Source: Oleispira antarctica RB-8 (GTDB taxonomy: Bacteria; Pseudomonadota; Gammaproteobacteria; Pseudomonadales; Oceanobacteraceae). From it: a stretch of 64,000 nt of DNA. The stretch covers positions 3,533,531-3,597,530 of the forward strand of contig FO203512.1 in the NCBI GenBank assembly GCA_000967895.1, read 5' to 3'. Under the pieces are notes generated by a model that was not told the DNA's origin, made no database searches, and saw only the letters and a list, made by a program, of their open reading frames with translations. Below are positions 1 through 64,000 of this stretch, in pieces. The stretch's first letter is position 1. Every line of letters starts with the position of its first letter. The translations under genes and the position numbers were made by a program.

Positions 1-2
1 TC

Positions 3-71
3 ATTGCAGAAGGAATTGAGCAACCCATTAATGAAATGAGTACTTCTTTTTTTACGCCGAACATTCAATAA
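3..71 (+). CDS. C-terminal end of an unidentified upstream gene (partial)
   Basis: An open frame enters from the left edge and encodes 22 residues ending in ...FFTPNIQ before a TAA. The other two plus-strand frames either stop early or read poorly. A terminator-like hairpin follows at 134-160, which fits the end of a transcription unit. Nothing in the fragment identifies a family, so the function is unknown. The reading is plausible but rests on very little sequence. Confidence 0.4.
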   Translation: MAEGIEQPINEMSTSFFTPNIQ

Positions 72-98
72 CTGCCGTAAAATAGCGTATTAAATGTC

Positions 99-117
99 TA
101 TATTGTTAATCATTATA
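99..117. promoter_or_regulatory. Fur-box-like site upstream of the bacterioferritin pair
   Basis: The 19 bases match the classical Fur consensus GATAATGATAATCATTATC at 15 positions by my count, with the right half (AATCATTAT) almost perfect. It overlaps the 7-bp inverted repeat TGTTAAT/ATTAACA at 104-124. It lies about 195 bp before the first bfr start, so it could act on bfr or only be part of the end of the upstream unit. Assignment by motif only. Confidence 0.4.
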
Positions 118-133
118 ATTAACAAAATAAACC

Positions 134-163
134 ATAGAGCCTTCAAAACAAAGGCCCTATTTA
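134..163 (+). terminator. Candidate terminator of the upstream unit
   Basis: ATAGAGCCTT and AAGGCCCTAT form a 10-bp stem with one mismatch around a 7-base loop, followed by a short T/A stretch. The T-run is weak, so this is a possible rather than clear intrinsic terminator. Confidence 0.45.
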
Positions 164-312
164 AAGGTTTATAAAACGGACTCATTAGCATTTAGAATTG
201 CTTATCCCGCCGCGGCACTTATCAAAATCTTGATATTTCTAAATAGTCCTTTACAAATTTTTTATTTCTTTTTAAATGGTCGTATTAGTAACGCACTTAT
301 ATAGGTACAGTC

Positions 313-783
313 ATGCAAGGTAATCCCAAAATCATTAGTACTCTCAATAAGGTTCTGACCACAGAACTCACGAGTATTAACCAGTTCTTTTTACACGCCC
401 GCATGTTTAAAAACTGGGGCTTAGAAGAGCTCAACGAAAAAGCCTATAAAAAATCCATTAAGGACATGAAACAAGCCGATGAACTGATCGAGCGTGTTTT
501 ATTTCTTGAAGGTTTGCCCAACTTACAACAACTTGGAAGACTTCAAATTGGCGAAAATGCCGAAGAGATGCTGCAATGTGATCACAATGTTGAAACGACT
601 CAAATTGCTGAGTTGCGTGATGCCATAGAGTTGTGTGAACAAGAACGAGACTATATCAGCCGAGAACTGCTACAAAGCATTCTTGAATACGAAGAAGAAT
701 ATATCGATTGGATTGAAGCTCAACAGCTATTGATCAAAACGACGGGCTTAGAAAACTACCTACAATCGATGATGACGAGCTAA
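313..783 (+). CDS. bfr: Bacterioferritin, heme-binding subunit with degenerate ferroxidase centre
   Basis: This 156-residue protein aligns over its whole length with bacterioferritin, the 24-subunit iron storage shell with heme at two-fold interfaces. Family landmarks by residue: Glu18, Glu94 and Glu127 are present and Met52, the axial heme ligand, is kept. Three ferroxidase ligands are changed: position 51 is Asp instead of Glu, 54 is Gln instead of His, and 130 is Tyr instead of His. This subunit can therefore probably bind heme at a subunit pair but oxidise Fe(II) poorly. The next gene, 13 bp downstream, has the opposite pattern, so the two most likely co-assemble into a mixed shell, as known for two-subunit bacterioferritins. 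The ATG start matches the family's N-terminus (MxGNxKII). Confidence 0.93.
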   Translation: MQGNPKIISTLNKVLTTELTSINQFFLHARMFKNWGLEELNEKAYKKSIKDMKQADELIERVLFLEGLPNLQQLGRLQIGENAEEMLQCDHNVETTQIAELRDAIELCEQERDYISRELLQSILEYEEEYIDWIEAQQLLIKTTGLENYLQSMMTS

Positions 784-796
784 ACGGAGCGCTAAA

Positions 797-1279
797 ATGA
801 AAGGTAATATCAAGGTCATTGACCTATTAAACAAGCAATTAACCCTAGAGCTCACTTCAATGGATCAGTATCTTGTCCATAGCAAGATGTATGAAGACTG
901 GGGCATTAATAAGCTGCATGAAAAATTAGCCCATGAATACGAAGAAGAGTTAGGCCATGCACAACGCTTGATAGAACGTATTCTATTCTTAGGAGGCACT
1001 CCAGATACTGCCTCACGCGATCCTTTAATGATTGGCGATAATGTTGAGCAAATGCTGCGCAACGACCTAGCCGCTGAGAATACCGTTGCTGCTAGCCTAA
1101 GAGATATCATCGAAGTCTGCGAACAAGAACGTGACTATGTTAGTCGTGAGATGCTAGAAGTCTTATTAGACGATACAGAAACCGATCATATTCATTGGCT
1201 AGAGCAGCATTTAGGCCTAATCGATAAAATCGGTTTGCAAAACTATGTGCAAAGCCAGATGGGTGCAGCAGCGGTATAA
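797..1279 (+). CDS. bfr: Bacterioferritin, ferroxidase subunit lacking the heme ligand
   Basis: The second bacterioferritin subunit, 160 residues, lies in the same operon as the first. The di-iron ferroxidase ligands are all present: Glu18, Glu51, His54, Glu94, and Glu128/His131, which correspond to the usual 127/130 shifted by a one-residue insertion just before them. The heme methionine at 52 is Leu. It should therefore catalyse Fe(II) oxidation but not bind heme at its own interface, and depends on the first subunit for heme. A purine-rich ribosome site (acggagc) precedes the ATG. Assignment is very secure; that the two proteins form one heteropolymer is inference. Confidence 0.94.
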   Translation: MKGNIKVIDLLNKQLTLELTSMDQYLVHSKMYEDWGINKLHEKLAHEYEEELGHAQRLIERILFLGGTPDTASRDPLMIGDNVEQMLRNDLAAENTVAASLRDIIEVCEQERDYVSREMLEVLLDDTETDHIHWLEQHLGLIDKIGLQNYVQSQMGAAAV

Positions 1280-1335
1280 TTTACGCAGCAACCTGATTAA
1301 CCTGACAGATTCAAATTATTAAACGGAATATGATT

Positions 1336-1354
1336 GATAACTATTATCATTAGC
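1336..1354. promoter_or_regulatory. Fur box in front of bfd
   Basis: GATAACTATTATCATTAGC matches the 19-bp Fur consensus at 15 positions and ends 39 bp before the bfd start codon. bfd genes are typically repressed by Fur and induced under iron starvation, when stored iron must be released, so location and known biology agree. Confidence 0.65.
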
Positions 1355-1393
1355 GATAGTATTACCTCATCAGTCATAATCAGTGGTTATAAA

Positions 1394-1591
1394 ATGTACG
1401 TTTGCATCTGTCGTGGGGTTAACGAAAAAGCTATTCATCAAGCCGTTGCTGACGGTGCTCAAAGCGTACGCGATGTGCGCCGATGCCTCGATGTCGGCTC
1501 TCAGTGTGGGCAATGCGTGCGCCATGCACATGAAGTCATTGAGCAGGCTAAGTCATCCCTCATCGAAAAACCTGAATTTTACGCGGCTTAA
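1394..1591 (+). CDS. bfd: Bacterioferritin-associated ferredoxin
   Basis: This is a 65-residue [2Fe-2S] protein of the Bfd/Fer2_BFD family. Cys4, Cys6, Cys38 and Cys41 are at exactly the positions that hold the cluster in characterised Bfd. It delivers electrons to bacterioferritin heme and so drives reductive release of stored iron, consistent with the two bfr genes just upstream. The open frame extends 20 codons further upstream, but that extension lies over the Fur box and is not conserved sequence, so MYVCICRG is taken as the start. It has its own regulatory site and terminator and is probably transcribed apart from bfr. Confidence 0.93.
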   Translation: MYVCICRGVNEKAIHQAVADGAQSVRDVRRCLDVGSQCGQCVRHAHEVIEQAKSSLIEKPEFYAA

Positions 1592-1593
1592 CA

Positions 1594-1623
1594 CGCACAG
1601 AGATGTTCTCTGTGTGCATTTCT
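1594..1623 (+). terminator. Terminator after bfd
   Basis: CACAGAGA and TCTCTGTG pair perfectly around a 3-base loop, with a partial outer extension, and are followed by ATTTCT. The T-run is short but the hairpin is strong and sits directly after the stop codon. Confidence 0.65.
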
Positions 1624-1777
1624 AAACAAACCATTTGTCATTTTTTCTTAAAGTTTTTACAAAGACTTCTATAACTCCTTCTTATTAAACGCCAATATGT
1701 ACCTATACTTAACAGTATCTCTTGAATTCTAAATGGGTTGAATTCAGGCCTTATACGGTTATTTAAAAGGTACAGTT

Positions 1778-2731
1778 ATGGCGTTTCGTGTTTTACCTCT
1801 CTATCTCTATGCGTTTATCGGGCTACTTGTTGCACTGCCTTCCGCAAGCCAAAGCCAAGAACCCATTAAGATAATCACCAATAACTGGACTAGCCAAATT
1901 GTGCTCTCTGAGATCACGGGCCATATTTTTCAGTCAATGGGATCTTCTGTTGAATACTTACCCAGCTCAATATCAGACCAATGGGGTGCTCTTGCTCATG
2001 GAGCGGCTCACGTACAGATCGAAATATGGGAAGGCACCATGTCAGATCAATTCAACCGCCTTGTTGCAGATGGGAAGATCATTGATGCGGGTTCTCATTA
2101 CGCAACGACCCGCGAAGATTGGTGGTATCCCAAATACGTAGAAGAGTTATGTCCAGGTTTACCAGACTGGAAGGCATTAAAAGCCTGCACCGCTATATTT
2201 AAGCGCCCCAGTTCCCGAGGTGAAGGGGTTTATTTTGCAGCGCCTTGGGAAAAGCCCGACGAAGCCAGAATTAGAGCCCTTGGACTAAATTTTCAAGTTC
2301 GCACGCTACCGAACGGAGACGCACTGTGGGCTGAGTTAACTAAATCTTATGCTGCCAAGCAGCCTATTGTATTATTTAATTGGACACCAAATTGGGTTGA
2401 GTCCCGCTATGAAGGTGCCTTTGTAGAGTTTCCTAAACACAGCGCAGCCTGTGAAACAGATCCAAGCTGGGGCATCAACAAACAATTCGTATATGACTGT
2501 GGAAATCCCCGCGATGGCTGGTTAAAAAAAGCGGCTACGGTGAGTTTTAAACAAGATTATGAGTGCGCATTTTCAACGCTAAAAAGCATTCGTTTTAACA
2601 ATCAGCAGATTGCTTCTATTGCGGCACTCGTCGATGTCGAAAAAATGAGTTTTCAAGCAGCGGCAGAACAATGGCTAAATAGTAATACATCACTTTGGCA
2701 AAGCTGGATTCCTCAAGAATGCAAACAATAA
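1778..2731 (+). CDS. Periplasmic OpuAC/ProX-type substrate-binding protein, sensor-associated
   Basis: The product has 317 residues with an N-terminal signal peptide (hydrophobic to about residue 24). The mature part fits the glycine betaine/choline-type OpuAC binding domain (EPIKIITNNWTSQ near the start, aromatic-rich pocket segments such as DWWYPKY and the later FNWTPNW). Such proteins normally feed an ABC importer, but no permease or ATPase gene is adjacent. Instead, the stop codon overlaps a histidine kinase gene. I infer that it binds a small quaternary amine or similar ligand and presents it to the kinase. The ligand is not determinable from sequence alone. It could alternatively serve a transporter encoded elsewhere. 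Confidence 0.85.
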   Translation: MAFRVLPLYLYAFIGLLVALPSASQSQEPIKIITNNWTSQIVLSEITGHIFQSMGSSVEYLPSSISDQWGALAHGAAHVQIEIWEGTMSDQFNRLVADGKIIDAGSHYATTREDWWYPKYVEELCPGLPDWKALKACTAIFKRPSSRGEGVYFAAPWEKPDEARIRALGLNFQVRTLPNGDALWAELTKSYAAKQPIVLFNWTPNWVESRYEGAFVEFPKHSAACETDPSWGINKQFVYDCGNPRDGWLKKAATVSFKQDYECAFSTLKSIRFNNQQIASIAALVDVEKMSFQAAAEQWLNSNTSLWQSWIPQECKQ

Positions 2732-4275
2732 AATCAGCATTAGCTTCACAGGCATCTCTTAGTAAACAGCTATTCCAAACCGTTTTTGGGCTATATTGCC
2801 TTATTGCTATCAGCGTCACTGCCATTCAAGTTATTGAAGAGTATCGCTACACCCAAGAAACTATTACCACCGAACTGGAAACCTACCAAAATATATTTGG
2901 CCCGGTTCTCGCCAAAGCAGTATGGAACCTTCATCGTGAACAAGTGAATGATATTGCCAAAGGTTTGTCAGAAGTACCGATCATAGTCGGCATTAAAATT
3001 GAGCGCCTACAAGATAATCAATTAATACCTTATGTTAGTAGAGATGCTAACAAACACAATGTAGCCATAAATGAACGGTTTTTATACAGTTTCCCTATTG
3101 AATATACCATTGCAGATATTGTTCATCCGTTAGGCAAAGTCACACTCTATTCCGATTCATCCATTGTCTTTGCCCGTGTAAAACTAGGGTTCACTTTTTT
3201 AATTATTAACGCCTTAATTAAAGGATTTTTCTTATGGCTTATTTTTTGGTGGGTCAGTAAAAAATTACTAACAACGCCACTGCATACCTTAATACAGTCT
3301 ATTTCGAATGTTAAATTTGATAATCTTTCGTCTTTTCATATTGATCTAAATAGCAAAAAAGAAAATGAATTGACGCTCATTGAGCAATCCTTTACTAACA
3401 TGGTTGCCGAGCTGTCTAGAGCTAAAGAGGAAGTGACCCACTTCAACGTACGACTAGAAAAAGAAGTTAAACAAAGAACCTTAGAATTAGAACAAGCAAA
3501 GAATAAAGCCGAGGCATTAACCCACATAGCAGAATCAGCAACTCAAGCTAAATCGATATTTTTAGCCACAATTAGCCACGAATTAAGAACTCCGATGAAC
3601 GGTATTCAAGGAATGCTGTACCTGTTGGAGCAGAGTACGTTAGATGAAAAACAACAGCACTATACAGAGGTAGCTTCTACCAGTGCTAAACGTTTATTAA
3701 CACTGATTGACGAGATTTTAGATCTGTCCAAAGCTGAGGCAGGAAAACTTACACTCAACAATCGTATTTTTGATCTCTATTCCATATTTAATAATTTAAT
3801 AAAATCATTCAATTTATTAGGGGAAAATAATAACGATGTAGAGATGCTGTTGGATACTGAAAGCCTTCAGAACCTACAGGCCATAGGTGACCCTTTACGC
3901 TTACGCCAAATATTAATTAACCTAATCGGTAATGCGATAAAATTCACACCCAAAGGTCATATAAAAATATCGGCAACCGCCAGTGATCACCCTGATTTGA
4001 ACAGTAATAAATTCTATTTAAGTGTCACGGTTCAAGATACGGGCATCGGTATTGCACAAAAAAATCTTGCGCATTTGTTTAATAGCTTCACTCAAGCAGA
4101 TTCTTCAACAACCCGAGAGTACGGCGGTAGTGGATTGGGACTTGCCATCTGTAAGCAGCTTTGTGAATTAATGGACGGGAGTATTGAAGTAACAAGTGCA
4201 GAAGGCATTGGTAGCTGCTTCAAATTTCATGTCACATTACAAAAAATCAATCCTGATGAGAAGGTTCCAACGTAA
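2719..4275 (+). CDS. Membrane sensor histidine kinase paired with the binding protein
   Basis: The kinase has about 518 residues from the ATG at 2719, which overlaps the binding-protein stop by 13 bp. An earlier TTG at 2695 is possible but less likely. Order: TM1 (about residues 12-34), a periplasmic domain of roughly 125 residues, TM2 (about 160-185), HAMP-like region, a coiled coil, then HisKA with the phosphorylated His in [10 protein letters not shown], and HATPase_c with N box ([11 protein letters not shown]), DTGIGIA and GGSGLGLA. There is no receiver domain and no response regulator next door, so its partner is elsewhere. Translational coupling to the periplasmic protein suggests a ligand-loaded binding protein as input. 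The output is unknown. Confidence 0.88.
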
Positions 4276-4307
4276 GTAGAGCTGCTATTCATTCACCGAA
4301 TAAAGGT

Positions 4308-4955
4308 CTATGTGAAAATCTGATTTAGGGTATAACTTTCTTTACCCTTTCCTTCTGCTTCTGCGACTGCTGCCATTTTAGCCGCTACCTGCTGGCCTGT
4401 GATAGGGCGATAAGTATTTAAAAACGGAATGTATTTCAGCAAAGGCATTACTTTAGCGGCAATGTCTTCTCCAAATCTTGGCTCAGCACGCTTGCCCAAT
4501 AATAGCGATGGACGAAAAATAACGCTACGAGGAAAATCTAAGGCTAGAATTTTTTCCTCTAACTGGCCTTTCATTTTTAAATACGCGGACGGGCTGTTGG
4601 CATTTGCCCCACTTGAAGAGACTAAAAAATATTCACTAATACCGTGCTCGCGGCCAATTTTTGCAGCGCGATATTGACAATCTAAATCGACTCGACGCTG
4701 AGCTTCAATAGAGCCCACTTGTTTTTTCGTTGTCCCCAAGCAAGAGAACAGTGCATCGGCGGTAAATAACGTAGCAAAATTTTCTAGTTGTTCAAAATCC
4801 ACCAGATGATTTTCAAACTTAGTCGAGTCGATTAATAATGGCTTGCGGGTTAACGCAATAACGCGCGTAAAACGGCTCGACGCAATGAGTTCATCAACCA
4901 GGTGTCGGCCAATTAATCCTGTCGCGCCGATTACCAAAGCGGTTTTATGTGTCAT
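4308..4955 (-). CDS. Atypical short-chain dehydrogenase-like NAD(P)-binding protein
   Basis: 215 residues with the N-terminal Rossmann motif VIGATGLIGRHL and the general form of the HTATIP2/NmrA-like atypical SDR group of nucleotide-sugar epimerase relatives. A YxxxK-like segment (Y-L-K-M-K after SSGANANSPSA) resembles the catalytic motif. The gene stands alone, convergent with the kinase gene. Members of this group are usually annotated only as NAD(P)H-binding oxidoreductases, and the substrate cannot be told from sequence or neighbours. Confidence 0.75.
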   Translation of the reverse strand: MTHKTALVIGATGLIGRHLVDELIASSRFTRVIALTRKPLLIDSTKFENHLVDFEQLENFATLFTADALFSCLGTTKKQVGSIEAQRRVDLDCQYRAAKIGREHGISEYFLVSSSGANANSPSAYLKMKGQLEEKILALDFPRSVIFRPSLLLGKRAEPRFGEDIAAKVMPLLKYIPFLNTYRPITGQQVAAKMAAVAEAEGKGKESYTLNQIFT

Positions 4956-5003
4956 GTGATACCTGCTTAATAGTGTTTAACCAAGGCTGCTATCTGAGCA
5001 GTA

Positions 5004-6095
5004 TTAATGAATTAACGCAGCCGACTTCACTTGCGCCCAAACATCTTGCCCTATTTTCAAATCCAAACGATCAACGGAACGCTGCGTTAACTTGGCTCGT
5101 AAAATAGAACCTCCTAATTGCAGTTGCAGCATTAATAAACCCTGCGGCAACGACTCCATACTAATGATTGTCACCGGTAGAATATTACTGATACTGGTAT
5201 CTTCATGATGGCTTAACGAGAGACTCACGTCGCTGGCTAGAATATTAAGGCGGACTTCTTGTCCGGGTGCTAGATCACATTGCTGCAACCATAAGGAAGG
5301 CTGATTTTTCATGCCTTTAAGTGTAAAACGCGTCAGCCCCCACTGCTGATTGTGTTCCATCACCTTACATTGCAATAAACTGCTGATATTTTCTTGTTGT
5401 GAAATAGGAAAATCAGGCTGATTAATTGCATGTAAAAAATCATCAGATTTAGTAACCCGCCCTGCTTCTAGCATGACAATATGATCGGCTAATAAAGAAA
5501 CTTCCCATAACGAGTGGCTGATATAGATAACAGGGACATTAAACTGCTTACAGATACGCTCTAAATAGGGCAACAGCTCTTGTTTACGCTGATGATCTAA
5601 GGATGCCAAAGGCTCATCCATAAGTAATAACTGAGGGTTAATTAACAATGCTCGCGCAATGGCGACACGCTGGCGTTCACCACCCGATAATTGATCAGGG
5701 TATTGCTCTAACAGATTTGTTAAACCTAATAACTCAACCACCTCATCTAAGGTTGTTAACGGCTTACCCAAACTTGCACGCTTTACGGCATACGCTAAAT
5801 TAGCGCCAGCGGTTAAGTGAGCAAATAAACTGGCTTCCTGAAAGACGTAACCAATGGCTCGTTGGTGCGTTGGCACAAACTTCTTATTACTCTGCCAAAC
5901 TTGATCTCTAAAATTCAGCTGACAGTGTTTAACTTTTTCCAGCCCCGCAATGCAGCGCAACAAACTTGTCTTACCCGAACCCGATGCACCATAAATGGCG
6001 GTAACACCCTGCGCAGGAATCACCAAATCAAGGTTAAGGGTAAAAGATCTTCGTGGCCACGTTAAGGCAATGGATATTTCATTTTTATGGTCCAT
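5004..6095 (-). CDS. modC: Molybdate ABC importer ATP-binding subunit
   Basis: The ATPase has 363 residues: Walker A (GASGSGKTS), ABC signature (LSGGERQRVAIARAL), Walker B with LLLMDEPLASLD and the switch His (YISHS). A C-terminal domain of about 140 residues contains the Mop/TOBE fold that binds oxyanion in ModC. The ATG overlaps the modB stop (TAATG), so the two are translationally coupled. It powers molybdate (or tungstate) import with ModB and ModA. No modE regulator or molybdopterin gene is in view. Confidence 0.95.
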   Translation of the reverse strand: MDHKNEISIALTWPRRSFTLNLDLVIPAQGVTAIYGASGSGKTSLLRCIAGLEKVKHCQLNFRDQVWQSNKKFVPTHQRAIGYVFQEASLFAHLTAGANLAYAVKRASLGKPLTTLDEVVELLGLTNLLEQYPDQLSGGERQRVAIARALLINPQLLLMDEPLASLDHQRKQELLPYLERICKQFNVPVIYISHSLWEVSLLADHIVMLEAGRVTKSDDFLHAINQPDFPISQQENISSLLQCKVMEHNQQWGLTRFTLKGMKNQPSLWLQQCDLAPGQEVRLNILASDVSLSLSHHEDTSISNILPVTIISMESLPQGLLMLQLQLGGSILRAKLTQRSVDRLDLKIGQDVWAQVKSAALIH

Positions 6096-6796
6096 TAGTT
6101 AATAACCCGAATGGCTTTTTGTTTTTGATTAAAACCATATAAAAGCAGTAATATAATAAACGAAAAAATAATCATCGCTGCCGACAAACTATGCGCTTGG
6201 GCATACTGCAAGCTTTCTACATGTTCATAAATCAGCACTGATATCACTTGGGTTTCGCCTGGAATATTACCGCCAATCATCAGAATCACCCCAAACTCTC
6301 CTACCGTATGTGCAAAGCCTAATATCGTCGCGGTAATAAATCCTGGCTTAGCCAATGGTAAAACCACCGTAAAAAATGTATCAAAACGCGACGCTCTTAA
6401 CGTTGCCGCAACTTCTAACGGTCTCTTACCCAATGCTTCTAAAGAGTTTTGAATGGGCTGCACGACAAATGGAAAGGAGTAAATAATCGAAGCAACCACC
6501 AAGCCTGTGAAAGTAAAAGGCAGCGTGCCTATGCCAAGACTTTGAGTGAATTCACCAACGGGGCCATTGGGGCCCATTGCAATTAACAAGTAAAAACCAA
6601 TCACTGTGGGTGGCAATACTAAAGGCAGAGCAACAATAGCACCAATTACGGGTTTCAGCTTAGATTGAGTTGTCGTCAACCACCAAGCAACCGGTGTTGC
6701 GACTACCAGTAAAATAAGAGTAACGACGGTTGCCAAACGGAATGTTAAGAATATTGCTTGCCAATCTTCTGAGGTTAAGCCCAAGACTTGATCCAC
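6095..6796 (-). CDS. modB: Molybdate ABC importer permease
   Basis: 233 residues with about five membrane segments and the binding-protein-dependent permease EAA-type loop ([25 protein letters not shown]). ModB type is recognisable from the N-terminal [20 protein letters not shown] and the [18 protein letters not shown] segment. The start is a GTG at 6796 supported by an AGGAAG ribosome site seven bases upstream. It lies between modA and modC in the usual order. Confidence 0.95.
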
Positions 6797-6823
6797 GAAT
6801 AGAACTTCCTATGCTCACTAGCG

Positions 6824-7666
6824 TTAGTGTTTTGATGACTCACGTGCCACCTGATAACCATAGTCTTGGATGATGACGGCCGCTGCAGAGGATTGCAAAT
6901 AATCCACCAGCTCAAATACGGCTTTATTGTTTTTAGCACGCTTTAATATCACCGCATCTTGCTGAATAGGCTGATGTAATGTATCGGGCACCCGCCAGCC
7001 AGAACCTTGCCCGTGCCATTGAGATGCCGCAATAAAACCATACTGAGCATTTTTACTGGCGACAAACTGATAAGTCTGAGAAATATTTTCACCGACGACC
7101 CACTTAGAACGTGTTTCTTTTTCTAAGCCTAGCTGCACTAATACTTCTTTTGCCGCCTTGCCATAAGGCGCTAGTTTGGCATTGGCAATGGCCAAGTGAT
7201 CAAACTGAGTATTTAACAAGTTGGTCGCGGTTACAACTTGGTCGACATTAGCCGTCCATAATACCAATCGCCCATAAGCATACGTAAATAAACTATCAGA
7301 AAGAGCCAGCCCAGCATCGATTAGTTTTTGTGGCTTCTCACTGTCTGCTGAAAGAAATAAATCAAACGGAGCACCATGACTAATTTGAGCAAAGAAACGA
7401 CCTGATGATCCGGATACTAATTTTATGGTGTGCGGAGTTTTTTGCTCAAATTCAGCGGCCAGTTTTTGCATTGGAGTTATAAAATTTGATGCCACGGCGA
7501 CGGTCACTTCATCCGCAGTAGCGAATGAACACCACAAAGAAAGCACTAACGACAACGGTAACAAACAAGACAGTAATTTATAGCTAGATGAGATAAAAAG
7601 CGAAATAGAATACAAAATTGAATTATTACCAGTAATGAGAGAAACGAGCGACCTTTGATCCAACAT
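6824..7666 (-). CDS. modA: Periplasmic molybdate-binding protein
   Basis: 280 residues. The mature part begins near DEVTVAVASNF and carries the ModA signature GSSGRFFAQISHGAPFDLFLSAD that forms the oxyanion pocket. The predicted N-terminus is unusually long (about 50 residues before the mature part), with the real hydrophobic signal core at about residues 30-48, so translation may begin downstream of the ATG at 7666. First gene of modABC. Confidence 0.93.
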   Translation of the reverse strand: MLDQRSLVSLITGNNSILYSISLFISSSYKLLSCLLPLSLVLSLWCSFATADEVTVAVASNFITPMQKLAAEFEQKTPHTIKLVSGSSGRFFAQISHGAPFDLFLSADSEKPQKLIDAGLALSDSLFTYAYGRLVLWTANVDQVVTATNLLNTQFDHLAIANAKLAPYGKAAKEVLVQLGLEKETRSKWVVGENISQTYQFVASKNAQYGFIAASQWHGQGSGWRVPDTLHQPIQQDAVILKRAKNNKAVFELVDYLQSSAAAVIIQDYGYQVARESSKH

Positions 7667-7762
7667 TAAACCTTAGACAATGGCTAGGTTCAAGATTACC
7701 TGTATAGGAATTTTCTGAGCTATCGCTTGACAGTAACAAACAATATCGCTTAATCTTTATAC

Positions 7763-7775
7763 TGTAAACTTTACA
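7763..7775. promoter_or_regulatory. Palindrome TGTAAACTTTACA before the flavoprotein operon
   Basis: A perfect 6-1-6 inverted repeat flanked by a second copy of ACTGTA, 45 bp before the start of the CrtI-like gene and between the divergent mod and flavoprotein units. A TetR-family gene lies at the other end of the two-gene operon, and TetR proteins bind short palindromes, so this is a candidate operator. Confidence 0.4.
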
Positions 7776-7819
7776 CTGTATAGTTAGTTAAAAATAATAG
7801 AGCAAATGCAGAGGCTTAT

Positions 7820-9382
7820 ATGACAGATTTTGATGCCATCGTGATTGGCGCTGGGAATGCAGGCTTAACCGCCGCAACGGCCCTACAAAGAGGCGGCGCA
7901 CGCACATTATTACTAGAGCGCCATAATATTCCAGGTGGCTGCGCGACCTCCTTTGTCCGTGGTGAATTCGAATTTGAAGTTGCATTGCATCAGCTGAGCG
8001 GTATGGGGACCAAGAAAAACCCCTTTATTATGCGTAAGATTTTCACTGACTTAGGCATTATGGACCAGCTTAATATTGTGGAAGAACGTGAACTTTATCG
8101 TCTTGTTTTACCCTCAACAGAAAATTCTGAGCATGAGATAGACGTTACACTGCCAGCCAACATTAAAGCCCTTAAAAAAACGCTGATCTCTCACTACCCA
8201 GAAGAAGCTGACAACATTGAAGCGTATTTAACGCTGTGTGAAAAATTGTCTCTTGAGTGCTTTATGGCATTGCCCAGAGCACAGAAAATGGGCGATCAAA
8301 AAGTATTAGAATCCAGCTGCCCCAACTATTTAAAATACGGTTTAACACCGTCAAAAGATGTTTTAGATGAATTCTTCGAAAACAAAGATCTAAAAGCGGT
8401 TATAGCGGCATATTGGTGTTACATAGGTTTGCCCCCTAAAGACATTCCATTTTGTGATTTGGCCGTGATGATCTATGCCTACGCGGCATTTAAACCTAGC
8501 CATGTTCAAGGGGGTTCACAAGCCATTTCAAGTGCTTTGTTAGAATCCTTTTTAAACGCTGGCGGTAAAGTATTGTTTAATACGGGTGCAGCAAAAATCA
8601 TCACTGAAAACGAAAAAATAAAAGCCGTGCAAACAGAACACGGGGATATTTTTAGTTGCGATCATGTTATTTCGAATACCAGCCCTCAACATACCTTCAA
8701 TGAGCTATTGGATATTCCTACACCTAAAAAAGCGGCCGATGATATGAAATCTCGTCGCTTAGGCACCTCAGCGTTTGTATTGTATTTAGGCCTAGACTGC
8801 ACGCCAAAAGAACTAGGAATAACGGCGGCATCAAACTTTATTATTGATGATAGAGATGAAGAAGTCGCCTTTGAAACAATGAAAGGAATACATAACCCGA
8901 CTCATACAATGCTCACTTGCTATAACCATGATGATCCGAGTTTTGCTCCCGAAGGAAAGTCATCCTTGTCCTTACTTTGTCTGCAATACGGTCAAGCATG
9001 GCAAGATTTGGCCGTAGAAGATTACGCCAAAGCAAAATATGATTTTGCTGACAAACTTATCGAACATGCCGAACGCGTATTTCCTAATATTCGAAAAAAC
9101 ATCGAAGAAGTTGAAGTAGCGACACCGCTCACCATGATGCGTTATTTGAATACTCCAGGCGGTGCTATTTATGGCTTCCAACAAAATACCCAAGACGCCG
9201 TGATGTTTCGTGAACGCATCGATACTATCTCTGGTTTGCATATGGCAGGCAGCTGGAATGGTATGGGCGGTTTTCAACCAACGTATATGATCGGTGAAAG
9301 CACAGCACGAGCCGTGTTAAAAAAGATCAAAAATAAAACCTCTCAATCAGAAACCATTAAGCAGGAGTCATCTCATGCCTAG
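7820..9382 (+). CDS. FAD-dependent oxidoreductase of the phytoene desaturase / retinol saturase group
   Basis: 520 residues with an N-terminal dinucleotide-binding motif (DAIVIGAGNAGLTAATAL), a following LLLERHNIPGGCATSF segment typical of CrtI-like amine oxidase-fold flavoproteins, and a C-terminal FAD-contact stretch (MAGSWNGMGGFQPTYMIGESTARAVLKK). The family desaturates, isomerises or saturates polyene and lipid substrates. No carotenoid genes are nearby, so a carotenoid role is unlikely from context. The next gene overlaps by 8 bp and encodes a reductase that could supply electrons, suggesting a two-component redox system acting on a lipid-like substrate. Substrate unknown. Confidence 0.85.
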   Translation: MTDFDAIVIGAGNAGLTAATALQRGGARTLLLERHNIPGGCATSFVRGEFEFEVALHQLSGMGTKKNPFIMRKIFTDLGIMDQLNIVEERELYRLVLPSTENSEHEIDVTLPANIKALKKTLISHYPEEADNIEAYLTLCEKLSLECFMALPRAQKMGDQKVLESSCPNYLKYGLTPSKDVLDEFFENKDLKAVIAAYWCYIGLPPKDIPFCDLAVMIYAYAAFKPSHVQGGSQAISSALLESFLNAGGKVLFNTGAAKIITENEKIKAVQTEHGDIFSCDHVISNTSPQHTFNELLDIPTPKKAADDMKSRRLGTSAFVLYLGLDCTPKELGITAASNFIIDDRDEEVAFETMKGIHNPTHTMLTCYNHDDPSFAPEGKSSLSLLCLQYGQAWQDLAVEDYAKAKYDFADKLIEHAERVFPNIRKNIEEVEVATPLTMMRYLNTPGGAIYGFQQNTQDAVMFRERIDTISGLHMAGSWNGMGGFQPTYMIGESTARAVLKKIKNKTSQSETIKQESSHA

Positions 9383-10619
9383 CAATCATTCTAATAGCAA
9401 CGACAATACTCGTTCCGGCAAAAAGAATACTATTTTACATGCCGTGAACGGTTATCAGAATGCGTTGGATCATCAGCGAGAACTGGTTAAAACAGGCACC
9501 GATTTTAACGAAGAAAATGGTTTGGTCGCTAGAACGATTGCAAGCTTGCACCCTAAGCGTTTGAAACTAATTGTTAGCGAAGTGATTGAAGATACGGCAA
9601 GTACAAAAACGTTGCGCTTTAAAGCTGAAGATAATTTCCTACCTCCGTTTCAAGCGGGACAGTACATCAACCTGTTTGTGAATATTGAGGGGACTGAAAC
9701 CGCGCGCCCTTATGCGATATCTTCTGCTCCACAAGAAAGAGGATTTTATGACCTAACGATTAAGCGTGTTGCTGATGGATTTGTCTCACATTTTTTACTC
9801 AATGATGTAAAAGTCGGTGATCGCTTTCAAAGCACAGGCCCTATGGGAACGTTTTATCATAACCCGTTATTTCATGGTGATGATTTAGTATTTCTTGCAG
9901 GCGGCTCAGGCATTGCTCCGGCCAGAAGTATGATTCTTAACATGATTGAGAATAGACGCGCCTTAAATACACAAACAGCGCCAAAAATGCATCTTATTTA
10001 TGCTTCCAGTTACGAAGCAGATGTCATTTATGAACGTGAACTAAAACAGCTAGAGAAAGCACACGAATTTTTAACGATTACTTGGTTGATTTCTCGTCCG
10101 ACAAAAGACTATAAAGGCCGCACTGGGCATGTAAATGCAGAGCTGCTAACAGCGCTATTAGGAAGTGACTTAGACACACTACAAGCCAAAATGTTTTATA
10201 TCTGCGGCCCCACCAGCTTCCATGATTTTTGTGACGAGCAGTTAAAGCAGCTAAAAGTCAAAGCAAGACGTGTTCGTATTGAATGTAATGGCCCACCTAA
10301 GCATCCTGAAAAATTATCAGGTTGGCCAGAAAACTTGATTGCGACGGATAAAGTAAAAGTAACTATTCATAAAGCCGATGGCAGCCAAGGTGTATTTGAA
10401 GCGAGAGTAGATGAGCCATTATTAAACAGTATGGAACGTCACGGCTATAGCGCTGAGAATGCTTGTCGATCCGGAGAGTGCAGTTTATGCCGGGTTAAAG
10501 TATTGAAAGGTTCGGTATTCAATCCTGCAGAAGCACGCTTACGCTCCACCGATGAAGCCTATGGTTGGTGTCACTCTTGTGTTGCTTTTCCGACCAGTGA
10601 TGTTGAGTTGTTAGTGTAG
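9375..10619 (+). CDS. Three-domain NAD(P)H:flavin/ferredoxin reductase
   Basis: 414 residues. After a polar N-terminal extension of about 70 residues come an FAD-binding domain (RPYAISSAP), an NAD(P)-binding domain (GGSGIAPARSM, then YICGP) and a C-terminal plant-type [2Fe-2S] domain. Its ligands fit C364-x4-C369-x2-C372-x29-C402. This is the layout of oxygenase reductases such as vanillate or hydroxylase reductases in reverse-linked form. Overlap with the preceding flavoprotein gene indicates a shared operon and probably an electron-transfer pair. The electron acceptor is inferred only from neighbourhood. Confidence 0.88.
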   Translation: MPSNHSNSNDNTRSGKKNTILHAVNGYQNALDHQRELVKTGTDFNEENGLVARTIASLHPKRLKLIVSEVIEDTASTKTLRFKAEDNFLPPFQAGQYINLFVNIEGTETARPYAISSAPQERGFYDLTIKRVADGFVSHFLLNDVKVGDRFQSTGPMGTFYHNPLFHGDDLVFLAGGSGIAPARSMILNMIENRRALNTQTAPKMHLIYASSYEADVIYERELKQLEKAHEFLTITWLISRPTKDYKGRTGHVNAELLTALLGSDLDTLQAKMFYICGPTSFHDFCDEQLKQLKVKARRVRIECNGPPKHPEKLSGWPENLIATDKVKVTIHKADGSQGVFEARVDEPLLNSMERHGYSAENACRSGECSLCRVKVLKGSVFNPAEARLRSTDEAYGWCHSCVAFPTSDVELLV

Positions 10620-10673
10620 ATAACTGGTGTAGATACAGGTATGGACCTGCGAGTTTAAAGAGTCATAGCAATA

Positions 10674-11330
10674 CTAAAATGAATCTTTAAACTGGTCCGC
10701 AAGAGGTGTGGCAGCGGCTAAGAAGTGCTTAAAGCTGGTTCCTTCGGGAACTTGAATATGGCCTTCAATTACGAGCGCTGCCATACCATGCACCATTGAC
10801 CATGCGCCTAACGCTTGCGCTTTTACTCGTTCATCTGTATCACCGCGCAACGCAAAGGCCTCACGCAATAAAATAAAAGGCTTTTTACTGCTTTCTATAA
10901 AAGGGCTATTAACAGCATTCGTCTTAACATTAGATTCTGTCTGCGTATCACCCTTCTTATTCTTACGCCCTGTGGTTTCGACCTGACCTAACATCAATCG
11001 GTATAATTGAGGATTGCTGGTAGCAAACTCTAAATAGCTTGCACCATACGCCAAAATTAATTCACCGGCTGATACGGTTTTTTTCGCTGTTAGCGCATGT
11101 GCTACCGCTTCCATGGTATCGGCCATTTGCACAAAACCTGCTTCTGCAATACTGGTAATTAATTCTTTTTTATTCTTAAAGTGTGCATAGGGAGCCATGT
11201 GAGAAACACCCACTTCTGCTGCAATTGCACGTAAAGACAAAGCATCAGCACCATCACGTAATAAAATCGTATTGGCCGCTTCAATTAAAGAAGCTTTCAA
11301 ATCACCATGATGATACTTGTTAGAACTCAT
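10674..11330 (-). CDS. TetR/AcrR-family transcriptional regulator
   Basis: 218 residues. The N-terminal helix-turn-helix (ALSLRAIAAEVGVSHMAPYAHFKNKKELITSIAEAGF) is typical of TetR proteins and the C-terminal half fits the WHG/TetR_C_33 ligand-binding type. It is convergent with the flavoprotein-reductase operon and is the obvious candidate regulator of it. The palindrome at 7763-7775 is a possible target. Its inducer is unknown. Confidence 0.88.
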   Translation of the reverse strand: MSSNKYHHGDLKASLIEAANTILLRDGADALSLRAIAAEVGVSHMAPYAHFKNKKELITSIAEAGFVQMADTMEAVAHALTAKKTVSAGELILAYGASYLEFATSNPQLYRLMLGQVETTGRKNKKGDTQTESNVKTNAVNSPFIESSKKPFILLREAFALRGDTDERVKAQALGAWSMVHGMAALVIEGHIQVPEGTSFKHFLAAATPLADQFKDSF

Positions 11331-11409
11331 ATGAAAATAGATCCGAGAAGGTAGAAATAGTTAAAGTATACCTCAAACACCTTATTGCGTAATATCAAGC
11401 CTGTAAATA

Positions 11410-12144
11410 TTAACTATTTATCGCGGAGCCTACCTCAAGTGCTTCGAACCAGTCGAAGAACTGTTCAATTTCTTTACCTCTAAAGATACGCCCATGTTGA
11501 GGTAACATCATTTCGATATCCAGCTTACGAACACGATTGAGCCAATTCATTTTGGCGGCATTACTGGGCATCCAACGTTGATGAAAAAACCGCATTTTAT
11601 CGCAATGGCTATCAAAGTCTTCAATGTATAACGAGCTATCTTGTGGCTCTAATGCCGCGCCGATATCACCAGAAAATAAAATTTTAGCAACTGGATCATA
11701 CACATTAAAGTTAGCTGAAGAATGCATATAATGAGCTGGAATAAAATGCAAAACCGAATCACCAATGGTTAACTGCCCACCGCCATCTTCGATGCCGCAA
11801 AACTCAATATTCTCGCAACCAAAATGACGAATAAAACCTTCCCATAAATTAGGGGTATACAACTTGGCATTTGGAATAACCTGATCCCACATGCCTAAAG
11901 ATGAAATAATATCGGGGTCTTGGTGCGAGGCAAATAAATGCGTGACTTGCTCGATGGGAATAAACTTTAGAATGGTCGATAGCATCGATGAAAATATTTC
12001 AATGCCTCCAGGATCTAATATGACAGATTCGTTGCCACTCACGACCATATACTGATTGGTATCAATTATTTTATCGGGCTTAGTCGGGTCTCTAGCAAAG
12101 ACATACCACTGGTGTTTATCATCAAATAAGAGTTTAGCTTCCAT
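11410..12144 (-). CDS. ODP/FprA-like di-iron metallo-beta-lactamase-fold protein
   Basis: 244 residues from the ATG at 12144, supported by an AAGGAAG site six bases upstream (a TTG two codons earlier is less likely). The fold is metallo-beta-lactamase, with the metal ligands of the FprA/oxygen-binding di-iron group: SHQDPDIIS in place of HxExD(H), HYMHS, SGDIG and LPQHG. There is no flavodoxin domain, so it is not a flavodiiron reductase but resembles stand-alone ODP proteins, which bind O2 or peroxide at a di-iron centre and have been tied to chemotaxis sensing. The following gene on the same strand side encodes a chemoreceptor-hairpin-like protein, which supports a sensory role. Confidence 0.8.
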   Translation of the reverse strand: MEAKLLFDDKHQWYVFARDPTKPDKIIDTNQYMVVSGNESVILDPGGIEIFSSMLSTILKFIPIEQVTHLFASHQDPDIISSLGMWDQVIPNAKLYTPNLWEGFIRHFGCENIEFCGIEDGGGQLTIGDSVLHFIPAHYMHSSANFNVYDPVAKILFSGDIGAALEPQDSSLYIEDFDSHCDKMRFFHQRWMPSNAAKMNWLNRVRKLDIEMMLPQHGRIFRGKEIEQFFDWFEALEVGSAINS

Positions 12145-12176
12145 ATACAACTTCCTTTAATGGCTAATCGAATTAT

Positions 12177-12779
12177 TTATGACTGTAATAATCGATCGAT
12201 ATAATTCTTAGCACCAATGACATGCTGTTTTATTTTTTCTGAAAAGACGTCAATATTATCGGCCATGTCGTCTAATATGCCTTGATACTCGTCAGTTTGT
12301 GTTGCTTCTAAGCGAAATGAAACCGCGATGACCCGGCTGGCCTGCATGTATTGTTGAATCTCTTCCAGCTGGCTTTCCAGCTTTCGTATTTCAATATTAA
12401 AGCGGTTATTTAATTCAAGCTGATGTGTTTGGATATCGTGAACAATCTGTTCAACATTATCATTGGCATTTTTTTCTTGGCTATCGAATAAGTGCCCTAT
12501 TAAGGTATTAAGACGCCAGCGCTCTACGGCCATTTGGGAGATATCTAACGAGATAGTATTAATGTCTTCGGCGAGTTTGATGGTTTTTAAGGCAAGGTCG
12601 GCAAAGTATTCTGAGATGACTTTTAAGCCAGCAACGCGGCTTCCTGCGCGATGAACGACCGCTTGAGAATTTTTAGCCGCCAGTGATAATTGCCGGGCAA
12701 TTAAACTGGCGCGATAAAGCTCTCCCGCGACCTGTGACGCAGTAACAGCAGATTTGACGGGGCTGTATTCTTTAACCAT
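12177..12779 (-). CDS. Soluble coiled-coil protein with a chemoreceptor-hairpin-like segment
   Basis: 200 residues from the ATG at 12779, no signal peptide or membrane segment. Residues about 20-75 (IARQLSLAAKNSQAVV, HRAGSRVAGLKVISEY, FADLALKT) resemble the signalling tip of methyl-accepting chemotaxis proteins, where an AARAGExGRGFAVVAxEVRxLA pattern is usual, but the match is degenerate. The remainder is long amphipathic helix. It is transcribed just ahead of the ODP-like gene (33 bp apart). I infer a cytosolic receptor-like partner transmitting the di-iron protein's state. It could instead be only a structural coiled coil. Confidence 0.6.
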   Translation of the reverse strand: MVKEYSPVKSAVTASQVAGELYRASLIARQLSLAAKNSQAVVHRAGSRVAGLKVISEYFADLALKTIKLAEDINTISLDISQMAVERWRLNTLIGHLFDSQEKNANDNVEQIVHDIQTHQLELNNRFNIEIRKLESQLEEIQQYMQASRVIAVSFRLEATQTDEYQGILDDMADNIDVFSEKIKQHVIGAKNYIDRLLQS

Positions 12780-12790
12780 AAGCAAGGCTT

Positions 12791-12802
12791 CATAACGTTA
12801 TG
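12791..12802. promoter_or_regulatory. Palindrome CATAACGTTATG upstream of the coiled-coil/ODP pair
   Basis: A perfect 12-bp palindrome lies 11 bp before the first codon of the two-gene unit. Its position over the leader fits an operator, but no regulator is assigned. Confidence 0.35.
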
Positions 12803-12859
12803 TGTGTACTATCAAAAAGCATAGTCGACATAACTAATGAACTTATGTTTATTTAACCA

Positions 12860-13537
12860 CTACATCATTTCTTTAACCGTACCAATGGCGCTGCCAACAC
12901 CTACTTTTAGCTTAAGCTTAAACAGCTCATAAGATTCACCTGCGCTAAGTTCTTCGTTATCGCTGCAGCGAGGATCGGTTCGTTGAATCAAATCAATCAC
13001 TTCTTTTGTAATTGGAATCGTTTCACAGCCGTGAGTATCTTCACAGACCATATCCCACTGTGGCTTAGCTTGAATGTGGCAAGCAAAGCAATTGCCGCCA
13101 AAGCGATTCACAACATCGGCAAAGCCGCGCTTACGGATTTCTGAGCCTTCTTCCGAAACATCCAGCTCAAAGAACTCCCAATCTTTTGTCACAGGGCTAT
13201 AGCCTACTTCGTGCTTAACCATGACTTCACCAGGCACCAACTGCACAACAGAACCAGGGGGATAAACTCCACCCGTTTCAGAGTTCGCTACCGCTAGCGT
13301 GCCCTCAAGATCGCCTTTTAAATTATCCACATAAAAGCCACGTACTTTCGTCATATCACGAATACAGGTGAATGTACTCGCCGTAACTGGTAATTGCCCT
13401 TGCGCGGTTACAGCTAAAGGCACTTCATTCTTACTATCACTAACCTTATCTGCGGCTGAGACGCTAAATGCCATCCCCATGGATGCTATACCCAAGGTAA
13501 ATATAACGGCTGCCTTACTTGTCCACGTCTTAATCAT
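12860..13537 (-). CDS. Exported cytochrome P460-like c-type heme protein
   Basis: 225 residues with a signal peptide (cleavage likely after AFSVSA, about residue 28) and one CxxCH heme motif, CFACH, at about residues 147-151. The arrangement, with a beta-rich N-terminal half (WEFFELDVSEEG before the motif) and the heme site in the C-terminal half, resembles the cytochrome P460/c'-beta family, some members of which oxidise hydroxylamine or handle NO. The extra Cys residues after the motif (MVCEDTHGCETIP) are unusual. The gene is divergent from the ECF sigma gene. Family assignment is tentative; covalent heme attachment is well supported. Confidence 0.65.
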   Translation of the reverse strand: MIKTWTSKAAVIFTLGIASMGMAFSVSAADKVSDSKNEVPLAVTAQGQLPVTASTFTCIRDMTKVRGFYVDNLKGDLEGTLAVANSETGGVYPPGSVVQLVPGEVMVKHEVGYSPVTKDWEFFELDVSEEGSEIRKRGFADVVNRFGGNCFACHIQAKPQWDMVCEDTHGCETIPITKEVIDLIQRTDPRCSDNEELSAGESYELFKLKLKVGVGSAIGTVKEMM

Positions 13538-13562
13538 TGTTTTATCCCTTTAAATAATCACC

Positions 13563-13577
13563 ACAATATTATATTGT
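13563..13577. promoter_or_regulatory. Inverted repeat upstream of the P460-like gene
   Basis: ACAATA-TTA-TATTGT is a perfect inverted repeat 26 bp before the P460-like start codon. AT-rich repeats of this size occur by chance, so this is only a candidate operator. Confidence 0.25.
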
Positions 13578-13658
13578 TCAAAACAGTATTGCACACAATA
13601 AATATAATAATTTTTAAGCAAGACCAGTGCATAAGCGCACGATGCCGGACTCGGATTT

Positions 13659-13684
13659 TGCATCCAAAAGCCAAACATGTACGT
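13659..13684 (+). promoter_or_regulatory. Candidate ECF promoter of the sigma factor gene (autoregulation)
   Basis: TGCATCCA, 15 bases, then CGT. The same element with identical spacing is found before the DUF4331 operon at 15113-15138. The form resembles the CATCC / CGT promoter elements of SigK-type ECF factors, and the encoded anti-sigma belongs to the RskA type. It ends 46 bp before the sigma start. Confidence 0.6.
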
Positions 13685-13730
13685 ATCATTCTTAATACTA
13701 ATAATTCTAACCTACGAGAAAGCTTATAAC

Positions 13731-14270
13731 ATGATGAATAAAGACTCACTTTTGGAACTACTCAGTGCTGCAGCACTAGGAGATAAGCAAGCCTTTGCTA
13801 GTTTGTATAATGCAACGAGTAGTCAATTGTTTGCGGTTAGTTTAAAAATGCTAGGCCGACGTGAATTAGCAGAAGAAGCACTGCAAGAAGCCTATGTAAA
13901 AATTTGGCATAACGCGGCGGAGTATCAACATGGTAAAGGCGCTGTACTCACATGGATGATCAGTATCGTACGCTATCGTGCCCTAGACATGCTGCGATAT
14001 CAGAAGGTGCGAAAAGAAGATCAAATTTCTGAAGAATATGAGCCACCAGCACCCGACCTTCAAATTGACAATGGACCTGAAGTCAATAAAAGCAAACTGG
14101 ATAATTGCCTGGGTGAGCTGGGAACACAACAGAAACAAGCAATACACCTAGCCTATTACAATGGGTTATCACACCATGAAGTCGTTGGATATTTGGATAT
14201 CCCATTAGGCAGTATCAAAAGCTTAATCCGTCGTGGCTTGCAAAAATTACACAGGTGCTTAGCTCTATGA
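13731..14270 (+). CDS. ECF RNA polymerase sigma factor, SigK-like
   Basis: 179 residues with region 2 (LYNATSSQLFAVSLKMLGRRELAEEALQ, then VKIWHNA) and region 4 (HLAYYNGLSHHEVVGYLDIPLGSIKSLIRRGL), the layout of ECF factors. The open frame extends 18 codons upstream, but MMNKDS at 13731 has a GAGAAAG ribosome site and the extension overlaps the putative promoter. The stop overlaps the start of the anti-sigma gene (ATGA), so the pair is coupled. It should direct transcription of itself and the DUF4331 operon; the inducing signal is unknown. Confidence 0.9.
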   Translation: MMNKDSLLELLSAAALGDKQAFASLYNATSSQLFAVSLKMLGRRELAEEALQEAYVKIWHNAAEYQHGKGAVLTWMISIVRYRALDMLRYQKVRKEDQISEEYEPPAPDLQIDNGPEVNKSKLDNCLGELGTQQKQAIHLAYYNGLSHHEVVGYLDIPLGSIKSLIRRGLQKLHRCLAL

Positions 14271-14986
14271 ATTATTTGAATCCTCAACTCAAAGATGCAC
14301 TCGCAGCCGAATATGTATTAGGTACCTTGCACGGTGGTGCACGTCGTAGATTTCAAAAACTGATGCTGCAATACCCTAGCCTGCGTGAAGCAACTTGGCT
14401 ATGGGAACAACAGTTACATGGTTTAAATGAAAGGCTCACACCTGTTGAACCGGATGCAAAGGTATGGAACTCGATTAAAGAACAATTAATGTTTGATTCC
14501 GTACAAGATGCAGAACCGATTAAGGTTAAAAATCAGAACGTTGTTATGCTTAATACATCGCTCAATCGCGCTTGGAAAAGTGTTACTGCACTAGCCACAG
14601 CAGCGACTATTTTGATGGCGATCGTATTATTTGATAAACAAAACCCTGATGCTGTTTTGCCACAGCAAGTCGCGGTCATGCAAACCGAGCAAGCAGACAC
14701 CTTGTGGCTGATTGAAGTAGGTGAAAATAGTATCGACGTTCTCGCCACTCGCAAGCTCACCCCAGAGCCGAATAACGACTTTGAATTATGGATCGTGGCT
14801 AAAGGTATCGAGAACCCGATTTCTTTGGGACTACTGCCCAAATCAGGCAAGCTGTCGTTACCTAAACATGCTGACTTTGACTCTATGGATATTGTCGCGC
14901 TTGCCGTTAGTATTGAACCATTAAATGGCTCACCCAATGGCCTGCCTACGAAGGTACTGTATACCGCAGCATTGGCGACGTTATAG
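14267..14986 (+). CDS. RskA-type anti-sigma factor
   Basis: 239 residues from the ATG overlapping the sigma stop; a GTG at 14255 is possible but gives no better N-terminus. The N-terminal LKDALAAEYVLGTLHGGARRRFQKL is the anti-sigma domain that holds the sigma factor, without the HxxxCxxC zinc motif. One membrane segment (about residues 100-118) and a periplasmic anti-sigma-K C-terminal domain (ending LYTAALATL) follow. Release probably needs a periplasmic signal or proteolysis, as in the Mycobacterium RskA system. Confidence 0.85.
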   Translation: MNYLNPQLKDALAAEYVLGTLHGGARRRFQKLMLQYPSLREATWLWEQQLHGLNERLTPVEPDAKVWNSIKEQLMFDSVQDAEPIKVKNQNVVMLNTSLNRAWKSVTALATAATILMAIVLFDKQNPDAVLPQQVAVMQTEQADTLWLIEVGENSIDVLATRKLTPEPNNDFELWIVAKGIENPISLGLLPKSGKLSLPKHADFDSMDIVALAVSIEPLNGSPNGLPTKVLYTAALATL

Positions 14987-15025
14987 CCAATTAGCCGCTT
15001 AAAACACTGAAATAAAATCAAAATG

Positions 15026-15054
15026 GCGAGTACAGAAATGTACTCGCTTTTTTT
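15026..15054 (+). terminator. Strong intrinsic terminator after the anti-sigma gene
   Basis: GCGAGTAC and GTACTCGC form a perfect 8-bp stem with a 6-base loop, followed by seven T. It separates the sigma/anti-sigma unit from the DUF4331 operon, so the latter needs its own promoter. Confidence 0.93.
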
Positions 15055-15112
15055 ATGTATTCTCCTTAATGAAACCCGAAATAAAATTTATTTAATTCTT
15101 TTTTAAAATAAG

Positions 15113-15138
15113 TGCATCCAGATTCGAAGCTCGGCCGT
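15113..15138 (+). promoter_or_regulatory. Candidate ECF promoter of the DUF4331 operon
   Basis: TGCATCCA-N15-CGT, identical in both elements and in spacing to the one before the sigma gene, ending 46 bp before the DUF4331 start codon. Repetition in the two intergenic regions next to an ECF factor is the main support. Confidence 0.62.
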
Positions 15139-15184
15139 TTATTACTATGAACATATTAATAACAATGAATAAAAGGACCGAATT

Positions 15185-16771
15185 ATGAAAGTATTTAAAG
15201 CATCGTTAATTGCAGGCTTGGTTTGCAATAGCTTATTGAGCGCAAGTGTTATGGCATCAAGCCATAGAGAAGCGCCCAACCTTACTCGTTTCCCAACCTT
15301 AGATTCAACCGACTTTTATGCCTTTAATAGCTATGAAGCTGAGCGCGAAGACTACGTGACATTCATTGCAAATTATATTCCCTTACAAGATGCCTACGGC
15401 GGCCCCAACTATTTTGCAATGGATCCTGCAGCGGTTTATAGCATTCATATTGATAATGATGGCGATGCGGTCGAAGATTTAACCTTCCAATTTAAATTTA
15501 CCAATCAACTACCCAATAACAATGCAGGTATAGCCCTACAAGTCGGCGCTGAAGGTGATAAGCGCACCATCGCTGTACCACTTAAAAATATTGGTGGTAT
15601 TACTGCCCAAGACCAAACTGCCGCAAACTTTATCGAATCTTATCAACTTACCCTTCAAAAAAACCCGTTACAATCTACGTTAATCAATAATAGCGATACA
15701 AACTTAGGTTCAACCTTTAATAAACCATTAGATTACATTGGTAATAAAACATTCGGCGATACCGCAGCGTACGCTAGCTATGCGAATCAATTTATTTACG
15801 AGTTCAATCTACTCGGTTGTGAAAACCCAGGTAAGGTATTTGTTGGTCAACGTAAAGACGCTTTTGTGGTTAACCTAGGTGAAACATTTGATTTAGTTAA
15901 CTATGTACCAGTTGAAGGCGATAGTGCTCCAGGTAACAGCGATGGACAAGGCTTTCCCGGCGGCATTACGCAGTCTAGCGATAATGATGACTTGTTAGAT
16001 AAGAACGTAACAGCGTTATCCATCGAAATACCTAAATCGTGCATTACCGGTGAAGGCAACGGTACTATTGGCGCATGGACAACAGCCAGTTTGCCGCAAG
16101 CTCGCATCCTAAACCCAGATGCAACCATTGGTAAAACAGAGGTCAATGGAGGAGCGTTAACTCAAGTGTCTCGCTTAGGTAATCCCCTAGTGAACGAACT
16201 TGTTATCGGCCTGAAAGACAAAGACACATTTTCAACGGCACAGCCAAAAGATGATGGCCAGTTTGCCGATTATGTTACCCACCCAAGCTTACCGGAATTG
16301 TTAAATATTCTATTTAAGGATGCGGTAAATACCACTCTAAACGCTAATATTGAAACCTTAGCGCCAACGAACTTTCCTCGTACTGATCTGGTTACTGCAT
16401 TTTTAACTGGCTTTCCGGGCGTAAACCAACTTGCAACGGTAACACCCTCTGAAATGTTACGTTTAAACACAGCAATAGATGCAACCGCCAGTGCTAACCA
16501 ATCAACATTTGGTGTGGTCGGTAATGATTTAGCCGGTTTCCCAAATGGTCGTAGACCTGGTGACGACGTAGTCGATATTGCTCTGCGCGTAATGATGGGA
16601 CGCTTATGCTATCCGATTCCAGTAGGTGGCGTGGATACCGACTTAGGTTTATGCACAAGCGAAGATGCAAGTGTGGGTGAAGTCGCTTTTACTGATGGCG
16701 CACCTGTAAACGCAAACATGATGTTGAATGCATTCCCTTACTTATCTACACCCATTTCAGGTTCTAAATAA
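15185..16771 (+). CDS. Secreted DUF4331 family protein
   Basis: 528 residues: a signal peptide (cleaved near ASVMA-SSHREAP) followed by the DUF4331 signature SSHREAPNLTRFPTLDSTDFYAFNSYE and a long beta-rich body. Acidic, Asp-rich loops (HIDNDGDAVEDLTFQF) could bind calcium. The biochemical role of the family is unknown. It is the first gene of an operon with a lipoprotein, a TPR protein and a HupE/UreJ-like protein, downstream of a candidate ECF promoter, so it is likely an envelope or exported product of the sigma regulon. Confidence 0.85.
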   Translation: MKVFKASLIAGLVCNSLLSASVMASSHREAPNLTRFPTLDSTDFYAFNSYEAEREDYVTFIANYIPLQDAYGGPNYFAMDPAAVYSIHIDNDGDAVEDLTFQFKFTNQLPNNNAGIALQVGAEGDKRTIAVPLKNIGGITAQDQTAANFIESYQLTLQKNPLQSTLINNSDTNLGSTFNKPLDYIGNKTFGDTAAYASYANQFIYEFNLLGCENPGKVFVGQRKDAFVVNLGETFDLVNYVPVEGDSAPGNSDGQGFPGGITQSSDNDDLLDKNVTALSIEIPKSCITGEGNGTIGAWTTASLPQARILNPDATIGKTEVNGGALTQVSRLGNPLVNELVIGLKDKDTFSTAQPKDDGQFADYVTHPSLPELLNILFKDAVNTTLNANIETLAPTNFPRTDLVTAFLTGFPGVNQLATVTPSEMLRLNTAIDATASANQSTFGVVGNDLAGFPNGRRPGDDVVDIALRVMMGRLCYPIPVGGVDTDLGLCTSEDASVGEVAFTDGAPVNANMMLNAFPYLSTPISGSK

Positions 16772-16782
16772 GGAGTATGGTG

Positions 16783-17037
16783 ATGAAAACTATGCATATA
16801 CCTGTGGCGGTTACTCTGCTAAGCATGAGTCTGATATCAGGCTGTAATACAAAGAGTAGCAGTAATTCGACAGTGACTGAACAACCTCAAATGAATCAAG
16901 AGGTGAAGTTTTCAGCATTAAGTCGTGACGCATTTGCCCAAGCAAGTGAATCTGAGCCACTAACGCTTAATGGCCTAGAGATAGAAAACGACGTCATATC
17001 AGCAGACTTTTATAACGACTTACTGATAACTCAATAG
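16783..17037 (+). CDS. Small lipoprotein
   Basis: 84 residues from the ATG at 16783, seven bases after an AAGGAG site (the ATG at 16777 is only one base from it). The N-terminus is a lipoprotein signal with lipobox LISGC, followed by a Ser/Asn-rich stretch and a short unrecognised C-terminal part. It follows the DUF4331 stop by 11 bp and is in the same operon. Function unknown; outer membrane anchoring is likely. Confidence 0.75.
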   Translation: MKTMHIPVAVTLLSMSLISGCNTKSSSNSTVTEQPQMNQEVKFSALSRDAFAQASESEPLTLNGLEIENDVISADFYNDLLITQ

Positions 17038-17102
17038 ATCCCTTTTATTCACAATAAAAAGTAAAGAAAATAACTAGCCAAGGATGGCGGTGTGGAGTTT
17101 AA

Positions 17103-18176
17103 ATGCAAAAAAACATAAAAAAAACTTTATTAATCTGGGTGGGTGTTTGTATCTTTAGTATACACCTACCCAGTACTGCCGCACCCTACACACCTGTCGA
17201 TGGCAATGAAGTTATTGCCAACTGGCAAGTTCTGGATACTCAAAAAGAAGTTATTAATTTGACTACCGTTAGGGAATTTATTGAACAAGGTCAGTATCCC
17301 GGAGAGTCTGATTATCGCTATAGCCGAGCTAAAATATGGCTGCAAACACAAATTAAGCAAAACAAAAATCTATCAACCGAATTATTCTATCTTTATGCCA
17401 GAGTACTGCAGCACCAGCATCAGTTTGATAGCGCGCTAAAATATTTAGACGATGCCTTAGCGCTTAACCCTGCAGATACCAACAGCTGGTTACTAAAAGC
17501 CAATATTCACATGGTGCAAGGTGATGCCGATTTAGCCAAACGTGCTTGCTTAGCCATGCTGGGTAAAACCAACCTTATCGTGCTATCAGCCTGTGCCCTA
17601 GACGTTGCTAGCCAAGATGGTCAATTAGACGATAGCTACCTAGAACTTTCTCGCCTGCATACATCACAAGATCTATCTAATAGCTTAGAGCAACGCTGGA
17701 TTGTACAAATGTTGGCTGATATGGCTCTAAGAAATAATGACCCGGCAGCAGCGAATGCTCATTTGAAATACTTCAACCTGAATAATGCGCCAGTGAGTAT
17801 TCTTACTCTATGGGCCGATACACAATTCGCCTTGCAACAATATGAAGAAGTATTACTTCGCTTAACACCCATCGTAAATGCCCACCCGATTAAAGATGAC
17901 GCTTTACTACTGCGTTTAGCAATAGCAGAAAAAGAAAATTCTAAACGGCCTTATTGGCAAAGTGTATTCGCTCAGCGGGTCGTATTACGCGAATTAAGAA
18001 ATGACAATTTACATGCTGCAGAATTAGCACGGTACTATTTAGACGTTAACATTCAGCCTGAAAAAGCGCTTCACTGGGCAAGAGTTAATTGGCAGGTCGC
18101 ACAACAGCATGGCGACCGTAAACTGCTCGATCAAGCAACAGAACTTTGGCAAAAAGATAATAGGAAGACTCTGTGA
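17103..18176 (+). CDS. Exported tetratricopeptide repeat protein
   Basis: 357 residues, signal-like N-terminus to about residue 26, then helical repeats of TPR type (for example the segment FDSALKYLDDALALNPADTN with the classical alanine and proline positions). The stop codon overlaps the GTG start of the next gene. TPR proteins serve as assembly scaffolds; here it probably helps handle the DUF4331 or HupE-like product, which is inference from the operon. Confidence 0.75.
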   Translation: MQKNIKKTLLIWVGVCIFSIHLPSTAAPYTPVDGNEVIANWQVLDTQKEVINLTTVREFIEQGQYPGESDYRYSRAKIWLQTQIKQNKNLSTELFYLYARVLQHQHQFDSALKYLDDALALNPADTNSWLLKANIHMVQGDADLAKRACLAMLGKTNLIVLSACALDVASQDGQLDDSYLELSRLHTSQDLSNSLEQRWIVQMLADMALRNNDPAAANAHLKYFNLNNAPVSILTLWADTQFALQQYEEVLLRLTPIVNAHPIKDDALLLRLAIAEKENSKRPYWQSVFAQRVVLRELRNDNLHAAELARYYLDVNIQPEKALHWARVNWQVAQQHGDRKLLDQATELWQKDNRKTL

Positions 18177-19294
18177 AATATATTAAAGCAACGTATTTTT
18201 ATCGCAGTCTATTCGTATTACTCATGCTGTGCATTAGCTATACCAGCTACGCTCATCAAATGAGTACCAGTTATTTATCGATGACGATTGATGATCAAGG
18301 TCAAATATCAGGTTCGTGGCAAGTAAGGCTGTTTGATATTAATCAAAAATTGCCCATTGATTTGAATAAAGATGGGCAGCTTATTTGGTCGGAATTACAG
18401 TTGAATCAATTGGCCATCGTCGATTTTTTACAGGCTTCTTTGTCCATCAGTCGCGATCAAAATTGCCCCATATTATTTGAGGGTAAACAACAAATTGATC
18501 AGCATTTTAATGAAGGCTATTTGGTCAGCCAATTTTCCTCTAGCTGTAAATCATCTGGGCCGTTAACCATTAACTACACCGCCTTTTTTGACATTGATTC
18601 TGACCATAAAGCGATTGTGAATATTGATAGCGAAGAACATCAATATTCACGAGTGATCAGTTATGAAAACCCGACACTATTGGTCGATCTTTTACAAAGT
18701 CAGTTACTGGCTACTTTTAATGAGTATACCTACCAAGGCATTATTCATATCTGGCTAGGAACAGATCACATTCTATTTTTATTAGCGCTGCTCTTAACCT
18801 GTGGATTGTTTAGAAAAAATGGCACTTGGCTAGCTATTGCTAAACCCGCACAAATCTTTCGTGATACCGCCTGGATTGTCACTGCTTTCACGTTAGCCCA
18901 TACAATAACTTTAACCGCGACCGCCGCTGGTCTTATCAATCTTGAAAGTCGATGGGTAGAATTAGGAATCGCTATTTCTGTCTTAATGGCAGCCCTCAAT
19001 AATGTATGGCCGGTAGTGCTCAGACTCGGGTGGATTACTTTTGCTTTTGGTTTGTTACACGGAATGGGTTTTGCGGGAGTTTTAGGCGAAGTCGGCTTAC
19101 CTTCTAACCAGAAATTGTTAGCTATTTTTGCCTTTAATTTAGGTGTTGAGATTGGCCAGCTCGCAATTTTAATCATCGTCTTGCCGTTATTACTTCTCTT
19201 TAGCCAACAACATTGGTATCGACGCTGGGGAGTCCAATGCGGATCCCTTGCTATTGGAATAATGGCGATAAAATGGTCGATTGAACGTTTTTAG
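18173..19294 (+). CDS. HupE/UreJ family membrane protein with a periplasmic N-terminal domain
   Basis: 373 residues from a GTG start (AGGAAG site six bases before), overlapping the TPR stop. A signal peptide and roughly 170-residue periplasmic domain precede about six membrane segments with the HupE/UreJ_2 motifs IHIWLGTDHILFLLALLL, AFTLAHTITL and LLHGMGFAGVLGEVGLP. His residues inside membrane segments suggest metal (nickel or cobalt type) transport, as proposed for HupE. No hydrogenase or urease genes are present, so the cargo may be different. Last gene of the operon. Confidence 0.82.
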   Translation: MKYIKATYFYRSLFVLLMLCISYTSYAHQMSTSYLSMTIDDQGQISGSWQVRLFDINQKLPIDLNKDGQLIWSELQLNQLAIVDFLQASLSISRDQNCPILFEGKQQIDQHFNEGYLVSQFSSSCKSSGPLTINYTAFFDIDSDHKAIVNIDSEEHQYSRVISYENPTLLVDLLQSQLLATFNEYTYQGIIHIWLGTDHILFLLALLLTCGLFRKNGTWLAIAKPAQIFRDTAWIVTAFTLAHTITLTATAAGLINLESRWVELGIAISVLMAALNNVWPVVLRLGWITFAFGLLHGMGFAGVLGEVGLPSNQKLLAIFAFNLGVEIGQLAILIIVLPLLLLFSQQHWYRRWGVQCGSLAIGIMAIKWSIERF

Positions 19295-19305
19295 TCTTCT
19301 TATAA

Positions 19306-19340
19306 AACAAACGGCTTCCCTGCCGTTTGTTGATTTTTTT
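19306..19340 (+). terminator. Terminator between the HupE-like and cusA genes
   Basis: AACAAACGGC and GCCGTTTGTT form a perfect 10-bp stem with a 6-base loop, followed by GA and seven T. It ends the plus-strand operon at the convergent junction. Confidence 0.9.
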
Positions 19341-19365
19341 AGCTAATCACTTTCTAGCCTCTCAT

Positions 19366-22300
19366 TCACTTGCTACTTGTTTCGCCGTTTAAAACATCTA
19401 AACGTCTAAGCGCCACTTGATAGTAAGCAACCGGAAGCACTAACAAAGTAAGAATCACAACGCTGATCATGCCACCTAACATAGGCGCTGCAATGCGGCT
19501 CATTACCTCTGAGCCAACCCCTGCGCCGTACATCACGGGCACTAGCCCTGCAATGGTTGCTAATGCTGTCATCATCACAGGGCGTACTCTGTGCAGCGCT
19601 CCTTCTAATATAACTTGCTGCAGCACGTCTTTATGCAGTACTTTTTTCTGTAACACTTCTCCCTGTAAATTTTCTTTGTTCTCAGACTGATTACCTAACA
19701 ACTCGCTATTTGATATTTCATGATCTAACAGCGCCTGTTTTAAATACTGCAACATAATAACGCCCGTTTCGGCGGCGACCCCCGCAAGTGCAATAAAGCC
19801 AACACCGACGGCCACCGAGAAATTAAATTGATAATACGACATCAATAAAATACCACCGACCAACCCCATTGGTAGGGTTAATAAAATCAGCGCAACATCT
19901 CGGACATTTCTGAAATTTAAATACAGTAATAAAATAATCACCCCTAGCGTTAACGGCACCACATAACTGAGCTTTTCTTTGGCCCGTTGCATGTATTCAT
20001 ATTGCCCTGCCCAGCGAATAGAATAACCTGCTGGTATTGTTAATACGCCAAATTCAATTTTTTCAGCGACTATTTTTTGTGCGTTTTTCACATAACTGCC
20101 AATATCAATAGCATTAGCGCCTTCTGTTTCAATATCAATATAGGTCCAGCCGTTAATGCGAGCATTTTCGCTTTTAATCATCGGTGGACCTTCTTCAATT
20201 CGTATATTGGCAACATCGCCTAGAGTAATGTTATAGCCTGCTTTAGTAATTATGGGTAGGCGCTCAAGCTGCTCGGGAGAATCGCGATAATGCTGAGGAT
20301 AACGTAAATTAATCGGATAGCGTTTATCACCCTCTACAGATTCGGCAATATTTTTTCCACCAATCGCACTGCCAATAATTTGCTGCACATCCTTTATACT
20401 CATTCCGTATTGCGCTGCTTGGCGGCGTTGAATATCAATCTTAATATAGCGCCCACCGACAACTCGTTCGGAATAAACGGAGGCGGTGCCTTTTACATCG
20501 GCTAGCACTTGCTCTAACTGTTGGCCAATTTTTTGAATCTCGATTAAGTCTGGCCCAGATACTTTAATACCGACGGGGGTTTTAATGCCTGTGGCCAACA
20601 TATCTATACGAGTTTTAATCGGCATGACCCAAGCATTCGTTAGCCCTGGAAACTGAATTAATTGATCCAGTTCTTTACGTAAATCTTGACTGGTTAATCC
20701 TTCACGCCATTGATCTTTCGGTTTTAATTTAATGAAGGTTTCAATCATGGTTAAGGGGGCAGGGTCCGTCGCAGTATCTGCACGACCGATTTTTCCAAAA
20801 ACATGCTCGACTTCCGGCACCGTAGCAATCAGCTTATCGGTCTGCTGTAAGATTTCGCGCGCTTTGCCTACCGATAATCCAGCATAGGTGGTGGGCATAT
20901 ACATGAGATCGCCTTCGTCTAAATCGGGCATAAATTCACTACCGATTTTACTCGCGGGATACAGGCTTAATAGCACAATCGTTAACGCCAATAATAATGT
21001 CGTTTTAGGAAACTTTAATAACCTTGATAATAGCGGTTGGTAAATCGCAATTAACATTCTATTCAGCGGGTTTTTATTTTCGCTAATTATTTTTCCGCGA
21101 ATAAAATATCCCATCAAAACCGGCACTAAGGTAATGGCTAAAATAGCCGCAGCGGCCATGGCATAGGTTTTGGTAAATGCTAACGGTGAAAAGAGTTTTC
21201 CTTCTTGTGCTTCTAGAGTGAAGACGGGTAAAAAACTCACCGTAATAATCAGTAGGCTAAAGAATAGTGATGGTCCCACTTCACTGGCGGCTTTAGCAAC
21301 GATTTGCCAGCGGTTTTCATTTGTGAGCGTCTCTTTTGTCTTAACGAGAGCCCGTTCCATGTGTTTGTGCATATTCTCAATCATCACAATGGCGCCATCA
21401 ACCATGGCACCAATCGCAATCGCGATGCCCGCAAGAGACATAATATTGGCATTAAGCCCTTGCAAATACATGATGATAAACGCGATTAAAATTCCAATCG
21501 GTAAACTGATAATCGCCACTAATGCAGAACGCACGTGGAATAAGAACAAGATGCAGGCCAATGCGACCATGATGAGTTCCGCGGCCAATTTCTGCCACAA
21601 ATTTTCGATCGCCGCGTTGATTAAATCTGAGCGATCATAAACCGTTACAAGTTCAACACCTGCGGGTAAACCTGCTTTTAATTGATCTAACTTTTCTTTC
21701 ACTGCAGCAATGGTTTTTTGTGCATTCTCACCCGAGCGCATCACGACAATACCACCGACAACTTCGCCTTTACCATCGAGTTCACTGACCCCACGGCGCA
21801 TTTGCGGGCCTTCAATAATATCGGCAACATCGGTTAAAAATAACGGCTGACCGTTAACAACCATGCCTAGTGGAATGTTTTCTAAATCTTCACGACTAGA
21901 AATATAACCCGTCGCACGAATCATATATTCCGCTTCTGCCATCTCGATAACCGAAGCCCCGACTTCTTGGTTACCTTGCTGTATTGCAGTTTCTAATAAC
22001 GATAAGGGAATGCCATAAGCGCGTAATTTATGCGGGTCTACGCGCACTTGATATTGCTTGATCATGCCGCCAACGGCGGCAACTTCTGAAACCCCTGCAA
22101 CGGTTTGCAACTCGTATTTTAAAAACCAGTCTTGCAGCGAACGTAATTCCGCTAAATCTAAATTGCCACTGGTATCGGTTAAAGCATAAATAAAGACCCA
22201 ACCCACACCAGTTGCATCAGGGCCTAATTGTGGCTTTGCACCGTTGGGTAAACTATCAGTGATCTGACTTAAATATTCTAAAACGCGACTGCGAGCCCAA

Positions 22301-22614
22301 TATAAATCGGTATCATCATCAAAAATAATATACACATACGAATCACCAAAAAATGAATAACCCCGTACCGTTTTTGCACCGGGCACTGACAGCATTGCCG
22401 TCGTTAATGGATAAGTGACTTGATCTTGTACCACTTGCGGCGCTTGACCCGGGTAAGAGGTTTTAATAATAACCTGTACGTCAGATAAATCAGGAATGGC
22501 GTCTACGGCCGTATTTTTTATAGCAAAGCCACCCGCAAGAACAATAAGGGCAGTGATTAACAATACCCAAATACGATTGAGGATGGACCAGTGGATTATT
22601 TTAGTGATCATCAT
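19366..22614 (-). CDS. cusA: CusA-type heavy-metal efflux RND pump
   Basis: About 1082 residues from the ATG at 22614 (a longer frame to 22650 lies inside cusB). The N-terminus IIHWSILNRIWVLLITALIVLAGG and DAIPDLSDVQVIIKTSYPGQAP segment are those of heavy-metal RND pumps. The three methionines that coordinate Cu(I)/Ag(I) in CusA are present in DLMYMP, RIDMLATG and QYGMS. The GFIALAGVAAETGVIML proton-relay helix is intact. A loop near the C-terminus (after YLKQALLDHEISN) is longer than in E. coli CusA and has a repeating VLxKxVL pattern. It exports monovalent copper or silver from the periplasm with CusB. No outer membrane channel gene is adjacent. Confidence 0.92.
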   Translation of the reverse strand: MMITKIIHWSILNRIWVLLITALIVLAGGFAIKNTAVDAIPDLSDVQVIIKTSYPGQAPQVVQDQVTYPLTTAMLSVPGAKTVRGYSFFGDSYVYIIFDDDTDLYWARSRVLEYLSQITDSLPNGAKPQLGPDATGVGWVFIYALTDTSGNLDLAELRSLQDWFLKYELQTVAGVSEVAAVGGMIKQYQVRVDPHKLRAYGIPLSLLETAIQQGNQEVGASVIEMAEAEYMIRATGYISSREDLENIPLGMVVNGQPLFLTDVADIIEGPQMRRGVSELDGKGEVVGGIVVMRSGENAQKTIAAVKEKLDQLKAGLPAGVELVTVYDRSDLINAAIENLWQKLAAELIMVALACILFLFHVRSALVAIISLPIGILIAFIIMYLQGLNANIMSLAGIAIAIGAMVDGAIVMIENMHKHMERALVKTKETLTNENRWQIVAKAASEVGPSLFFSLLIITVSFLPVFTLEAQEGKLFSPLAFTKTYAMAAAAILAITLVPVLMGYFIRGKIISENKNPLNRMLIAIYQPLLSRLLKFPKTTLLLALTIVLLSLYPASKIGSEFMPDLDEGDLMYMPTTYAGLSVGKAREILQQTDKLIATVPEVEHVFGKIGRADTATDPAPLTMIETFIKLKPKDQWREGLTSQDLRKELDQLIQFPGLTNAWVMPIKTRIDMLATGIKTPVGIKVSGPDLIEIQKIGQQLEQVLADVKGTASVYSERVVGGRYIKIDIQRRQAAQYGMSIKDVQQIIGSAIGGKNIAESVEGDKRYPINLRYPQHYRDSPEQLERLPIITKAGYNITLGDVANIRIEEGPPMIKSENARINGWTYIDIETEGANAIDIGSYVKNAQKIVAEKIEFGVLTIPAGYSIRWAGQYEYMQRAKEKLSYVVPLTLGVIILLLYLNFRNVRDVALILLTLPMGLVGGILLMSYYQFNFSVAVGVGFIALAGVAAETGVIMLQYLKQALLDHEISNSELLGNQSENKENLQGEVLQKKVLHKDVLQQVILEGALHRVRPVMMTALATIAGLVPVMYGAGVGSEVMSRIAAPMLGGMISVVILTLLVLPVAYYQVALRRLDVLNGETSSK

Positions 22615-23887
22615 GACTCTCCATACCTGAATCATCCATATCTGAGCCATCGATCATAGAAGCTTCCATACGCTGCAAATCCGAGTCGATATTCGATTCA
22701 GAATCGATTAGAAATTGCGCACTGGTAACAATACGATCTCCTGCTTGTAAGCCTTGCAGAATTTCTACGTTTTGATTGAAGAAGCGACCAATGTTAACCG
22801 ACACTGATTTGAAACGCCCCTCACCTAATGCCATCACAACCCGAGTATCATTTTCGGTGCGAATGAGTGCTTGGCTAGGAATTAATAATGATTTTTCTGC
22901 AGCGGTAATGTTACCTTTCAGGTTAAGCCACATATTAGGCTTTAATAATTGATCGTTATTATCCACCAATAATCGCACTCGAAGGGTACGTAATTCTTCA
23001 TTCATCATCGGGTAAATGTAATCAAGCTTACCTTGCCAAACTTTAGTCGGCATTAACTGAGAGCTGAGCGTCCATTGTATTTGCCCAGGGAATTGACTTA
23101 ACCAGGCCGCATGTTGATGGTCTAGTTCCACATCGACTGTGAGCTGATTGAGATCGGCAATGGCTAATAAGGTATTTTCAGGTTTTACATACATACCTTC
23201 GTTGATATTGAGCTGTTCAATATAGCCATCTTGTGGCGCATAGAAGGTGGTGATCTGGCTGACTGATTTTGTTCGTTTTAGTTTTTCGATAACTTTATTA
23301 TCGACGCGTAAAGCCTGTAAGCGATTTTTTGCCGCACGCATTAAACTTTCGTTATGAGAATTCAGCGCACGCAGGTAATCTTTTTGAGCATCAATAAATT
23401 CTAACGAATAGATACCGTATAACGCTTGGCCTTTTTTAACTCGCTGGCCCATATCACTGATATGCAGTTTTTCTACCCAACCGCTGGTACGGGCATGCAG
23501 GTGCACAAGACTTTCTTTCGCGTAATTAACTTGGCCGCTGCTGATAAAGCTTAACTCGGGTAATGTCCATTCAACCTCAGCCGACTTTACCCCAAGGTTG
23601 TTTCCCACCGCCGCTGAAATTTCAACGACCCCTTTTTGTGTATCCCCACTCGCGTTGGCATAGACGGGCACTAAATCCATTCCCATCGGCGATTGACCCG
23701 GCTGGTCTCGGCGAAAATTCGCATCCATGGGAGCTACCCAGTAAAGGACACTGGGTTCCTGAGAGAGCGGCTCCTGCGAAAGGACTTGTCCCGAGCTTGA
23801 TGTTTTATCTAGCAGAAACGCTTGGCTAACAATAAAAGCCAACACAGCAATAGCACCGCCTAGGCACATAAATACAAAATTTTTCAT
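22601..23887 (-). CDS. cusB: CusB-type periplasmic adaptor of the metal efflux pump
   Basis: 428 residues: an N-terminal membrane anchor, a heavy-metal-binding motif (YWVAPMDANFRRDQPGQS followed by PMGMDLVPVY), lipoyl and beta-barrel adaptor domains, and a C-terminal tail rich in Met, Asp and His (ending MESHDDH) that could bind metal. It carries Cu(I)/Ag(I) to CusA and bridges to an outer membrane channel. The coding end overlaps the cusA start by 14 bp. LSQEP is tandemly repeated near the N-terminus. Upstream is a Cys/Met-rich exported protein. Confidence 0.92.
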   Translation of the reverse strand: MKNFVFMCLGGAIAVLAFIVSQAFLLDKTSSSGQVLSQEPLSQEPSVLYWVAPMDANFRRDQPGQSPMGMDLVPVYANASGDTQKGVVEISAAVGNNLGVKSAEVEWTLPELSFISSGQVNYAKESLVHLHARTSGWVEKLHISDMGQRVKKGQALYGIYSLEFIDAQKDYLRALNSHNESLMRAAKNRLQALRVDNKVIEKLKRTKSVSQITTFYAPQDGYIEQLNINEGMYVKPENTLLAIADLNQLTVDVELDHQHAAWLSQFPGQIQWTLSSQLMPTKVWQGKLDYIYPMMNEELRTLRVRLLVDNNDQLLKPNMWLNLKGNITAAEKSLLIPSQALIRTENDTRVVMALGEGRFKSVSVNIGRFFNQNVEILQGLQAGDRIVTSAQFLIDSESNIDSDLQRMEASMIDGSDMDDSGMESHDDH

Positions 23888-23972
23888 GAGGTTTTCTCAA
23901 TACACAATTAAAAGACACTACGAATAAAAGCCAAGCAAACTCATCGCCAAGCGGATTCAATATCAGGGTGTA

Positions 23973-24449
23973 TTAAGCAATAGGAGGTCGAAAAAGAGCC
24001 GAGTCGATTTGGTTGGGGAAACCAATCGTTGAATAATAACGAGACTGTTCATTAATCGAAAGCGAGCCACACGAGAAGCTAGCAATAAGGATTAACGACG
24101 CACCACAGCCACTATCAGCACAGGCGCAGTCATGCGAGGTGATTGTTAGATCGGTATCACTGCCAGAATTAGTTGAGTCACAGCAATCCATTATGCCCGC
24201 TTCAGTGCCAATATTAGTGCCAATATTAGTCATAGGCTGAGCATTGGCCTTCGATTCAGGCATTATGTCATGACAGGGGGACGAGGTACTGACACCCACC
24301 ATTTCATTTGCAGGCATCATACAAATCATCGGCGTCGCAAAAGCCTGACCCATATAGGTCAAACAAAAGGACACAAGCAAGATCAACCCTAGGCGTTTAT
24401 TCCTAGAGGCAGAATGACTTATTAATGGATTGCGAATAAATGATCTCAT
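23973..24449 (-). CDS. Exported Cys/Met-rich protein, possibly metal-responsive
   Basis: 158 residues with an N-terminal hydrophobic segment and several Cys, Met and His groups (MICMMPANEM, SSPCHD, MDCCDS, HDCACADSGCG). Proteins of this kind occur beside copper resistance genes and resemble the CopL/DUF2946 type, but I cannot place it in a family firmly. A 12-bp tandem duplication at about 24204-24227 encodes TNIG twice. It is likely co-regulated with cusBA, 85 bp upstream of cusB. Role as a metal chaperone or buffer is inference. Confidence 0.55.
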   Translation of the reverse strand: MRSFIRNPLISHSASRNKRLGLILLVSFCLTYMGQAFATPMICMMPANEMVGVSTSSPCHDIMPESKANAQPMTNIGTNIGTEAGIMDCCDSTNSGSDTDLTITSHDCACADSGCGASLILIASFSCGSLSINEQSRYYSTIGFPNQIDSALFRPPIA

Positions 24450-24552
24450 GTCCTTTAGGATACGCGAGTAAGCTGAAAGTTCAATCAGCCAAGTCAGGAT
24501 TATTCTCTCGCTTTACCTGACTTGGCCCAGCTTGACCTAACGCAAGTCAGAG

Positions 24553-25773
24553 CTAGAAGCTTTCGTGTGGACCAAACACTTCATAATGAATGCGATCGTC
24601 ATTGACACCCAGAGTGACCAATTGCTGTTTCGCAAACTGCATAAACGCCACAGGGCCGCACAGATAAAAATCGCCCAACGCTAAAGGTAATTGCTCTTCT
24701 ACCGAGACAAGGTCCATAAAACCGTGATGAATATCGGCCTGCTCAAGAGTTTCCGACTTATACCAAGTCAGAGCCTTTACCTTATTTTTCTGCACGAGGC
24801 TGGTTAAGCGCTTTTTAAATGAATGCTGAGCGCTATTTTCACACGCGTGTAAAAAATGTATTTTTTGCGGAGCACTTTTTTGTAAAGAGCCTTCTTCTTT
24901 AGAGCCTTGCTCAGCGAGCAACGTTTCTAACATCGACTGCATCGGAGTTAAACCGACCCCTGCTGAAATTAAAACAACGGGGGCAGCAGTTTTGTTTAAA
25001 AAGAAATCACCAGCCGGAGCATACAAGGTCACTTCATCAGCTAAGCGTAAGCCATCGTGCAAATAGTTTGAAACAATGCCGGGCTTACCGACGATTTCTC
25101 GTTTTACAGAAATACGATAGCTTTCGCCATTGGCTTTATCTGATAAAGAATATTGGCGAATTTCTTTAAATTCACTTTGCTTCGGCTGCACTTCAATGCC
25201 GATATATTGCCCGGCCTGATAATCAATAACAGGGCCGCCATCGACAGGTTCGAAAACCAAACTTTTTACCAATTCAGATTCAATGCGCTTCTCAACCAAT
25301 TTGAATTGTCGGCCACCCTTCCAGCCACCTTTCAATACTTCGCGCTGCTTATAAAGCTCACCTTCACGAGCAATAAAAATAGCCGCTAGCGCTTGGTACG
25401 CAACAGTCCAAGCTTCTTCAACATCGGCAGTGAATTGCTCTGGCACGAGTTCACGCAGGGTTTCGATTAAATGATGTCCCACTAAATCATAGTGTTCTGG
25501 CTGAATATTAAGGCTGGTATGCTTTTGCGCGATACGCTCAACCATCGATAGCAGCTGCTCAACGTTATCTAAGTTTTTAGCGTAAGCTGCAATCGCAGAG
25601 AATAAGGCAAATGATTGCTTACCCGAAGCCTGATTACTCATATTAAAAATATTTTGAGCTTCTGGGTTATGAGTAAATAAACGATTATAAAAATAATCGG
25701 TGATCGCACTGCCTGAGGCTTCTAATAATGGAACGGTACTTTTTACTAACTGAATGTGTTCGTTGCTTAACAT
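24553..25773 (-). CDS. hmp: Flavohemoglobin, nitric oxide dioxygenase
   Basis: 406 residues: a globin domain (1-140) with proximal His85, distal Tyr29 and Gln53, and Tyr95, all at the classical Hmp positions; then an FAD-binding domain (IRQYSLSDKANG) and an NAD-binding domain (VGLTPMQSML, FYLCGPVAFM). It converts NO plus O2 to nitrate in the cytoplasm using NADH. It lies downstream of a small membrane-protein gene and divergent from norR, with a sigma54 promoter and NorR sites between, so it is very likely NO-induced. Confidence 0.96.
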   Translation of the reverse strand: MLSNEHIQLVKSTVPLLEASGSAITDYFYNRLFTHNPEAQNIFNMSNQASGKQSFALFSAIAAYAKNLDNVEQLLSMVERIAQKHTSLNIQPEHYDLVGHHLIETLRELVPEQFTADVEEAWTVAYQALAAIFIAREGELYKQREVLKGGWKGGRQFKLVEKRIESELVKSLVFEPVDGGPVIDYQAGQYIGIEVQPKQSEFKEIRQYSLSDKANGESYRISVKREIVGKPGIVSNYLHDGLRLADEVTLYAPAGDFFLNKTAAPVVLISAGVGLTPMQSMLETLLAEQGSKEEGSLQKSAPQKIHFLHACENSAQHSFKKRLTSLVQKNKVKALTWYKSETLEQADIHHGFMDLVSVEEQLPLALGDFYLCGPVAFMQFAKQQLVTLGVNDDRIHYEVFGPHESF

Positions 25774-25888
25774 CGTTTCTTCTCTTTTCTTTCTGTGTCT
25801 GACTTTCTAAGTCGTTGAGTCTTTGTATTTCTATTAGCTTCTTTGAGCTATTTTTTCTGTCTTTTATTATTTTTGCGACATAAATTAA

Positions 25889-26158
25889 TCATAAAACTTC
25901 GCCAAACCCTTTTAAGGCAATACAACGCATGATGTAGCCAAATTTAATCGACACAGCAAATAACAGCATCGAAATATGACCTGCCACTTGAACGCCTAAG
26001 CTAAAGTGATCAACAAAGACATAGCTCACCTCTATCGCCAAAATCGTGCCGATCAACCCTAATAACATAAGCCAGTTTCCTCCCAGTAAAAGCCACTGAA
26101 AGCGCTCCGCATCAGGTATAGAAGGTAAGTGCGCTGAAAACTTAAAATGAGAGTACAT
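25889..26158 (-). CDS. Small two-helix membrane protein in the NO-induced operon
   Basis: 89 residues with two or three hydrophobic segments (about 25-47 and 55-80) and a short polar N-terminus containing a DAERFQWL motif. No family recognised. It is the first gene behind the sigma54/NorR promoter and precedes hmp by 115 bp, so it should be made together with Hmp under nitric oxide stress. A role in NO sensing, respiration protection or membrane anchoring of Hmp is possible but unproven. Confidence 0.65.
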   Translation of the reverse strand: MYSHFKFSAHLPSIPDAERFQWLLLGGNWLMLLGLIGTILAIEVSYVFVDHFSLGVQVAGHISMLLFAVSIKFGYIMRCIALKGFGEVL

Positions 26159-26210
26159 AGTCGTTAACCTCGAGTTGAATAAATCATAATCTATCTCGTT
26201 TACTAGCTAT

Positions 26211-26227
26211 TGCGAAGATCGTGCCAA
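26211..26227 (-). promoter_or_regulatory. Sigma54 promoter of the hmp operon
   Basis: On the minus strand the bases read TTGGCACGATCTTCGCA, matching the sigma54 consensus YTGGCACGrNNNTTGCW at all but one position, with the essential GG and GC ten bases apart. It lies 53 bp before the membrane-protein start codon. Confidence 0.88.
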
Positions 26228-26280
26228 TCAATAATATCTTTATTTTTCAATGACTTAAGATAATACCCATCACGGTAAGA

Positions 26281-26291
26281 GTCATATTGAC
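26281..26291. promoter_or_regulatory. NorR binding site 1
   Basis: GTCATATTGAC is a perfect GTCA-N3-TGAC inverted repeat that also fits GT-N7-AC, the described NorR enhancer core. It lies upstream of the sigma54 promoter at enhancer distance and is divergent to norR. Confidence 0.75.
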
Positions 26292-26306
26292 TCACTGCAA
26301 TTCTGA

Positions 26307-26317
26307 GTCAATAAGAC
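26307..26317. promoter_or_regulatory. NorR binding site 2
   Basis: GTCAATAAGAC fits GT-N7-AC and lies 26 bases (start to start) from site 1. Multiple NorR sites are known to be required for oligomeric activation. Confidence 0.65.
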
Positions 26318-26390
26318 TCGAATGTGTTATATTGAATATTATTTACATTAATCACCCAAAAACCATTACCGATGACTATGGACGCCTTCC

Positions 26391-28004
26391 ATGACCAACA
26401 TCCCTTACACTTCGCTGATTGAACTGGCCATTGATCTAAGCAGTGGCTTGATCAATGAAGATAGATTCGAACGCTTATTAACCACGGTTCGTAAAACCAT
26501 ATCTTGTGATGCGGTGGTTTTACTGGCACGCCAAGGCGAGCAGCTTAAGCCACTAGCACTACAAGGCTTGAGCTCAGAGACTTTAGGCAGACGTTTTGAA
26601 ATTAATGAACATCCTCGTTTTCAAAAAATTGCGCAGAGCACGACCCCTGTAAGATTTGAAAGCAACAGCCCATTGCCCGACCCATATGATGGATTACTCT
26701 TGGCGATGGAAGGCGATTTACCCGTTCATTCCTGCATGGGATTTCCTTTATTATTTGAAGACTCTCTCATTGGTTTATTAACCCTTGATAGTCTAACGCC
26801 CAACAGTTTTGATGATATTCCTCAGCGCACTCTTGACGTTATTTCTGCGATGTCAGCCGCGACACTAAAAACCGCGCTCACTTTGGACTTGCTAGAACAA
26901 CATGCCTCTCATAGTCGTCAGCTAGTAGCCGAGTTAACTCACGAAGCATTAATCAAAGATGGCGGTGAGATCATTGGCAATAGCCCTGCCATGAATAAAT
27001 TAAAGAAAGAAATTCAAATCGTTGCCCAATCTAATTTCACCGCGTTAATTTCAGGCGAAACAGGTGTTGGTAAAGAATTGGTTGCCAGAACGCTACACCA
27101 ACAATCAAGTCGTAGCGAAGGTCCATTAGTTTATGTAAATTGTGCAGCGCTGCCAGAAAATCTCATTGAAAGTGAACTTTTTGGTCATCGTAGAGGTGCG
27201 TTTACTGGAGCCAATGAAAACCGTTCGGGTAAATTCACCATCGCCGATGGTGGCACGTTATTTCTTGATGAGATTGGTGAAATACCTTTAGCCGTGCAAA
27301 GTAAATTACTGCGGGCCCTGCAAAGCCAAGAAATTCAAGCCGTGGGCCAAGATAAAACCCATACCGTTGATGTTAGAATTATTGCCGCGACTAATCGTAA
27401 TTTAGTAAAAGAGGTTGAGGCCGGTCATTTTCGTTCCGATTTATTCCATCGTTTAACGGCGTATCCCATTCATGTGCCAGCGTTAAGAGAACGTGGCAAT
27501 GACACAGCGCTATTAGCAGGGTATTTTATTGAACAGATTCGTCGTCGATTAGGCATTCAACAGATTAAGTTTGCACCAGAAGTAACTCAGTATTTAAAAC
27601 ACTATGATTGGCCAGGAAATGTACGTGAACTCGAACATACCATTAACCGTGCAGCGTTAAAGGCGAATAATAGCCCACTGTTGAGCGCCCTAGAGAAAGG
27701 TTTAGTTACCATTGAGCTGTCTCATATTGGGCAACTGGTTGGTAATTCAGAGTCCGATAGTGGACCAGAGCAGACAACTGTCGCTCCGCTTAGTCCTATA
27801 GAGCCTAATTTAATATTTTCGGCCTCTGAGATAGGAATAAAGTCAGCAACTGAAGAGTTTCAGCGCCAACTTATTTCCAATGCACTGAATCAACACCAGG
27901 GAAACTGGTCTGCCGCGGCACGCCAACTCAAAACAGATCGCGCAAACTTAAGTCGTATGGCAAAGCGTCTTGGGATTAATATTATTAAAACAGTACAACA
28001 CTAA
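26391..28004 (+). CDS. norR: Nitric oxide-responsive sigma54 activator NorR
   Basis: 537 residues: an N-terminal GAF domain binding a non-heme iron that senses NO (the DPYDGL segment holds the conserved aspartates, here residues 97 and 100), the AAA+ domain with Walker A (GETGVGKEL) and GAFTGA at 269-274 that contacts sigma54, and a C-terminal Fis-type helix-turn-helix ([24 protein letters not shown]). It activates the divergent hmp operon when NO is bound. Confidence 0.95.
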
Positions 28005-28054
28005 TTATTGACCGCAAAATAAACCTCATAGAATACTCCTACCACTTTGACTAG

Positions 28055-28070
28055 GCTGTAATATTACAGC
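28055..28070. repeat. Perfect 16-bp palindrome between norR and the zinc-ribbon gene
   Basis: GCTGTAATATTACAGC is fully self-complementary and abuts the zinc-ribbon stop codon. It can form a hairpin in either transcript and may help end the two convergent genes, but no T-run follows. Confidence 0.4.
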
Positions 28071-28616
28071 TTATTCATAATTTAAATATTGCAGTATCTG
28101 AATACGCTGAGGTGAATCACTCAGCCACTGCCTAATACTATCTGCTTCTTTAACCGTTTCTTCACCTAGTACATCTACAAAACGCTGACGGCGAGTTTCT
28201 TCCGTCACTTGCTTACGCACCTGTCGCTGCCACTGTTCAGTAAAAACCGCAGGCATCTTTGAACCTAGATTAAGTGACTTTAATAATGACCACTCACCTT
28301 TATCCAGCCAAGCCTCATCACAATTAGTACATAAATCTAAGCGGTTATCATGGCCACTGGAGATTCGATACTTAGTCATAATTCGACTGCACTTTGGACA
28401 GCCCATTGCAGCGTGAGTATTTTCAGCGGCTTCAACTTGCACCTCTTCTGCCGGCATATTCTCAGTGCCAGCCGCAATGCCAAAACGCTCAGCCCAATCT
28501 CGATAATACAAAAGAGAAACGAATACACCTTCGCATTCATTACATCCCATCGCTGATAAACCTTGATCCATCTTTGTTGGGTGTAAATCTGGGCTTTTAC
28601 ATTTTGGGCATTTCAT
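28071..28616 (-). CDS. Zinc-ribbon protein of the zf-TFIIB type
   Basis: 181 residues with two zinc-ribbon knuckle pairs: CPKC near the N-terminus with CNEC, then CPKC with CTNC. The C-terminal half is helical and basic. It is the last gene of the minus-strand PspA/flotillin cluster, 33 bp after the giant ATPase. Such ribbons often recruit partners, so I infer an adaptor for the ATPase; nucleic acid binding is also possible. Confidence 0.7.
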   Translation of the reverse strand: MKCPKCKSPDLHPTKMDQGLSAMGCNECEGVFVSLLYYRDWAERFGIAAGTENMPAEEVQVEAAENTHAAMGCPKCSRIMTKYRISSGHDNRLDLCTNCDEAWLDKGEWSLLKSLNLGSKMPAVFTEQWQRQVRKQVTEETRRQRFVDVLGEETVKEADSIRQWLSDSPQRIQILQYLNYE

Positions 28617-28649
28617 TTTTGCTTCCTTACTTTCTAAATTTAGATCGCT

Positions 28650-31600
28650 CTAATTTTTATCAATTTTTTTAGCCGTACTTTTAATACTGTATTCAGCCTC
28701 CAAAGCCCTTAACTGTGTTGAAATTTCTTTCATCTTGTCATGGGTTTTTAAATCGATATCAATTTTACGATCCATTGAACGCACGATAGGGAAGATACTA
28801 TTTTCCATGGTATCGGCGAGCGCTTTCAGTATTTTTTCCAGTCCTGGCACAGGTTGATTTATAACTTCAATCTTCGGTGCTGGTTGCGGTGGAGTTTGCT
28901 TCGCTGATTGCTGCGCGATCAATTTTATACCAGAAGAGATGATCGATGAGAATTGACTCATCGATTGATTCAGACCTTGTAGTTGCTCAATACTCGCAGC
29001 TTCATAAGGCCGCTCTTCGCTTCTACGCTGAGCTTCTTCATTTCTTAACAAAAGCTCTGACTCTATTCGCTGCTGCTTATCTTTCTCACGAATTTGATTG
29101 GACTGCTCGGCATTTTCTCCAAGAGACTTCACACCCTTTACAAGATCGACAAGCTGCCCAATAACTTTTCCACCCACATCAGCATCATCACCGCCCATGG
29201 CTTTATTACGAATAAAGTCGGCTTTAATTTTCGCCCAGCGAGTCGCTTCTTCATCCGTCATTTCACCGCGCAGTTCAGCAAGCTTCAATAAGTTTTCTTC
29301 AGAGCCATTGGTTAATAACTGTGATTCACCGACATAATGATCGGCAATCATCTGCATTAGTTCGCTATGATTCATAACCGAAGATACCTTCTCGGCCATT
29401 TTATTCATATTACGATAACTACCTTGTAACCTGAATGACGGCTCAATACGGTATTCATCTGACTGTGCAGCCGAAGCGATATATTGCTGATTGATTTTCA
29501 ATACCACGTCTTGAATCACAAACAATTTTTTCAATACTGCTGTTATTTCATTGATCTCTGCCCCACTGTACTGGTGGCTTAAATCGGTGGTGGCAATATT
29601 TTCACCTTGAGTCATGCGCACGATTTTATACAAGTCGTTTAAGTCGCGTGTCGCTAACGGTGCTAATACGGTATTCGACGTCATACAGTTCTCGACGTAA
29701 CTCAAGGCAAATTGTTCATCCATGCCCCCTAGAATGTCACCTAGGTTATAAATGTCTGCACGGTTCGCCAACATGTCCGGAACCTGAAAAGCTTCACCGG
29801 TTTCGGTATAAGGATTACCGGCCATAACGACACAGAATTTCTTGCCGCGCATATCATAGGTTTTGCTTTTACCTTTCCATATACCTTCGATGCGACGAGT
29901 ACCATCACATAATGAAATAAACTTCTGCAAAAACTCAGGATGCGTATGTTGAATATCATCCAGATACAGCATTACGTTGGTGCCCATTTCTAGACCTAGA
30001 TTTAACTTCTCTAGCTCTTGGCGGGCAGTCGCATTAGGCGCTTGTTCTGGGTCTAGCGATAAAACGTCATGCCCTAATGAAGGACAATTAATTTTCATGA
30101 AGATCAAACCTAAACGGCTTGCGACATATTCCATCAGGGTCGTTTTACCGTAACCTGGTGGTGAAATCATCATTAATAAGCCCATTAAATCAGAACGTTT
30201 ATTCTCACCTAACGTCCCCATTTGCTTGGCTAAATTATCACCAATTAATGGCAAATAAGATTCATTAATTAAACGGTTACGCACAAACGAGCTGAGTGGC
30301 TTCGGCTTAAACGACTCAAGACCGAGTAAGTCTCTTTCCTGTTCAATAATTCCCTGACGCATTTTATGATAGTGATGAAAGCCGGTAACAACACGTTGTT
30401 GATGATCGTCTAAACGTTGTAAGAATTCATCAATCGCCAACGTCATCGTTTGCTTATCAATTCTAGGATGGTCACCTAATAAACCAGTAATGGTTAACTC
30501 AGTATCGACTTCCGTTGGACGACGCTCAATTCGACCTTCAGCATTGATCATCGCTACGGCTTCAGGAATGTAACGAGATAAGTGTGCTAATCCTTTACCT
30601 TCTACCAAAGCGGTCAACCAGGACTGGGTTAAACTCCAACGCTGTGCCACTTTTCCTTTAAGCGTATCCAGTGTGCTATGAAGTTTTCGCCAAGAAGAAG
30701 AGTCTAAAGAATGCTTCAATTCATCAACGAGTTTCTGAGCATATTTACTGGCAATGAATTCAATACGATCACGGCTTAACTCATGCACTAAATAATCAGC
30801 ACTGCGGTTTAATTCATGTTGCGTTGACGGCAAACCATAATGATGATTAAAATCTGTTAATGCTTCTAGTATTTCAGTCCGTAATAATTGAATGGCTTTA
30901 TTATTATTGAAAATGTCTTTCATTTGAAAAGCTGATTGCGCGCGTTCGTGCCAGCTTTGAGTTTGGACTTTTAAGCTTAATAAATTATCAGCTGCATTCG
31001 CTTCTAAGTGCTGAATATTAGCCCAGAAAATTTGTGCCAGCCCACGACATAAAGGATCAAACCTTAGTTGGTCGGCACTGTCCATTGCGGGTATTAACTT
31101 TTGTAGTAGCAATACCGCATCATGATCATGAATGCCTTTTTCATAACCTTCTTTATAGCGAGGATTGGCAAAGTCACGTACCAAACTACTCAGTTTATCC
31201 TCATCTAATAACGCATGATTAAGCAACTCATTATTCAGATCATCCGTATTGTTATCAGCTGCTTGAATAATTAAGGCAACTAAGTATTCACTGCGATAAA
31301 CATCAGGGCTTTCTGATTCAATAGCCATTTCCCAGTAAGGTCTTAATTCTAAAAGATCGGTACGGGTTAGCTCTTCAAAATAATCAGTACCCGTTAAGTG
31401 AATATTTAATTCACCATCTCTCGGCACGATGGTTAGATCAAGCTCTTGTGTGTTGACACTGAATTTATGACGTGGGCCAAGCTTAATAACATTGCCGCCA
31501 TCTTCATAAATATCGGTTTTATCTCTTAGTGAGCGTAACGCTTGCTCTTTAATTGATTTAAAACGCGATTCAATATCATCAGCTTTAACTGCATTTTCTA

Positions 31601-34112
31601 GGTCGCGTAAACGCTCGACCATGTCGTGGGTTTTAAGCACTAATGAATCAGAGGCAAAATAGGTATTAAGTTGCTCAGCATCGGTAAACTTTAACGAGCG
31701 ACGCTCGATGCTGCTTAAAATACGATTCGCAGCATCCGTCACCGATTGCGCTTTGCGCAGTCGTTCATCAAGCAGCTTCTGTTTATGGCCTTCGAAAGAT
31801 TGATAAACTTCATCTCTCTTCGCCATTATGTCACTGAGAAATTCTTCGAAGTCGCTGAACTGACTTTCTAATTCCTCTAATTGCACTAACAAGCGAGATA
31901 GCTGTTCATCGCAACGCTCAGGTGTTGTCGACATGCCCAAAGCGTTAGTAATACTTTGCGAGAATAATTTGAATTGAGCACTAAACTGAGCAACAGCTTC
32001 TTCTGAACCTACTGATTTCTGCTTGTGCTTAGCGGCCGCTCTACTTTGATTCAGTTTTGAATACACTTCAGAAATTGAATCGATAATACGTGTACGTATA
32101 GTGGCATCATTCACTTTAAGCGAAGACATCAATTCTGATAATAGATCGAGACCAGAAGCGGTTTCTTCGATCTGCTCGATAATTGGTATTAATACGGCAA
32201 TGGTTTCCGCATTATCGACTTCGCTATCGAACGCCTTGATTTTATCAAAATACGGTAATAGTGCCGCTTCCTGCGATAAGAACTCAACCGTGCTTTCACT
32301 GAGCTTTTCTTGCGCCTGAATTAGTTGCTGATCGAGTTCTTCTAGACGAGCGGTATCAATGTAGCGATTTTCTTTGATGGTGGCTAAGTGGCCACGCTGT
32401 TGGCGCAATGAATTTAACGCCGCCACAAATTCTTCCGCTACCTGCCAGTTTTCAGGACGAATAGAGGCAATGAGCTTCTGCTGCTCTTCTTCTGCATTCG
32501 CCATCGCCAGTTGAGATTGTTGACGAATACTTTGAACTTTCTCGAACTCATCAATAACAAGCTCAGAAGTTTTGGATATCTGTTTGATTAAAGCCGCTAT
32601 CGAATTATTTTTATCGACAAGCGCTTCTTGGCTATTTGAGTATTCTTCAATCCAATAGTGTGAATCAAAAAAACGATTAGCAGTCTTACTCAGTTCTTCA
32701 TAAATTCTTGCCGATACGGTCTGATCTGAAATCATTCGGTGCAAGCTGTACAGGTCGGAGACACCCCGCACTAATGAGGCATTACCTATTTTTCCGAAGA
32801 AGCTCTGACTCACGTCTGCACGGCTGGCGTAATCAGCACTAACGTAGGCTGTTTGCCAAATTTGCATGGGATGTATACGCGTCGGCTCACTCTCGGCCGA
32901 AAAGATCACCAGCATGCCATCTTCTGCTAAAGCATAGCCGTGACCATAAATAGGGTTTTGCATTGATTTGCTGATTAGGTTGTAAGAAAACAAACCAAAT
33001 AAACCCTGCTCAGGTTCATAAAAAACAAATAATACATCTTCACCATTAGGGGATTTAATCATGCGCTTAAATTTAAGCGATTGACCATCTTCAAGTGAGG
33101 CTAAAGCATCCCCTTCAAATTTTTTCATTTCCCCTGTTTGCAGGTAATAACCGCCAGGAAATATAATGCCGTGATCTTCAGGTAACTGAACACAAGACTG
33201 ACCAATATCGTCAATTTTAACGACTTCGTCGGTTAATGAATTAAAAACAAAATAACGCCACTGCTCTTCACGATAAGGCAGTATTTTTAACAGTATAAGT
33301 GCACCCAGACTGGCATAGAAGAACTGGCCATCATCTAAGGATTGAGTTTTGTCTTCAACCGGCTCACTATAAATACCTTTACCATTTTCGGTATTGTTCT
33401 CAATCTTAATGGTTAAATCACCATTAATTGTTTCTACAAATACTTTATCAAGAATATTGATGTGCGAATGGCGACCATGCACCGTATTCTCACGATCTGT
33501 CGCTGTCCATTCAAAATCGTATGCGCTAGGTAATTGAATATCACGTTCGCCGCGATTATCAATGTACGTTATATCTTTACCATCAGCCGAGACAGACCAA
33601 CGGAAAACGCGAATGTCTTCTAAGCGTTCACCAATTTGAAAGCCTGCTAGCAACTTGCCATCTTTTACCGTTAATTGCACAAGATGAGTTTGCTTGTAAT
33701 AACGATATAATTCTAGAAAGTCACTTTGAAAAGATGCCGATGTTAAAAAACTATCTTGATGGTTTACAGCTTCAAGGCTGTAGTTTTCACCTTCAATGTT
33801 TAACTTAAATAACGAAAAAACATCATCAATATGAGTTTCTTTTTTTAATCCGATAAAAACATTATAACCAAAAAGAAGGTAATCACCGATTTGAACCATA
33901 TCGCGGGCGATACAGTTATTTTCTGTGCGTACACGAACTCGGGAAATAACACTAAGATCTGAACTTCCAAATTCAGATAAGCGCGCATCATTTAAAGTGC
34001 GAGCTTGTTGATTCAATAACCGCCCTTGCTCGACTAAGCGCTTACGAATAACTTCATAGGCACCACCTTCTGCAACGGCATTTTCGACTTGATTGGGATT
34101 TTGTTCAGCCAT
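28650..34112 (-). CDS. Giant AAA+ ATPase with coiled coils and a beta-rich N-terminal region
   Basis: 1820 residues, no membrane segment. Predicted order: short N-terminal helix; a beta-rich region (about 60-430) that looks like a propeller-type repeat domain; a long coiled coil (about 470-930); a helical stretch; the AAA+ domain (about 1290-1550) with Walker A (SPPGYGKTT, Lys1323), Walker B (MLYLDDIQH, Asp1385/1386) and a sensor-1-like MAGNP; and a C-terminal helical part after a proline-rich linker (KQTPPQPAPK). Relatives are annotated only as DNA repair ATPase or AAA protein without proof. Position with flotillin, YqiJ-like, PspA and YjfI proteins argues for membrane stress work, possibly remodelling PspA or SPFH assemblies. 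ATG with AAGGA nine bases before. Confidence 0.85.
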   Translation of the reverse strand: MAEQNPNQVENAVAEGGAYEVIRKRLVEQGRLLNQQARTLNDARLSEFGSSDLSVISRVRVRTENNCIARDMVQIGDYLLFGYNVFIGLKKETHIDDVFSLFKLNIEGENYSLEAVNHQDSFLTSASFQSDFLELYRYYKQTHLVQLTVKDGKLLAGFQIGERLEDIRVFRWSVSADGKDITYIDNRGERDIQLPSAYDFEWTATDRENTVHGRHSHINILDKVFVETINGDLTIKIENNTENGKGIYSEPVEDKTQSLDDGQFFYASLGALILLKILPYREEQWRYFVFNSLTDEVVKIDDIGQSCVQLPEDHGIIFPGGYYLQTGEMKKFEGDALASLEDGQSLKFKRMIKSPNGEDVLFVFYEPEQGLFGLFSYNLISKSMQNPIYGHGYALAEDGMLVIFSAESEPTRIHPMQIWQTAYVSADYASRADVSQSFFGKIGNASLVRGVSDLYSLHRMISDQTVSARIYEELSKTANRFFDSHYWIEEYSNSQEALVDKNNSIAALIKQISKTSELVIDEFEKVQSIRQQSQLAMANAEEEQQKLIASIRPENWQVAEEFVAALNSLRQQRGHLATIKENRYIDTARLEELDQQLIQAQEKLSESTVEFLSQEAALLPYFDKIKAFDSEVDNAETIAVLIPIIEQIEETASGLDLLSELMSSLKVNDATIRTRIIDSISEVYSKLNQSRAAAKHKQKSVGSEEAVAQFSAQFKLFSQSITNALGMSTTPERCDEQLSRLLVQLEELESQFSDFEEFLSDIMAKRDEVYQSFEGHKQKLLDERLRKAQSVTDAANRILSSIERRSLKFTDAEQLNTYFASDSLVLKTHDMVERLRDLENAVKADDIESRFKSIKEQALRSLRDKTDIYEDGGNVIKLGPRHKFSVNTQELDLTIVPRDGELNIHLTGTDYFEELTRTDLLELRPYWEMAIESESPDVYRSEYLVALIIQAADNNTDDLNNELLNHALLDEDKLSSLVRDFANPRYKEGYEKGIHDHDAVLLLQKLIPAMDSADQLRFDPLCRGLAQIFWANIQHLEANAADNLLSLKVQTQSWHERAQSAFQMKDIFNNNKAIQLLRTEILEALTDFNHHYGLPSTQHELNRSADYLVHELSRDRIEFIASKYAQKLVDELKHSLDSSSWRKLHSTLDTLKGKVAQRWSLTQSWLTALVEGKGLAHLSRYIPEAVAMINAEGRIERRPTEVDTELTITGLLGDHPRIDKQTMTLAIDEFLQRLDDHQQRVVTGFHHYHKMRQGIIEQERDLLGLESFKPKPLSSFVRNRLINESYLPLIGDNLAKQMGTLGENKRSDLMGLLMMISPPGYGKTTLMEYVASRLGLIFMKINCPSLGHDVLSLDPEQAPNATARQELEKLNLGLEMGTNVMLYLDDIQHTHPEFLQKFISLCDGTRRIEGIWKGKSKTYDMRGKKFCVVMAGNPYTETGEAFQVPDMLANRADIYNLGDILGGMDEQFALSYVENCMTSNTVLAPLATRDLNDLYKIVRMTQGENIATTDLSHQYSGAEINEITAVLKKLFVIQDVVLKINQQYIASAAQSDEYRIEPSFRLQGSYRNMNKMAEKVSSVMNHSELMQMIADHYVGESQLLTNGSEENLLKLAELRGEMTDEEATRWAKIKADFIRNKAMGGDDADVGGKVIGQLVDLVKGVKSLGENAEQSNQIREKDKQQRIESELLLRNEEAQRRSEERPYEAASIEQLQGLNQSMSQFSSIISSGIKLIAQQSAKQTPPQPAPKIEVINQPVPGLEKILKALADTMENSIFPIVRSMDRKIDIDLKTHDKMKEISTQLRALEAEYSIKSTAKKIDKN

Positions 34113-34157
34113 AGCGAGATCCTTGTGTTCTTACGATTGTCGTTCCAGACGAAGAGT

Positions 34158-34184
34158 AGGAGAGCATAATTGCTATACTCTCCT
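34158..34184 (-). other. Intercistronic hairpin between flotillin and the giant ATPase
   Basis: AGGAGAG and CTCTCCT pair around a 13-base interior that can pair further (AGCA/TGCT). No T-run follows, so it is more likely an mRNA-stability or translation element than a terminator. Confidence 0.35.
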
Positions 34185-34209
34185 GTATTAGCTTAAATAC
34201 TAAATCGTA

Positions 34210-36171
34210 TTAACTATTTGTTGTGATGTCGCTATCACTACTTGCTTTCTTTTTGCTTTGATTTTCCATCACGGTTGCTAATAACGCGCCGACTGTGCTG
34301 CTCTTCTGAGCAACACCATCAATCGCTTTACCTAATGATAGAGACTTAGAGAAGGTATCGAAGAAGTGACCTTCACCACCCACGATATCAATTTTCGCTT
34401 TCTGAAGAGCCGTTGCCAGAACCTCGGCATTATCACTCGCAATCTCTTTGCTCGCATCCAGAGTAGCGATTGCTTCTTTAAATGCCGTTTCTAAGCTCAT
34501 ACGGAATTCTTCGTGATCACGTGCTTGCTCACTCATGCCGCCCATAGCATCGAATTTCTCAACCAGACCTTCGGCTTCTGCTTTAAAGTGCTCGCGAGTA
34601 ACATCAGCTTCAGCCAGACCCACTTCTTTAGTTGCCTTCGCTTCTGCACTGCCTTTCGCACTGATAACTTCTGCACCAGCCAAGCCAGTATCGCGTAAGG
34701 CCTTACCTTCAGATGAACCTTTCGCAGCGATCACTGCCGCTTCTGCCAAGCCTTCTTTTTCTAACGCTTCTGCTTTCGCTTCTTGTACTTTCGCTTCTGC
34801 TAAGCCACTTGCTGCTTGTTCTGCTTGCACACCTTCAGCCAGTTTCTTCTTAGATTCTGACTCTTTGGCGGAGGCTTCTAAATTAGCTTGTGCCAGGGTC
34901 GTAATTTCTACCGCTTTAAATTTAGCCGCTTGTTCTTGTGCTTCAGCCGCTTTCACTTGCTTAACTTTCAGCTCATCAGCATCACCTTCTGCCGCAAGTA
35001 CTTGTATTTGCTTCAAGCGATCTGCTTCAGAAACTTCACGAACTTCTTTAATACGCTCTTCTTCAATCGCTACTGTTTTGTCAACAACAACACGTTCACG
35101 AATGACATTGGCGATTTCTTTCTTTTCAATTTCAATTGCTTTTTCAGCTTCGATCGTTTGTAAATCAACTTCACGATTACGAGCAACAATTTCTAAATCT
35201 CTTGCGCGAGTTACTTTCTCTACTTCGATAACAACGGCACGCTGACGATTTTGCTCGGCGACTTCAACTTCACGCTTTTGATTTTCAGTCTGTACCGCTA
35301 AGTCTTGCTCAACTTGAATGCGAGTTGATTCTGATTTTCTACGCTCTTCTTCTTGTACTTTTAACGTTTCTGCTTCTTCTCTTGCACGAATAGTGGCTAC
35401 TTCTCGCTCTTGTTTCGCTTCAGCATCCGCTTCTTGGCGCTCTAGTTCTAGCATCGCTTCACGGGTTTCAACATTCTTCTTTTTAATCGCTAAATTCTCG
35501 TTTTGCGAGAGTTCGTTAGTGATTACATTTTGATTCGCGGTTAGTTCAGTAATTTTCTTGATACCTTCAGCATCAAGAATATTATTAGGATCTAGCGCAT
35601 GCTTTGGCGTTTGTTCAAGATAATCAATCGCTACATCTTCTAATACATAACCGTTTAAATCGTCGCCAATAACTTCGACAATTTTTTCACGGAACTGTAG
35701 GCGATTTTCAAACAATTGAACGAACTCAATTTGTTTACCCACTGTTTTTAACGCTTCCGAGAACTTAGCGGCAAATAATTCATAAACCGCGTCTTTATCA
35801 GAGGCACGATCAGCACCAATCGATTTGGCAACTCGCAGTACATCTTCTGAGGTTTCATTCACTCGTAGATAAAAAGCAACAGTGATATCCGCACGCATAT
35901 TATCCAGGCAGATCAAACCGTCTTTTCCGCGACGATCTACTTCTAAAGTAATCAATGAAACCTTCATTAATTCCTTTTTGTAAATCACGGGGATTACTAA
36001 AGCACCGGTAAAATGCACTTTAGGTGTTGAGCTCATGTCATTGACGATCAGCGCTGTACCCTGTGCTACCTTTATATAAAAGGATTGAAAAACGAATAAC
36101 ACCCCCATAATAATAACGATCGCAATGCCTACGAACGTTAGTATCGGCATTAATATTGATAGATCAGCCAT
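34210..36171 (-). CDS. Flotillin-like SPFH protein, YqiK type
   Basis: 653 residues: an N-terminal membrane helix (about 8-30), an SPFH/Band-7 domain (about 35-215), a very long Glu/Lys/Arg coiled coil (about 225-430), and an Ala/Gly-rich region holding three related units near KEGLAEAAVIAAKGS, DTGLAGAEVISAKGS and EVGLAEADV. YqiK-like flotillins form oligomers in membrane microdomains. The YqiJ-like gene directly upstream is the partner usually found with YqiK. Here PspA and the giant ATPase are in the same run of genes. The ATG start is clear. Confidence 0.92.
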   Translation of the reverse strand: MADLSILMPILTFVGIAIVIIMGVLFVFQSFYIKVAQGTALIVNDMSSTPKVHFTGALVIPVIYKKELMKVSLITLEVDRRGKDGLICLDNMRADITVAFYLRVNETSEDVLRVAKSIGADRASDKDAVYELFAAKFSEALKTVGKQIEFVQLFENRLQFREKIVEVIGDDLNGYVLEDVAIDYLEQTPKHALDPNNILDAEGIKKITELTANQNVITNELSQNENLAIKKKNVETREAMLELERQEADAEAKQEREVATIRAREEAETLKVQEEERRKSESTRIQVEQDLAVQTENQKREVEVAEQNRQRAVVIEVEKVTRARDLEIVARNREVDLQTIEAEKAIEIEKKEIANVIRERVVVDKTVAIEEERIKEVREVSEADRLKQIQVLAAEGDADELKVKQVKAAEAQEQAAKFKAVEITTLAQANLEASAKESESKKKLAEGVQAEQAASGLAEAKVQEAKAEALEKEGLAEAAVIAAKGSSEGKALRDTGLAGAEVISAKGSAEAKATKEVGLAEADVTREHFKAEAEGLVEKFDAMGGMSEQARDHEEFRMSLETAFKEAIATLDASKEIASDNAEVLATALQKAKIDIVGGEGHFFDTFSKSLSLGKAIDGVAQKSSTVGALLATVMENQSKKKASSDSDITTNS

Positions 36172-36224
36172 AACAATTACTCCATTTGTTTTTAAGTTTT
36201 AAGTTTATTTTTTATTAGGTTATT

Positions 36225-36887
36225 TTATTGCAGAAATTCTGCTTCAGATATTACTCGGTAGGCATGCTGGTCTTTAAGATATTGCAGCAATACAACACGA
36301 TCACCTTTTTTGAAGGTTTCGTTATTCATGGTTCTTGCTTTAAAAATCAATCCGGCTCCACCATCGGCTAAGAGCACTTCGCCAAAGCCAGAATCAAGAC
36401 GCAATGAACGTACGATTGCTGTTTGCCCGAGCACATTTTTTACCGTGTTTTTATTCATATTAGCAAACAAGGGCTTCAGCGGTTTAATGATCTGTGCCGT
36501 AATCAATACTGCACCATATAAAGAGCCAACGAGTATCGGTAAGCCTACGATGTATTCTAAGAAGCCATCAGGTATATACGGGAAGATAAGATACACGGCA
36601 AAGTAACAGATGAACCAGCCAAATAAGGCTAAGAGAGAGATAACAATGGTTAAAGGGACGCCATTTAAACCGAGCTTCAACAATAGCCCCGCCAATTGGT
36701 GCACACCACCGTCGGCATCGCCTTCTGGCATATCAACATCTAATACATCTAGATCAATGACACCTAACACCGCGACCAACCAATAAACAGCCGTCAGTGC
36801 TAATAAGAGAGTGAAAAATAGCGTCGGAAATGAAGCAATATTCTGATAGAAAGGATCCATCTTATCACTTAAAAATATCGCAAACAT
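36225..36887 (-). CDS. YqiJ-like OB-fold membrane protein (NfeD-related)
   Basis: 220 residues from the ATG at 36887, five bases after an AAGGAAG site; an earlier ATG at 36914 has none. Four or so membrane segments (for example VPLTIVISLLALFGWFICYFAVYLIFPYI, split across a loop) precede a C-terminal OB-fold domain (TAIVRSLRLDSGFGEVLLADGG onwards). It is the typical partner of the flotillin encoded 53 bp downstream and probably tethers or organises it in the membrane. Confidence 0.85.
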   Translation of the reverse strand: MFAIFLSDKMDPFYQNIASFPTLFFTLLLALTAVYWLVAVLGVIDLDVLDVDMPEGDADGGVHQLAGLLLKLGLNGVPLTIVISLLALFGWFICYFAVYLIFPYIPDGFLEYIVGLPILVGSLYGAVLITAQIIKPLKPLFANMNKNTVKNVLGQTAIVRSLRLDSGFGEVLLADGGAGLIFKARTMNNETFKKGDRVVLLQYLKDQHAYRVISEAEFLQ

Positions 36888-36992
36888 GTTTACTTCCTTG
36901 TGTTTGTTCACCATAAATATGGCGCACTATATTAACGAAATTTTAATCACTTAACAGCCGCTATTTTCTATTCTATTCATATTTATAAAAGA

Positions 36993-37679
36993 CTACTGTT
37001 TGTTTTTTAATCGTTCCAATACATCTTTGGCTTGCTGACCCTGGTTAGCAATACCTGCGTTGTGCAATTTATCCTGCAGAGATTGCTCTGAGGTATTAGC
37101 ATGAAGCTCTTCTGCTGCCTGCAACTTTGCAGCATTCAACGTTTGCTTCTGTTTAATTCGCTCTAACGAATCCATAGCCGTTTGTAATTTAGTATTGGAT
37201 CCTGCATAACGCTGAGATACCGATTCTTGCGCGCGCTGTACACTCTCGGTCGCTTTCACAGTATCAATCTGCTGCTTCAAACGCTTAATATTATTATCCG
37301 CAGAGGCAATGGCCGCTTTTAAACTATTAGCACTGGCAGAAAAACCATCAACAGCCTCTGATTCAGAGACCTGTAGATTTTCTAATTCGGCTATTTTTTC
37401 AGCAATCTCTAACGCCAATACATCATCATCTTTCTCTAAGGCCTTAATTGCATAACCTTCGTATTCTGTAATGCTGGCTTTTAGCGTATTAACCTTCTGC
37501 TCGGCGACTTTTTGCTGAGCAATAATAGCAACAAGACTTTCTTTGGATAGCTTCAATTCGCCTGATGCATCACGCACCTCTTGATCCAAAATTCGCAGCG
37601 CTTGTGTATCAACAACCGCCTCTCCTGCTTCATTCATGCCACCACGTAATGCCGTTAACATTTTTGACCATAAGTTCAT
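36993..37679 (-). CDS. PspA/IM30 family membrane-stress protein
   Basis: 228 residues, almost entirely coiled coil, with the PspA/IM30 form: N-terminal amphipathic MNLWSKMLTALRGG followed by heptad helices (LRILDQEVRDASGELKLSKESLVAII), and no membrane segment. PspA proteins polymerise on stressed membranes, maintain proton-motive force and resemble ESCRT-III. No pspF, pspB or pspC gene is present, so this belongs to a PspA branch coupled to SPFH and AAA+ proteins. Confidence 0.9.
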   Translation of the reverse strand: MNLWSKMLTALRGGMNEAGEAVVDTQALRILDQEVRDASGELKLSKESLVAIIAQQKVAEQKVNTLKASITEYEGYAIKALEKDDDVLALEIAEKIAELENLQVSESEAVDGFSASANSLKAAIASADNNIKRLKQQIDTVKATESVQRAQESVSQRYAGSNTKLQTAMDSLERIKQKQTLNAAKLQAAEELHANTSEQSLQDKLHNAGIANQGQQAKDVLERLKNKQ

Positions 37680-37704
37680 GATTGCTCTCCTAGATCTAAA
37701 TTAA

Positions 37705-38352
37705 TTAAGCCAATTCAGGCGTGGGTTGTTCGATTAGAAACTCAGCATAGGCTTGAGTTGCTTGTATTACGTTGTTCGCTAACATGTCGATTTCTAATAA
37801 AACATTCGACATGATTGAAGAAGCACTTAAAGCACCAAACATGTGATAGACCGATTCACCATTTGCCATGGTGTCTAAGCTGATGGTCGAAAGTGGGAAA
37901 TATTTATGGGTACGCAGTATGGCATCATTAAAGCCCGCCACATCAGATACCGCATCGACCGGCCACAAAACCGATTCAACAATAATCTGTTCGCCGACTA
38001 CGGTTAAAAATACCGGTAAGTCGCCAAAAGCTTTCATTTCTATAAAAAGCGAAGCGTCAATACCATCAATCAACTCTATCGTTGCTTGATTCGTTGAAAA
38101 TAGAGGCTCTTGCTCTAACGCTGTTTTTAAGCTCTGGCTTGTCCATAGCTCTGATATCTCATGTAAGTTTGTCATCACAAACTCTCCTTCCTTTATCGTT
38201 TCAACCAAATTGGGTTCACGTAATGTTTTCTCCGCCTGAGTCAGCAACCGTGCGTTCTCGGGACGAATCCAAACTTCCTTTTTTACCAGCCCTTGTTCTC
38301 TCAAGCGACGGCGAAATTCTCTTTGATAATGCGCTGATGTTTTTTGTGTCAT
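37705..38352 (-). CDS. YjfI-like DUF2170 protein with an N-terminal ribbon-helix-helix-like segment
   Basis: 215 residues. Residues about 60-200 are the DUF2170/YjfI domain found beside PspA genes. The first 48 residues are extra: HYQREFRRRLREQGLVKKEV followed by WIRPENARLLTQAEKTLRE matches the RxRLRxxGLxxVxVWVPxxxxxxLxxLA pattern of ribbon-helix-helix/MazE-like DNA-binding domains. The first gene of the cluster, with three palindromes directly upstream, so it may be an autoregulator. The ATG is 5 bp after the -10-like TATGTT, implying a leaderless message if that promoter is used. Confidence 0.8.
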   Translation of the reverse strand: MTQKTSAHYQREFRRRLREQGLVKKEVWIRPENARLLTQAEKTLREPNLVETIKEGEFVMTNLHEISELWTSQSLKTALEQEPLFSTNQATIELIDGIDASLFIEMKAFGDLPVFLTVVGEQIIVESVLWPVDAVSDVAGFNDAILRTHKYFPLSTISLDTMANGESVYHMFGALSASSIMSNVLLEIDMLANNVIQATQAYAEFLIEQPTPELA

Positions 38353-38357
38353 ACCTA

Positions 38358-38386
38358 AACATACTCATTACATGTAATGCCGTCAA
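38358..38386 (-). promoter_or_regulatory. Candidate sigma70-type promoter of the PspA/flotillin cluster
   Basis: On the minus strand TTGACG and TATGTT are 17 bases apart. The first palindrome fills the spacer, so an occupied site would block RNA polymerase. The start codon is only 5 bp downstream, pointing to leaderless transcription or another, more distant promoter. Confidence 0.55.
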
Positions 38387-38423
38387 GTATTACATGTAAC
38401 AAAATAAAAATATTACATGTAAT
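38367..38423. promoter_or_regulatory. Three-copy operator array, TTACATGTAA palindromes
   Basis: ATTACATGTAAT occurs at 38367-38378 and 38412-38423 and ATTACATGTAAC at 38389-38400. Starts are 22 and 23 bp apart, about two helical turns, so a bound protein would face the same side of the helix. No further copies were noticed elsewhere in the window. Confidence 0.85.
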
Positions 38424-38554
38424 AAATAAGTGAGTGCGATAGCCACCAGTAGGCACGCCGATGCATATCCTAGAATGAAGTGCTAGAAGGAACAACGTGA
38501 AATGGTTTAAAAGGAGAACTGAGGAATATATAAAGAAAGCGCTAATAGAATAAT

Positions 38555-38580
38555 GAGAAAAAGGCGAGAACAACTCGCCT
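38555..38580 (-). terminator. Terminator of the glucosylglycerate operon
   Basis: On the minus strand AGGCGAG and CTCGCCT pair around a 5-base loop and are followed by a T-run. It immediately follows the phosphorylase stop codon. Confidence 0.9.
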
Positions 38581-40349
38581 TATGAATTACTGATCCACAG
38601 TGTTTGATAAGGGGTTAACTGTACTAGCATGTCTTGGCGAGTCATTTCTGCGCCAGAGATAAGGTCATGCCAATCATCGGTACTGACCAAATTAATATCC
38701 GATAACATAAACTCTTGGGCCACATCACTGATATTACTGATGCAAAAAATACTCTGCTTTCTATCGTGAGACTGACGCCAATAAGCGAAAATAGAATATC
38801 CTAAATGAAGCGTAAACTGAGTCGCATTAGGATGAAACGCTTTTTGCTGTTGTCGAATGGCTAATAATCGTTTTAATTCAGTGAATACTTTTTTGTGATG
38901 GCTTTTCTCTTCAAGCAGCCCTTCCAGCTCATCGTATTGCCACTGATGTCTATTAATCGAGCGATTATGACCCGTATGCTCCATTCGTTGATAATCATTG
39001 CGCGTCGCCAACAAACTATGAACATAAATACCCGGAATGCCTTCTAAACCCAGCATAATCGCATGGGCACATATAAAGCGGTCGATTCCGAGTTCATCTT
39101 TGCCTTTTAACGTGCCTTGCAGCGCATCGAATAACGAAATATTCACCTCATACGGTTTTTGAATCGCTTCGCCTTCCTCGTTTTCTAGCGCACGCCAAGA
39201 AATACGACCACCAAAATCTTGCAAGGTATCGACTAAAACTTGGGTTTCATCATCCGCCAATATACCTTCAACCGGCCTTAGTCCCATACCATCGTGAGAA
39301 GCAATAAAATTAAAATAGGTAGTGCCCAACTGAGCGGGCGGCATACTCATTAACCAAAGTTTTAAATGATGACTGTTGCCAGTGATTAAGGTATTGATTA
39401 ATAAAGGTGGCAAGGCAAAGTTATACACACAGTGCGCTTCGTTGGCATTGCCAAAATACGATAGATTTTCGCGATTGGGAATATTGGTTTCGGTAATAAT
39501 CACCGCATCACTTTGCGCATGCTCAATCAATAATCTTAATAAGCGCACAACGTTGTGTGTTTCTTCGAGATTAATGCTTGATGAGGCAATTTTTTTCCAT
39601 AAAAAAGCAATCGCATCGAGGCGAAATATCCGTACGCCCATATCCAAATACTGACGAATAATTTTAATAAATTGTAATAAGACTTCAGGATTTCTAAAAT
39701 CTAAATCAACCTGGTCATGACTAAAGGTACACCACACGTATTGCAGCCCTTTATCGGTTTGAGTCTCTCTTAATAACGGACTGGTTCTGGGGCGAACCAC
39801 TTGTGATAAATCAGCGTCTAATGACTCCGTATAGAAGTAGTCATGACCAGGCCCCTCGCCTTTAATAAAATTTTGAAACCATAAACTGCGACTGGAACAG
39901 TGATTAATGACCAAATCCGCCATCAAGCGATAGTCCTGGCTAATACTTTCAATATCAGCCCAATCTCCCAGCGCTTCATTCACGCTGGAAAAATCCATCA
40001 CCGAAAAACCATCATCTGAACTGAAAGGGAAAAACGGCAGAATATGCACGCTGTTAATTAAGCCCTCGCAATGCTCATCTAAAAAATGCTTTAACGTAAT
40101 TAATGGTTTTTCTTTGGCTGCTAGAAAGCTATCACCATAGGTGATCATGACGGTGGTTGATTGATCCCACAAATCACTAGGACGCACTTGATCATGAGAG
40201 GCTATTTGATGGCTTTCGCTCTCTAATCTCATTTCTTGTAAAAGAGTTTCTGTCAGCATTTCAAACGATACGTTAATATTCGTTTCATGATAAATCATTT
40301 CTAATAAATGCTGGGTACGTTGCAATAGTGCGGAATCAAATATACTCAT
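38580..40349 (-). CDS. Glycoside hydrolase family 13 (subfamily 18) glucosylglycerate phosphorylase
   Basis: 589 residues of the sucrose phosphorylase-like GH13_18 type: [24 protein letters not shown] with the nucleophile Asp, an ITETN acid/base region and [12 protein letters not shown]. In a cluster that makes glucosylglycerate, the best-fitting activity is reversible phosphorolysis of glucosylglycerate to glucose 1-phosphate plus D-glycerate, as known for GgaP-type enzymes. The ATG overlaps the upstream gpgS stop (ATGA). Sucrose phosphorylase activity is less likely given its neighbours. Confidence 0.85.
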
Positions 40350-41572
40350 CGGGTCATAAACTCCTTATTATCTTCTTCTACGGCCTCGTATAAACGTTCT
40401 AAAATATCGGGTTTAGCACTGATAACACGATTCCAACTTGGAATAAAAGGCGTTTCCATTGGGTTATCTAAAAAGGCTTCTCCGCCTTTCATAATATTTT
40501 GTGCAAACAGCTCGACCGCTTTTTCTTCAGCGTGAATATCCAGTGTTAAGCCGTTCATCACGGCGTCGTTGTGATACGTTTCGATAAAATCGAGGGCAAT
40601 ACGAAAGTAGCTTGCCTTAATAGAGCGGAATGTTTCAGTATTAAACGTTTTGCCATGAGTCGCTAGTTTTCTAAATAACGCTTTAGAGATATCGATGGAC
40701 ATTTTAGACAAGCCACCTTGATCATCCTCTAACGATAGGTCTTGATGCTTATGGTCATATACATCCGCAATATCGACTTGGCACAAACGATTATTGGCAT
40801 AGTTTCTGTGCATTTCAGACAATACGCCAATCTCCAATCCCCAATCACTAGGAATACGAATATCATTTAAAACGTCTTTACGAAAAGAGAACTCACCCGC
40901 TAATGGATAGCGAAAGCTGTCCATAAACTGCAAGTATTCCATCTCGCCAAAAACTTTTTTTAAGGCGCGTAATAATGGCGTCACTAATAATCGGCTAACA
41001 CGGCCATTAATTTTTCCATCAGCGACCCGCGCATAAAATCCTTTACAGAACTCATAATTGAATTGTGGATTGGCAACGGGATAAATTAAGCGCGCGAGTA
41101 ATTCTCTGTCGTAAGTCACAATATCACAGTCGTGCAGCGCCACCGATTCAGAACGGTTAGATGCGAGGGTATAGCCCATGCAATACCAAACATTGCGCCC
41201 TTTCCCCAGCTCTTTAGGGGCGAGATTGAGCGCTTGCAATTCAGCATCTAGCGCTTGTAATCTTGGGCCTTCGTTCCACAAAACCCGATGATGCTGAGGT
41301 AATGCTCCAAAGAATTTTAGTGCATAACGATATTGCTCTTCATCGGCTCGGTCTAATCCAATAACAATTTCACTGAGGTAATCAGCACCTTCTAGGTGTT
41401 TGACAATATTAGGCAATGCATCGCCTTCTAGCTCTGAAAATAGCGACGGTAAAATTAATGACATCGGGCGTTTCTTACTAAACTCTCTTAGTTCGCTTTC
41501 AATATCTTCAACAGGTCGATGCGCTAAATTATGTAACGTCGTTACTATGCCATTTTGATAAAAATCAGCCAT
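40346..41572 (-). CDS. gpgS: Glucosyl-3-phosphoglycerate synthase (GT81)
   Basis: 408 residues of the GT-A type retaining glycosyltransferase family: [19 protein letters not shown] near the N-terminus, [15 protein letters not shown], and the metal-binding [11 protein letters not shown]. It joins NDP-glucose with 3-phosphoglycerate to form glucosyl-3-phosphoglycerate, the precursor of glucosylglycerate, an osmolyte used under salt and nitrogen stress. The phosphatase, kinase and phosphorylase genes adjoin it. Confidence 0.9.
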
Positions 41573-41598
41573 TATACTTCCTTATTTTAATTATAAAT

Positions 41599-42432
41599 TT
41601 ATAAGATTTTGCGTAATCCAGCATTCCAGCCTCTAGGCCCAAATTCTTCTGAGATAAAGAAACCGTGTGTCCTTTTTAGTTTGGGAGATTCGTGTACAGG
41701 AGAGCGTATGATAAGTGCTAGGTCTGCTTGTTCTAACATCGCAATGTCATTACCACTATCACCAATAGCAATGGTTTTAGTTGTTGGCAGATTTCGTTGT
41801 TTTTTATATTCAGCGGCCAGCCAAACAAGAGCCTGACCTTTATTACAGGCGCCGCTTAAATGCAGAAAACGTCCACCTTGTAAGACATGACCACCTTGGT
41901 CTTCTAACCACAATATAAATTCATGTTTGGCCTTATCGACCCCCAACCATGTAATCGGTTCACCAAATTCTCTTTGATTCGCTTGCTGTGCTTGCTCAAG
42001 AGATAAACCCGTTAACTGGGCAATCACTTCTTCCTTCATCACAGAGAAATGACTGAAGCTGTGCGGAAAAATAAGTTTGGCTTTCTCAAGAATGGCTAGC
42101 CAATAACTTCTTTCTTGGCAGAAGCGAAATATCCAAAATCCATCGGTCTCGATACAGCCTTCTGGCTTGGTCGTAAAATACCCCTGAGGAATAAAAACCG
42201 CCGCGCCATTTTCGATAATGAAGGGATGCGGGTTGTTTAACTCTGCACGCAGGGATAATACTTCTGCACGAGTTTTGCTCGTCGTTAAAATGACGGGGAT
42301 TTGGTCTTGTTCTAGCTCACCTAAAAGCCCATCCGCGGCTTTATGGCTGTAACTATCGTGGTCTAATAAAGAACCGTCTAAGTCAGTAAAAATAATCCAG
42401 TTATTGCTCACTTTATTCATATCGTCATTCAT
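41599..42432 (-). CDS. HAD-family glucosyl/mannosyl-3-phosphoglycerate phosphatase
   Basis: 277 residues. Motif I FTDLDGSLLDHD, an SKTRAEV motif II region, and AIGDSGNDIAML (motif IV) are those of the MPGP/YedP HAD-IIB subfamily. It most likely removes phosphate from glucosyl-3-phosphoglycerate to give glucosylglycerate. It follows the kinase gene by 2 bp and precedes gpgS by 26 bp. Confidence 0.88.
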   Translation of the reverse strand: MNDDMNKVSNNWIIFTDLDGSLLDHDSYSHKAADGLLGELEQDQIPVILTTSKTRAEVLSLRAELNNPHPFIIENGAAVFIPQGYFTTKPEGCIETDGFWIFRFCQERSYWLAILEKAKLIFPHSFSHFSVMKEEVIAQLTGLSLEQAQQANQREFGEPITWLGVDKAKHEFILWLEDQGGHVLQGGRFLHLSGACNKGQALVWLAAEYKKQRNLPTTKTIAIGDSGNDIAMLEQADLALIIRSPVHESPKLKRTHGFFISEEFGPRGWNAGLRKIL

Positions 42433-42434
42433 CG

Positions 42435-43394
42435 CTACAGCCCTTTCAATGTCACATCACGCTGACCAAAGCGAGGATCACCTGGCAAAGGGTTTGGCGC
42501 CTGATAAGCCACCACTTGACGCTTATGCGTGAGCTGAAATAAATGCTGACAATTTTGAGGAAGATATTTCAAAGCATGACGAGTAAGACGTTCGTAATGT
42601 TGAATAAACTGTCGAATTTCTTCTGCTGGCATAATATGATTATTTTTAGATGTATCGTCCTTTAGCGCTTCTTCTTTTAAAGCCACCTCTTGCGTTAACT
42701 TCTGCTCTTGCTCTAGGCGCCATTGATAGACGCAACTAAAGCTTGGCGCTTGCAACATAATAAGACGATCAATGAGCTGCCATAACTCCGGATAATTGGT
42801 CACTAACTGTTGATTAATATAATTACGCCATTTTCCCTGCGGGTCTCTCAGCGATTCCAGCTCATTAACCGGTTCTAATAAAACTTCTTCTGCCTCTGCG
42901 GTAATACCGACACACCAACCTTCCAGAATAATAATATCAAGCGGGGTTTCAACATGCGGCCACTCTGTTTTGGGTAAGCGGTCGTCTTGAGCCTTGTTGA
43001 ACTTTGGCACTTTAACGTCGCCATTATCTTGAGATAGCTGCTGCAGTGTTTCGAGTGCAAGTTCTAAATCGTGAGTCCCGGGTACTCCCCGTGTAGAAAA
43101 AAGCGGATGCACATCCGTTGCCAACTGCTGCCGCTGCTGGCGGGTTAAATAAAAATCATCAATAGAGATCGCAATAGACCTCAGCCCCTTGGCCTGAAGG
43201 CAAGTGCATAAATAATCAGCAAGTGTCGTTTTGCCTGATCCTTGGCAACCATTAATACCGACCACTAATGTTCGCCCTGCACTATAATGGTGCCCAATTA
43301 AGGTTTCGACGATTGGGTCAAACCAAATTGATGCTTGCTGTAGATAGTATTCGGGCAAGCTGTTCCTTGTGATAAACCCACGTATTGCGCCCAT
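42435..43394 (-). CDS. D-glycerate 3-kinase
   Basis: 319 residues from the ATG at 43394 with GAGG five bases before; a GTG two codons upstream is possible. The P-loop NGCQGSGKTTLADYL and the conserved ISIDDFYLTRQQRQQLA and RGVPGTHDLELALETL stretches are those of the plant-type GLYK/YggC-like glycerate kinases. It converts D-glycerate, released from glucosylglycerate by the phosphorylase, to 3-phosphoglycerate and so closes the loop. First gene of the minus-strand operon, divergent from pstS. Confidence 0.88.
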   Translation of the reverse strand: MGAIRGFITRNSLPEYYLQQASIWFDPIVETLIGHHYSAGRTLVVGINGCQGSGKTTLADYLCTCLQAKGLRSIAISIDDFYLTRQQRQQLATDVHPLFSTRGVPGTHDLELALETLQQLSQDNGDVKVPKFNKAQDDRLPKTEWPHVETPLDIIILEGWCVGITAEAEEVLLEPVNELESLRDPQGKWRNYINQQLVTNYPELWQLIDRLIMLQAPSFSCVYQWRLEQEQKLTQEVALKEEALKDDTSKNNHIMPAEEIRQFIQHYERLTRHALKYLPQNCQHLFQLTHKRQVVAYQAPNPLPGDPRFGQRDVTLKGL

Positions 43395-43538
43395 AAGCAC
43401 CTCAAAACTATGATTTGGTTATTGTGTTCTAAATGGGTTACAGCAGGATCCATACCCTTTTTATAAAAAAGGTTAAATGATTTTTATCTTTGATCTAAAT
43501 ACGACTGTTACTTAATAACAGAGGGGCTAAAGTACTGA

Positions 43539-43556
43539 ATGTCATAAATATGAAAT
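43539..43556. promoter_or_regulatory. Pho-box-like site 1 before pstS
   Basis: The 18 bases match the PhoB consensus CTGTCATAWAWCTGTCAY at 14 positions (the ATGTCATAAATATG portion is strongest). Located between the glycerate kinase and pstS genes. Confidence 0.5.
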
Positions 43557-43576
43557 CATTTTGCAATATTTCACTC

Positions 43577-43594
43577 TTGTCATATTTCTGTAAC
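43577..43594. promoter_or_regulatory. Pho-box-like site 2 before pstS
   Basis: TTGTCATATTTCTGTAAC matches the PhoB consensus at 15 of 18 positions and ends about 100 bp before the pstS start. Together with site 1 it supports PhoB control of pstSCAB-phoU. Confidence 0.7.
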
Positions 43595-43694
43595 ATTGTT
43601 TCTCCATAATTCTCATCACTGAATAAGCATTCGAAAAAATACTTTTTATCTAGAAAGGTCTAGATAAAAATGACAACCTAAATAGGAAATGATG

Positions 43695-44738
43695 ATGAAA
43701 AAATTATTAGCTCTAAGTGCCGCTCTTGCAGCTTCTGCAATCAGCATGTCAGCCAACGCACAACGTGACCACATCAGCATTGTAGGCTCTTCTACGGTTT
43801 ACCCATTCTCAACAGTTGTGGCTGAGCGTTTTGGTAAGTCGACTAAATTTGCGACACCTAAGGTTGAATCTACGGGTTCTGGCGGTGGTTTGAAGTTGTT
43901 CTGTTCAGGTGTTGGTAGTGCGACTCCAGACATCACAAACGCTTCTCGCGCTATTAAGAGTTCTGAAATAGAGCTTTGTGCCAAGAACGGCATTAAAGAC
44001 ATTATCGAAATAACAGTAGGCTATGACGGTATCGTACTGGCCAATACGACAGACGCTAAGCAGTTCTCTTTAAGTCGTCGCGATATTTTCTTAGCATTAG
44101 CTAAAAATATCCCAAATCCAGATGGCAGCGAAACACTGGTTGATAACCCATATAAGACTTGGAATCAGGTCAACTCAACACTTCCAGCCATTGAAATCGA
44201 AGTATTAGGTCCACCACCAACATCAGGTACTCGTGATGCATTTGCTGAACTGGCTTTAGAGGGCGGCTGTAAAACGTTCCCATTTATTAAGGCAATGAAG
44301 AAGCAAGACAAGAAAAAATACAAAGCAGTCTGTCACGCAGTACGTGAAGATGGCGCTTATGTAGAAGCGGGCGAAAACGATAACCTTATTGTGCAAAAAT
44401 TAGTCGCCAACCCAACCGCACTTGGCGTATTTGGCTACAGCTTCCTAGAGCAAAATTCTGATAAAGTTCAAGGTTCTGTTATTGATGGTAAGCTACCAAC
44501 ATTCGATGCCATTGCTTCAGGCGATTACCCAGTAAGCCGTTCTTTGTACTTCTATGTTAAAAAGGCTCACATTGGTGTTATTCCAGGTATCAAAGAATAT
44601 TTAGCGGAATTCACGTCAGAAAAAGCAATGGGCGAATACGGATACTTGGCTGAAAAGGGTATGATCCCAATGACAGCGAAAGAACGCGCTACCGTATTAA
44701 GCACAGTTAAGAACTTAACACCTTTGACTAAGAAGTAA
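43695..44738 (+). CDS. pstS: Periplasmic phosphate-binding protein
   Basis: About 347 residues with a signal peptide cleaved near SANAQ. The phosphate-site segments IVGSSTVYPFSTVV, STGSGGGLKLFCSG, and PPTSGTRDAF are present. This is the PhoX/PstS-like group with a long C-terminal half. Three ATG codons are in tandem; the third has the best distance to AGGA. It feeds phosphate to PstCAB. A strong hairpin terminator follows it within the operon. Confidence 0.95.
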   Translation: MKKLLALSAALAASAISMSANAQRDHISIVGSSTVYPFSTVVAERFGKSTKFATPKVESTGSGGGLKLFCSGVGSATPDITNASRAIKSSEIELCAKNGIKDIIEITVGYDGIVLANTTDAKQFSLSRRDIFLALAKNIPNPDGSETLVDNPYKTWNQVNSTLPAIEIEVLGPPPTSGTRDAFAELALEGGCKTFPFIKAMKKQDKKKYKAVCHAVREDGAYVEAGENDNLIVQKLVANPTALGVFGYSFLEQNSDKVQGSVIDGKLPTFDAIASGDYPVSRSLYFYVKKAHIGVIPGIKEYLAEFTSEKAMGEYGYLAEKGMIPMTAKERATVLSTVKNLTPLTKK

Positions 44739-44762
44739 GTTTAGTTAAACGTAATACCGATC

Positions 44763-44805
44763 GCCGAGGTCTATTCTCACCATAAGAATAACTCTCGGCT
44801 TTTTC
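44763..44805 (+). terminator. Terminator/attenuator between pstS and pstC
   Basis: GCCGAG with TATTCT pairs with AGAATA and CTCGGC around a 7-base loop and an internal GTC/ACT step, followed by five or six T. Readthrough probably gives the lower level of permease relative to binding protein. Confidence 0.88.
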
Positions 44806-44861
44806 GTATTCAAGAAAACGTAAAACGACTAAAACTAACACTACTGGTAAATAAACAAAAT

Positions 44862-46235
44862 ATGAACTTTAGTAGCCTGATCATCATCGTCATTATTGTT
44901 CTCGGAGGCGCCTATTTTTTAGGCCGGAACCGTGCACGAACAGTATCTAATCAAGGGCTGCGAATGCATTCCTTGCCCGGTCACTACGGCGCTTTAATGG
45001 CTTTGTGGACCGGTGTACCAGCCTTGATCTTACTGCTGACTTGGCATTTATTAGAAGGTCCAGTCATTGACCATTTATTGATCACACAATTACCCGCTCA
45101 TATTCAAGCGGCAGACCCTGCTCAAATTCAACTTGCGATCAGTAAAGTTTATAACCTCGCCGCAGGTACTGGTCTCGCACCTGATCCTAGTTTAATGCCT
45201 GCTGTTGAACATTTGGCCGCATTAAATGAACGTACTTTAATATTGAATTCAGGCATTGCATTAAGCTTATGCTTAATCTGCTGTGCCGTTACTTACCGTC
45301 GAATCAAACCCGCATTACGCGCCCGTACAGAAATGGAAACTATTGTTAATCTGCTTCTGCTTTCGAGTTCAGGTATTGCGGTATTAACCACCGTCGGTAT
45401 TTTAGCCAGTGTCGCATTTGAAGCTTGGATGTTTTTTCAACAAGTAAACCCATTAGACTTCTTGTTTGGTACCACGTGGTCGCCTCAAGTAGCCTTACGC
45501 GCTGACCAGTCAGGGTCTTCCGGTAGCTTTGGTGCGGTACCTTTATTTGCAGGTACCTTATTAATTTCATTCATTGCAATGATCATTGCTATCCCCGTAG
45601 GCTTAATGGCGGCTATTTACTTATCGGAATACGCCAGCAGTAATGTTCGCCAATACGCAAAGCCTGCCTTAGAAGTATTAGCCGGCATCCCAACGGTTGT
45701 ATACGGTTTTTTTGCGGCTTTAACCGTAGCACCTTTTATTCGGGTATTAGGAACGGATTTAGGTTTTGATGTTTCTTCTGAAAGTGCGTTAGCGGCCGGG
45801 CTTGTTATGGGCGTGATGATTATTCCCTTCGTCTCCTCTTTATCTGATGACGTTATCAACGCCGTACCGCAATCATTACGTGATGGCAGCTATGGGCTTG
45901 GCGCAACCAAAAATGAAACGATTCGTCAGGTCGTTATTCCTGCCGCGCTGCCGGGTATTGTTGGTGCAGTAATGCTCGCGGTTTCTCGTGCAATTGGTGA
46001 GACGATGATTGTTGCGATGGCGGCAGGCTTAGCCGCAAACCTAACCGCGAATCCTCTTGATAGCGTCACGACGGTAACCGTTCAGATCGTAACATTACTG
46101 GTCGGTGACCAAGAGTTTGACTCTCCTAAGACTTTAGCCGCATTTGCCTTAGGCTTGGTACTGTTCTTGTCCACATTAGTATTGAACTTCATCGCATTGA
46201 AGATCGTACAGAAATATCGAGAGCAATATGATTGA
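44862..46235 (+). CDS. pstC: Phosphate ABC importer permease
   Basis: 457 residues: longer than E. coli PstC (319), with an N-terminal extension containing further membrane segments and periplasmic loop (about 1-190), then the conserved permease core (SGSFGAVPLFAGTLLISFIAM and SLRDGSYGLGATKNETIRQVVIPAALPG). The longer PstC form is common in marine gammaproteobacteria. Stop overlaps the pstA start by 8 bp. Confidence 0.92.
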   Translation: MNFSSLIIIVIIVLGGAYFLGRNRARTVSNQGLRMHSLPGHYGALMALWTGVPALILLLTWHLLEGPVIDHLLITQLPAHIQAADPAQIQLAISKVYNLAAGTGLAPDPSLMPAVEHLAALNERTLILNSGIALSLCLICCAVTYRRIKPALRARTEMETIVNLLLLSSSGIAVLTTVGILASVAFEAWMFFQQVNPLDFLFGTTWSPQVALRADQSGSSGSFGAVPLFAGTLLISFIAMIIAIPVGLMAAIYLSEYASSNVRQYAKPALEVLAGIPTVVYGFFAALTVAPFIRVLGTDLGFDVSSESALAAGLVMGVMIIPFVSSLSDDVINAVPQSLRDGSYGLGATKNETIRQVVIPAALPGIVGAVMLAVSRAIGETMIVAMAAGLAANLTANPLDSVTTVTVQIVTLLVGDQEFDSPKTLAAFALGLVLFLSTLVLNFIALKIVQKYREQYD

Positions 46236-47538
46236 TTCTTCAGGTACAACTATGACTACGACAACCTTAACAACCCGTGAAAAGGTTGAAAAAAGTTTAG
46301 CGCGCCGCCGTGCTGCAGAAACGCGTTTCCGTTTATACGGCATGGCCTCTGTTTTCTTCGGTATGTTATGTCTCGTCGTGTTATTTACCGATATTGCGAG
46401 CAAAGGCGTATCAGTATTTCAACAGACGAGTTTAACGACTGATATTTTATTAGACAGTCGCTACTTAAATCTTAATAAAGGCAGCAAGGTTGAAGAAGTG
46501 CGCTTTGCTAACTTCGAAGGTCTAATCAAACGTCACTTTGCAAAAAGTTTGCAGCCTAAAAGCCGCAGCGAAAAACGTGAACTGTTTAAACTGATCAGCC
46601 CTGGCGCTGCTTGGCAATTACAGGAACTTCTTTTAGCGAACCCTGATGCGCTTGATACAACGATTAGCATTGAGCTATTGATGGACGACGATGTCGATCA
46701 ATGGTTTAAACACGACCGCGATCTCACAAAAGATGAAATAAATAATCGCCTTTCAGAGCAGCAATTAACGTGGCTAAACCAATGGATTGCAGAAGAAAGA
46801 TTAGATAGCCACTTTAATACTTTATTTTTTACCAATGGCGATTCTCGCGAACCAGAGCTTGCCGGCATTCACGGCGCTATTAAAGGGACGCTGTTAACCT
46901 TGATGGTAACACTCCTTTTATCCTTCCCGATTGGTGTTGCCGCGGCGATTTATTTAGAAGAATTCGCACCGCGTAACCGCATGACCGAAATCGTAGAGAT
47001 TAATATTAATAACTTGGCTGCAGTACCTTCGATCATCTTTGGTTTATTGGGTATGGCTATCTTCATTAATATCTTTGGGGTCTCACGCTCCACACCTTTG
47101 CTGGGCGGTTTGGTATTAACGTTGATGACATTACCTACTATTATTATTTCAGCACGAGCAGCGATTAAAGCCGTTCCTCCTTCTATCAGAGAAGCGGCGT
47201 ATGGTTTGGGCGCATCGAAAAACCAAGTGGTTTTCCATCACGTATTACCACTTGCCATGCCCGGCATGCTTACCGGTACTATATTAGGGATGGCACAAGC
47301 ACTCGGTGAAACCGCTCCGTTATTAATGATTGGTATGGTGGCCTTTGTGGTTGATGTGCCTGGATTTATTAATGATCCCTCTACGGTTTTACCAGTACAG
47401 ATTTTCTTATGGTCAGATAGCCCAGAACGCGCTTTCTTAGAACGCACCTCCGGCGCCATCTTAGTTTTATTATCATTTTTAATATTGATGAATGCTACAG
47501 CCGTTATTTTACGTCGTCGCTTAGAGCGCCGCTGGTAG
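46228..47538 (+). CDS. pstA: Phosphate ABC importer permease
   Basis: 436 residues; also long because of an N-terminal extension and a periplasmic insert (about 60-200). The permease core includes SIREAAYGLGASKNQVVFHHVLPLAMPGMLTG with the EAA motif. Start ATG overlaps the end of pstC, showing tight coupling. Together with PstC forms the membrane channel for phosphate. Confidence 0.92.
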   Translation: MIDSSGTTMTTTTLTTREKVEKSLARRRAAETRFRLYGMASVFFGMLCLVVLFTDIASKGVSVFQQTSLTTDILLDSRYLNLNKGSKVEEVRFANFEGLIKRHFAKSLQPKSRSEKRELFKLISPGAAWQLQELLLANPDALDTTISIELLMDDDVDQWFKHDRDLTKDEINNRLSEQQLTWLNQWIAEERLDSHFNTLFFTNGDSREPELAGIHGAIKGTLLTLMVTLLLSFPIGVAAAIYLEEFAPRNRMTEIVEININNLAAVPSIIFGLLGMAIFINIFGVSRSTPLLGGLVLTLMTLPTIIISARAAIKAVPPSIREAAYGLGASKNQVVFHHVLPLAMPGMLTGTILGMAQALGETAPLLMIGMVAFVVDVPGFINDPSTVLPVQIFLWSDSPERAFLERTSGAILVLLSFLILMNATAVILRRRLERRW

Positions 47539-47627
47539 TCTGCTCACTGTCTTATTTTAAGAGATAGCTGAACGGCCTAACCACAATGACTGTACTGAAA
47601 AGAAAGAATTGAAAGCGAGAATTGAAC

Positions 47628-48443
47628 ATGAGTACAAATATGCAACTTATTGAAAACCACATAACGACAGGCATTCCACTCAGTCCGAAAGCTAAACTTT
47701 CAGCACGTAATGTGGATGTTTTTTACGGTGACAAGCAAGCGATCTTTGACGTTAGCTTAGATATAGGTGTCAACGAAGTCATCGCCTTAATCGGTCCTTC
47801 CGGTTGTGGTAAGTCAACTTTTTTACGCACCTTAAATCGTATGAACGATACCATTGATATTTGTAAAATTACGGGCGAAATTTTGCTCGATAATGAAAAC
47901 ATCTATGACCCAAAGGTTGATACCGTTCCATTGCGTGCACGAGTAGGGATGGTATTTCAAAAACCCAATCCATTCCCTAAGTCGATCTACGACAATGTTG
48001 CTTATGGCCCACGTATTCACGGCTTGGCTCAAGGCCGTGTAGAGCTTGATGAGATAGTAGAAAAAAGCTTAAAACGTGCAGGTTTGTGGAACGAAGTTAA
48101 AGATCGTTTACATGCTCCTGGTACCGGTCTTTCGGGTGGTCAGCAACAGCGCCTTTGTATTGCACGTACGATTGCGGTTGATCCTGAAGTGATTTTAATG
48201 GATGAACCTTGCTCTGCTTTGGATCCGATTGCGACCGCAAAAATTGAAGAGCTGATCGATGAGTTACGAGAAAAATACACCATTGCCATCGTAACCCACT
48301 CAATGCAGCAAGCTGCTCGTGTTTCACAGCGCACCGCTTACTTTCACTTAGGTCAATTGGTCGAAGTGAACCCAACTAATCAAGTTTTCACAACCCCACA
48401 GCACGAGTTGACTGAAGCTTATATTACTGGCCGTTTCGGGTAG
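47628..48443 (+). CDS. pstB: Phosphate ABC importer ATP-binding subunit
   Basis: 271 residues from the ATG at 47628 (the TTG at 47622 is weaker). Walker [10 protein letters not shown], the long PstB insert ([17 protein letters not shown]), signature [16 protein letters not shown] and Walker [17 protein letters not shown] are all present. It powers phosphate uptake with PstC and PstA. Confidence 0.96.
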
Positions 48444-48468
48444 TCTGTCTTAAATAAGGAAAAAAATA

Positions 48469-49191
48469 ATGGACATGAATTTCAATCAGCACATTTCACA
48501 ACAATTTAATGCTGACTTAGAAGCCATTCGCAATCAAATGTTAGCGATGGGTGGCCTAGTACAGCGTCAAGTTGCGGATGCTATTGACGCGATTTGTACA
48601 GGCGATACCAGCTCGGCTGATAAAATAATTCAGCGTGAAGATGACGTTGATGCCATGGAAGTCAACATCGACCAAGAATGTACCCATATTCTTGTTCGTC
48701 GCCAGCCAGCAGCCTCTGATTTGCGTATGGTATTAGCCGTTTCTCGCGTTGTTCGTGACTTAGAACGTATGGGCGATGAAGCAGCCAAGATTGCTATTCA
48801 CGCGCTTGAAGTCGCTAATGGCAACCAAGCGGGTTCAAAAATGTGTAACCAATCAATCCGTCACATGGGCTCAGCAGTCGTGAAAATGACATCGGATGCT
48901 TTAGACGCTTTTGCTCGCCACGACATTGAAGGCGCAATTGAAGTCGTACGTAGCGACAAAATGGTCGATGAGCAATATGCCTCAGCTATTCGTGAACTCA
49001 GCACTTATATGATGGAAGACCCTCGCTCTATTGGCCAGGCGATTAACATTTTATGGATATTACGCGCAATTGAACGTATTGGTGATCATGCACGCAATAT
49101 CAGTGAGCAAGTGATTTACCTAGTGAGTGGCACTGATGTTCGCCATAGTTCAATATCAGAGATGGAAGAGCAGGCTCAAAGAGACGTTTAA
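48469..49191 (+). CDS. phoU: Phosphate signalling regulator PhoU
   Basis: 240 residues of the two-repeat PhoU helical fold, with the metal-binding E/D-rich turns (QREDDVDAMEVNIDQECTHIL and RDLERMGDEAAKIAIHA; second repeat RAIERIGDHARNISE). It connects the Pst transporter to PhoR, holding the Pho regulon off when phosphate is plentiful. AAGGA precedes the ATG. Last gene of the pst operon. Confidence 0.95.
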   Translation: MDMNFNQHISQQFNADLEAIRNQMLAMGGLVQRQVADAIDAICTGDTSSADKIIQREDDVDAMEVNIDQECTHILVRRQPAASDLRMVLAVSRVVRDLERMGDEAAKIAIHALEVANGNQAGSKMCNQSIRHMGSAVVKMTSDALDAFARHDIEGAIEVVRSDKMVDEQYASAIRELSTYMMEDPRSIGQAINILWILRAIERIGDHARNISEQVIYLVSGTDVRHSSISEMEEQAQRDV

Positions 49192-49236
49192 AGCCCTAAG
49201 CTTAGCGATTCTTTAATCCTATTTTTGATAACCTTT

Positions 49237-49262
49237 AAGCCCACGCCTTCGTGGGCTTTTTC
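49237..49262 (+). terminator. Terminator after the pst-phoU operon
   Basis: AAGCCCACG and CGTGGGCTT form a perfect 9-bp stem with a 4-base loop followed by TTTTC. The 346-bp gap from phoU to the porin gene holds this terminator and, further on, Pho-box-like repeats. Confidence 0.93.
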
Positions 49263-49379
49263 GTTTATAGCCTCTATCATAAACTTGAAATAAACCTCCC
49301 TTATCATTGATTGACTCACCCTTAACAAGACATTTTAAGCCTTTCCAGAATGTCAGGCTTTCTGATAACTTTGATAAAA

Positions 49380-49449
49380 ATTTCATATAAGTTTCATAAA
49401 TTTGAAATATTACCGCCATATTGTAATATTCCTGTAACATAGTTGAAAC
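49380..49449. promoter_or_regulatory. Pho-box-like repeats before the porin gene
   Basis: Windows at 49380-49397 (14 of 18), 49391-49408 (13 of 18) and 49432-49449 (12 of 18) resemble the PhoB consensus, with TTTCATA recurring at an 11-bp interval, the phasing PhoB dimers use. These lie about 90-160 bp before the porin start, so PhoB control of the porin is likely but not certain. Confidence 0.5.
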
Positions 49450-49537
49450 ATAATCATCACGAATTTAAAAAACATCATAAAGAAGCGGCTTCAATTATGA
49501 GCGGCTTTATTATTTAAAAACGTAAAAGGGAATAATT

Positions 49538-50464
49538 ATGAAGAAGACAATTTTATCACTGGCGATCGCCGCTACATTACCTGCTTTCGCTAACGCTGAA
49601 AAAGTAGAAATAGAAATGCCTGAGTTTTACGGCAAGATTAATGTTTCTGTACAGAATACTCAAGAAGGTGATACAAGCGTCTCTGAAGTCGCTTCTAATG
49701 CCTCTCGTTTAGGTGTTGAAGGTAAGATTAATCTTAAGCACGGTCTACAAGGTGTTTACCAAGCTGAATATGAAACACAAGTTGATGATGGCGATAAAGG
49801 CGGTCAGACGTTCTCTCAACGTAATATTTTTGCGGGTATTAAAGGTAACTTTGGCCAGGTTATCGTTGGCCAATTTGATACTGCACTAAAGAAAGCACAA
49901 AAGAAAATTGATCTTTTCAATGACCTTGAAGGCGACATAAAAAGCGCAATTACTGACAGTGACAATCGCAAGAAAAATTCTGTTCAATACAATACACCTA
50001 AAATTGCTGGTTTAGTGGCGACCGTTGCTCATATTGCATCTGAAAGTGAAGCGATTAACGATGGTACTTCTAGCTCATTAACTTACTCTAACAAAAAGTA
50101 TTTTGCCGCGATTGCTTATGATACTGATGTGAATGTGGACTCGGATGTATTACGTATTGTTGGCCAGTACACCATTGCTGATTTAACGCTGGGTGGTTTA
50201 TGGGAACAAGATAACCGTCAAGGCAGTGACAATGATAACGAAGGTTGGGTTTATTCTGCCGCGTATAAACTAACGTCAGACATTAAATTAAAAGCCCAGT
50301 ATGGCGAATCTGATATCGTTAAAGACGATGCTAAAACATATAGCCTTGGTGCAGACTATAAGTTAGCTGAAGATGCTAAAGCTTATGCTTTTATTACTGA
50401 TGAAGAATTTGGCGATAATAGCAGCAATGAATACTATGGCGTTGGTTTAGTTTATAGCTTCTAA
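49538..50464 (+). CDS. Outer membrane porin, probably phosphate-regulated
   Basis: 308 residues with a signal peptide (cleavage near ANAEK), then a general porin of the gram-negative Porin_4 type: early segment MPEFYGKINVSVQNT and FSQRNIFAGIKGNFGQVIVGQFDTALKKA, ending in YYGVGLVYSF with the terminal Phe required for outer membrane insertion. It lies between phoU and phoRB and behind Pho-box-like repeats, so it may raise outer membrane permeability to phosphate when phosphate is scarce. Ligand preference cannot be read from the sequence. Confidence 0.85.
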   Translation: MKKTILSLAIAATLPAFANAEKVEIEMPEFYGKINVSVQNTQEGDTSVSEVASNASRLGVEGKINLKHGLQGVYQAEYETQVDDGDKGGQTFSQRNIFAGIKGNFGQVIVGQFDTALKKAQKKIDLFNDLEGDIKSAITDSDNRKKNSVQYNTPKIAGLVATVAHIASESEAINDGTSSSLTYSNKKYFAAIAYDTDVNVDSDVLRIVGQYTIADLTLGGLWEQDNRQGSDNDNEGWVYSAAYKLTSDIKLKAQYGESDIVKDDAKTYSLGADYKLAEDAKAYAFITDEEFGDNSSNEYYGVGLVYSF

Positions 50465-50507
50465 ATTTATCTGCTATCAACTCTGATCCTTAGATTTAAA
50501 GCTAAAA

Positions 50508-50532
50508 CCTAGAGCGAACATTTCGTTCTAGG
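50508..50532 (+). other. Hairpin after the porin gene
   Basis: CCTAGAGCGA and TCGTTCTAGG form a 10-bp stem with one G-T pair around a 5-base loop. It precedes the stronger terminator hairpin and may stabilise the porin mRNA 3' end. Confidence 0.5.
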
Positions 50533-50537
50533 GAATA

Positions 50538-50574
50538 AAAAAAGGGCTTCTATTAAAAACAGAAGCCCTTTTTT
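50538..50574. terminator. Bidirectional terminator between the porin and phoR genes
   Basis: AAAAAAGGGCTTCT and AGAAGCCCTTTTTT form a 14-bp stem with a 9-base loop. The A and T runs act as the U-tracts in both directions at this convergent junction. Confidence 0.95.
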
Positions 50575-50610
50575 ATTATCTAGACTTTTATTGTCTAAAT
50601 CTTTAATCAT

Positions 50611-51966
50611 CTAAGATTGGTTCATTAGCATACTTCTCATAGGCTCACTCTGTTTATGTCGAATCCGCTCAGCAGGAATAATAAAACTAAAACGACTCCC
50701 CTGACCCAGAATTGATTCGATTTTTAATTGTGAATCATGGTGCTCTAATGCATGTCGAACAATCGCTAAGCCCAATCCAGAACCACCAATCGTCGACTCT
50801 CTCGATTCATCAACTCGATAAAAACGCTCAGTTAAATGCATTAAATGATTAGGCGCAATCCCCTCACCTTTATCTGCAATAGCAACTTCAACGCCATTCT
50901 GTGTATTTTCAATACTAATATTAACTTGTGCAGCTTCCCCTTCTCTACGTCCGTACTTAATCGCATTGGTAATTAAATTACTAATAATTGAACTCATTTC
51001 ATCTGCAAAACCAAGAACTTCTATCTCTAAACAACAGTCGCAATGAATGTCAGCACCGGGTAATTTTTCACCGCTTAAAGATGTTGGAATATAAGACTTT
51101 AATTGATCAATACTAATCGCACACAAAGGTTGAAGTTCAAACCAGACACTACCACTACCTGAATTATTACTTTCTAACTTAGATAGATGTAATAAATCAT
51201 TAACCAGGCTCTTCATCCGATCGCCTTGCTCAGTCATTCGCTCAATTGCACGCGCAACACCCGGATTAATATCAGCATCGCTTAACATTTCTAAATAACC
51301 GCTAATAACCGTTAAAGGTGTGCGTAGTTCGTGTGATACATCAGCAATAAAATTCTGTCTCATTTGTTCAACGCGTTGGCGTTCAGTTACATCACGAACC
51401 ATAATCACTTTTTGGGCAGTGCCAAATTGTGCAACTTGGATCTGAACGATTAAGTTTAAATTATGAGGACTCTCCAGTTCGATAACTTCACTGTAATCAC
51501 TTTCGTTAAAATATTTAACAAAGCGCGGGGCGCGTATCAAGTTGGTAATATGTTGGCCTTTATCAGTATCTGTTCTCAGACCCAAAAGGTGACAGGATGC
51601 ACGGTTGAATGCGGTCATACACCCGATGTTATCGACAATCAGTACGCCATCTTTTAAGGATTCAATACCTTCTGTAATACGTCTAATTTGCTTGTTTTTC
51701 TTATCAACTTTTTTCTTTAGAATGCGCTCTCTTCTAAACAAGGCGTCAGCACTGTAGCCAACCAAGCCACTGTCTTGAGGTACAGGGCCTTGATTATTAC
51801 TCCAATGAAAAAGCTCATTCAAACGCCTCAGCATCAAGATCTGAGAAACGGCTAAGCCCACAAAGGCTCCCCAAAACACCTGGCCAAATGACATGCCAGC
51901 GACTGCTGCGATTGCAACAATAAATACGATACGTAAAAACTCACGCTGCCAAGCTATTTGTTGCAA
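50611..51966 (-). CDS. phoR: Phosphate regulon sensor histidine kinase
   Basis: 451 residues: two close N-terminal membrane helices, a PAS domain (about 100-190), HisKA with the phosphorylated His (FIADVSHELRTPLTVISGY) and HATPase_c ([34 protein letters not shown]). PhoR-type architecture, and directly behind phoB, confirm the identity. It phosphorylates PhoB when PstSCAB-PhoU signals low phosphate. Confidence 0.95.
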   Translation of the reverse strand: MQQIAWQREFLRIVFIVAIAAVAGMSFGQVFWGAFVGLAVSQILMLRRLNELFHWSNNQGPVPQDSGLVGYSADALFRRERILKKKVDKKNKQIRRITEGIESLKDGVLIVDNIGCMTAFNRASCHLLGLRTDTDKGQHITNLIRAPRFVKYFNESDYSEVIELESPHNLNLIVQIQVAQFGTAQKVIMVRDVTERQRVEQMRQNFIADVSHELRTPLTVISGYLEMLSDADINPGVARAIERMTEQGDRMKSLVNDLLHLSKLESNNSGSGSVWFELQPLCAISIDQLKSYIPTSLSGEKLPGADIHCDCCLEIEVLGFADEMSSIISNLITNAIKYGRREGEAAQVNISIENTQNGVEVAIADKGEGIAPNHLMHLTERFYRVDESRESTIGGSGLGLAIVRHALEHHDSQLKIESILGQGSRFSFIIPAERIRHKQSEPMRSMLMNQS

Positions 51967-52006
51967 AATACGGCATCCTTATCAACGTTAATTAATCACC
52001 AAAACA

Positions 52007-52711
52007 CTACTCTGACGTAAAATTTTCAGCCGAAAAGCGATACCCTGCGCCTCGTACTGTTTGAATCATAGTTTCATGGTTCAAAATCGAAATACTTTTA
52101 CGCAAGCGGCGAATATGCACATCCACCGTTCTATCTTCAACATATACATTGCCTCCCCAGACACGGTCGAGCAACTGTTCACGAGAGTATACGCGATCGG
52201 GATGCAACATGAAGAACTCTAACAAACGAAATTCGATAGGACCTAAACTGATAACATCACCTGCGATACTCGCCTTTTTAGCCGAACGATCTAATACCAT
52301 TTGCCCAACCGTTAACCCCTTACCTTCAGTATCGGCGTGACCTCGACGTAAAACGGCTTTAATTCGTGCTAATAACTCTCTTGGTGAAAATGGTTTCACA
52401 ACGTAGTCATCTATGCCCGCATCAAAGCCTTTAATTTTATCGTCTTCATCGGACTTTGCGGTTAATAAAATGATAGGGATTTCTGCGGTATTTTCTTCTC
52501 GCTTTAGACGCTTGGCTAACTCAATCCCCGTCATCATTGGCATCATCCAATCCGCTAGAATTAAGTCAGGTGCATTATCAAGAACCATTTGGTAAGCAAT
52601 CTGCCCATTGGCAGCTCGCTTAACCTGATAGTCCGCCATTTCTAGACTAGTGACAATCATTTCTGCAATGGCTTGCTCGTCTTCAACCACTAATATACTG
52701 GCCAATGCCAT
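52007..52711 (-). CDS. phoB: Phosphate regulon response regulator
   Basis: 234 residues: an N-terminal receiver domain (phosphoacceptor Asp54 in LILADWMMPMM; Lys in VVKPFSP) and a C-terminal winged-helix domain with the PhoB signature EDRTVDVHIRRLRKSI. Sits upstream of phoR. Its targets here probably include pstS and the porin, given the Pho-box-like sites seen before them. Confidence 0.96.
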   Translation of the reverse strand: MALASILVVEDEQAIAEMIVTSLEMADYQVKRAANGQIAYQMVLDNAPDLILADWMMPMMTGIELAKRLKREENTAEIPIILLTAKSDEDDKIKGFDAGIDDYVVKPFSPRELLARIKAVLRRGHADTEGKGLTVGQMVLDRSAKKASIAGDVISLGPIEFRLLEFFMLHPDRVYSREQLLDRVWGGNVYVEDRTVDVHIRRLRKSISILNHETMIQTVRGAGYRFSAENFTSE

Positions 52712-52781
52712 AATGAATCCTTGATGTAAAATATGTCCTATAGTGCTCTTTAAACTGCAAGATCAAACGACCTTATACTTA

Positions 52782-53792
52782 TTATTTTAACAGACAGGCT
52801 AATAAATTCTGTTCTATTTTAGCTTTATTTAACGCTTGGCTATGAATTATTTCGATACGACTTTGCTGTAATGTACGCGTTGGCATTTCTGTGAATACTT
52901 TATTGGTTATATTTATAACTCGGGCACCTTTATCAGTAATCAATAAGCCTTTCACACGCTCTACCTCTAGTAACATTAACCACTGAGTCAGGGCAGAATG
53001 ATCGAAGATTTGATCCCCTGCCAATAACCAACCTAAAGAAAAATACCCCATACCTTGATTTTCAAAAGTCTGATGATTCTGCCCCGGTGCCAAGCTGACG
53101 AGCTTTATTCCTTCATCTTCACTTTTAGACAAGTGGCTATGGCTATCGTTATGATGATGGTGCTGATACCCTTTACACTGGCGGCTCTCATCACGCTCTA
53201 AATCCAACCACTCTAGGTCTATCTGACCATTTTCAACCCAACCTAATGCCGTTTTAACAGGCCGAATAGCACTTGCAAATTGGTAGAAGTTGTCTTTATC
53301 TTGCTCATCACAAACATCTGTTTTATTGGCGACTAATACATCGGCTAAATAACATTGATCATTAAATGTTTCATGCTGTTGATAGCGTGGGTCTTTTAAT
53401 TGCCTTGGGTCTACTAAACAAATAGACGCTTTTAATTCGATGCGTTGAAGATAGTCTTTCGTCGTTAACGTTCGGATTAGATTCTTAGGGTGGCCCAAAC
53501 CGGTTGGCTCAATCAAAATTCGATCGGGCTTTTGCTGAGCAATAAGATTGGCAAGGGCCGCCTGAAACGGTATGCCCGATACACAGCATAAGCAACCTCC
53601 CGGAACTTCACTAATAATCATGCCTGATTCAGCCGACAAAATTGCGCCATCGATTCCCACTTCGCCAAATTCATTAACCAATACCGCCCATTTTTCATTG
53701 GCCGGTTTTTGCTTTAATACAGTCAATATCGACGTTGTTTTACCAACGCCTAAAAAGCCCATGATGATATTAATGGTAATTTTCTGTGTCAT
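52782..53792 (-). CDS. CobW/COG0523-type G3E GTPase, putative metallochaperone
   Basis: 336 residues: Walker A GFLGVGKTT, the metal-binding GGCLCC motif, NKTD guanine-recognition motif, and a His-rich linker of about 15 residues (YQHHHHNDSHSH) before the C-terminal CobW domain. G3E GTPases deliver Zn, Co or Ni to target proteins. There is no cobalamin gene nearby, so the metal is not known; the His-rich stretch suggests zinc or nickel. Stands alone between phoB and an ABC transporter. Confidence 0.88.
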   Translation of the reverse strand: MTQKITINIIMGFLGVGKTTSILTVLKQKPANEKWAVLVNEFGEVGIDGAILSAESGMIISEVPGGCLCCVSGIPFQAALANLIAQQKPDRILIEPTGLGHPKNLIRTLTTKDYLQRIELKASICLVDPRQLKDPRYQQHETFNDQCYLADVLVANKTDVCDEQDKDNFYQFASAIRPVKTALGWVENGQIDLEWLDLERDESRQCKGYQHHHHNDSHSHLSKSEDEGIKLVSLAPGQNHQTFENQGMGYFSLGWLLAGDQIFDHSALTQWLMLLEVERVKGLLITDKGARVINITNKVFTEMPTRTLQQSRIEIIHSQALNKAKIEQNLLACLLK

Positions 53793-53812
53793 ACGTTTCT
53801 CATGTTCACGTT

Positions 53813-56311
53813 TTACAGCTTTCTTAAAATAACCAAGGGTGGCTGCTTAATAACTTGAATCAGATTTCGATTAGCCAATATCCCAATCAGCAAAGCCGAA
53901 CCTAAAGGTAGCCAAAACCAGTAGCTTAAATGCCAAGGGTATTCTAATTCGAATAGTTTTTGATATAAAATCCAGCAAATAATTTCAGCGCCTGCCACGG
54001 CGATCAAACCTGCCAATGCGCCCAGCAATAAAAACTCAAACCACTGCATTAGCTGCAACTGTTGTCGTTTAGCACCTAAGGTTCTTAATACAGCACCTTG
54101 CTGGAGCCGATCATCAAGACTCGAGTTTAATGCGGCAATTAATACTAAAATACCCGCTAGCAGTACTAAAATGAGTAGATACTCAACCGCAAGCGTCACC
54201 TGCCCTAATAAACTTTGAATTTGTATTAGTACCTGACTCATATCCAATAAGGTAATACCTGGATAATCACGAATTATTTGGGTTAGTTGATGATTTTTTT
54301 CTTCCGGCACATAAAAACTAGTCAAATAGTTAAGCGGCAACTGATGTACGAGATCGGCAGAAAATAAGACATAAAAATTGGGCTTCATGCTGCCCCAATC
54401 AACCTTCCGAAGACTGCTAATATGAGTAGTGATTTCCTGTCCTGCGACATCAAAAATAAGCTTGTCGCCCACCGTTAGCTGTAGCCGTTGAGCCAAATTC
54501 TCTGCAATGGAGACCTTGGCAATAGAGCTTTCAGAGAACCAAGAGCCGTCGGTAATAACATTTCCTATCGGCAATTCACTACCACCACTCAATACCAAGT
54601 CACGCTGCAGTGCAGGGTCTTTTGAATACACTGCATCATCTTTAACCACCACATCATTTATAACGGTTAATCGTCCTGGCACCATTGGAAATGCTGGGGA
54701 AGTGGTGAAACCTGAGTTCTCTAAGTCTTTCTGATAGCTGTCTATTTGATAGCTTTGAATATTCATAGCAAAAAAGTTCGCACTATTTTCAGGCAAGTTT
54801 TTCTGCCAATCTTGCAATAAATCATTACGTACAATGGCAATAATAAGCATGACCATAAGCGTTAAAGAAAAGGCTAATATTTGAATAGAAGTACGGTAGC
54901 GATCACGGTTAATTTGCTGCCAAGCAAAGCGTAAACTCATTGGCAGTTTGGCTTTGGGTATTAATTTATCAATACCAAACAATAATAATTGCAGCATAAA
55001 CAGCAGTGCTAATAAAATAACAAAGCCGCCCACAATAATAATCAAGGTCATGGTAAGATTTTGACTAAACCAATAATTGAGCAACGCCATCATAGCCAAG
55101 CCTAAACCGTAAATAGCCCAACTGTTCCAAGCCATAGGTTCAAGCTCACGGCGTAATACTCGTAACGGAGATACTCGTCCTAATCGTAATAACGGTGGTA
55201 AAGCAAATCCAATTAAGGTCACTGGCGCCGTTAAGCTGGCAATGAACCACGCAGAATAACCCGCGCTGGGTAGACTTGCATCCGCAGCCCCTTTATTAAA
55301 GGCCGAGGCTAATAATTGCGTTAAAACTTCCTGCCCAACGTAGCCCAGTAGCAAGCCTATAACACTGGTAAAAAGAGCCAAAAACATTAACTGATAAAGG
55401 TACAGGCGCGTCACATAACGGCGGCTCGCACCCAAGGTTCTTAATAGCGCACTGCTATCAAAGTGCTGACGCGCATAATCTTGTGCAGCCATCGCAATCG
55501 CAATACCCGCTAGAATAATTGCCAACATCGCAGCAAGCGATAAATAACTGCGCGCCTTAGATAAAGACGCTGCCAATGCTTGATTATTATCGGTTAACGA
55601 TTCAAAACTTTGATGACTGGCCAATAATGGCGTTAGGCTTTGCTTTAAATTCTCTAATGATAATGCCTCCCCTACAACCAGCATACGCCAGCTTACTCGG
55701 CTGCCTGGCTGCACAAGCTTAGCCGCTTCGACATCTTGTAGATTCATCATCAATCGTGGCGATAGACTGTAAAAATTACCTGCACGATCGCTTTCATTAA
55801 TAACAACGGCCGTTATTTCCAAGGTAATTGCGCCGACTTCGATCACATCGCCTAGCTGAGCATTTAATAGTGCTAATAAACGCGGTTCGAGCCAAACCTT
55901 GCCGATATCAGGACCATGCTGTAAATCGGAATTTTGCTTACTGCCTAATTGTCCTTTTAAGGGATAGCCTTTATCTACCGCTTTCACGGCCGCCAGCGCC
56001 ATTTCATCGCCTAATAAAACAACGCTGGGAAATTCTAATGTCGTCGTTGTTTTAAGACCTAAAGTTTGAGCTTGTTGATACCAATCTTGAGAGATTTTTT
56101 CTCGTGAAAGTAAGCGCAAGTCCGCCCCAAGCAACTCACTGCTTTTATTGAGCATTGCGCTATCAAGGCGTTGGCTAAAGACGCTAATAATGGTGGCTGA
56201 GCTGACCGCAAGAATGAGCGCCAACATAATGACCGTCATTTTTCCTGCACGTATTTCAGCGATTAATAATCGAAAACTTAAGAGATAGAGCTGAATTGAG
56301 TTAACCTTCAC
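53813..56311 (-). CDS. FtsX-like ABC transporter permease, YbbP type
   Basis: 832 residues with an N-terminal membrane segment, large periplasmic parts and FtsX-type membrane domains (ALLRTLGASRRYVTRLYLYQLMFL early and AVLRTLGAKRQQLQLMQWFEFLLLG late) in duplicate. It is the length and domain order of YbbP, which works with YbbA as an ABC unit that acts on lipids or lipoproteins rather than a drug. Its start overlaps the ATPase stop by 4 bp. Confidence 0.88.
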   Translation of the reverse strand: MKVNSIQLYLLSFRLLIAEIRAGKMTVIMLALILAVSSATIISVFSQRLDSAMLNKSSELLGADLRLLSREKISQDWYQQAQTLGLKTTTTLEFPSVVLLGDEMALAAVKAVDKGYPLKGQLGSKQNSDLQHGPDIGKVWLEPRLLALLNAQLGDVIEVGAITLEITAVVINESDRAGNFYSLSPRLMMNLQDVEAAKLVQPGSRVSWRMLVVGEALSLENLKQSLTPLLASHQSFESLTDNNQALAASLSKARSYLSLAAMLAIILAGIAIAMAAQDYARQHFDSSALLRTLGASRRYVTRLYLYQLMFLALFTSVIGLLLGYVGQEVLTQLLASAFNKGAADASLPSAGYSAWFIASLTAPVTLIGFALPPLLRLGRVSPLRVLRRELEPMAWNSWAIYGLGLAMMALLNYWFSQNLTMTLIIIVGGFVILLALLFMLQLLLFGIDKLIPKAKLPMSLRFAWQQINRDRYRTSIQILAFSLTLMVMLIIAIVRNDLLQDWQKNLPENSANFFAMNIQSYQIDSYQKDLENSGFTTSPAFPMVPGRLTVINDVVVKDDAVYSKDPALQRDLVLSGGSELPIGNVITDGSWFSESSIAKVSIAENLAQRLQLTVGDKLIFDVAGQEITTHISSLRKVDWGSMKPNFYVLFSADLVHQLPLNYLTSFYVPEEKNHQLTQIIRDYPGITLLDMSQVLIQIQSLLGQVTLAVEYLLILVLLAGILVLIAALNSSLDDRLQQGAVLRTLGAKRQQLQLMQWFEFLLLGALAGLIAVAGAEIICWILYQKLFELEYPWHLSYWFWLPLGSALLIGILANRNLIQVIKQPPLVILRKL

Positions 56312-57075
56312 ACATCAGCCCCTTGTATTGGTGTTGTTAATTCTTGGTTTGCATCATCATTAATACCATCATTCACAATCTTGCCATCATCAATATGGAT
56401 GCTACGCTGACAGCGTTTAGCCAAGTGCTCATCATGGGTTACAAGGACCAAACTGGTTTGATTCTGTTGATTGAGCTCAAACAACAAATCAATAATGTAT
56501 TTCCCTGTTTTCCGATCTAGGTTCCCTGTCGGCTCATCAGCAAATAAAACCGTTGGTTGGCAGGCAAACGCACGGGCAATCGCTACTCGCTGCTGCTCTC
56601 CTCCAGATAATTGAGTCGGTTGGTGCTGCAAACGATGGCCTAAGCCAACTTTATCTAACCACTTTTGAGCTAATGCTTCGCACTCTTTAAGTGAATATTT
56701 TTGTGTCATTTCTAATGGTAAGCGGACATTTTCTAATGCCGTCAATGCCGGTAACAACTGAAAGTTTTGAAATACAAAACCAACGCCATCGGCACGTACT
56801 GCAGCACGTTGATCTTCATCTAAATTATGCAGTGCTTGACCATTAAGCCAAACTTCACCCGAGGTTGATTGATCTAACCCAGCCATGATTCCCAGCAAGG
56901 TTGATTTGCCGCTGCCTGAAGCCCCAACAATCGCTAGACTTTCACCATGCTTGATCTGAAGATCTAACCCTTGCAGAATGGTCAGTTCATCAGAACCTGT
57001 TTTTACCTGCTTCACGACTTTTTTTAGATCTAATAAAGGAACCTGCTGTTCATGTTCAATATTCGTACTCATCAA
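56308..57075 (-). CDS. ABC transporter ATP-binding protein, YbbA/LolD type
   Basis: 255 residues: Walker A GASGSGKSTLLG, signature LSGGEQQRVAIARAFA, Walker B VLFADEPTGNLD, the LolD/MacB-type group. It drives the YbbP-like permease. In E. coli, ybbA and ybbP adjoin tesA, and the same neighbourhood exists here with tesA divergent. The two divergent coding regions overlap by 24 bp if both longest starts are used. Confidence 0.92.
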   Translation of the reverse strand: MMSTNIEHEQQVPLLDLKKVVKQVKTGSDELTILQGLDLQIKHGESLAIVGASGSGKSTLLGIMAGLDQSTSGEVWLNGQALHNLDEDQRAAVRADGVGFVFQNFQLLPALTALENVRLPLEMTQKYSLKECEALAQKWLDKVGLGHRLQHQPTQLSGGEQQRVAIARAFACQPTVLFADEPTGNLDRKTGKYIIDLLFELNQQNQTSLVLVTHDEHLAKRCQRSIHIDDGKIVNDGINDDANQELTTPIQGADV

Positions 57076-57708
57076 TCGTTTCGCCTTTTCGCTGTCATGC
57101 TGTGCTTATTGCTTGAACTGAGCTTACCTCAAGCCTATGCAGGGGAAAACAGTCCTTTACAACAACAGACAATTCTTATCGTCGGAGACAGCATTAGTGC
57201 GGGGCTTGGCATTGATAAACAACAAGGCTGGGTGGCGCTATTAGAAAATACTCTCTTGCAAGAATACCCTCAATACACCTTAATTAATGCCAGTATTAGT
57301 GGTGAAACCACAAGCGGTGGTGCAAATCGTATGCAAACGATGCTAGAAAAGCATCAACCAAGCATCGTTATTCTAGAACTAGGGGGAAATGATGGGCTAA
57401 GAGGGACGCCGACAAAGCTAATCACTAAAAATCTGACCTATATGATTAATCTCAGTGAAAGCATGGGGGCTAAGACGTTATTACTGGGTATGCGTATTCC
57501 GCCGAATTATGGCCAACGATACAGTGAACTGTTTGCTCAGCAATATACTCAACTTGCGACTGAGCTTAATGTGACATTGCTTCCTTTCTTATTAGAAGGG
57601 GTGGCAGGAGAAAAAGGCATGATGCAGGCCGATGGCATTCACCCAACCGAAGAAGCTCAGCCGATTATGTTAAAGAGTGTCTGGGAAATACTAAAACCCA
57701 TGATGTAA
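57052..57708 (+). CDS. tesA: Acyl-CoA thioesterase I / arylesterase (SGNH hydrolase)
   Basis: 218 residues: signal sequence to about residue 33, block I VGDSISAGLG with the catalytic Ser, block III ELGGNDGLRG and block V DGIHPTEEAQ with the catalytic Asp and His. Periplasmic thioesterase/lysophospholipase of SGNH type. The ATG at 57052 overlaps the ybbA start; the ATG at about 57097 (MLCLLLELSLPQ) would also leave a full signal peptide, so the exact start is uncertain. Confidence 0.93.
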   Translation: MFNIRTHQSFRLFAVMLCLLLELSLPQAYAGENSPLQQQTILIVGDSISAGLGIDKQQGWVALLENTLLQEYPQYTLINASISGETTSGGANRMQTMLEKHQPSIVILELGGNDGLRGTPTKLITKNLTYMINLSESMGAKTLLLGMRIPPNYGQRYSELFAQQYTQLATELNVTLLPFLLEGVAGEKGMMQADGIHPTEEAQPIMLKSVWEILKPMM

Positions 57709-57727
57709 TCTCAAAGCATACCTGAGT

Positions 57728-58786
57728 TTATTCATCGTTGAGTAAACTCAGTGCCGTATCAAGACGCCGCTGCTCATTAATACTGAAGTTATTCTCTTGA
57801 TACACTCTGATCTTTTCTTTCTTATCTTGCTCCGTTAACCCTTCGATAGCGGCTACGGCTTCAACTTCATTCGAGTACTCTACAATACGTTGCTGCCATA
57901 CATTTTGCTTTGCTTCTAAAGCTTCTAAACGATCGGTAGCCTCTAAACCCACCTCTTTAATTCGTAGTTGGCGAACAGCCTCATCACTATCGCCTTGCTG
58001 TCGAGATTGAGCGACTTGTTCTTGTAGATTGCTAGCTATGTATAAATTACTTCTAAAATCTCTGAGCTCTTCAGGTAAGGCATTATCAAGCTTACTCAAC
58101 TGCTCCATTTTTTCTTCTTCACTGGCATCACTGTTATTAATCACTAATTGCTCTAAAGCATAATCATCCACTAATTCATCTAATTGCCAAAATGCATTAA
58201 CAGCTTCCTGTGACAGATTTTGTCGACGCAACCTTTTTTGCCAGTCATGTCTTTGCTGTAAATTTTCAAGATGATCCGTCGGTCCTGATTGTTGAAACTG
58301 ATCTTCATAACTCGCTAATGCTTCTTTATACGCGAGATAATCCGCTAATAACTTTTGTGCCTGCTGTCTCGATGGCATTGGCAATAATGCTATTTTTTGA
58401 TTCATTAGCTGCTGTATTTCAGCTAATGACAGCTCACCGATCGCGGATAAATAAAAATCGATCCAGTGTCGAAGACTTCTATCGATGATCAATTGCCCAT
58501 TTTCATCCGCTTTGATATCACCATCAACTGAAGAAAATTTAAACATTTTTAATTTTAAAATTTCTTCTTCAGAATCAAAAAGTGTTTTATTTTCACTGGT
58601 GCCAGACCTATAAGCAGATTGTTTATTTTTTTCATTAACAGGGGCTAGGACCGTATTTTGAAAGGCATTCGTATCTTTGCTAACCGAACGGCTATTGAAC
58701 TGAATGATAAATAACAGTGCAATAATAAAAATAATAGAGACAAGAAGAAGGTATTTTTTCTTTAGCAACACGGTTAATTTTTCCAT
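57728..58786 (-). CDS. Lipase-specific foldase (chaperone)
   Basis: 352 residues: an N-terminal membrane anchor (about 12-30), then a periplasmic helical domain. The family motif RxxFDYxLSAxGE appears as RHWIDFYLSAIGE. It folds the lipase encoded immediately upstream, which cannot reach its active state alone. It is anchored in the inner membrane facing the periplasm. The gene order lipase then foldase is the usual one. Confidence 0.92.
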   Translation of the reverse strand: MEKLTVLLKKKYLLLVSIIFIIALLFIIQFNSRSVSKDTNAFQNTVLAPVNEKNKQSAYRSGTSENKTLFDSEEEILKLKMFKFSSVDGDIKADENGQLIIDRSLRHWIDFYLSAIGELSLAEIQQLMNQKIALLPMPSRQQAQKLLADYLAYKEALASYEDQFQQSGPTDHLENLQQRHDWQKRLRRQNLSQEAVNAFWQLDELVDDYALEQLVINNSDASEEEKMEQLSKLDNALPEELRDFRSNLYIASNLQEQVAQSRQQGDSDEAVRQLRIKEVGLEATDRLEALEAKQNVWQQRIVEYSNEVEAVAAIEGLTEQDKKEKIRVYQENNFSINEQRRLDTALSLLNDE

Positions 58787-58800
58787 ATTTACATAAAAGT

Positions 58801-58837
58801 TTAGACAGCTTAATGATTAAACAAATAAGCTGTCTAA
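58801..58837 (-). other. Hairpin between the lipase and foldase genes
   Basis: TTAGACAGCTTA and TAAGCTGTCTAA are a perfect 12-bp inverted repeat with a 13-base loop. It lies between lipase stop and foldase start and could stop part of the transcripts, giving more lipase than foldase. Confidence 0.6.
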
Positions 58838-58848
58838 GCTATAACCTC

Positions 58849-59787
58849 TTATAGCCCTGCATTCTTTAAACGGTTTGCGTGGCTGCGAAAAACCGTAAGA
58901 GGGTCGGTAGACCAGAGGTGATGTATACCTAGTAGCATATTAACTTCATCTAGATGGTTCATTTGGAAATCGTCTCGAATAACCATTCCTAAATGACTGC
59001 TACAACTTGATACTAAGCCGTCATTTTTAACGCCAGCAGGAAAGAATAAAGACGTTGTTGTTGTTAACAAATCCAATGGATCAAATACATTGGTCGATGG
59101 CTTAGCACCACTCCAAGAATAATAACGAATGCCGTTATCAACATATGCGCCTTCTCCACAAGCACTAAGAGGTATTCCTCCTGGATGCTGCACATTAAAA
59201 GCAATGCTTTGCTCAGTCGTCATCGACGCTAAAGAAGCCATAATATCTTGATCATGGCCGCCACCGGAAATGACGTCAATAACAACAGCCAATGCATTGC
59301 CCAACGTTTCAATCAAGCCAGCAAATGCGTTTGAGCCATCACTCCATGCAGAAACCGTGTCGGCTACGGGAGTTCCTTTATTAACACCCGCAATAGAAGT
59401 CACAGAAGCCACTAAATCAGGTCTTACCGAAGCCACATAACGTGTCGTTGGACCACCATGACTGTGGCCAATCAGATTAACTTTTTCAGCGCCGCTAATG
59501 GCCAGAATTCTTTCAATTTGAGGAATTAACTGCTCACCACGAACTTCTGGAGAATTCGAATTAGATACCGTCGTAAGATAAACTTCTGCGCCATCTTTGC
59601 GTAAGGTCTCTGGGACTTTATGCCAGTATTTGATGCCCAGAAGACTATCAAATCCATATAAGCCATGGGTCAATACAATAGGGTATTTAGTTTGAGTATA
59701 TGTTGAAGGTTTACTCCACCACCACGCCTGGCTAGACGCAGAGAACAGCATACAGAGAGTGAAAAAAGCTAAGCTAAATCGCTTCAT
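58849..59787 (-). CDS. Secreted triacylglycerol lipase, foldase-dependent (family I)
   Basis: 312 residues: signal peptide cleaved near SSQAWWW; YPIVLTHGLYGFDSLLGIKYW oxyanion region; nucleophile in GHSHGGPTTRY; two Cys (LSACGEG and VSSCSSH) placed for the family's single disulfide; and the Ca/His region NHLDEVNMLLG. It hydrolyses long-chain acylglycerols outside the cell after type II secretion. Pairs with the foldase downstream. Confidence 0.94.
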   Translation of the reverse strand: MKRFSLAFFTLCMLFSASSQAWWWSKPSTYTQTKYPIVLTHGLYGFDSLLGIKYWHKVPETLRKDGAEVYLTTVSNSNSPEVRGEQLIPQIERILAISGAEKVNLIGHSHGGPTTRYVASVRPDLVASVTSIAGVNKGTPVADTVSAWSDGSNAFAGLIETLGNALAVVIDVISGGGHDQDIMASLASMTTEQSIAFNVQHPGGIPLSACGEGAYVDNGIRYYSWSGAKPSTNVFDPLDLLTTTTSLFFPAGVKNDGLVSSCSSHLGMVIRDDFQMNHLDEVNMLLGIHHLWSTDPLTVFRSHANRLKNAGL

Positions 59788-59881
59788 TGTGATTCCTCTT
59801 AAATATTATATTTATTATTGGGTATCACAAACCTAGTTGAACTAATCCTTTTTTACTAGCAACTCTTAGCTTAACGTTACA

Positions 59882-59934
59882 TTTGTACCTATGAATCCAC
59901 GAGTCGGTGGATAAAAAACGACATGAGGTACAAA
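59882..59934. repeat. Nested inverted repeats between lipase and the nitronate monooxygenase gene
   Basis: TTTGTACCT at 59882-59890 and AGGTACAAA at 59926-59934 pair with a 35-base interior that contains a second stem, ATCCAC/GTGGAT around GAGTCG. This can fold into a branched structure at the 3' end of the monooxygenase transcript. Confidence 0.4.
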
Positions 59935-59940
59935 AGAGGG

Positions 59941-60984
59941 TTATTCCGTGTTGTCTAAACGCCTTGCATTCGCTTCATGCACAGCTTTAGCATCTTGGCG
60001 AATAGTATCAAATATTTGCTGGACACTTGGCTGATCATTAATCAAACCTTGGGTTTGTCCAATAAACTGAACGCCTTTTTGATAATCACCATCAACAGTC
60101 GCCGCTTTCAAGCGAGGCACAGCAGCACCAAAGTAAGCCAGTAATTTCACTTTATCCATCATCGCCAGCATACCCAGTAGAATCTTCCAAATAGGCTGTT
60201 TAACAATGGCCGCAGCCTTCATAGCTTCAAAGCAAGCAACGACAAAATTCATGGGTTTTTTAGTGGCTTTTATCGCTTCTGGAGTTCGCATAATACGCGC
60301 GTGAATGCCGTCAAAATTCTTCGAATAGATGGTATCTTGCTCACCTTTCTTAACCACTGCATCCTTCATATTTTGGTGTAACGGACTATCAGAACTGGTT
60401 GCCAGCCGTGAGCCCATCGCCACGCCATCAGCACCTAATGAAAAGGCCGCCATCAATCCTCTTGCGTCGGCAAAACCACCGGTTGCAATAACAGGAATAT
60501 CAACCGCTTGGCTAATTGCGGGCACTAAGACCAATGAGGTTACATCACCACCATGAGCAGCAGCTTCATGGCCAGTAACCATCAAAGCATCTGCACCACT
60601 TGCCTGTGCAGACAGTGCGTGCTTCTCTGTCACAACAGTCGCAATCACTTTGGCACCATATGCATGTGCACGTTCAATCAACTTATCGCCCTTACCTAAA
60701 GAAAAATTAATCACTGGGACTTTTTCTTCAATCGCAATATAGGCATTTTCTTCTGCGCCCGGCATTAATAACGTAACACCAATGCCAAAAGGCTTATCCG
60801 TAAGCTGTCGAATCTTAATGATTGCTTCACGGGTTTCATCAGGGGTTAAAGGCCCACTCGCAAGAATGCCCAAGCCACCGGCATTCGAAACAGCAGCAAC
60901 GAGTTCAGGCGTCGAAATCCAGCTCATGCCAGGTAAGATAATCGGCATTTCAATGCCTAATAGATCAGTGATTGCTGTTTTCAC
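59941..60984 (-). CDS. Nitronate monooxygenase family FMN protein
   Basis: 347 residues of the NPD/FabK-like TIM-barrel group: PIILPGMSWIS at the N-terminus, GHEAAAHGG (FMN/catalytic His), VIATGGFADARGLMAAFSLGADGVAMGSRL and a C-terminal cap with the FIGQTQGLI segment. It could be a nitronate monooxygenase, which detoxifies nitroalkane anions, or an enoyl-ACP reductase-like relative; sequence alone does not separate them here. Stands alone. Confidence 0.8.
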   Translation of the reverse strand: MKTAITDLLGIEMPIILPGMSWISTPELVAAVSNAGGLGILASGPLTPDETREAIIKIRQLTDKPFGIGVTLLMPGAEENAYIAIEEKVPVINFSLGKGDKLIERAHAYGAKVIATVVTEKHALSAQASGADALMVTGHEAAAHGGDVTSLVLVPAISQAVDIPVIATGGFADARGLMAAFSLGADGVAMGSRLATSSDSPLHQNMKDAVVKKGEQDTIYSKNFDGIHARIMRTPEAIKATKKPMNFVVACFEAMKAAAIVKQPIWKILLGMLAMMDKVKLLAYFGAAVPRLKAATVDGDYQKGVQFIGQTQGLINDQPSVQQIFDTIRQDAKAVHEANARRLDNTE

Positions 60985-61097
60985 AATAGCCTCGGAAGCT
61001 GAAAAACCGTCACTTTACCGATAATTAAACTTTTAGGCTAGAAACAAACAATAAATGAAAAGATTGGCTATGAATTTACGGAGGAATTAGGGGTGGA

Positions 61098-61400
61098 CTA
61101 TCGTTTTTGTTGAATGTAGTTGAGAAATAACTGTTGGCGTTGCTGTGGGCTCATGCTGCGTAGTTCTTGCGCATGCTGCTGTCGCTCGATAGAGGGGCGA
61201 GAAGAATCAGACGGTGTCATGGTGCGATAAAACTGTGTCAACGCTCTCTGCTGCTCTGGACGCTGATTATTCCAAGTGATTTTATTAGCGCTGCTCGCGC
61301 TTGAAAACTCGGACAAGTCAGTCACTGGAATCAGGACATTATCCGCCAGTGATGACGATGCTAGAAAAAAATTAACCATTAAGCCTATAAAAATTCGCAT
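61098..61400 (-). CDS. Small exported protein beside the Cpx-like system
   Basis: 100 residues, signal peptide (SSSLADNVLI), then a Gln/Arg-rich helical part with two short similar motifs (RPEQQRALTQFYRTM and MSPQQRQQLFLNYIQ). The helical, LxxxQR-type pattern recalls the DUF3106 and Spy/CpxP-like periplasmic proteins, but the assignment is not secure. Lies 140 bp downstream of the sensor kinase gene on the same strand, so it could be a periplasmic partner. Confidence 0.55.
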   Translation of the reverse strand: MRIFIGLMVNFFLASSSLADNVLIPVTDLSEFSSASSANKITWNNQRPEQQRALTQFYRTMTPSDSSRPSIERQQHAQELRSMSPQQRQQLFLNYIQQKR

Positions 61401-61539
61401 GTATCGTAATTACTCAAATATTAATTCCTAATGCCAATATTAAAAAGCCTAAGGATATAAAAATTGTAAACTTGCATCATCTTACTAACTTTCATTTAAA
61501 TGTCACGTCATCAAATCGTAAATACTAGAAAAGAGTTAG

Positions 61540-62916
61540 TCAGAAATAGCGATTTAAATAACAACTAATTTCCAATCCACCTTGTGGATGATTCCGAATC
61601 GCCATATGGCCATCAAAGCTACGAATAACACGATGTGCAATCGCCATGCCCAAGCCATAGCCTCTCCCGCCGGCTTGTTTTTGTGTCATATTTTGTCCAA
61701 CTCGCTCTCTGGAATGCTCTGCTCGATAAAAGGGTTGAGTGAGATTTTGGATATGTTCTTCAGCCACACCAGGACCGTTGTCTCTGACAACGATAGAAAA
61801 ATCACTGTCAATTTCTTTAATCGTGATTTCTACTTTCGTATGATCATAAGTATGCAATAAGGCATTACGAATTAAATTTTCAAACGCAGAACTTAATAGC
61901 TTCGCTTCTGCCATCACGAAGCAAGGCACCTTGGGGTGAATAAATTGAATAACATCTGCTTGTTTTTCAAAGTGCGCATCACCAACAATGTTTTCGATGA
62001 CCTCAACCAAGTCAATCGGTTGCCACTGCTCCGGGTGTCGTTCGACCTCCAGTTTTGCCAAGAGTAAAATATCAGCAATTAAGTCATTAATACGCCCTGT
62101 CTCTAGCTCAATACGATCCAAATATTCTACGGCATCATCATTTGCATCAAAACGCGCCAGCTCTGTCGCTATTTGTAGTCGCGCTAAAGGCGACCTGAGC
62201 TCATGTGAGATATCCCGTAGCAAACCTTTTTGATCTGCCAGTAAGGTTTGCAGTCGATCTGCCATAACATCAAATTCACGACTAAGATCGCCGATTTCAT
62301 CACGTCGGCGACGTAAGCGGTAACCAGAGCGAGCACTCAGATCACCTCCAGCAATCGCTTTCACCGTTTTTTGTAAGCGACGCATTGGACGCGATAAATA
62401 TCCGGATAAAATGAAGCCAACAACGGCAAAGAAAATAATGGCAACCAACAACCCCAGAGCGATGTAACTCTTTACATCTAATACCGCAAAAGGATGAAGA
62501 AACTCAACGACCAATAAATAAAAGACGCCTTCCTGAGAGGTTAATGGCGCTTTGACTAAAATTTCACTGCGATTTAGTGGTTGTACTTTAACGTGAAATT
62601 CACTCGCGGAAAAAGCATAATCTGAAACAGTGGCTGGCACCTTTCCACCAGCAAGATTACTGCCTTGTTGATCAAAAACGTAAGCGTTTACGTTTGGATG
62701 TTGCTCAAAAGTGATTAGCCATTCAATGAGTAAAGGCTCACCGCCCCGCTGCAACATAAGTTGCGCGGATGATATATAGCCTTCCGTTGGCGCAATTAAG
62801 TTATTCGTTTCGTTTGATAACTGTCGATAAAATACGGCGTATGCCAAAGTAACGAGTGTGGCAAGAACACTCGTTAAGACAAAAGAAAAATAGATTTTCC
62901 AATATAAACCGCGCAT
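61540..62916 (-). CDS. CpxA-like sensor histidine kinase
   Basis: 458 residues: TM1 (about 8-28), periplasmic domain of about 120 residues, TM2 (about 150-170), HAMP (YLSRPMRRLQKTVKAIAGGDL), HisKA (LLRDISHELRSPLARLQIA) and HATPase_c (LIRNALLHT, DNGPGVA, RGYGLGMAIAHR). The HisKA and HAMP look like the envelope-stress CpxA group. The cognate regulator gene is 22 bp upstream on the same strand side. Confidence 0.88.
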   Translation of the reverse strand: MRGLYWKIYFSFVLTSVLATLVTLAYAVFYRQLSNETNNLIAPTEGYISSAQLMLQRGGEPLLIEWLITFEQHPNVNAYVFDQQGSNLAGGKVPATVSDYAFSASEFHVKVQPLNRSEILVKAPLTSQEGVFYLLVVEFLHPFAVLDVKSYIALGLLVAIIFFAVVGFILSGYLSRPMRRLQKTVKAIAGGDLSARSGYRLRRRRDEIGDLSREFDVMADRLQTLLADQKGLLRDISHELRSPLARLQIATELARFDANDDAVEYLDRIELETGRINDLIADILLLAKLEVERHPEQWQPIDLVEVIENIVGDAHFEKQADVIQFIHPKVPCFVMAEAKLLSSAFENLIRNALLHTYDHTKVEITIKEIDSDFSIVVRDNGPGVAEEHIQNLTQPFYRAEHSRERVGQNMTQKQAGGRGYGLGMAIAHRVIRSFDGHMAIRNHPQGGLEISCYLNRYF

Positions 62917-62938
62917 TAAGCATTCAACTTAAAAGCCA

Positions 62939-63628
62939 TTAGACCTGAGCCGTTACGTACATATAACCAACACCACGAATGGTTTTAATACGCGCCTGGC
63001 CATTTTCATGACTGCCCAGTTTTTTGCGTAAATTACTTAAGTGCATATCTAAACTGCGATCAAATAGCGTTAAAGACCGAGACATCGCTTCTTCTGCTAA
63101 TTGATTTTTTTCTACCACTTTACCGAGATGAGATACGAGGGTATTGAGAATATTATATTCTGTTACCGTCAGTTCAAGTGCCTTATCATTTTTCAATACA
63201 TGATGCTGACTATGATCGATTTCCAGTTCATCTATATGGATCACATCGTCTGGTTGAACCTTAATATCTGTTTGTGTACGGCGCAATACAGCGCGCAAAC
63301 GTGCAATCAATTCTCTTGGATTGCACGGCTTAGGCAAATAATCATCTGCACCAATTTCCAACCCAACAATACGGTCCATCTCATCGCCTTTGGCGGTCAA
63401 CATCACGACAGGAAGCTGGCTGGTTTTGCGCAATTCGGTCAGTACTTCTAAACCCGTCATGCCCGGCAACATAATATCCAAAATCATCGCATCATACGAT
63501 TGCGCCAAGCTTTGTTGAAGTCCTTCTGGCCCAGTATGCACTTGATCAACGTCAATACCTTCACGCCGCAAGTAGCGCGCCAGTAATTCACACAGTTCTT
63601 GATCATCGTCGACTAAAAGAATCTTCAT
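62939..63628 (-). CDS. CpxR-like OmpR-family response regulator
   Basis: 229 residues: receiver domain with Asp51 (AMILDIMLPGMTG), Lys in YLPKPCNPRE, then a winged-helix output domain (SLDMHLSNLRKKLGSHENGQARIKTIRGVGYMY). Partner of the sensor kinase. Envelope or metal stress targets are likely; no clear CpxR box (GTAAA-N5-GTAAA) was found next to it. Confidence 0.9.
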   Translation of the reverse strand: MKILLVDDDQELCELLARYLRREGIDVDQVHTGPEGLQQSLAQSYDAMILDIMLPGMTGLEVLTELRKTSQLPVVMLTAKGDEMDRIVGLEIGADDYLPKPCNPRELIARLRAVLRRTQTDIKVQPDDVIHIDELEIDHSQHHVLKNDKALELTVTEYNILNTLVSHLGKVVEKNQLAEEAMSRSLTLFDRSLDMHLSNLRKKLGSHENGQARIKTIRGVGYMYVTAQV

Positions 63629-63753
63629 CTAATACTTCCTTTTATATTTATTAACAGCATTAAATAAGGATTATCAATTTTTGCAAGGGTTCTCAACTTT
63701 CTAACGGTTTCTTTACGTTTTCTACACACTCTTGCACATATCCTATCCCTTAT

Positions 63754-64000
63754 TTAATCAGATCGAGAATGATGCTCGACAAATGCAATGGCTTCCGTAA
63801 CAACCTTACTAACACGCTCTTTAACCTCAAATAATTCGTTAGGAGACATATAAAATGCCATATCCACTTCGTAACGATAGTATTTAGGAGGTAATCGGTT
63901 CAGTGCAACACAAGCAACATCAGCCATAAAATCCATGCCAGGCTCAGTAGCCCGACTGGCTAACTGGCGGCGAATTTCTTCTGAGACAACCAACTCATAA
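63754..64000 (-). CDS. ComFB-domain protein (5' end beyond the window)
   Basis: At least 82 residues are visible. RQLASRATEPGMDFMADVA and ALNRLPPKYYRYEVDMAFYM fit the late-competence ComFB domain, found in cyanobacteria, Bacillus and gammaproteobacteria, where some members bind cyclic dinucleotides. The frame continues upstream past a TTG at 63993 (YELVVSEEI), and ComFB proteins have this NYxELVVxEEI start further in, so the gene is cut by the window edge. Confidence 0.75.
   Translation of the reverse strand, partial: YELVVSEEIRRQLASRATEPGMDFMADVACVALNRLPPKYYRYEVDMAFYMSPNELFEVKERVSKVVTEAIAFVEHHSRSD

Follow-up and report, generated by a model that had tools for sequence, protein, structure and literature searches.

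A bac-type PspA, flotillin and AAA+ ATPase operon of Oleispira antarctica whose first gene is predicted to encode its own repressor

The window analysed here (the whole 64,000-nucleotide stretch of Oleispira antarctica RB-8 contig FO203512.1, positions 3,533,531 to 3,597,530) contains an already described type of locus, the bac-type PspA/flotillin/ATPase membrane-stress operon. Comparison with related loci makes it likely that this is a PspA membrane-maintenance operon whose first gene, bacA, encodes the operon's own repressor, is leaderless, yields a second product from an internal start and is linked in its control to PspA. What looks new lies in this first gene, namely the predicted repressor with its leaderless start and the predicted internal-start product, which would be PspA-binding and chaperone-like.

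The gene set itself corresponds to the Pseudomonas bacABCDEF operon known from literature of 2008 and 2024, which in P. aeruginosa comprises PA3732-PA3729 and the next two genes and is co-transcribed as six genes (PMC10948618). In addition, the available part of Ravi et al. 2024 (PMC11237479) describes a neighbourhood of CesT/Tir-PspA, band-7, beta-propeller AAA+ ATPase and YqiJ genes and proposes ESCRT-like membrane remodelling by it. Neither the cluster nor its ESCRT-like interpretation is therefore new.

Results

Gene content and conservation of the operon

An earlier note, made from the sequence alone, had proposed a run of six genes on the minus strand, and all six open reading frames are present, separated by gaps of 25-97 bp (Table 1). 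The best NCBIfam match to the first gene is NF050185 'biofilm formation regulator BacA', aligned over residues 1-208 and scoring 299.9 bits where the cut-off is 300 (a Pseudomonas relative, L116, reaches 360 bits), and the closest named relative is an Oleispira MAG whose BacA is 89% identical. The Pfam DUF2170 match is confined to residues 70-206, which confirms the extra N-terminal domain that the earlier note had seen on this YjfI/DUF2170 protein. The YqiK-like flotillin was similarly borne out (29% over 463 aa against E. coli YqiK, E = 1e-46), while the YqiJ-like name of the bacC product holds by gene order and topology but not by BLAST, which found no similarity to E. coli YqiJ (E = 0.31); neither protein matched a Pfam family. 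PspA and DUF3686 each occur once in the Oleispira genome, a single 4,406,383-bp contig in which no PspF scored over the cut-off (306.8 bits versus 443.55) and a search for PspC found none, in agreement with the claim that the cluster is distinct from the classical Psp response.

Table 1 Features of the bac operon and its promoter (window positions) and standalone RHH-like genes of other loci (locus positions).
Feature	Position	Strand	Remarks
Operator 3 (predicted), TTACATGTAA	38413..38422	.	exact palindrome
Operator 2 (predicted), TTACATGTAA	38390..38399	.	exact palindrome
Predicted -35, TTGACG	38381..38386	-	sigma70-type
Operator 1 (predicted), TTACATGTAA	38368..38377	.	between -35 and -10
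Predicted -10, TATGTT	38358..38363	-	17 bp from -35; followed by TAGGT (5 nt), then ATG
bacA, 215 aa	37705..38352	-	RHH/MazE-like N-terminal domain (residues ~1-46) and DUF2170 (70-206); predicted autorepressor
Putative DNA-binding domain of BacA	38215..38352	-	helix, KKEVWI strand, helix; from alignment, AF2 and UrfF match
AGGAG Shine-Dalgarno before internal start	38184..38188	-	
Internal ATG, residue 60	38173..38175	-	predicted start of DUF2170-only product
pspA (bacB), 228 aa	36993..37679	-	Pfam PspA_IM30 (PF04012); sole PspA in genome
bacC, YqiJ/YuaF-type membrane protein, 229 aa	36225..36914	-	from position and conservation
bacD, YqiK-like flotillin/SPFH, 653 aa	34210..36171	-	BLAST versus E. 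coli YqiK
DUF3686 - DUF7902 - AAA+ ATPase, 1820 aa	28650..34112	-	Pfam
Double TFIIB-type zinc-ribbon protein, 181 aa	28071..28616	-	Pfam Zn_ribbon_TFIIB twice; accessory, operon membership not conserved
Standalone RHH-like genes	L129 7264-7587; L132 7572-7934; L136 6985-7305		also in L130, L131, L133 and L134

The surroundings of the operon hold two further gene groups. Positions 38580-43400 of the window, upstream of bacA and coding in its direction, carry a row of GH13 phosphorylase-like, glycosyltransferase-like, HAD phosphatase and kinase genes that looks like a sugar/glycerate metabolism operon. A NorR-type GAF-sigma54 activator gene (26391-28004, plus strand) is convergent with the bac operon and adjoins a divergent flavohaemoglobin gene (24553-25773, minus strand), and the pair looks like a separate nitric-oxide response. 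Because of this neighbour, and because a search of related bac promoters gave no sigma54 site, the activator was set aside as a regulator of the operon.

To place the operon in context, 80 named loci were gathered with an alignment of the RHH-DUF2170 protein; P. aeruginosa itself is not among the genomes, the best Pseudomonas match (18 genomes) being 77% identical, and relatives and NF050185 stood in for it. PspA follows BacA in 80/80 loci, and a check for co-occurrence in other genomes, which the earlier note had suggested, found BacA, PspA, YqiJ, flotillin and ATPase all in order in 70/80. The remaining ten comprise seven with BacA-PspA only (some on short contigs) and three cut by contig ends. 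As these loci share ancestry, they do not represent 80 independent events. Within a class sample of 274 genomes, DUF3686 occurred in seven, each of which also encoded DUF2170, and the two lay within ~6 kb on one contig in four of the seven. The zinc-ribbon gene was found in only ~6 of the 52 loci having enough downstream sequence and was rejected as a core member, which leaves the guiding role that the earlier note had given its product unsupported. The gene 3' of the ATPase is often that of a rhomboid protease or PLD-like protein (L111 19524-20027, L090 19619-20173, L100 19483-20169).

Palindromes over a sigma70-type promoter

Three perfect copies of TTACATGTAA lie directly upstream of bacA, 22-23 bp apart, and the earlier note was right that the cluster has an operator of its own, which is its most informative feature. 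Exact copies number four in the 4.4 Mb genome; the fourth (genome positions 2328050-2328059, L003) is a single copy without a clear gene start alongside. A search for a wider regulon gave 105 one-mismatch copies genome-wide versus 118 for a reversed-pattern control, that is, no excess. Across the related loci, 79/80 bacA promoters contain at least two ACATGT palindromes (the TTACATGTAA type) within 110 bp of the start, mostly at a spacing of 21-24 bp, compared with one of 12,732 other 110-bp segments from the same loci, and the palindromes are kept in BacA-PspA-only operons. Apart from the palindromes and the columns of the -35 and -10, these promoters differ widely in sequence. The arrangement TTG/TTT/TTA-N16-18-TAnnnT, enclosing the proximal palindrome, was identified in 68 of 73 promoters versus 4.5 expected by shuffling.

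A putative DNA-binding domain that varies with the palindromes

The textbook RHH order is strand-helix-helix, whereas the BacA N-terminal domain appears to run helix-strand-helix. The NCBIfam family UrfF ('plasmid repression protein F') matches the domain in 44/46 members at E <= 0.05 (best 4.5e-5, short of the curated cut-off), a MazE-like profile gives a weak match in 20 of the same domains, and the match to PF11455 is weak and sub-threshold (hhalign E = 0.0015, probability 17%). An AF2 monomer model of modest confidence places a helix at residues 6-19, an extended segment at 21-30 and a second helix at 31-45, which fits a ribbon formed on dimerisation without proving it; Foldseek with the model of this domain returned no match. 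NF050185 spans 206 positions including the N-terminal domain, for which the N-terminal part alone gives E = 2e-26, and the distribution of differences over the three codon positions (884/638/1721) indicates that the domain is coding.

DUF2170 proteins with this domain carry the ACATGT-type palindrome upstream, and changes in the one accompany changes in the other. For example, Pseudomonas paralogues in which the putative recognition strand reads KREFW for KKEVW have CTTTCATGTAAG inverted pairs in 5/5 cases, three of them chromosomal (L115, L119, L120) and two plasmid-borne (L142 on pQBR103 and L143 on pPma4326F, ~4700-5600). On these two plasmids the operon consists of PspA and glutathionylspermidine synthase genes. 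Similarly, the sole locus of the 80 without ACATGT (L091, ~3650-3921) has TTACAGGTAA..TTACCTGTAA, i.e. TTACAGGTAATATTACCTGTAA; in its BacA the segment that follows the strand is changed (WINQD) and the internal start is missing, and the locus reads as a natural specificity variant.

The short DUF2170 proteins of spermidine-synthase type operons are without the N-terminal domain, and in seven larger loci the operon includes a standalone RHH-like gene (Table 1). Upstream of DUF2170, palindromes of the GACATAATATGTC type were found by a strict pattern in 7/15 short-type loci, and these operons are probably a split version of the same circuit. No comparable palindrome was found for short forms with neither domain nor RHH gene (L144, L145) or for E. 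coli yjfI.

Predicted leaderless and internal starts of bacA

The distance from the -10 element to the ATG is 5-8 nt in all 68 called promoters, and a Shine-Dalgarno sequence precedes the bacA start in 4/80 loci versus 72/76 for pspA. The bacA mRNA should therefore start at or beside the ATG, and bacA looks leaderless. Within the linker between the two domains, an internal Shine-Dalgarno sequence with an in-frame ATG was identified in 74/80 loci by a strict script and in at least one more (L038, scored negative because the script took an earlier tryptophan), giving ~75/80, compared with 6.6% of control ATGs. The linker varies in length and sequence, each of the three frame phases is represented among the Shine-Dalgarno sequences and 37 different pentapeptides precede the internal Met, which points to selection at the nucleotide level. 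The predicted product of 143-157 aa has the size of crystallised BacA (8Q8O, 146 aa), a structure of DUF2170 only that starts near Oleispira residue 65 (aligned from 68). The second start would thus give the DUF2170-only protein that was crystallised from P. aeruginosa as BacA.

Discussion

Proposed autorepression linked to PspA

In the proposed circuit, the mRNA for full-length BacA would have no leader, so that this form would probably be made at a low level, while the strong internal ribosome site would yield DUF2170 alone. Comparative genomics suggests that the RHH/MazE-like domain would bind the tandem TTACATGTAA copies overlapping the sigma70-type promoter; the sequence data support a BacA that occupies the promoter of its own gene and keeps the operon repressed. 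Since DUF2170 has been predicted by others to bind PspA, with a BacA-BacB (PspA) complex predicted by AF2 at a probability of 0.981 (PMC13092808), the level of repression would probably depend on how much PspA is free, as opposed to polymerised at damaged membrane. Departure of PspA to damaged membrane would then induce the operon, although the opposite sign is possible, and the DUF2170-only form may buffer PspA or the repressor. After induction, PspA, flotillin, YqiJ and ATPase would act jointly at the inner membrane. In a PA14 bacA transposon mutant, the BacB, C, D, E and F proteins rose 6.1-13.5-fold (PMC10948618); this is an uncomplemented MAR2xT7 insertion, and the overexpression could stem from outward transcription from the transposon.

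A more elaborate version, to which somewhat less than an even chance is given, holds that one gene and two proteins form a PspA-stress switch, in which a leaderless repressor-chaperone fusion on TTACATGTAA would compete for PspA with a more abundant chaperone-only form. Recruitment of PspA to the membrane would alter how far the repressor occupies its sites, with neither PspF nor a two-component system involved, and the same logic may recur where the repressor is a standalone RHH gene with its own GACATAATATGTC operator.

Alternative explanations

For P. aeruginosa it has been published that the operon is sigma54-dependent and that BacA, as a T3SS-chaperone-like protein, exerts its control through contact with other proteins alone, in keeping with a putative -24/-12 site reported upstream of PA3732 and with the chaperone-like fold of DUF2170. 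However, the sigma54 consensus TGGC-N7-WTGC was found in 0/80 bacA promoters (P. aeruginosa itself not among them), where the sigma70-type promoter enclosing the predicted operator prevails (68/73), and as the published BacA is the DUF2170 part only, the DNA-binding part was not considered in that proposal, which appears highly improbable. Binding of the palindromes by some other, trans-encoded regulator would be in line with the many regulators that bind palindromes of such size, but is also distinctly improbable: the palindrome changes together with the BacA domain, remains where other operon genes are lost, is replaced by a different one in sister operons that have a standalone RHH gene instead of the domain, and is missing from the two loci with neither. 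It is rather doubtful, too, that bacA has a single product and leaves the internal Shine-Dalgarno sequence and ATG unused, given that both are kept in an otherwise variable linker, with 37 different pentapeptides ahead of the internal Met and the Shine-Dalgarno sequence in each of the three frame phases.

The earlier note had also inferred a bacterial analogue of ESCRT: PspA polymers on a platform of flotillin would be taken apart by the giant ATPase, with the zinc-ribbon protein as its guide. This reading is about the effectors and does not conflict with autorepression by BacA. An ESCRT-like role for PspA, flotillin and ATPase is a reasonable idea, and remodelling of PspA polymers by the ATPase is plausible; the conserved five-gene order and the same proposal in the available part of Ravi et al. 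2024 favour it. A PspA/ESCRT-III superfamily protein is encoded here (PF04012). The ATPase has the motifs PPGYGKT (Walker A), YLDDIQ (Walker B) and GNP, and resembles known AAA proteins among PDB sequences only around the P-loop, and an assignment of its AAA+ module to a clade was dropped because nothing else aligns. In contrast to Vps4, which is defined by its MIT and C-terminal domains, the ATPase had no Pfam match to either. Given also the scarcity of the zinc ribbon and the occurrence of BacA-PspA pairs without ATPase, the analogue in its full form seems unlikely, though less so than the sigma54 and trans-regulator proposals.

Relation to known systems

The operon shares the gene order bacA-pspA-YqiJ-flotillin-ATPase with P. 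aeruginosa bacABCDEF, but the published BacA is without the N-terminal domain that the full-length protein has here, the published promoter is sigma54 rather than sigma70-type with predicted operators, and a zinc-ribbon gene, the last one of the run in the window, is seldom part of such operons. Ravi et al. 2024 share both the genes and the ESCRT-like idea, whereas the available part of their paper mentions, of the features described here, only a standalone RHH gene, and this for the spermidine-synthase type; a fused DNA-binding domain, an operator and leaderless or internal starts are absent from it. As in RHH autorepressors of the antitoxin type (RelB, MazE-like), a small strand-containing domain is combined with tandem palindromes over its own promoter and, by prediction, with a C-terminal part whose binding partner is the product of the following gene; unlike them, BacA would have PspA rather than a toxin as partner, is apparently helix-strand-helix and appears leaderless. 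Classical pspFABC likewise contains PspA and links it to its own transcription, but here a predicted fused repressor takes the place of the sigma54 activator, with no PspF over the cut-off and no PspC.

The circuit proposed here is a concrete one for how a PspA system without PspF may sense membrane damage and control itself, in a widespread system that includes Pseudomonas. It offers an explanation for the rise of the operon on loss of bacA, for a crystal structure without the DNA-binding part, and for how contact between BacA and PspA may reach the promoter.
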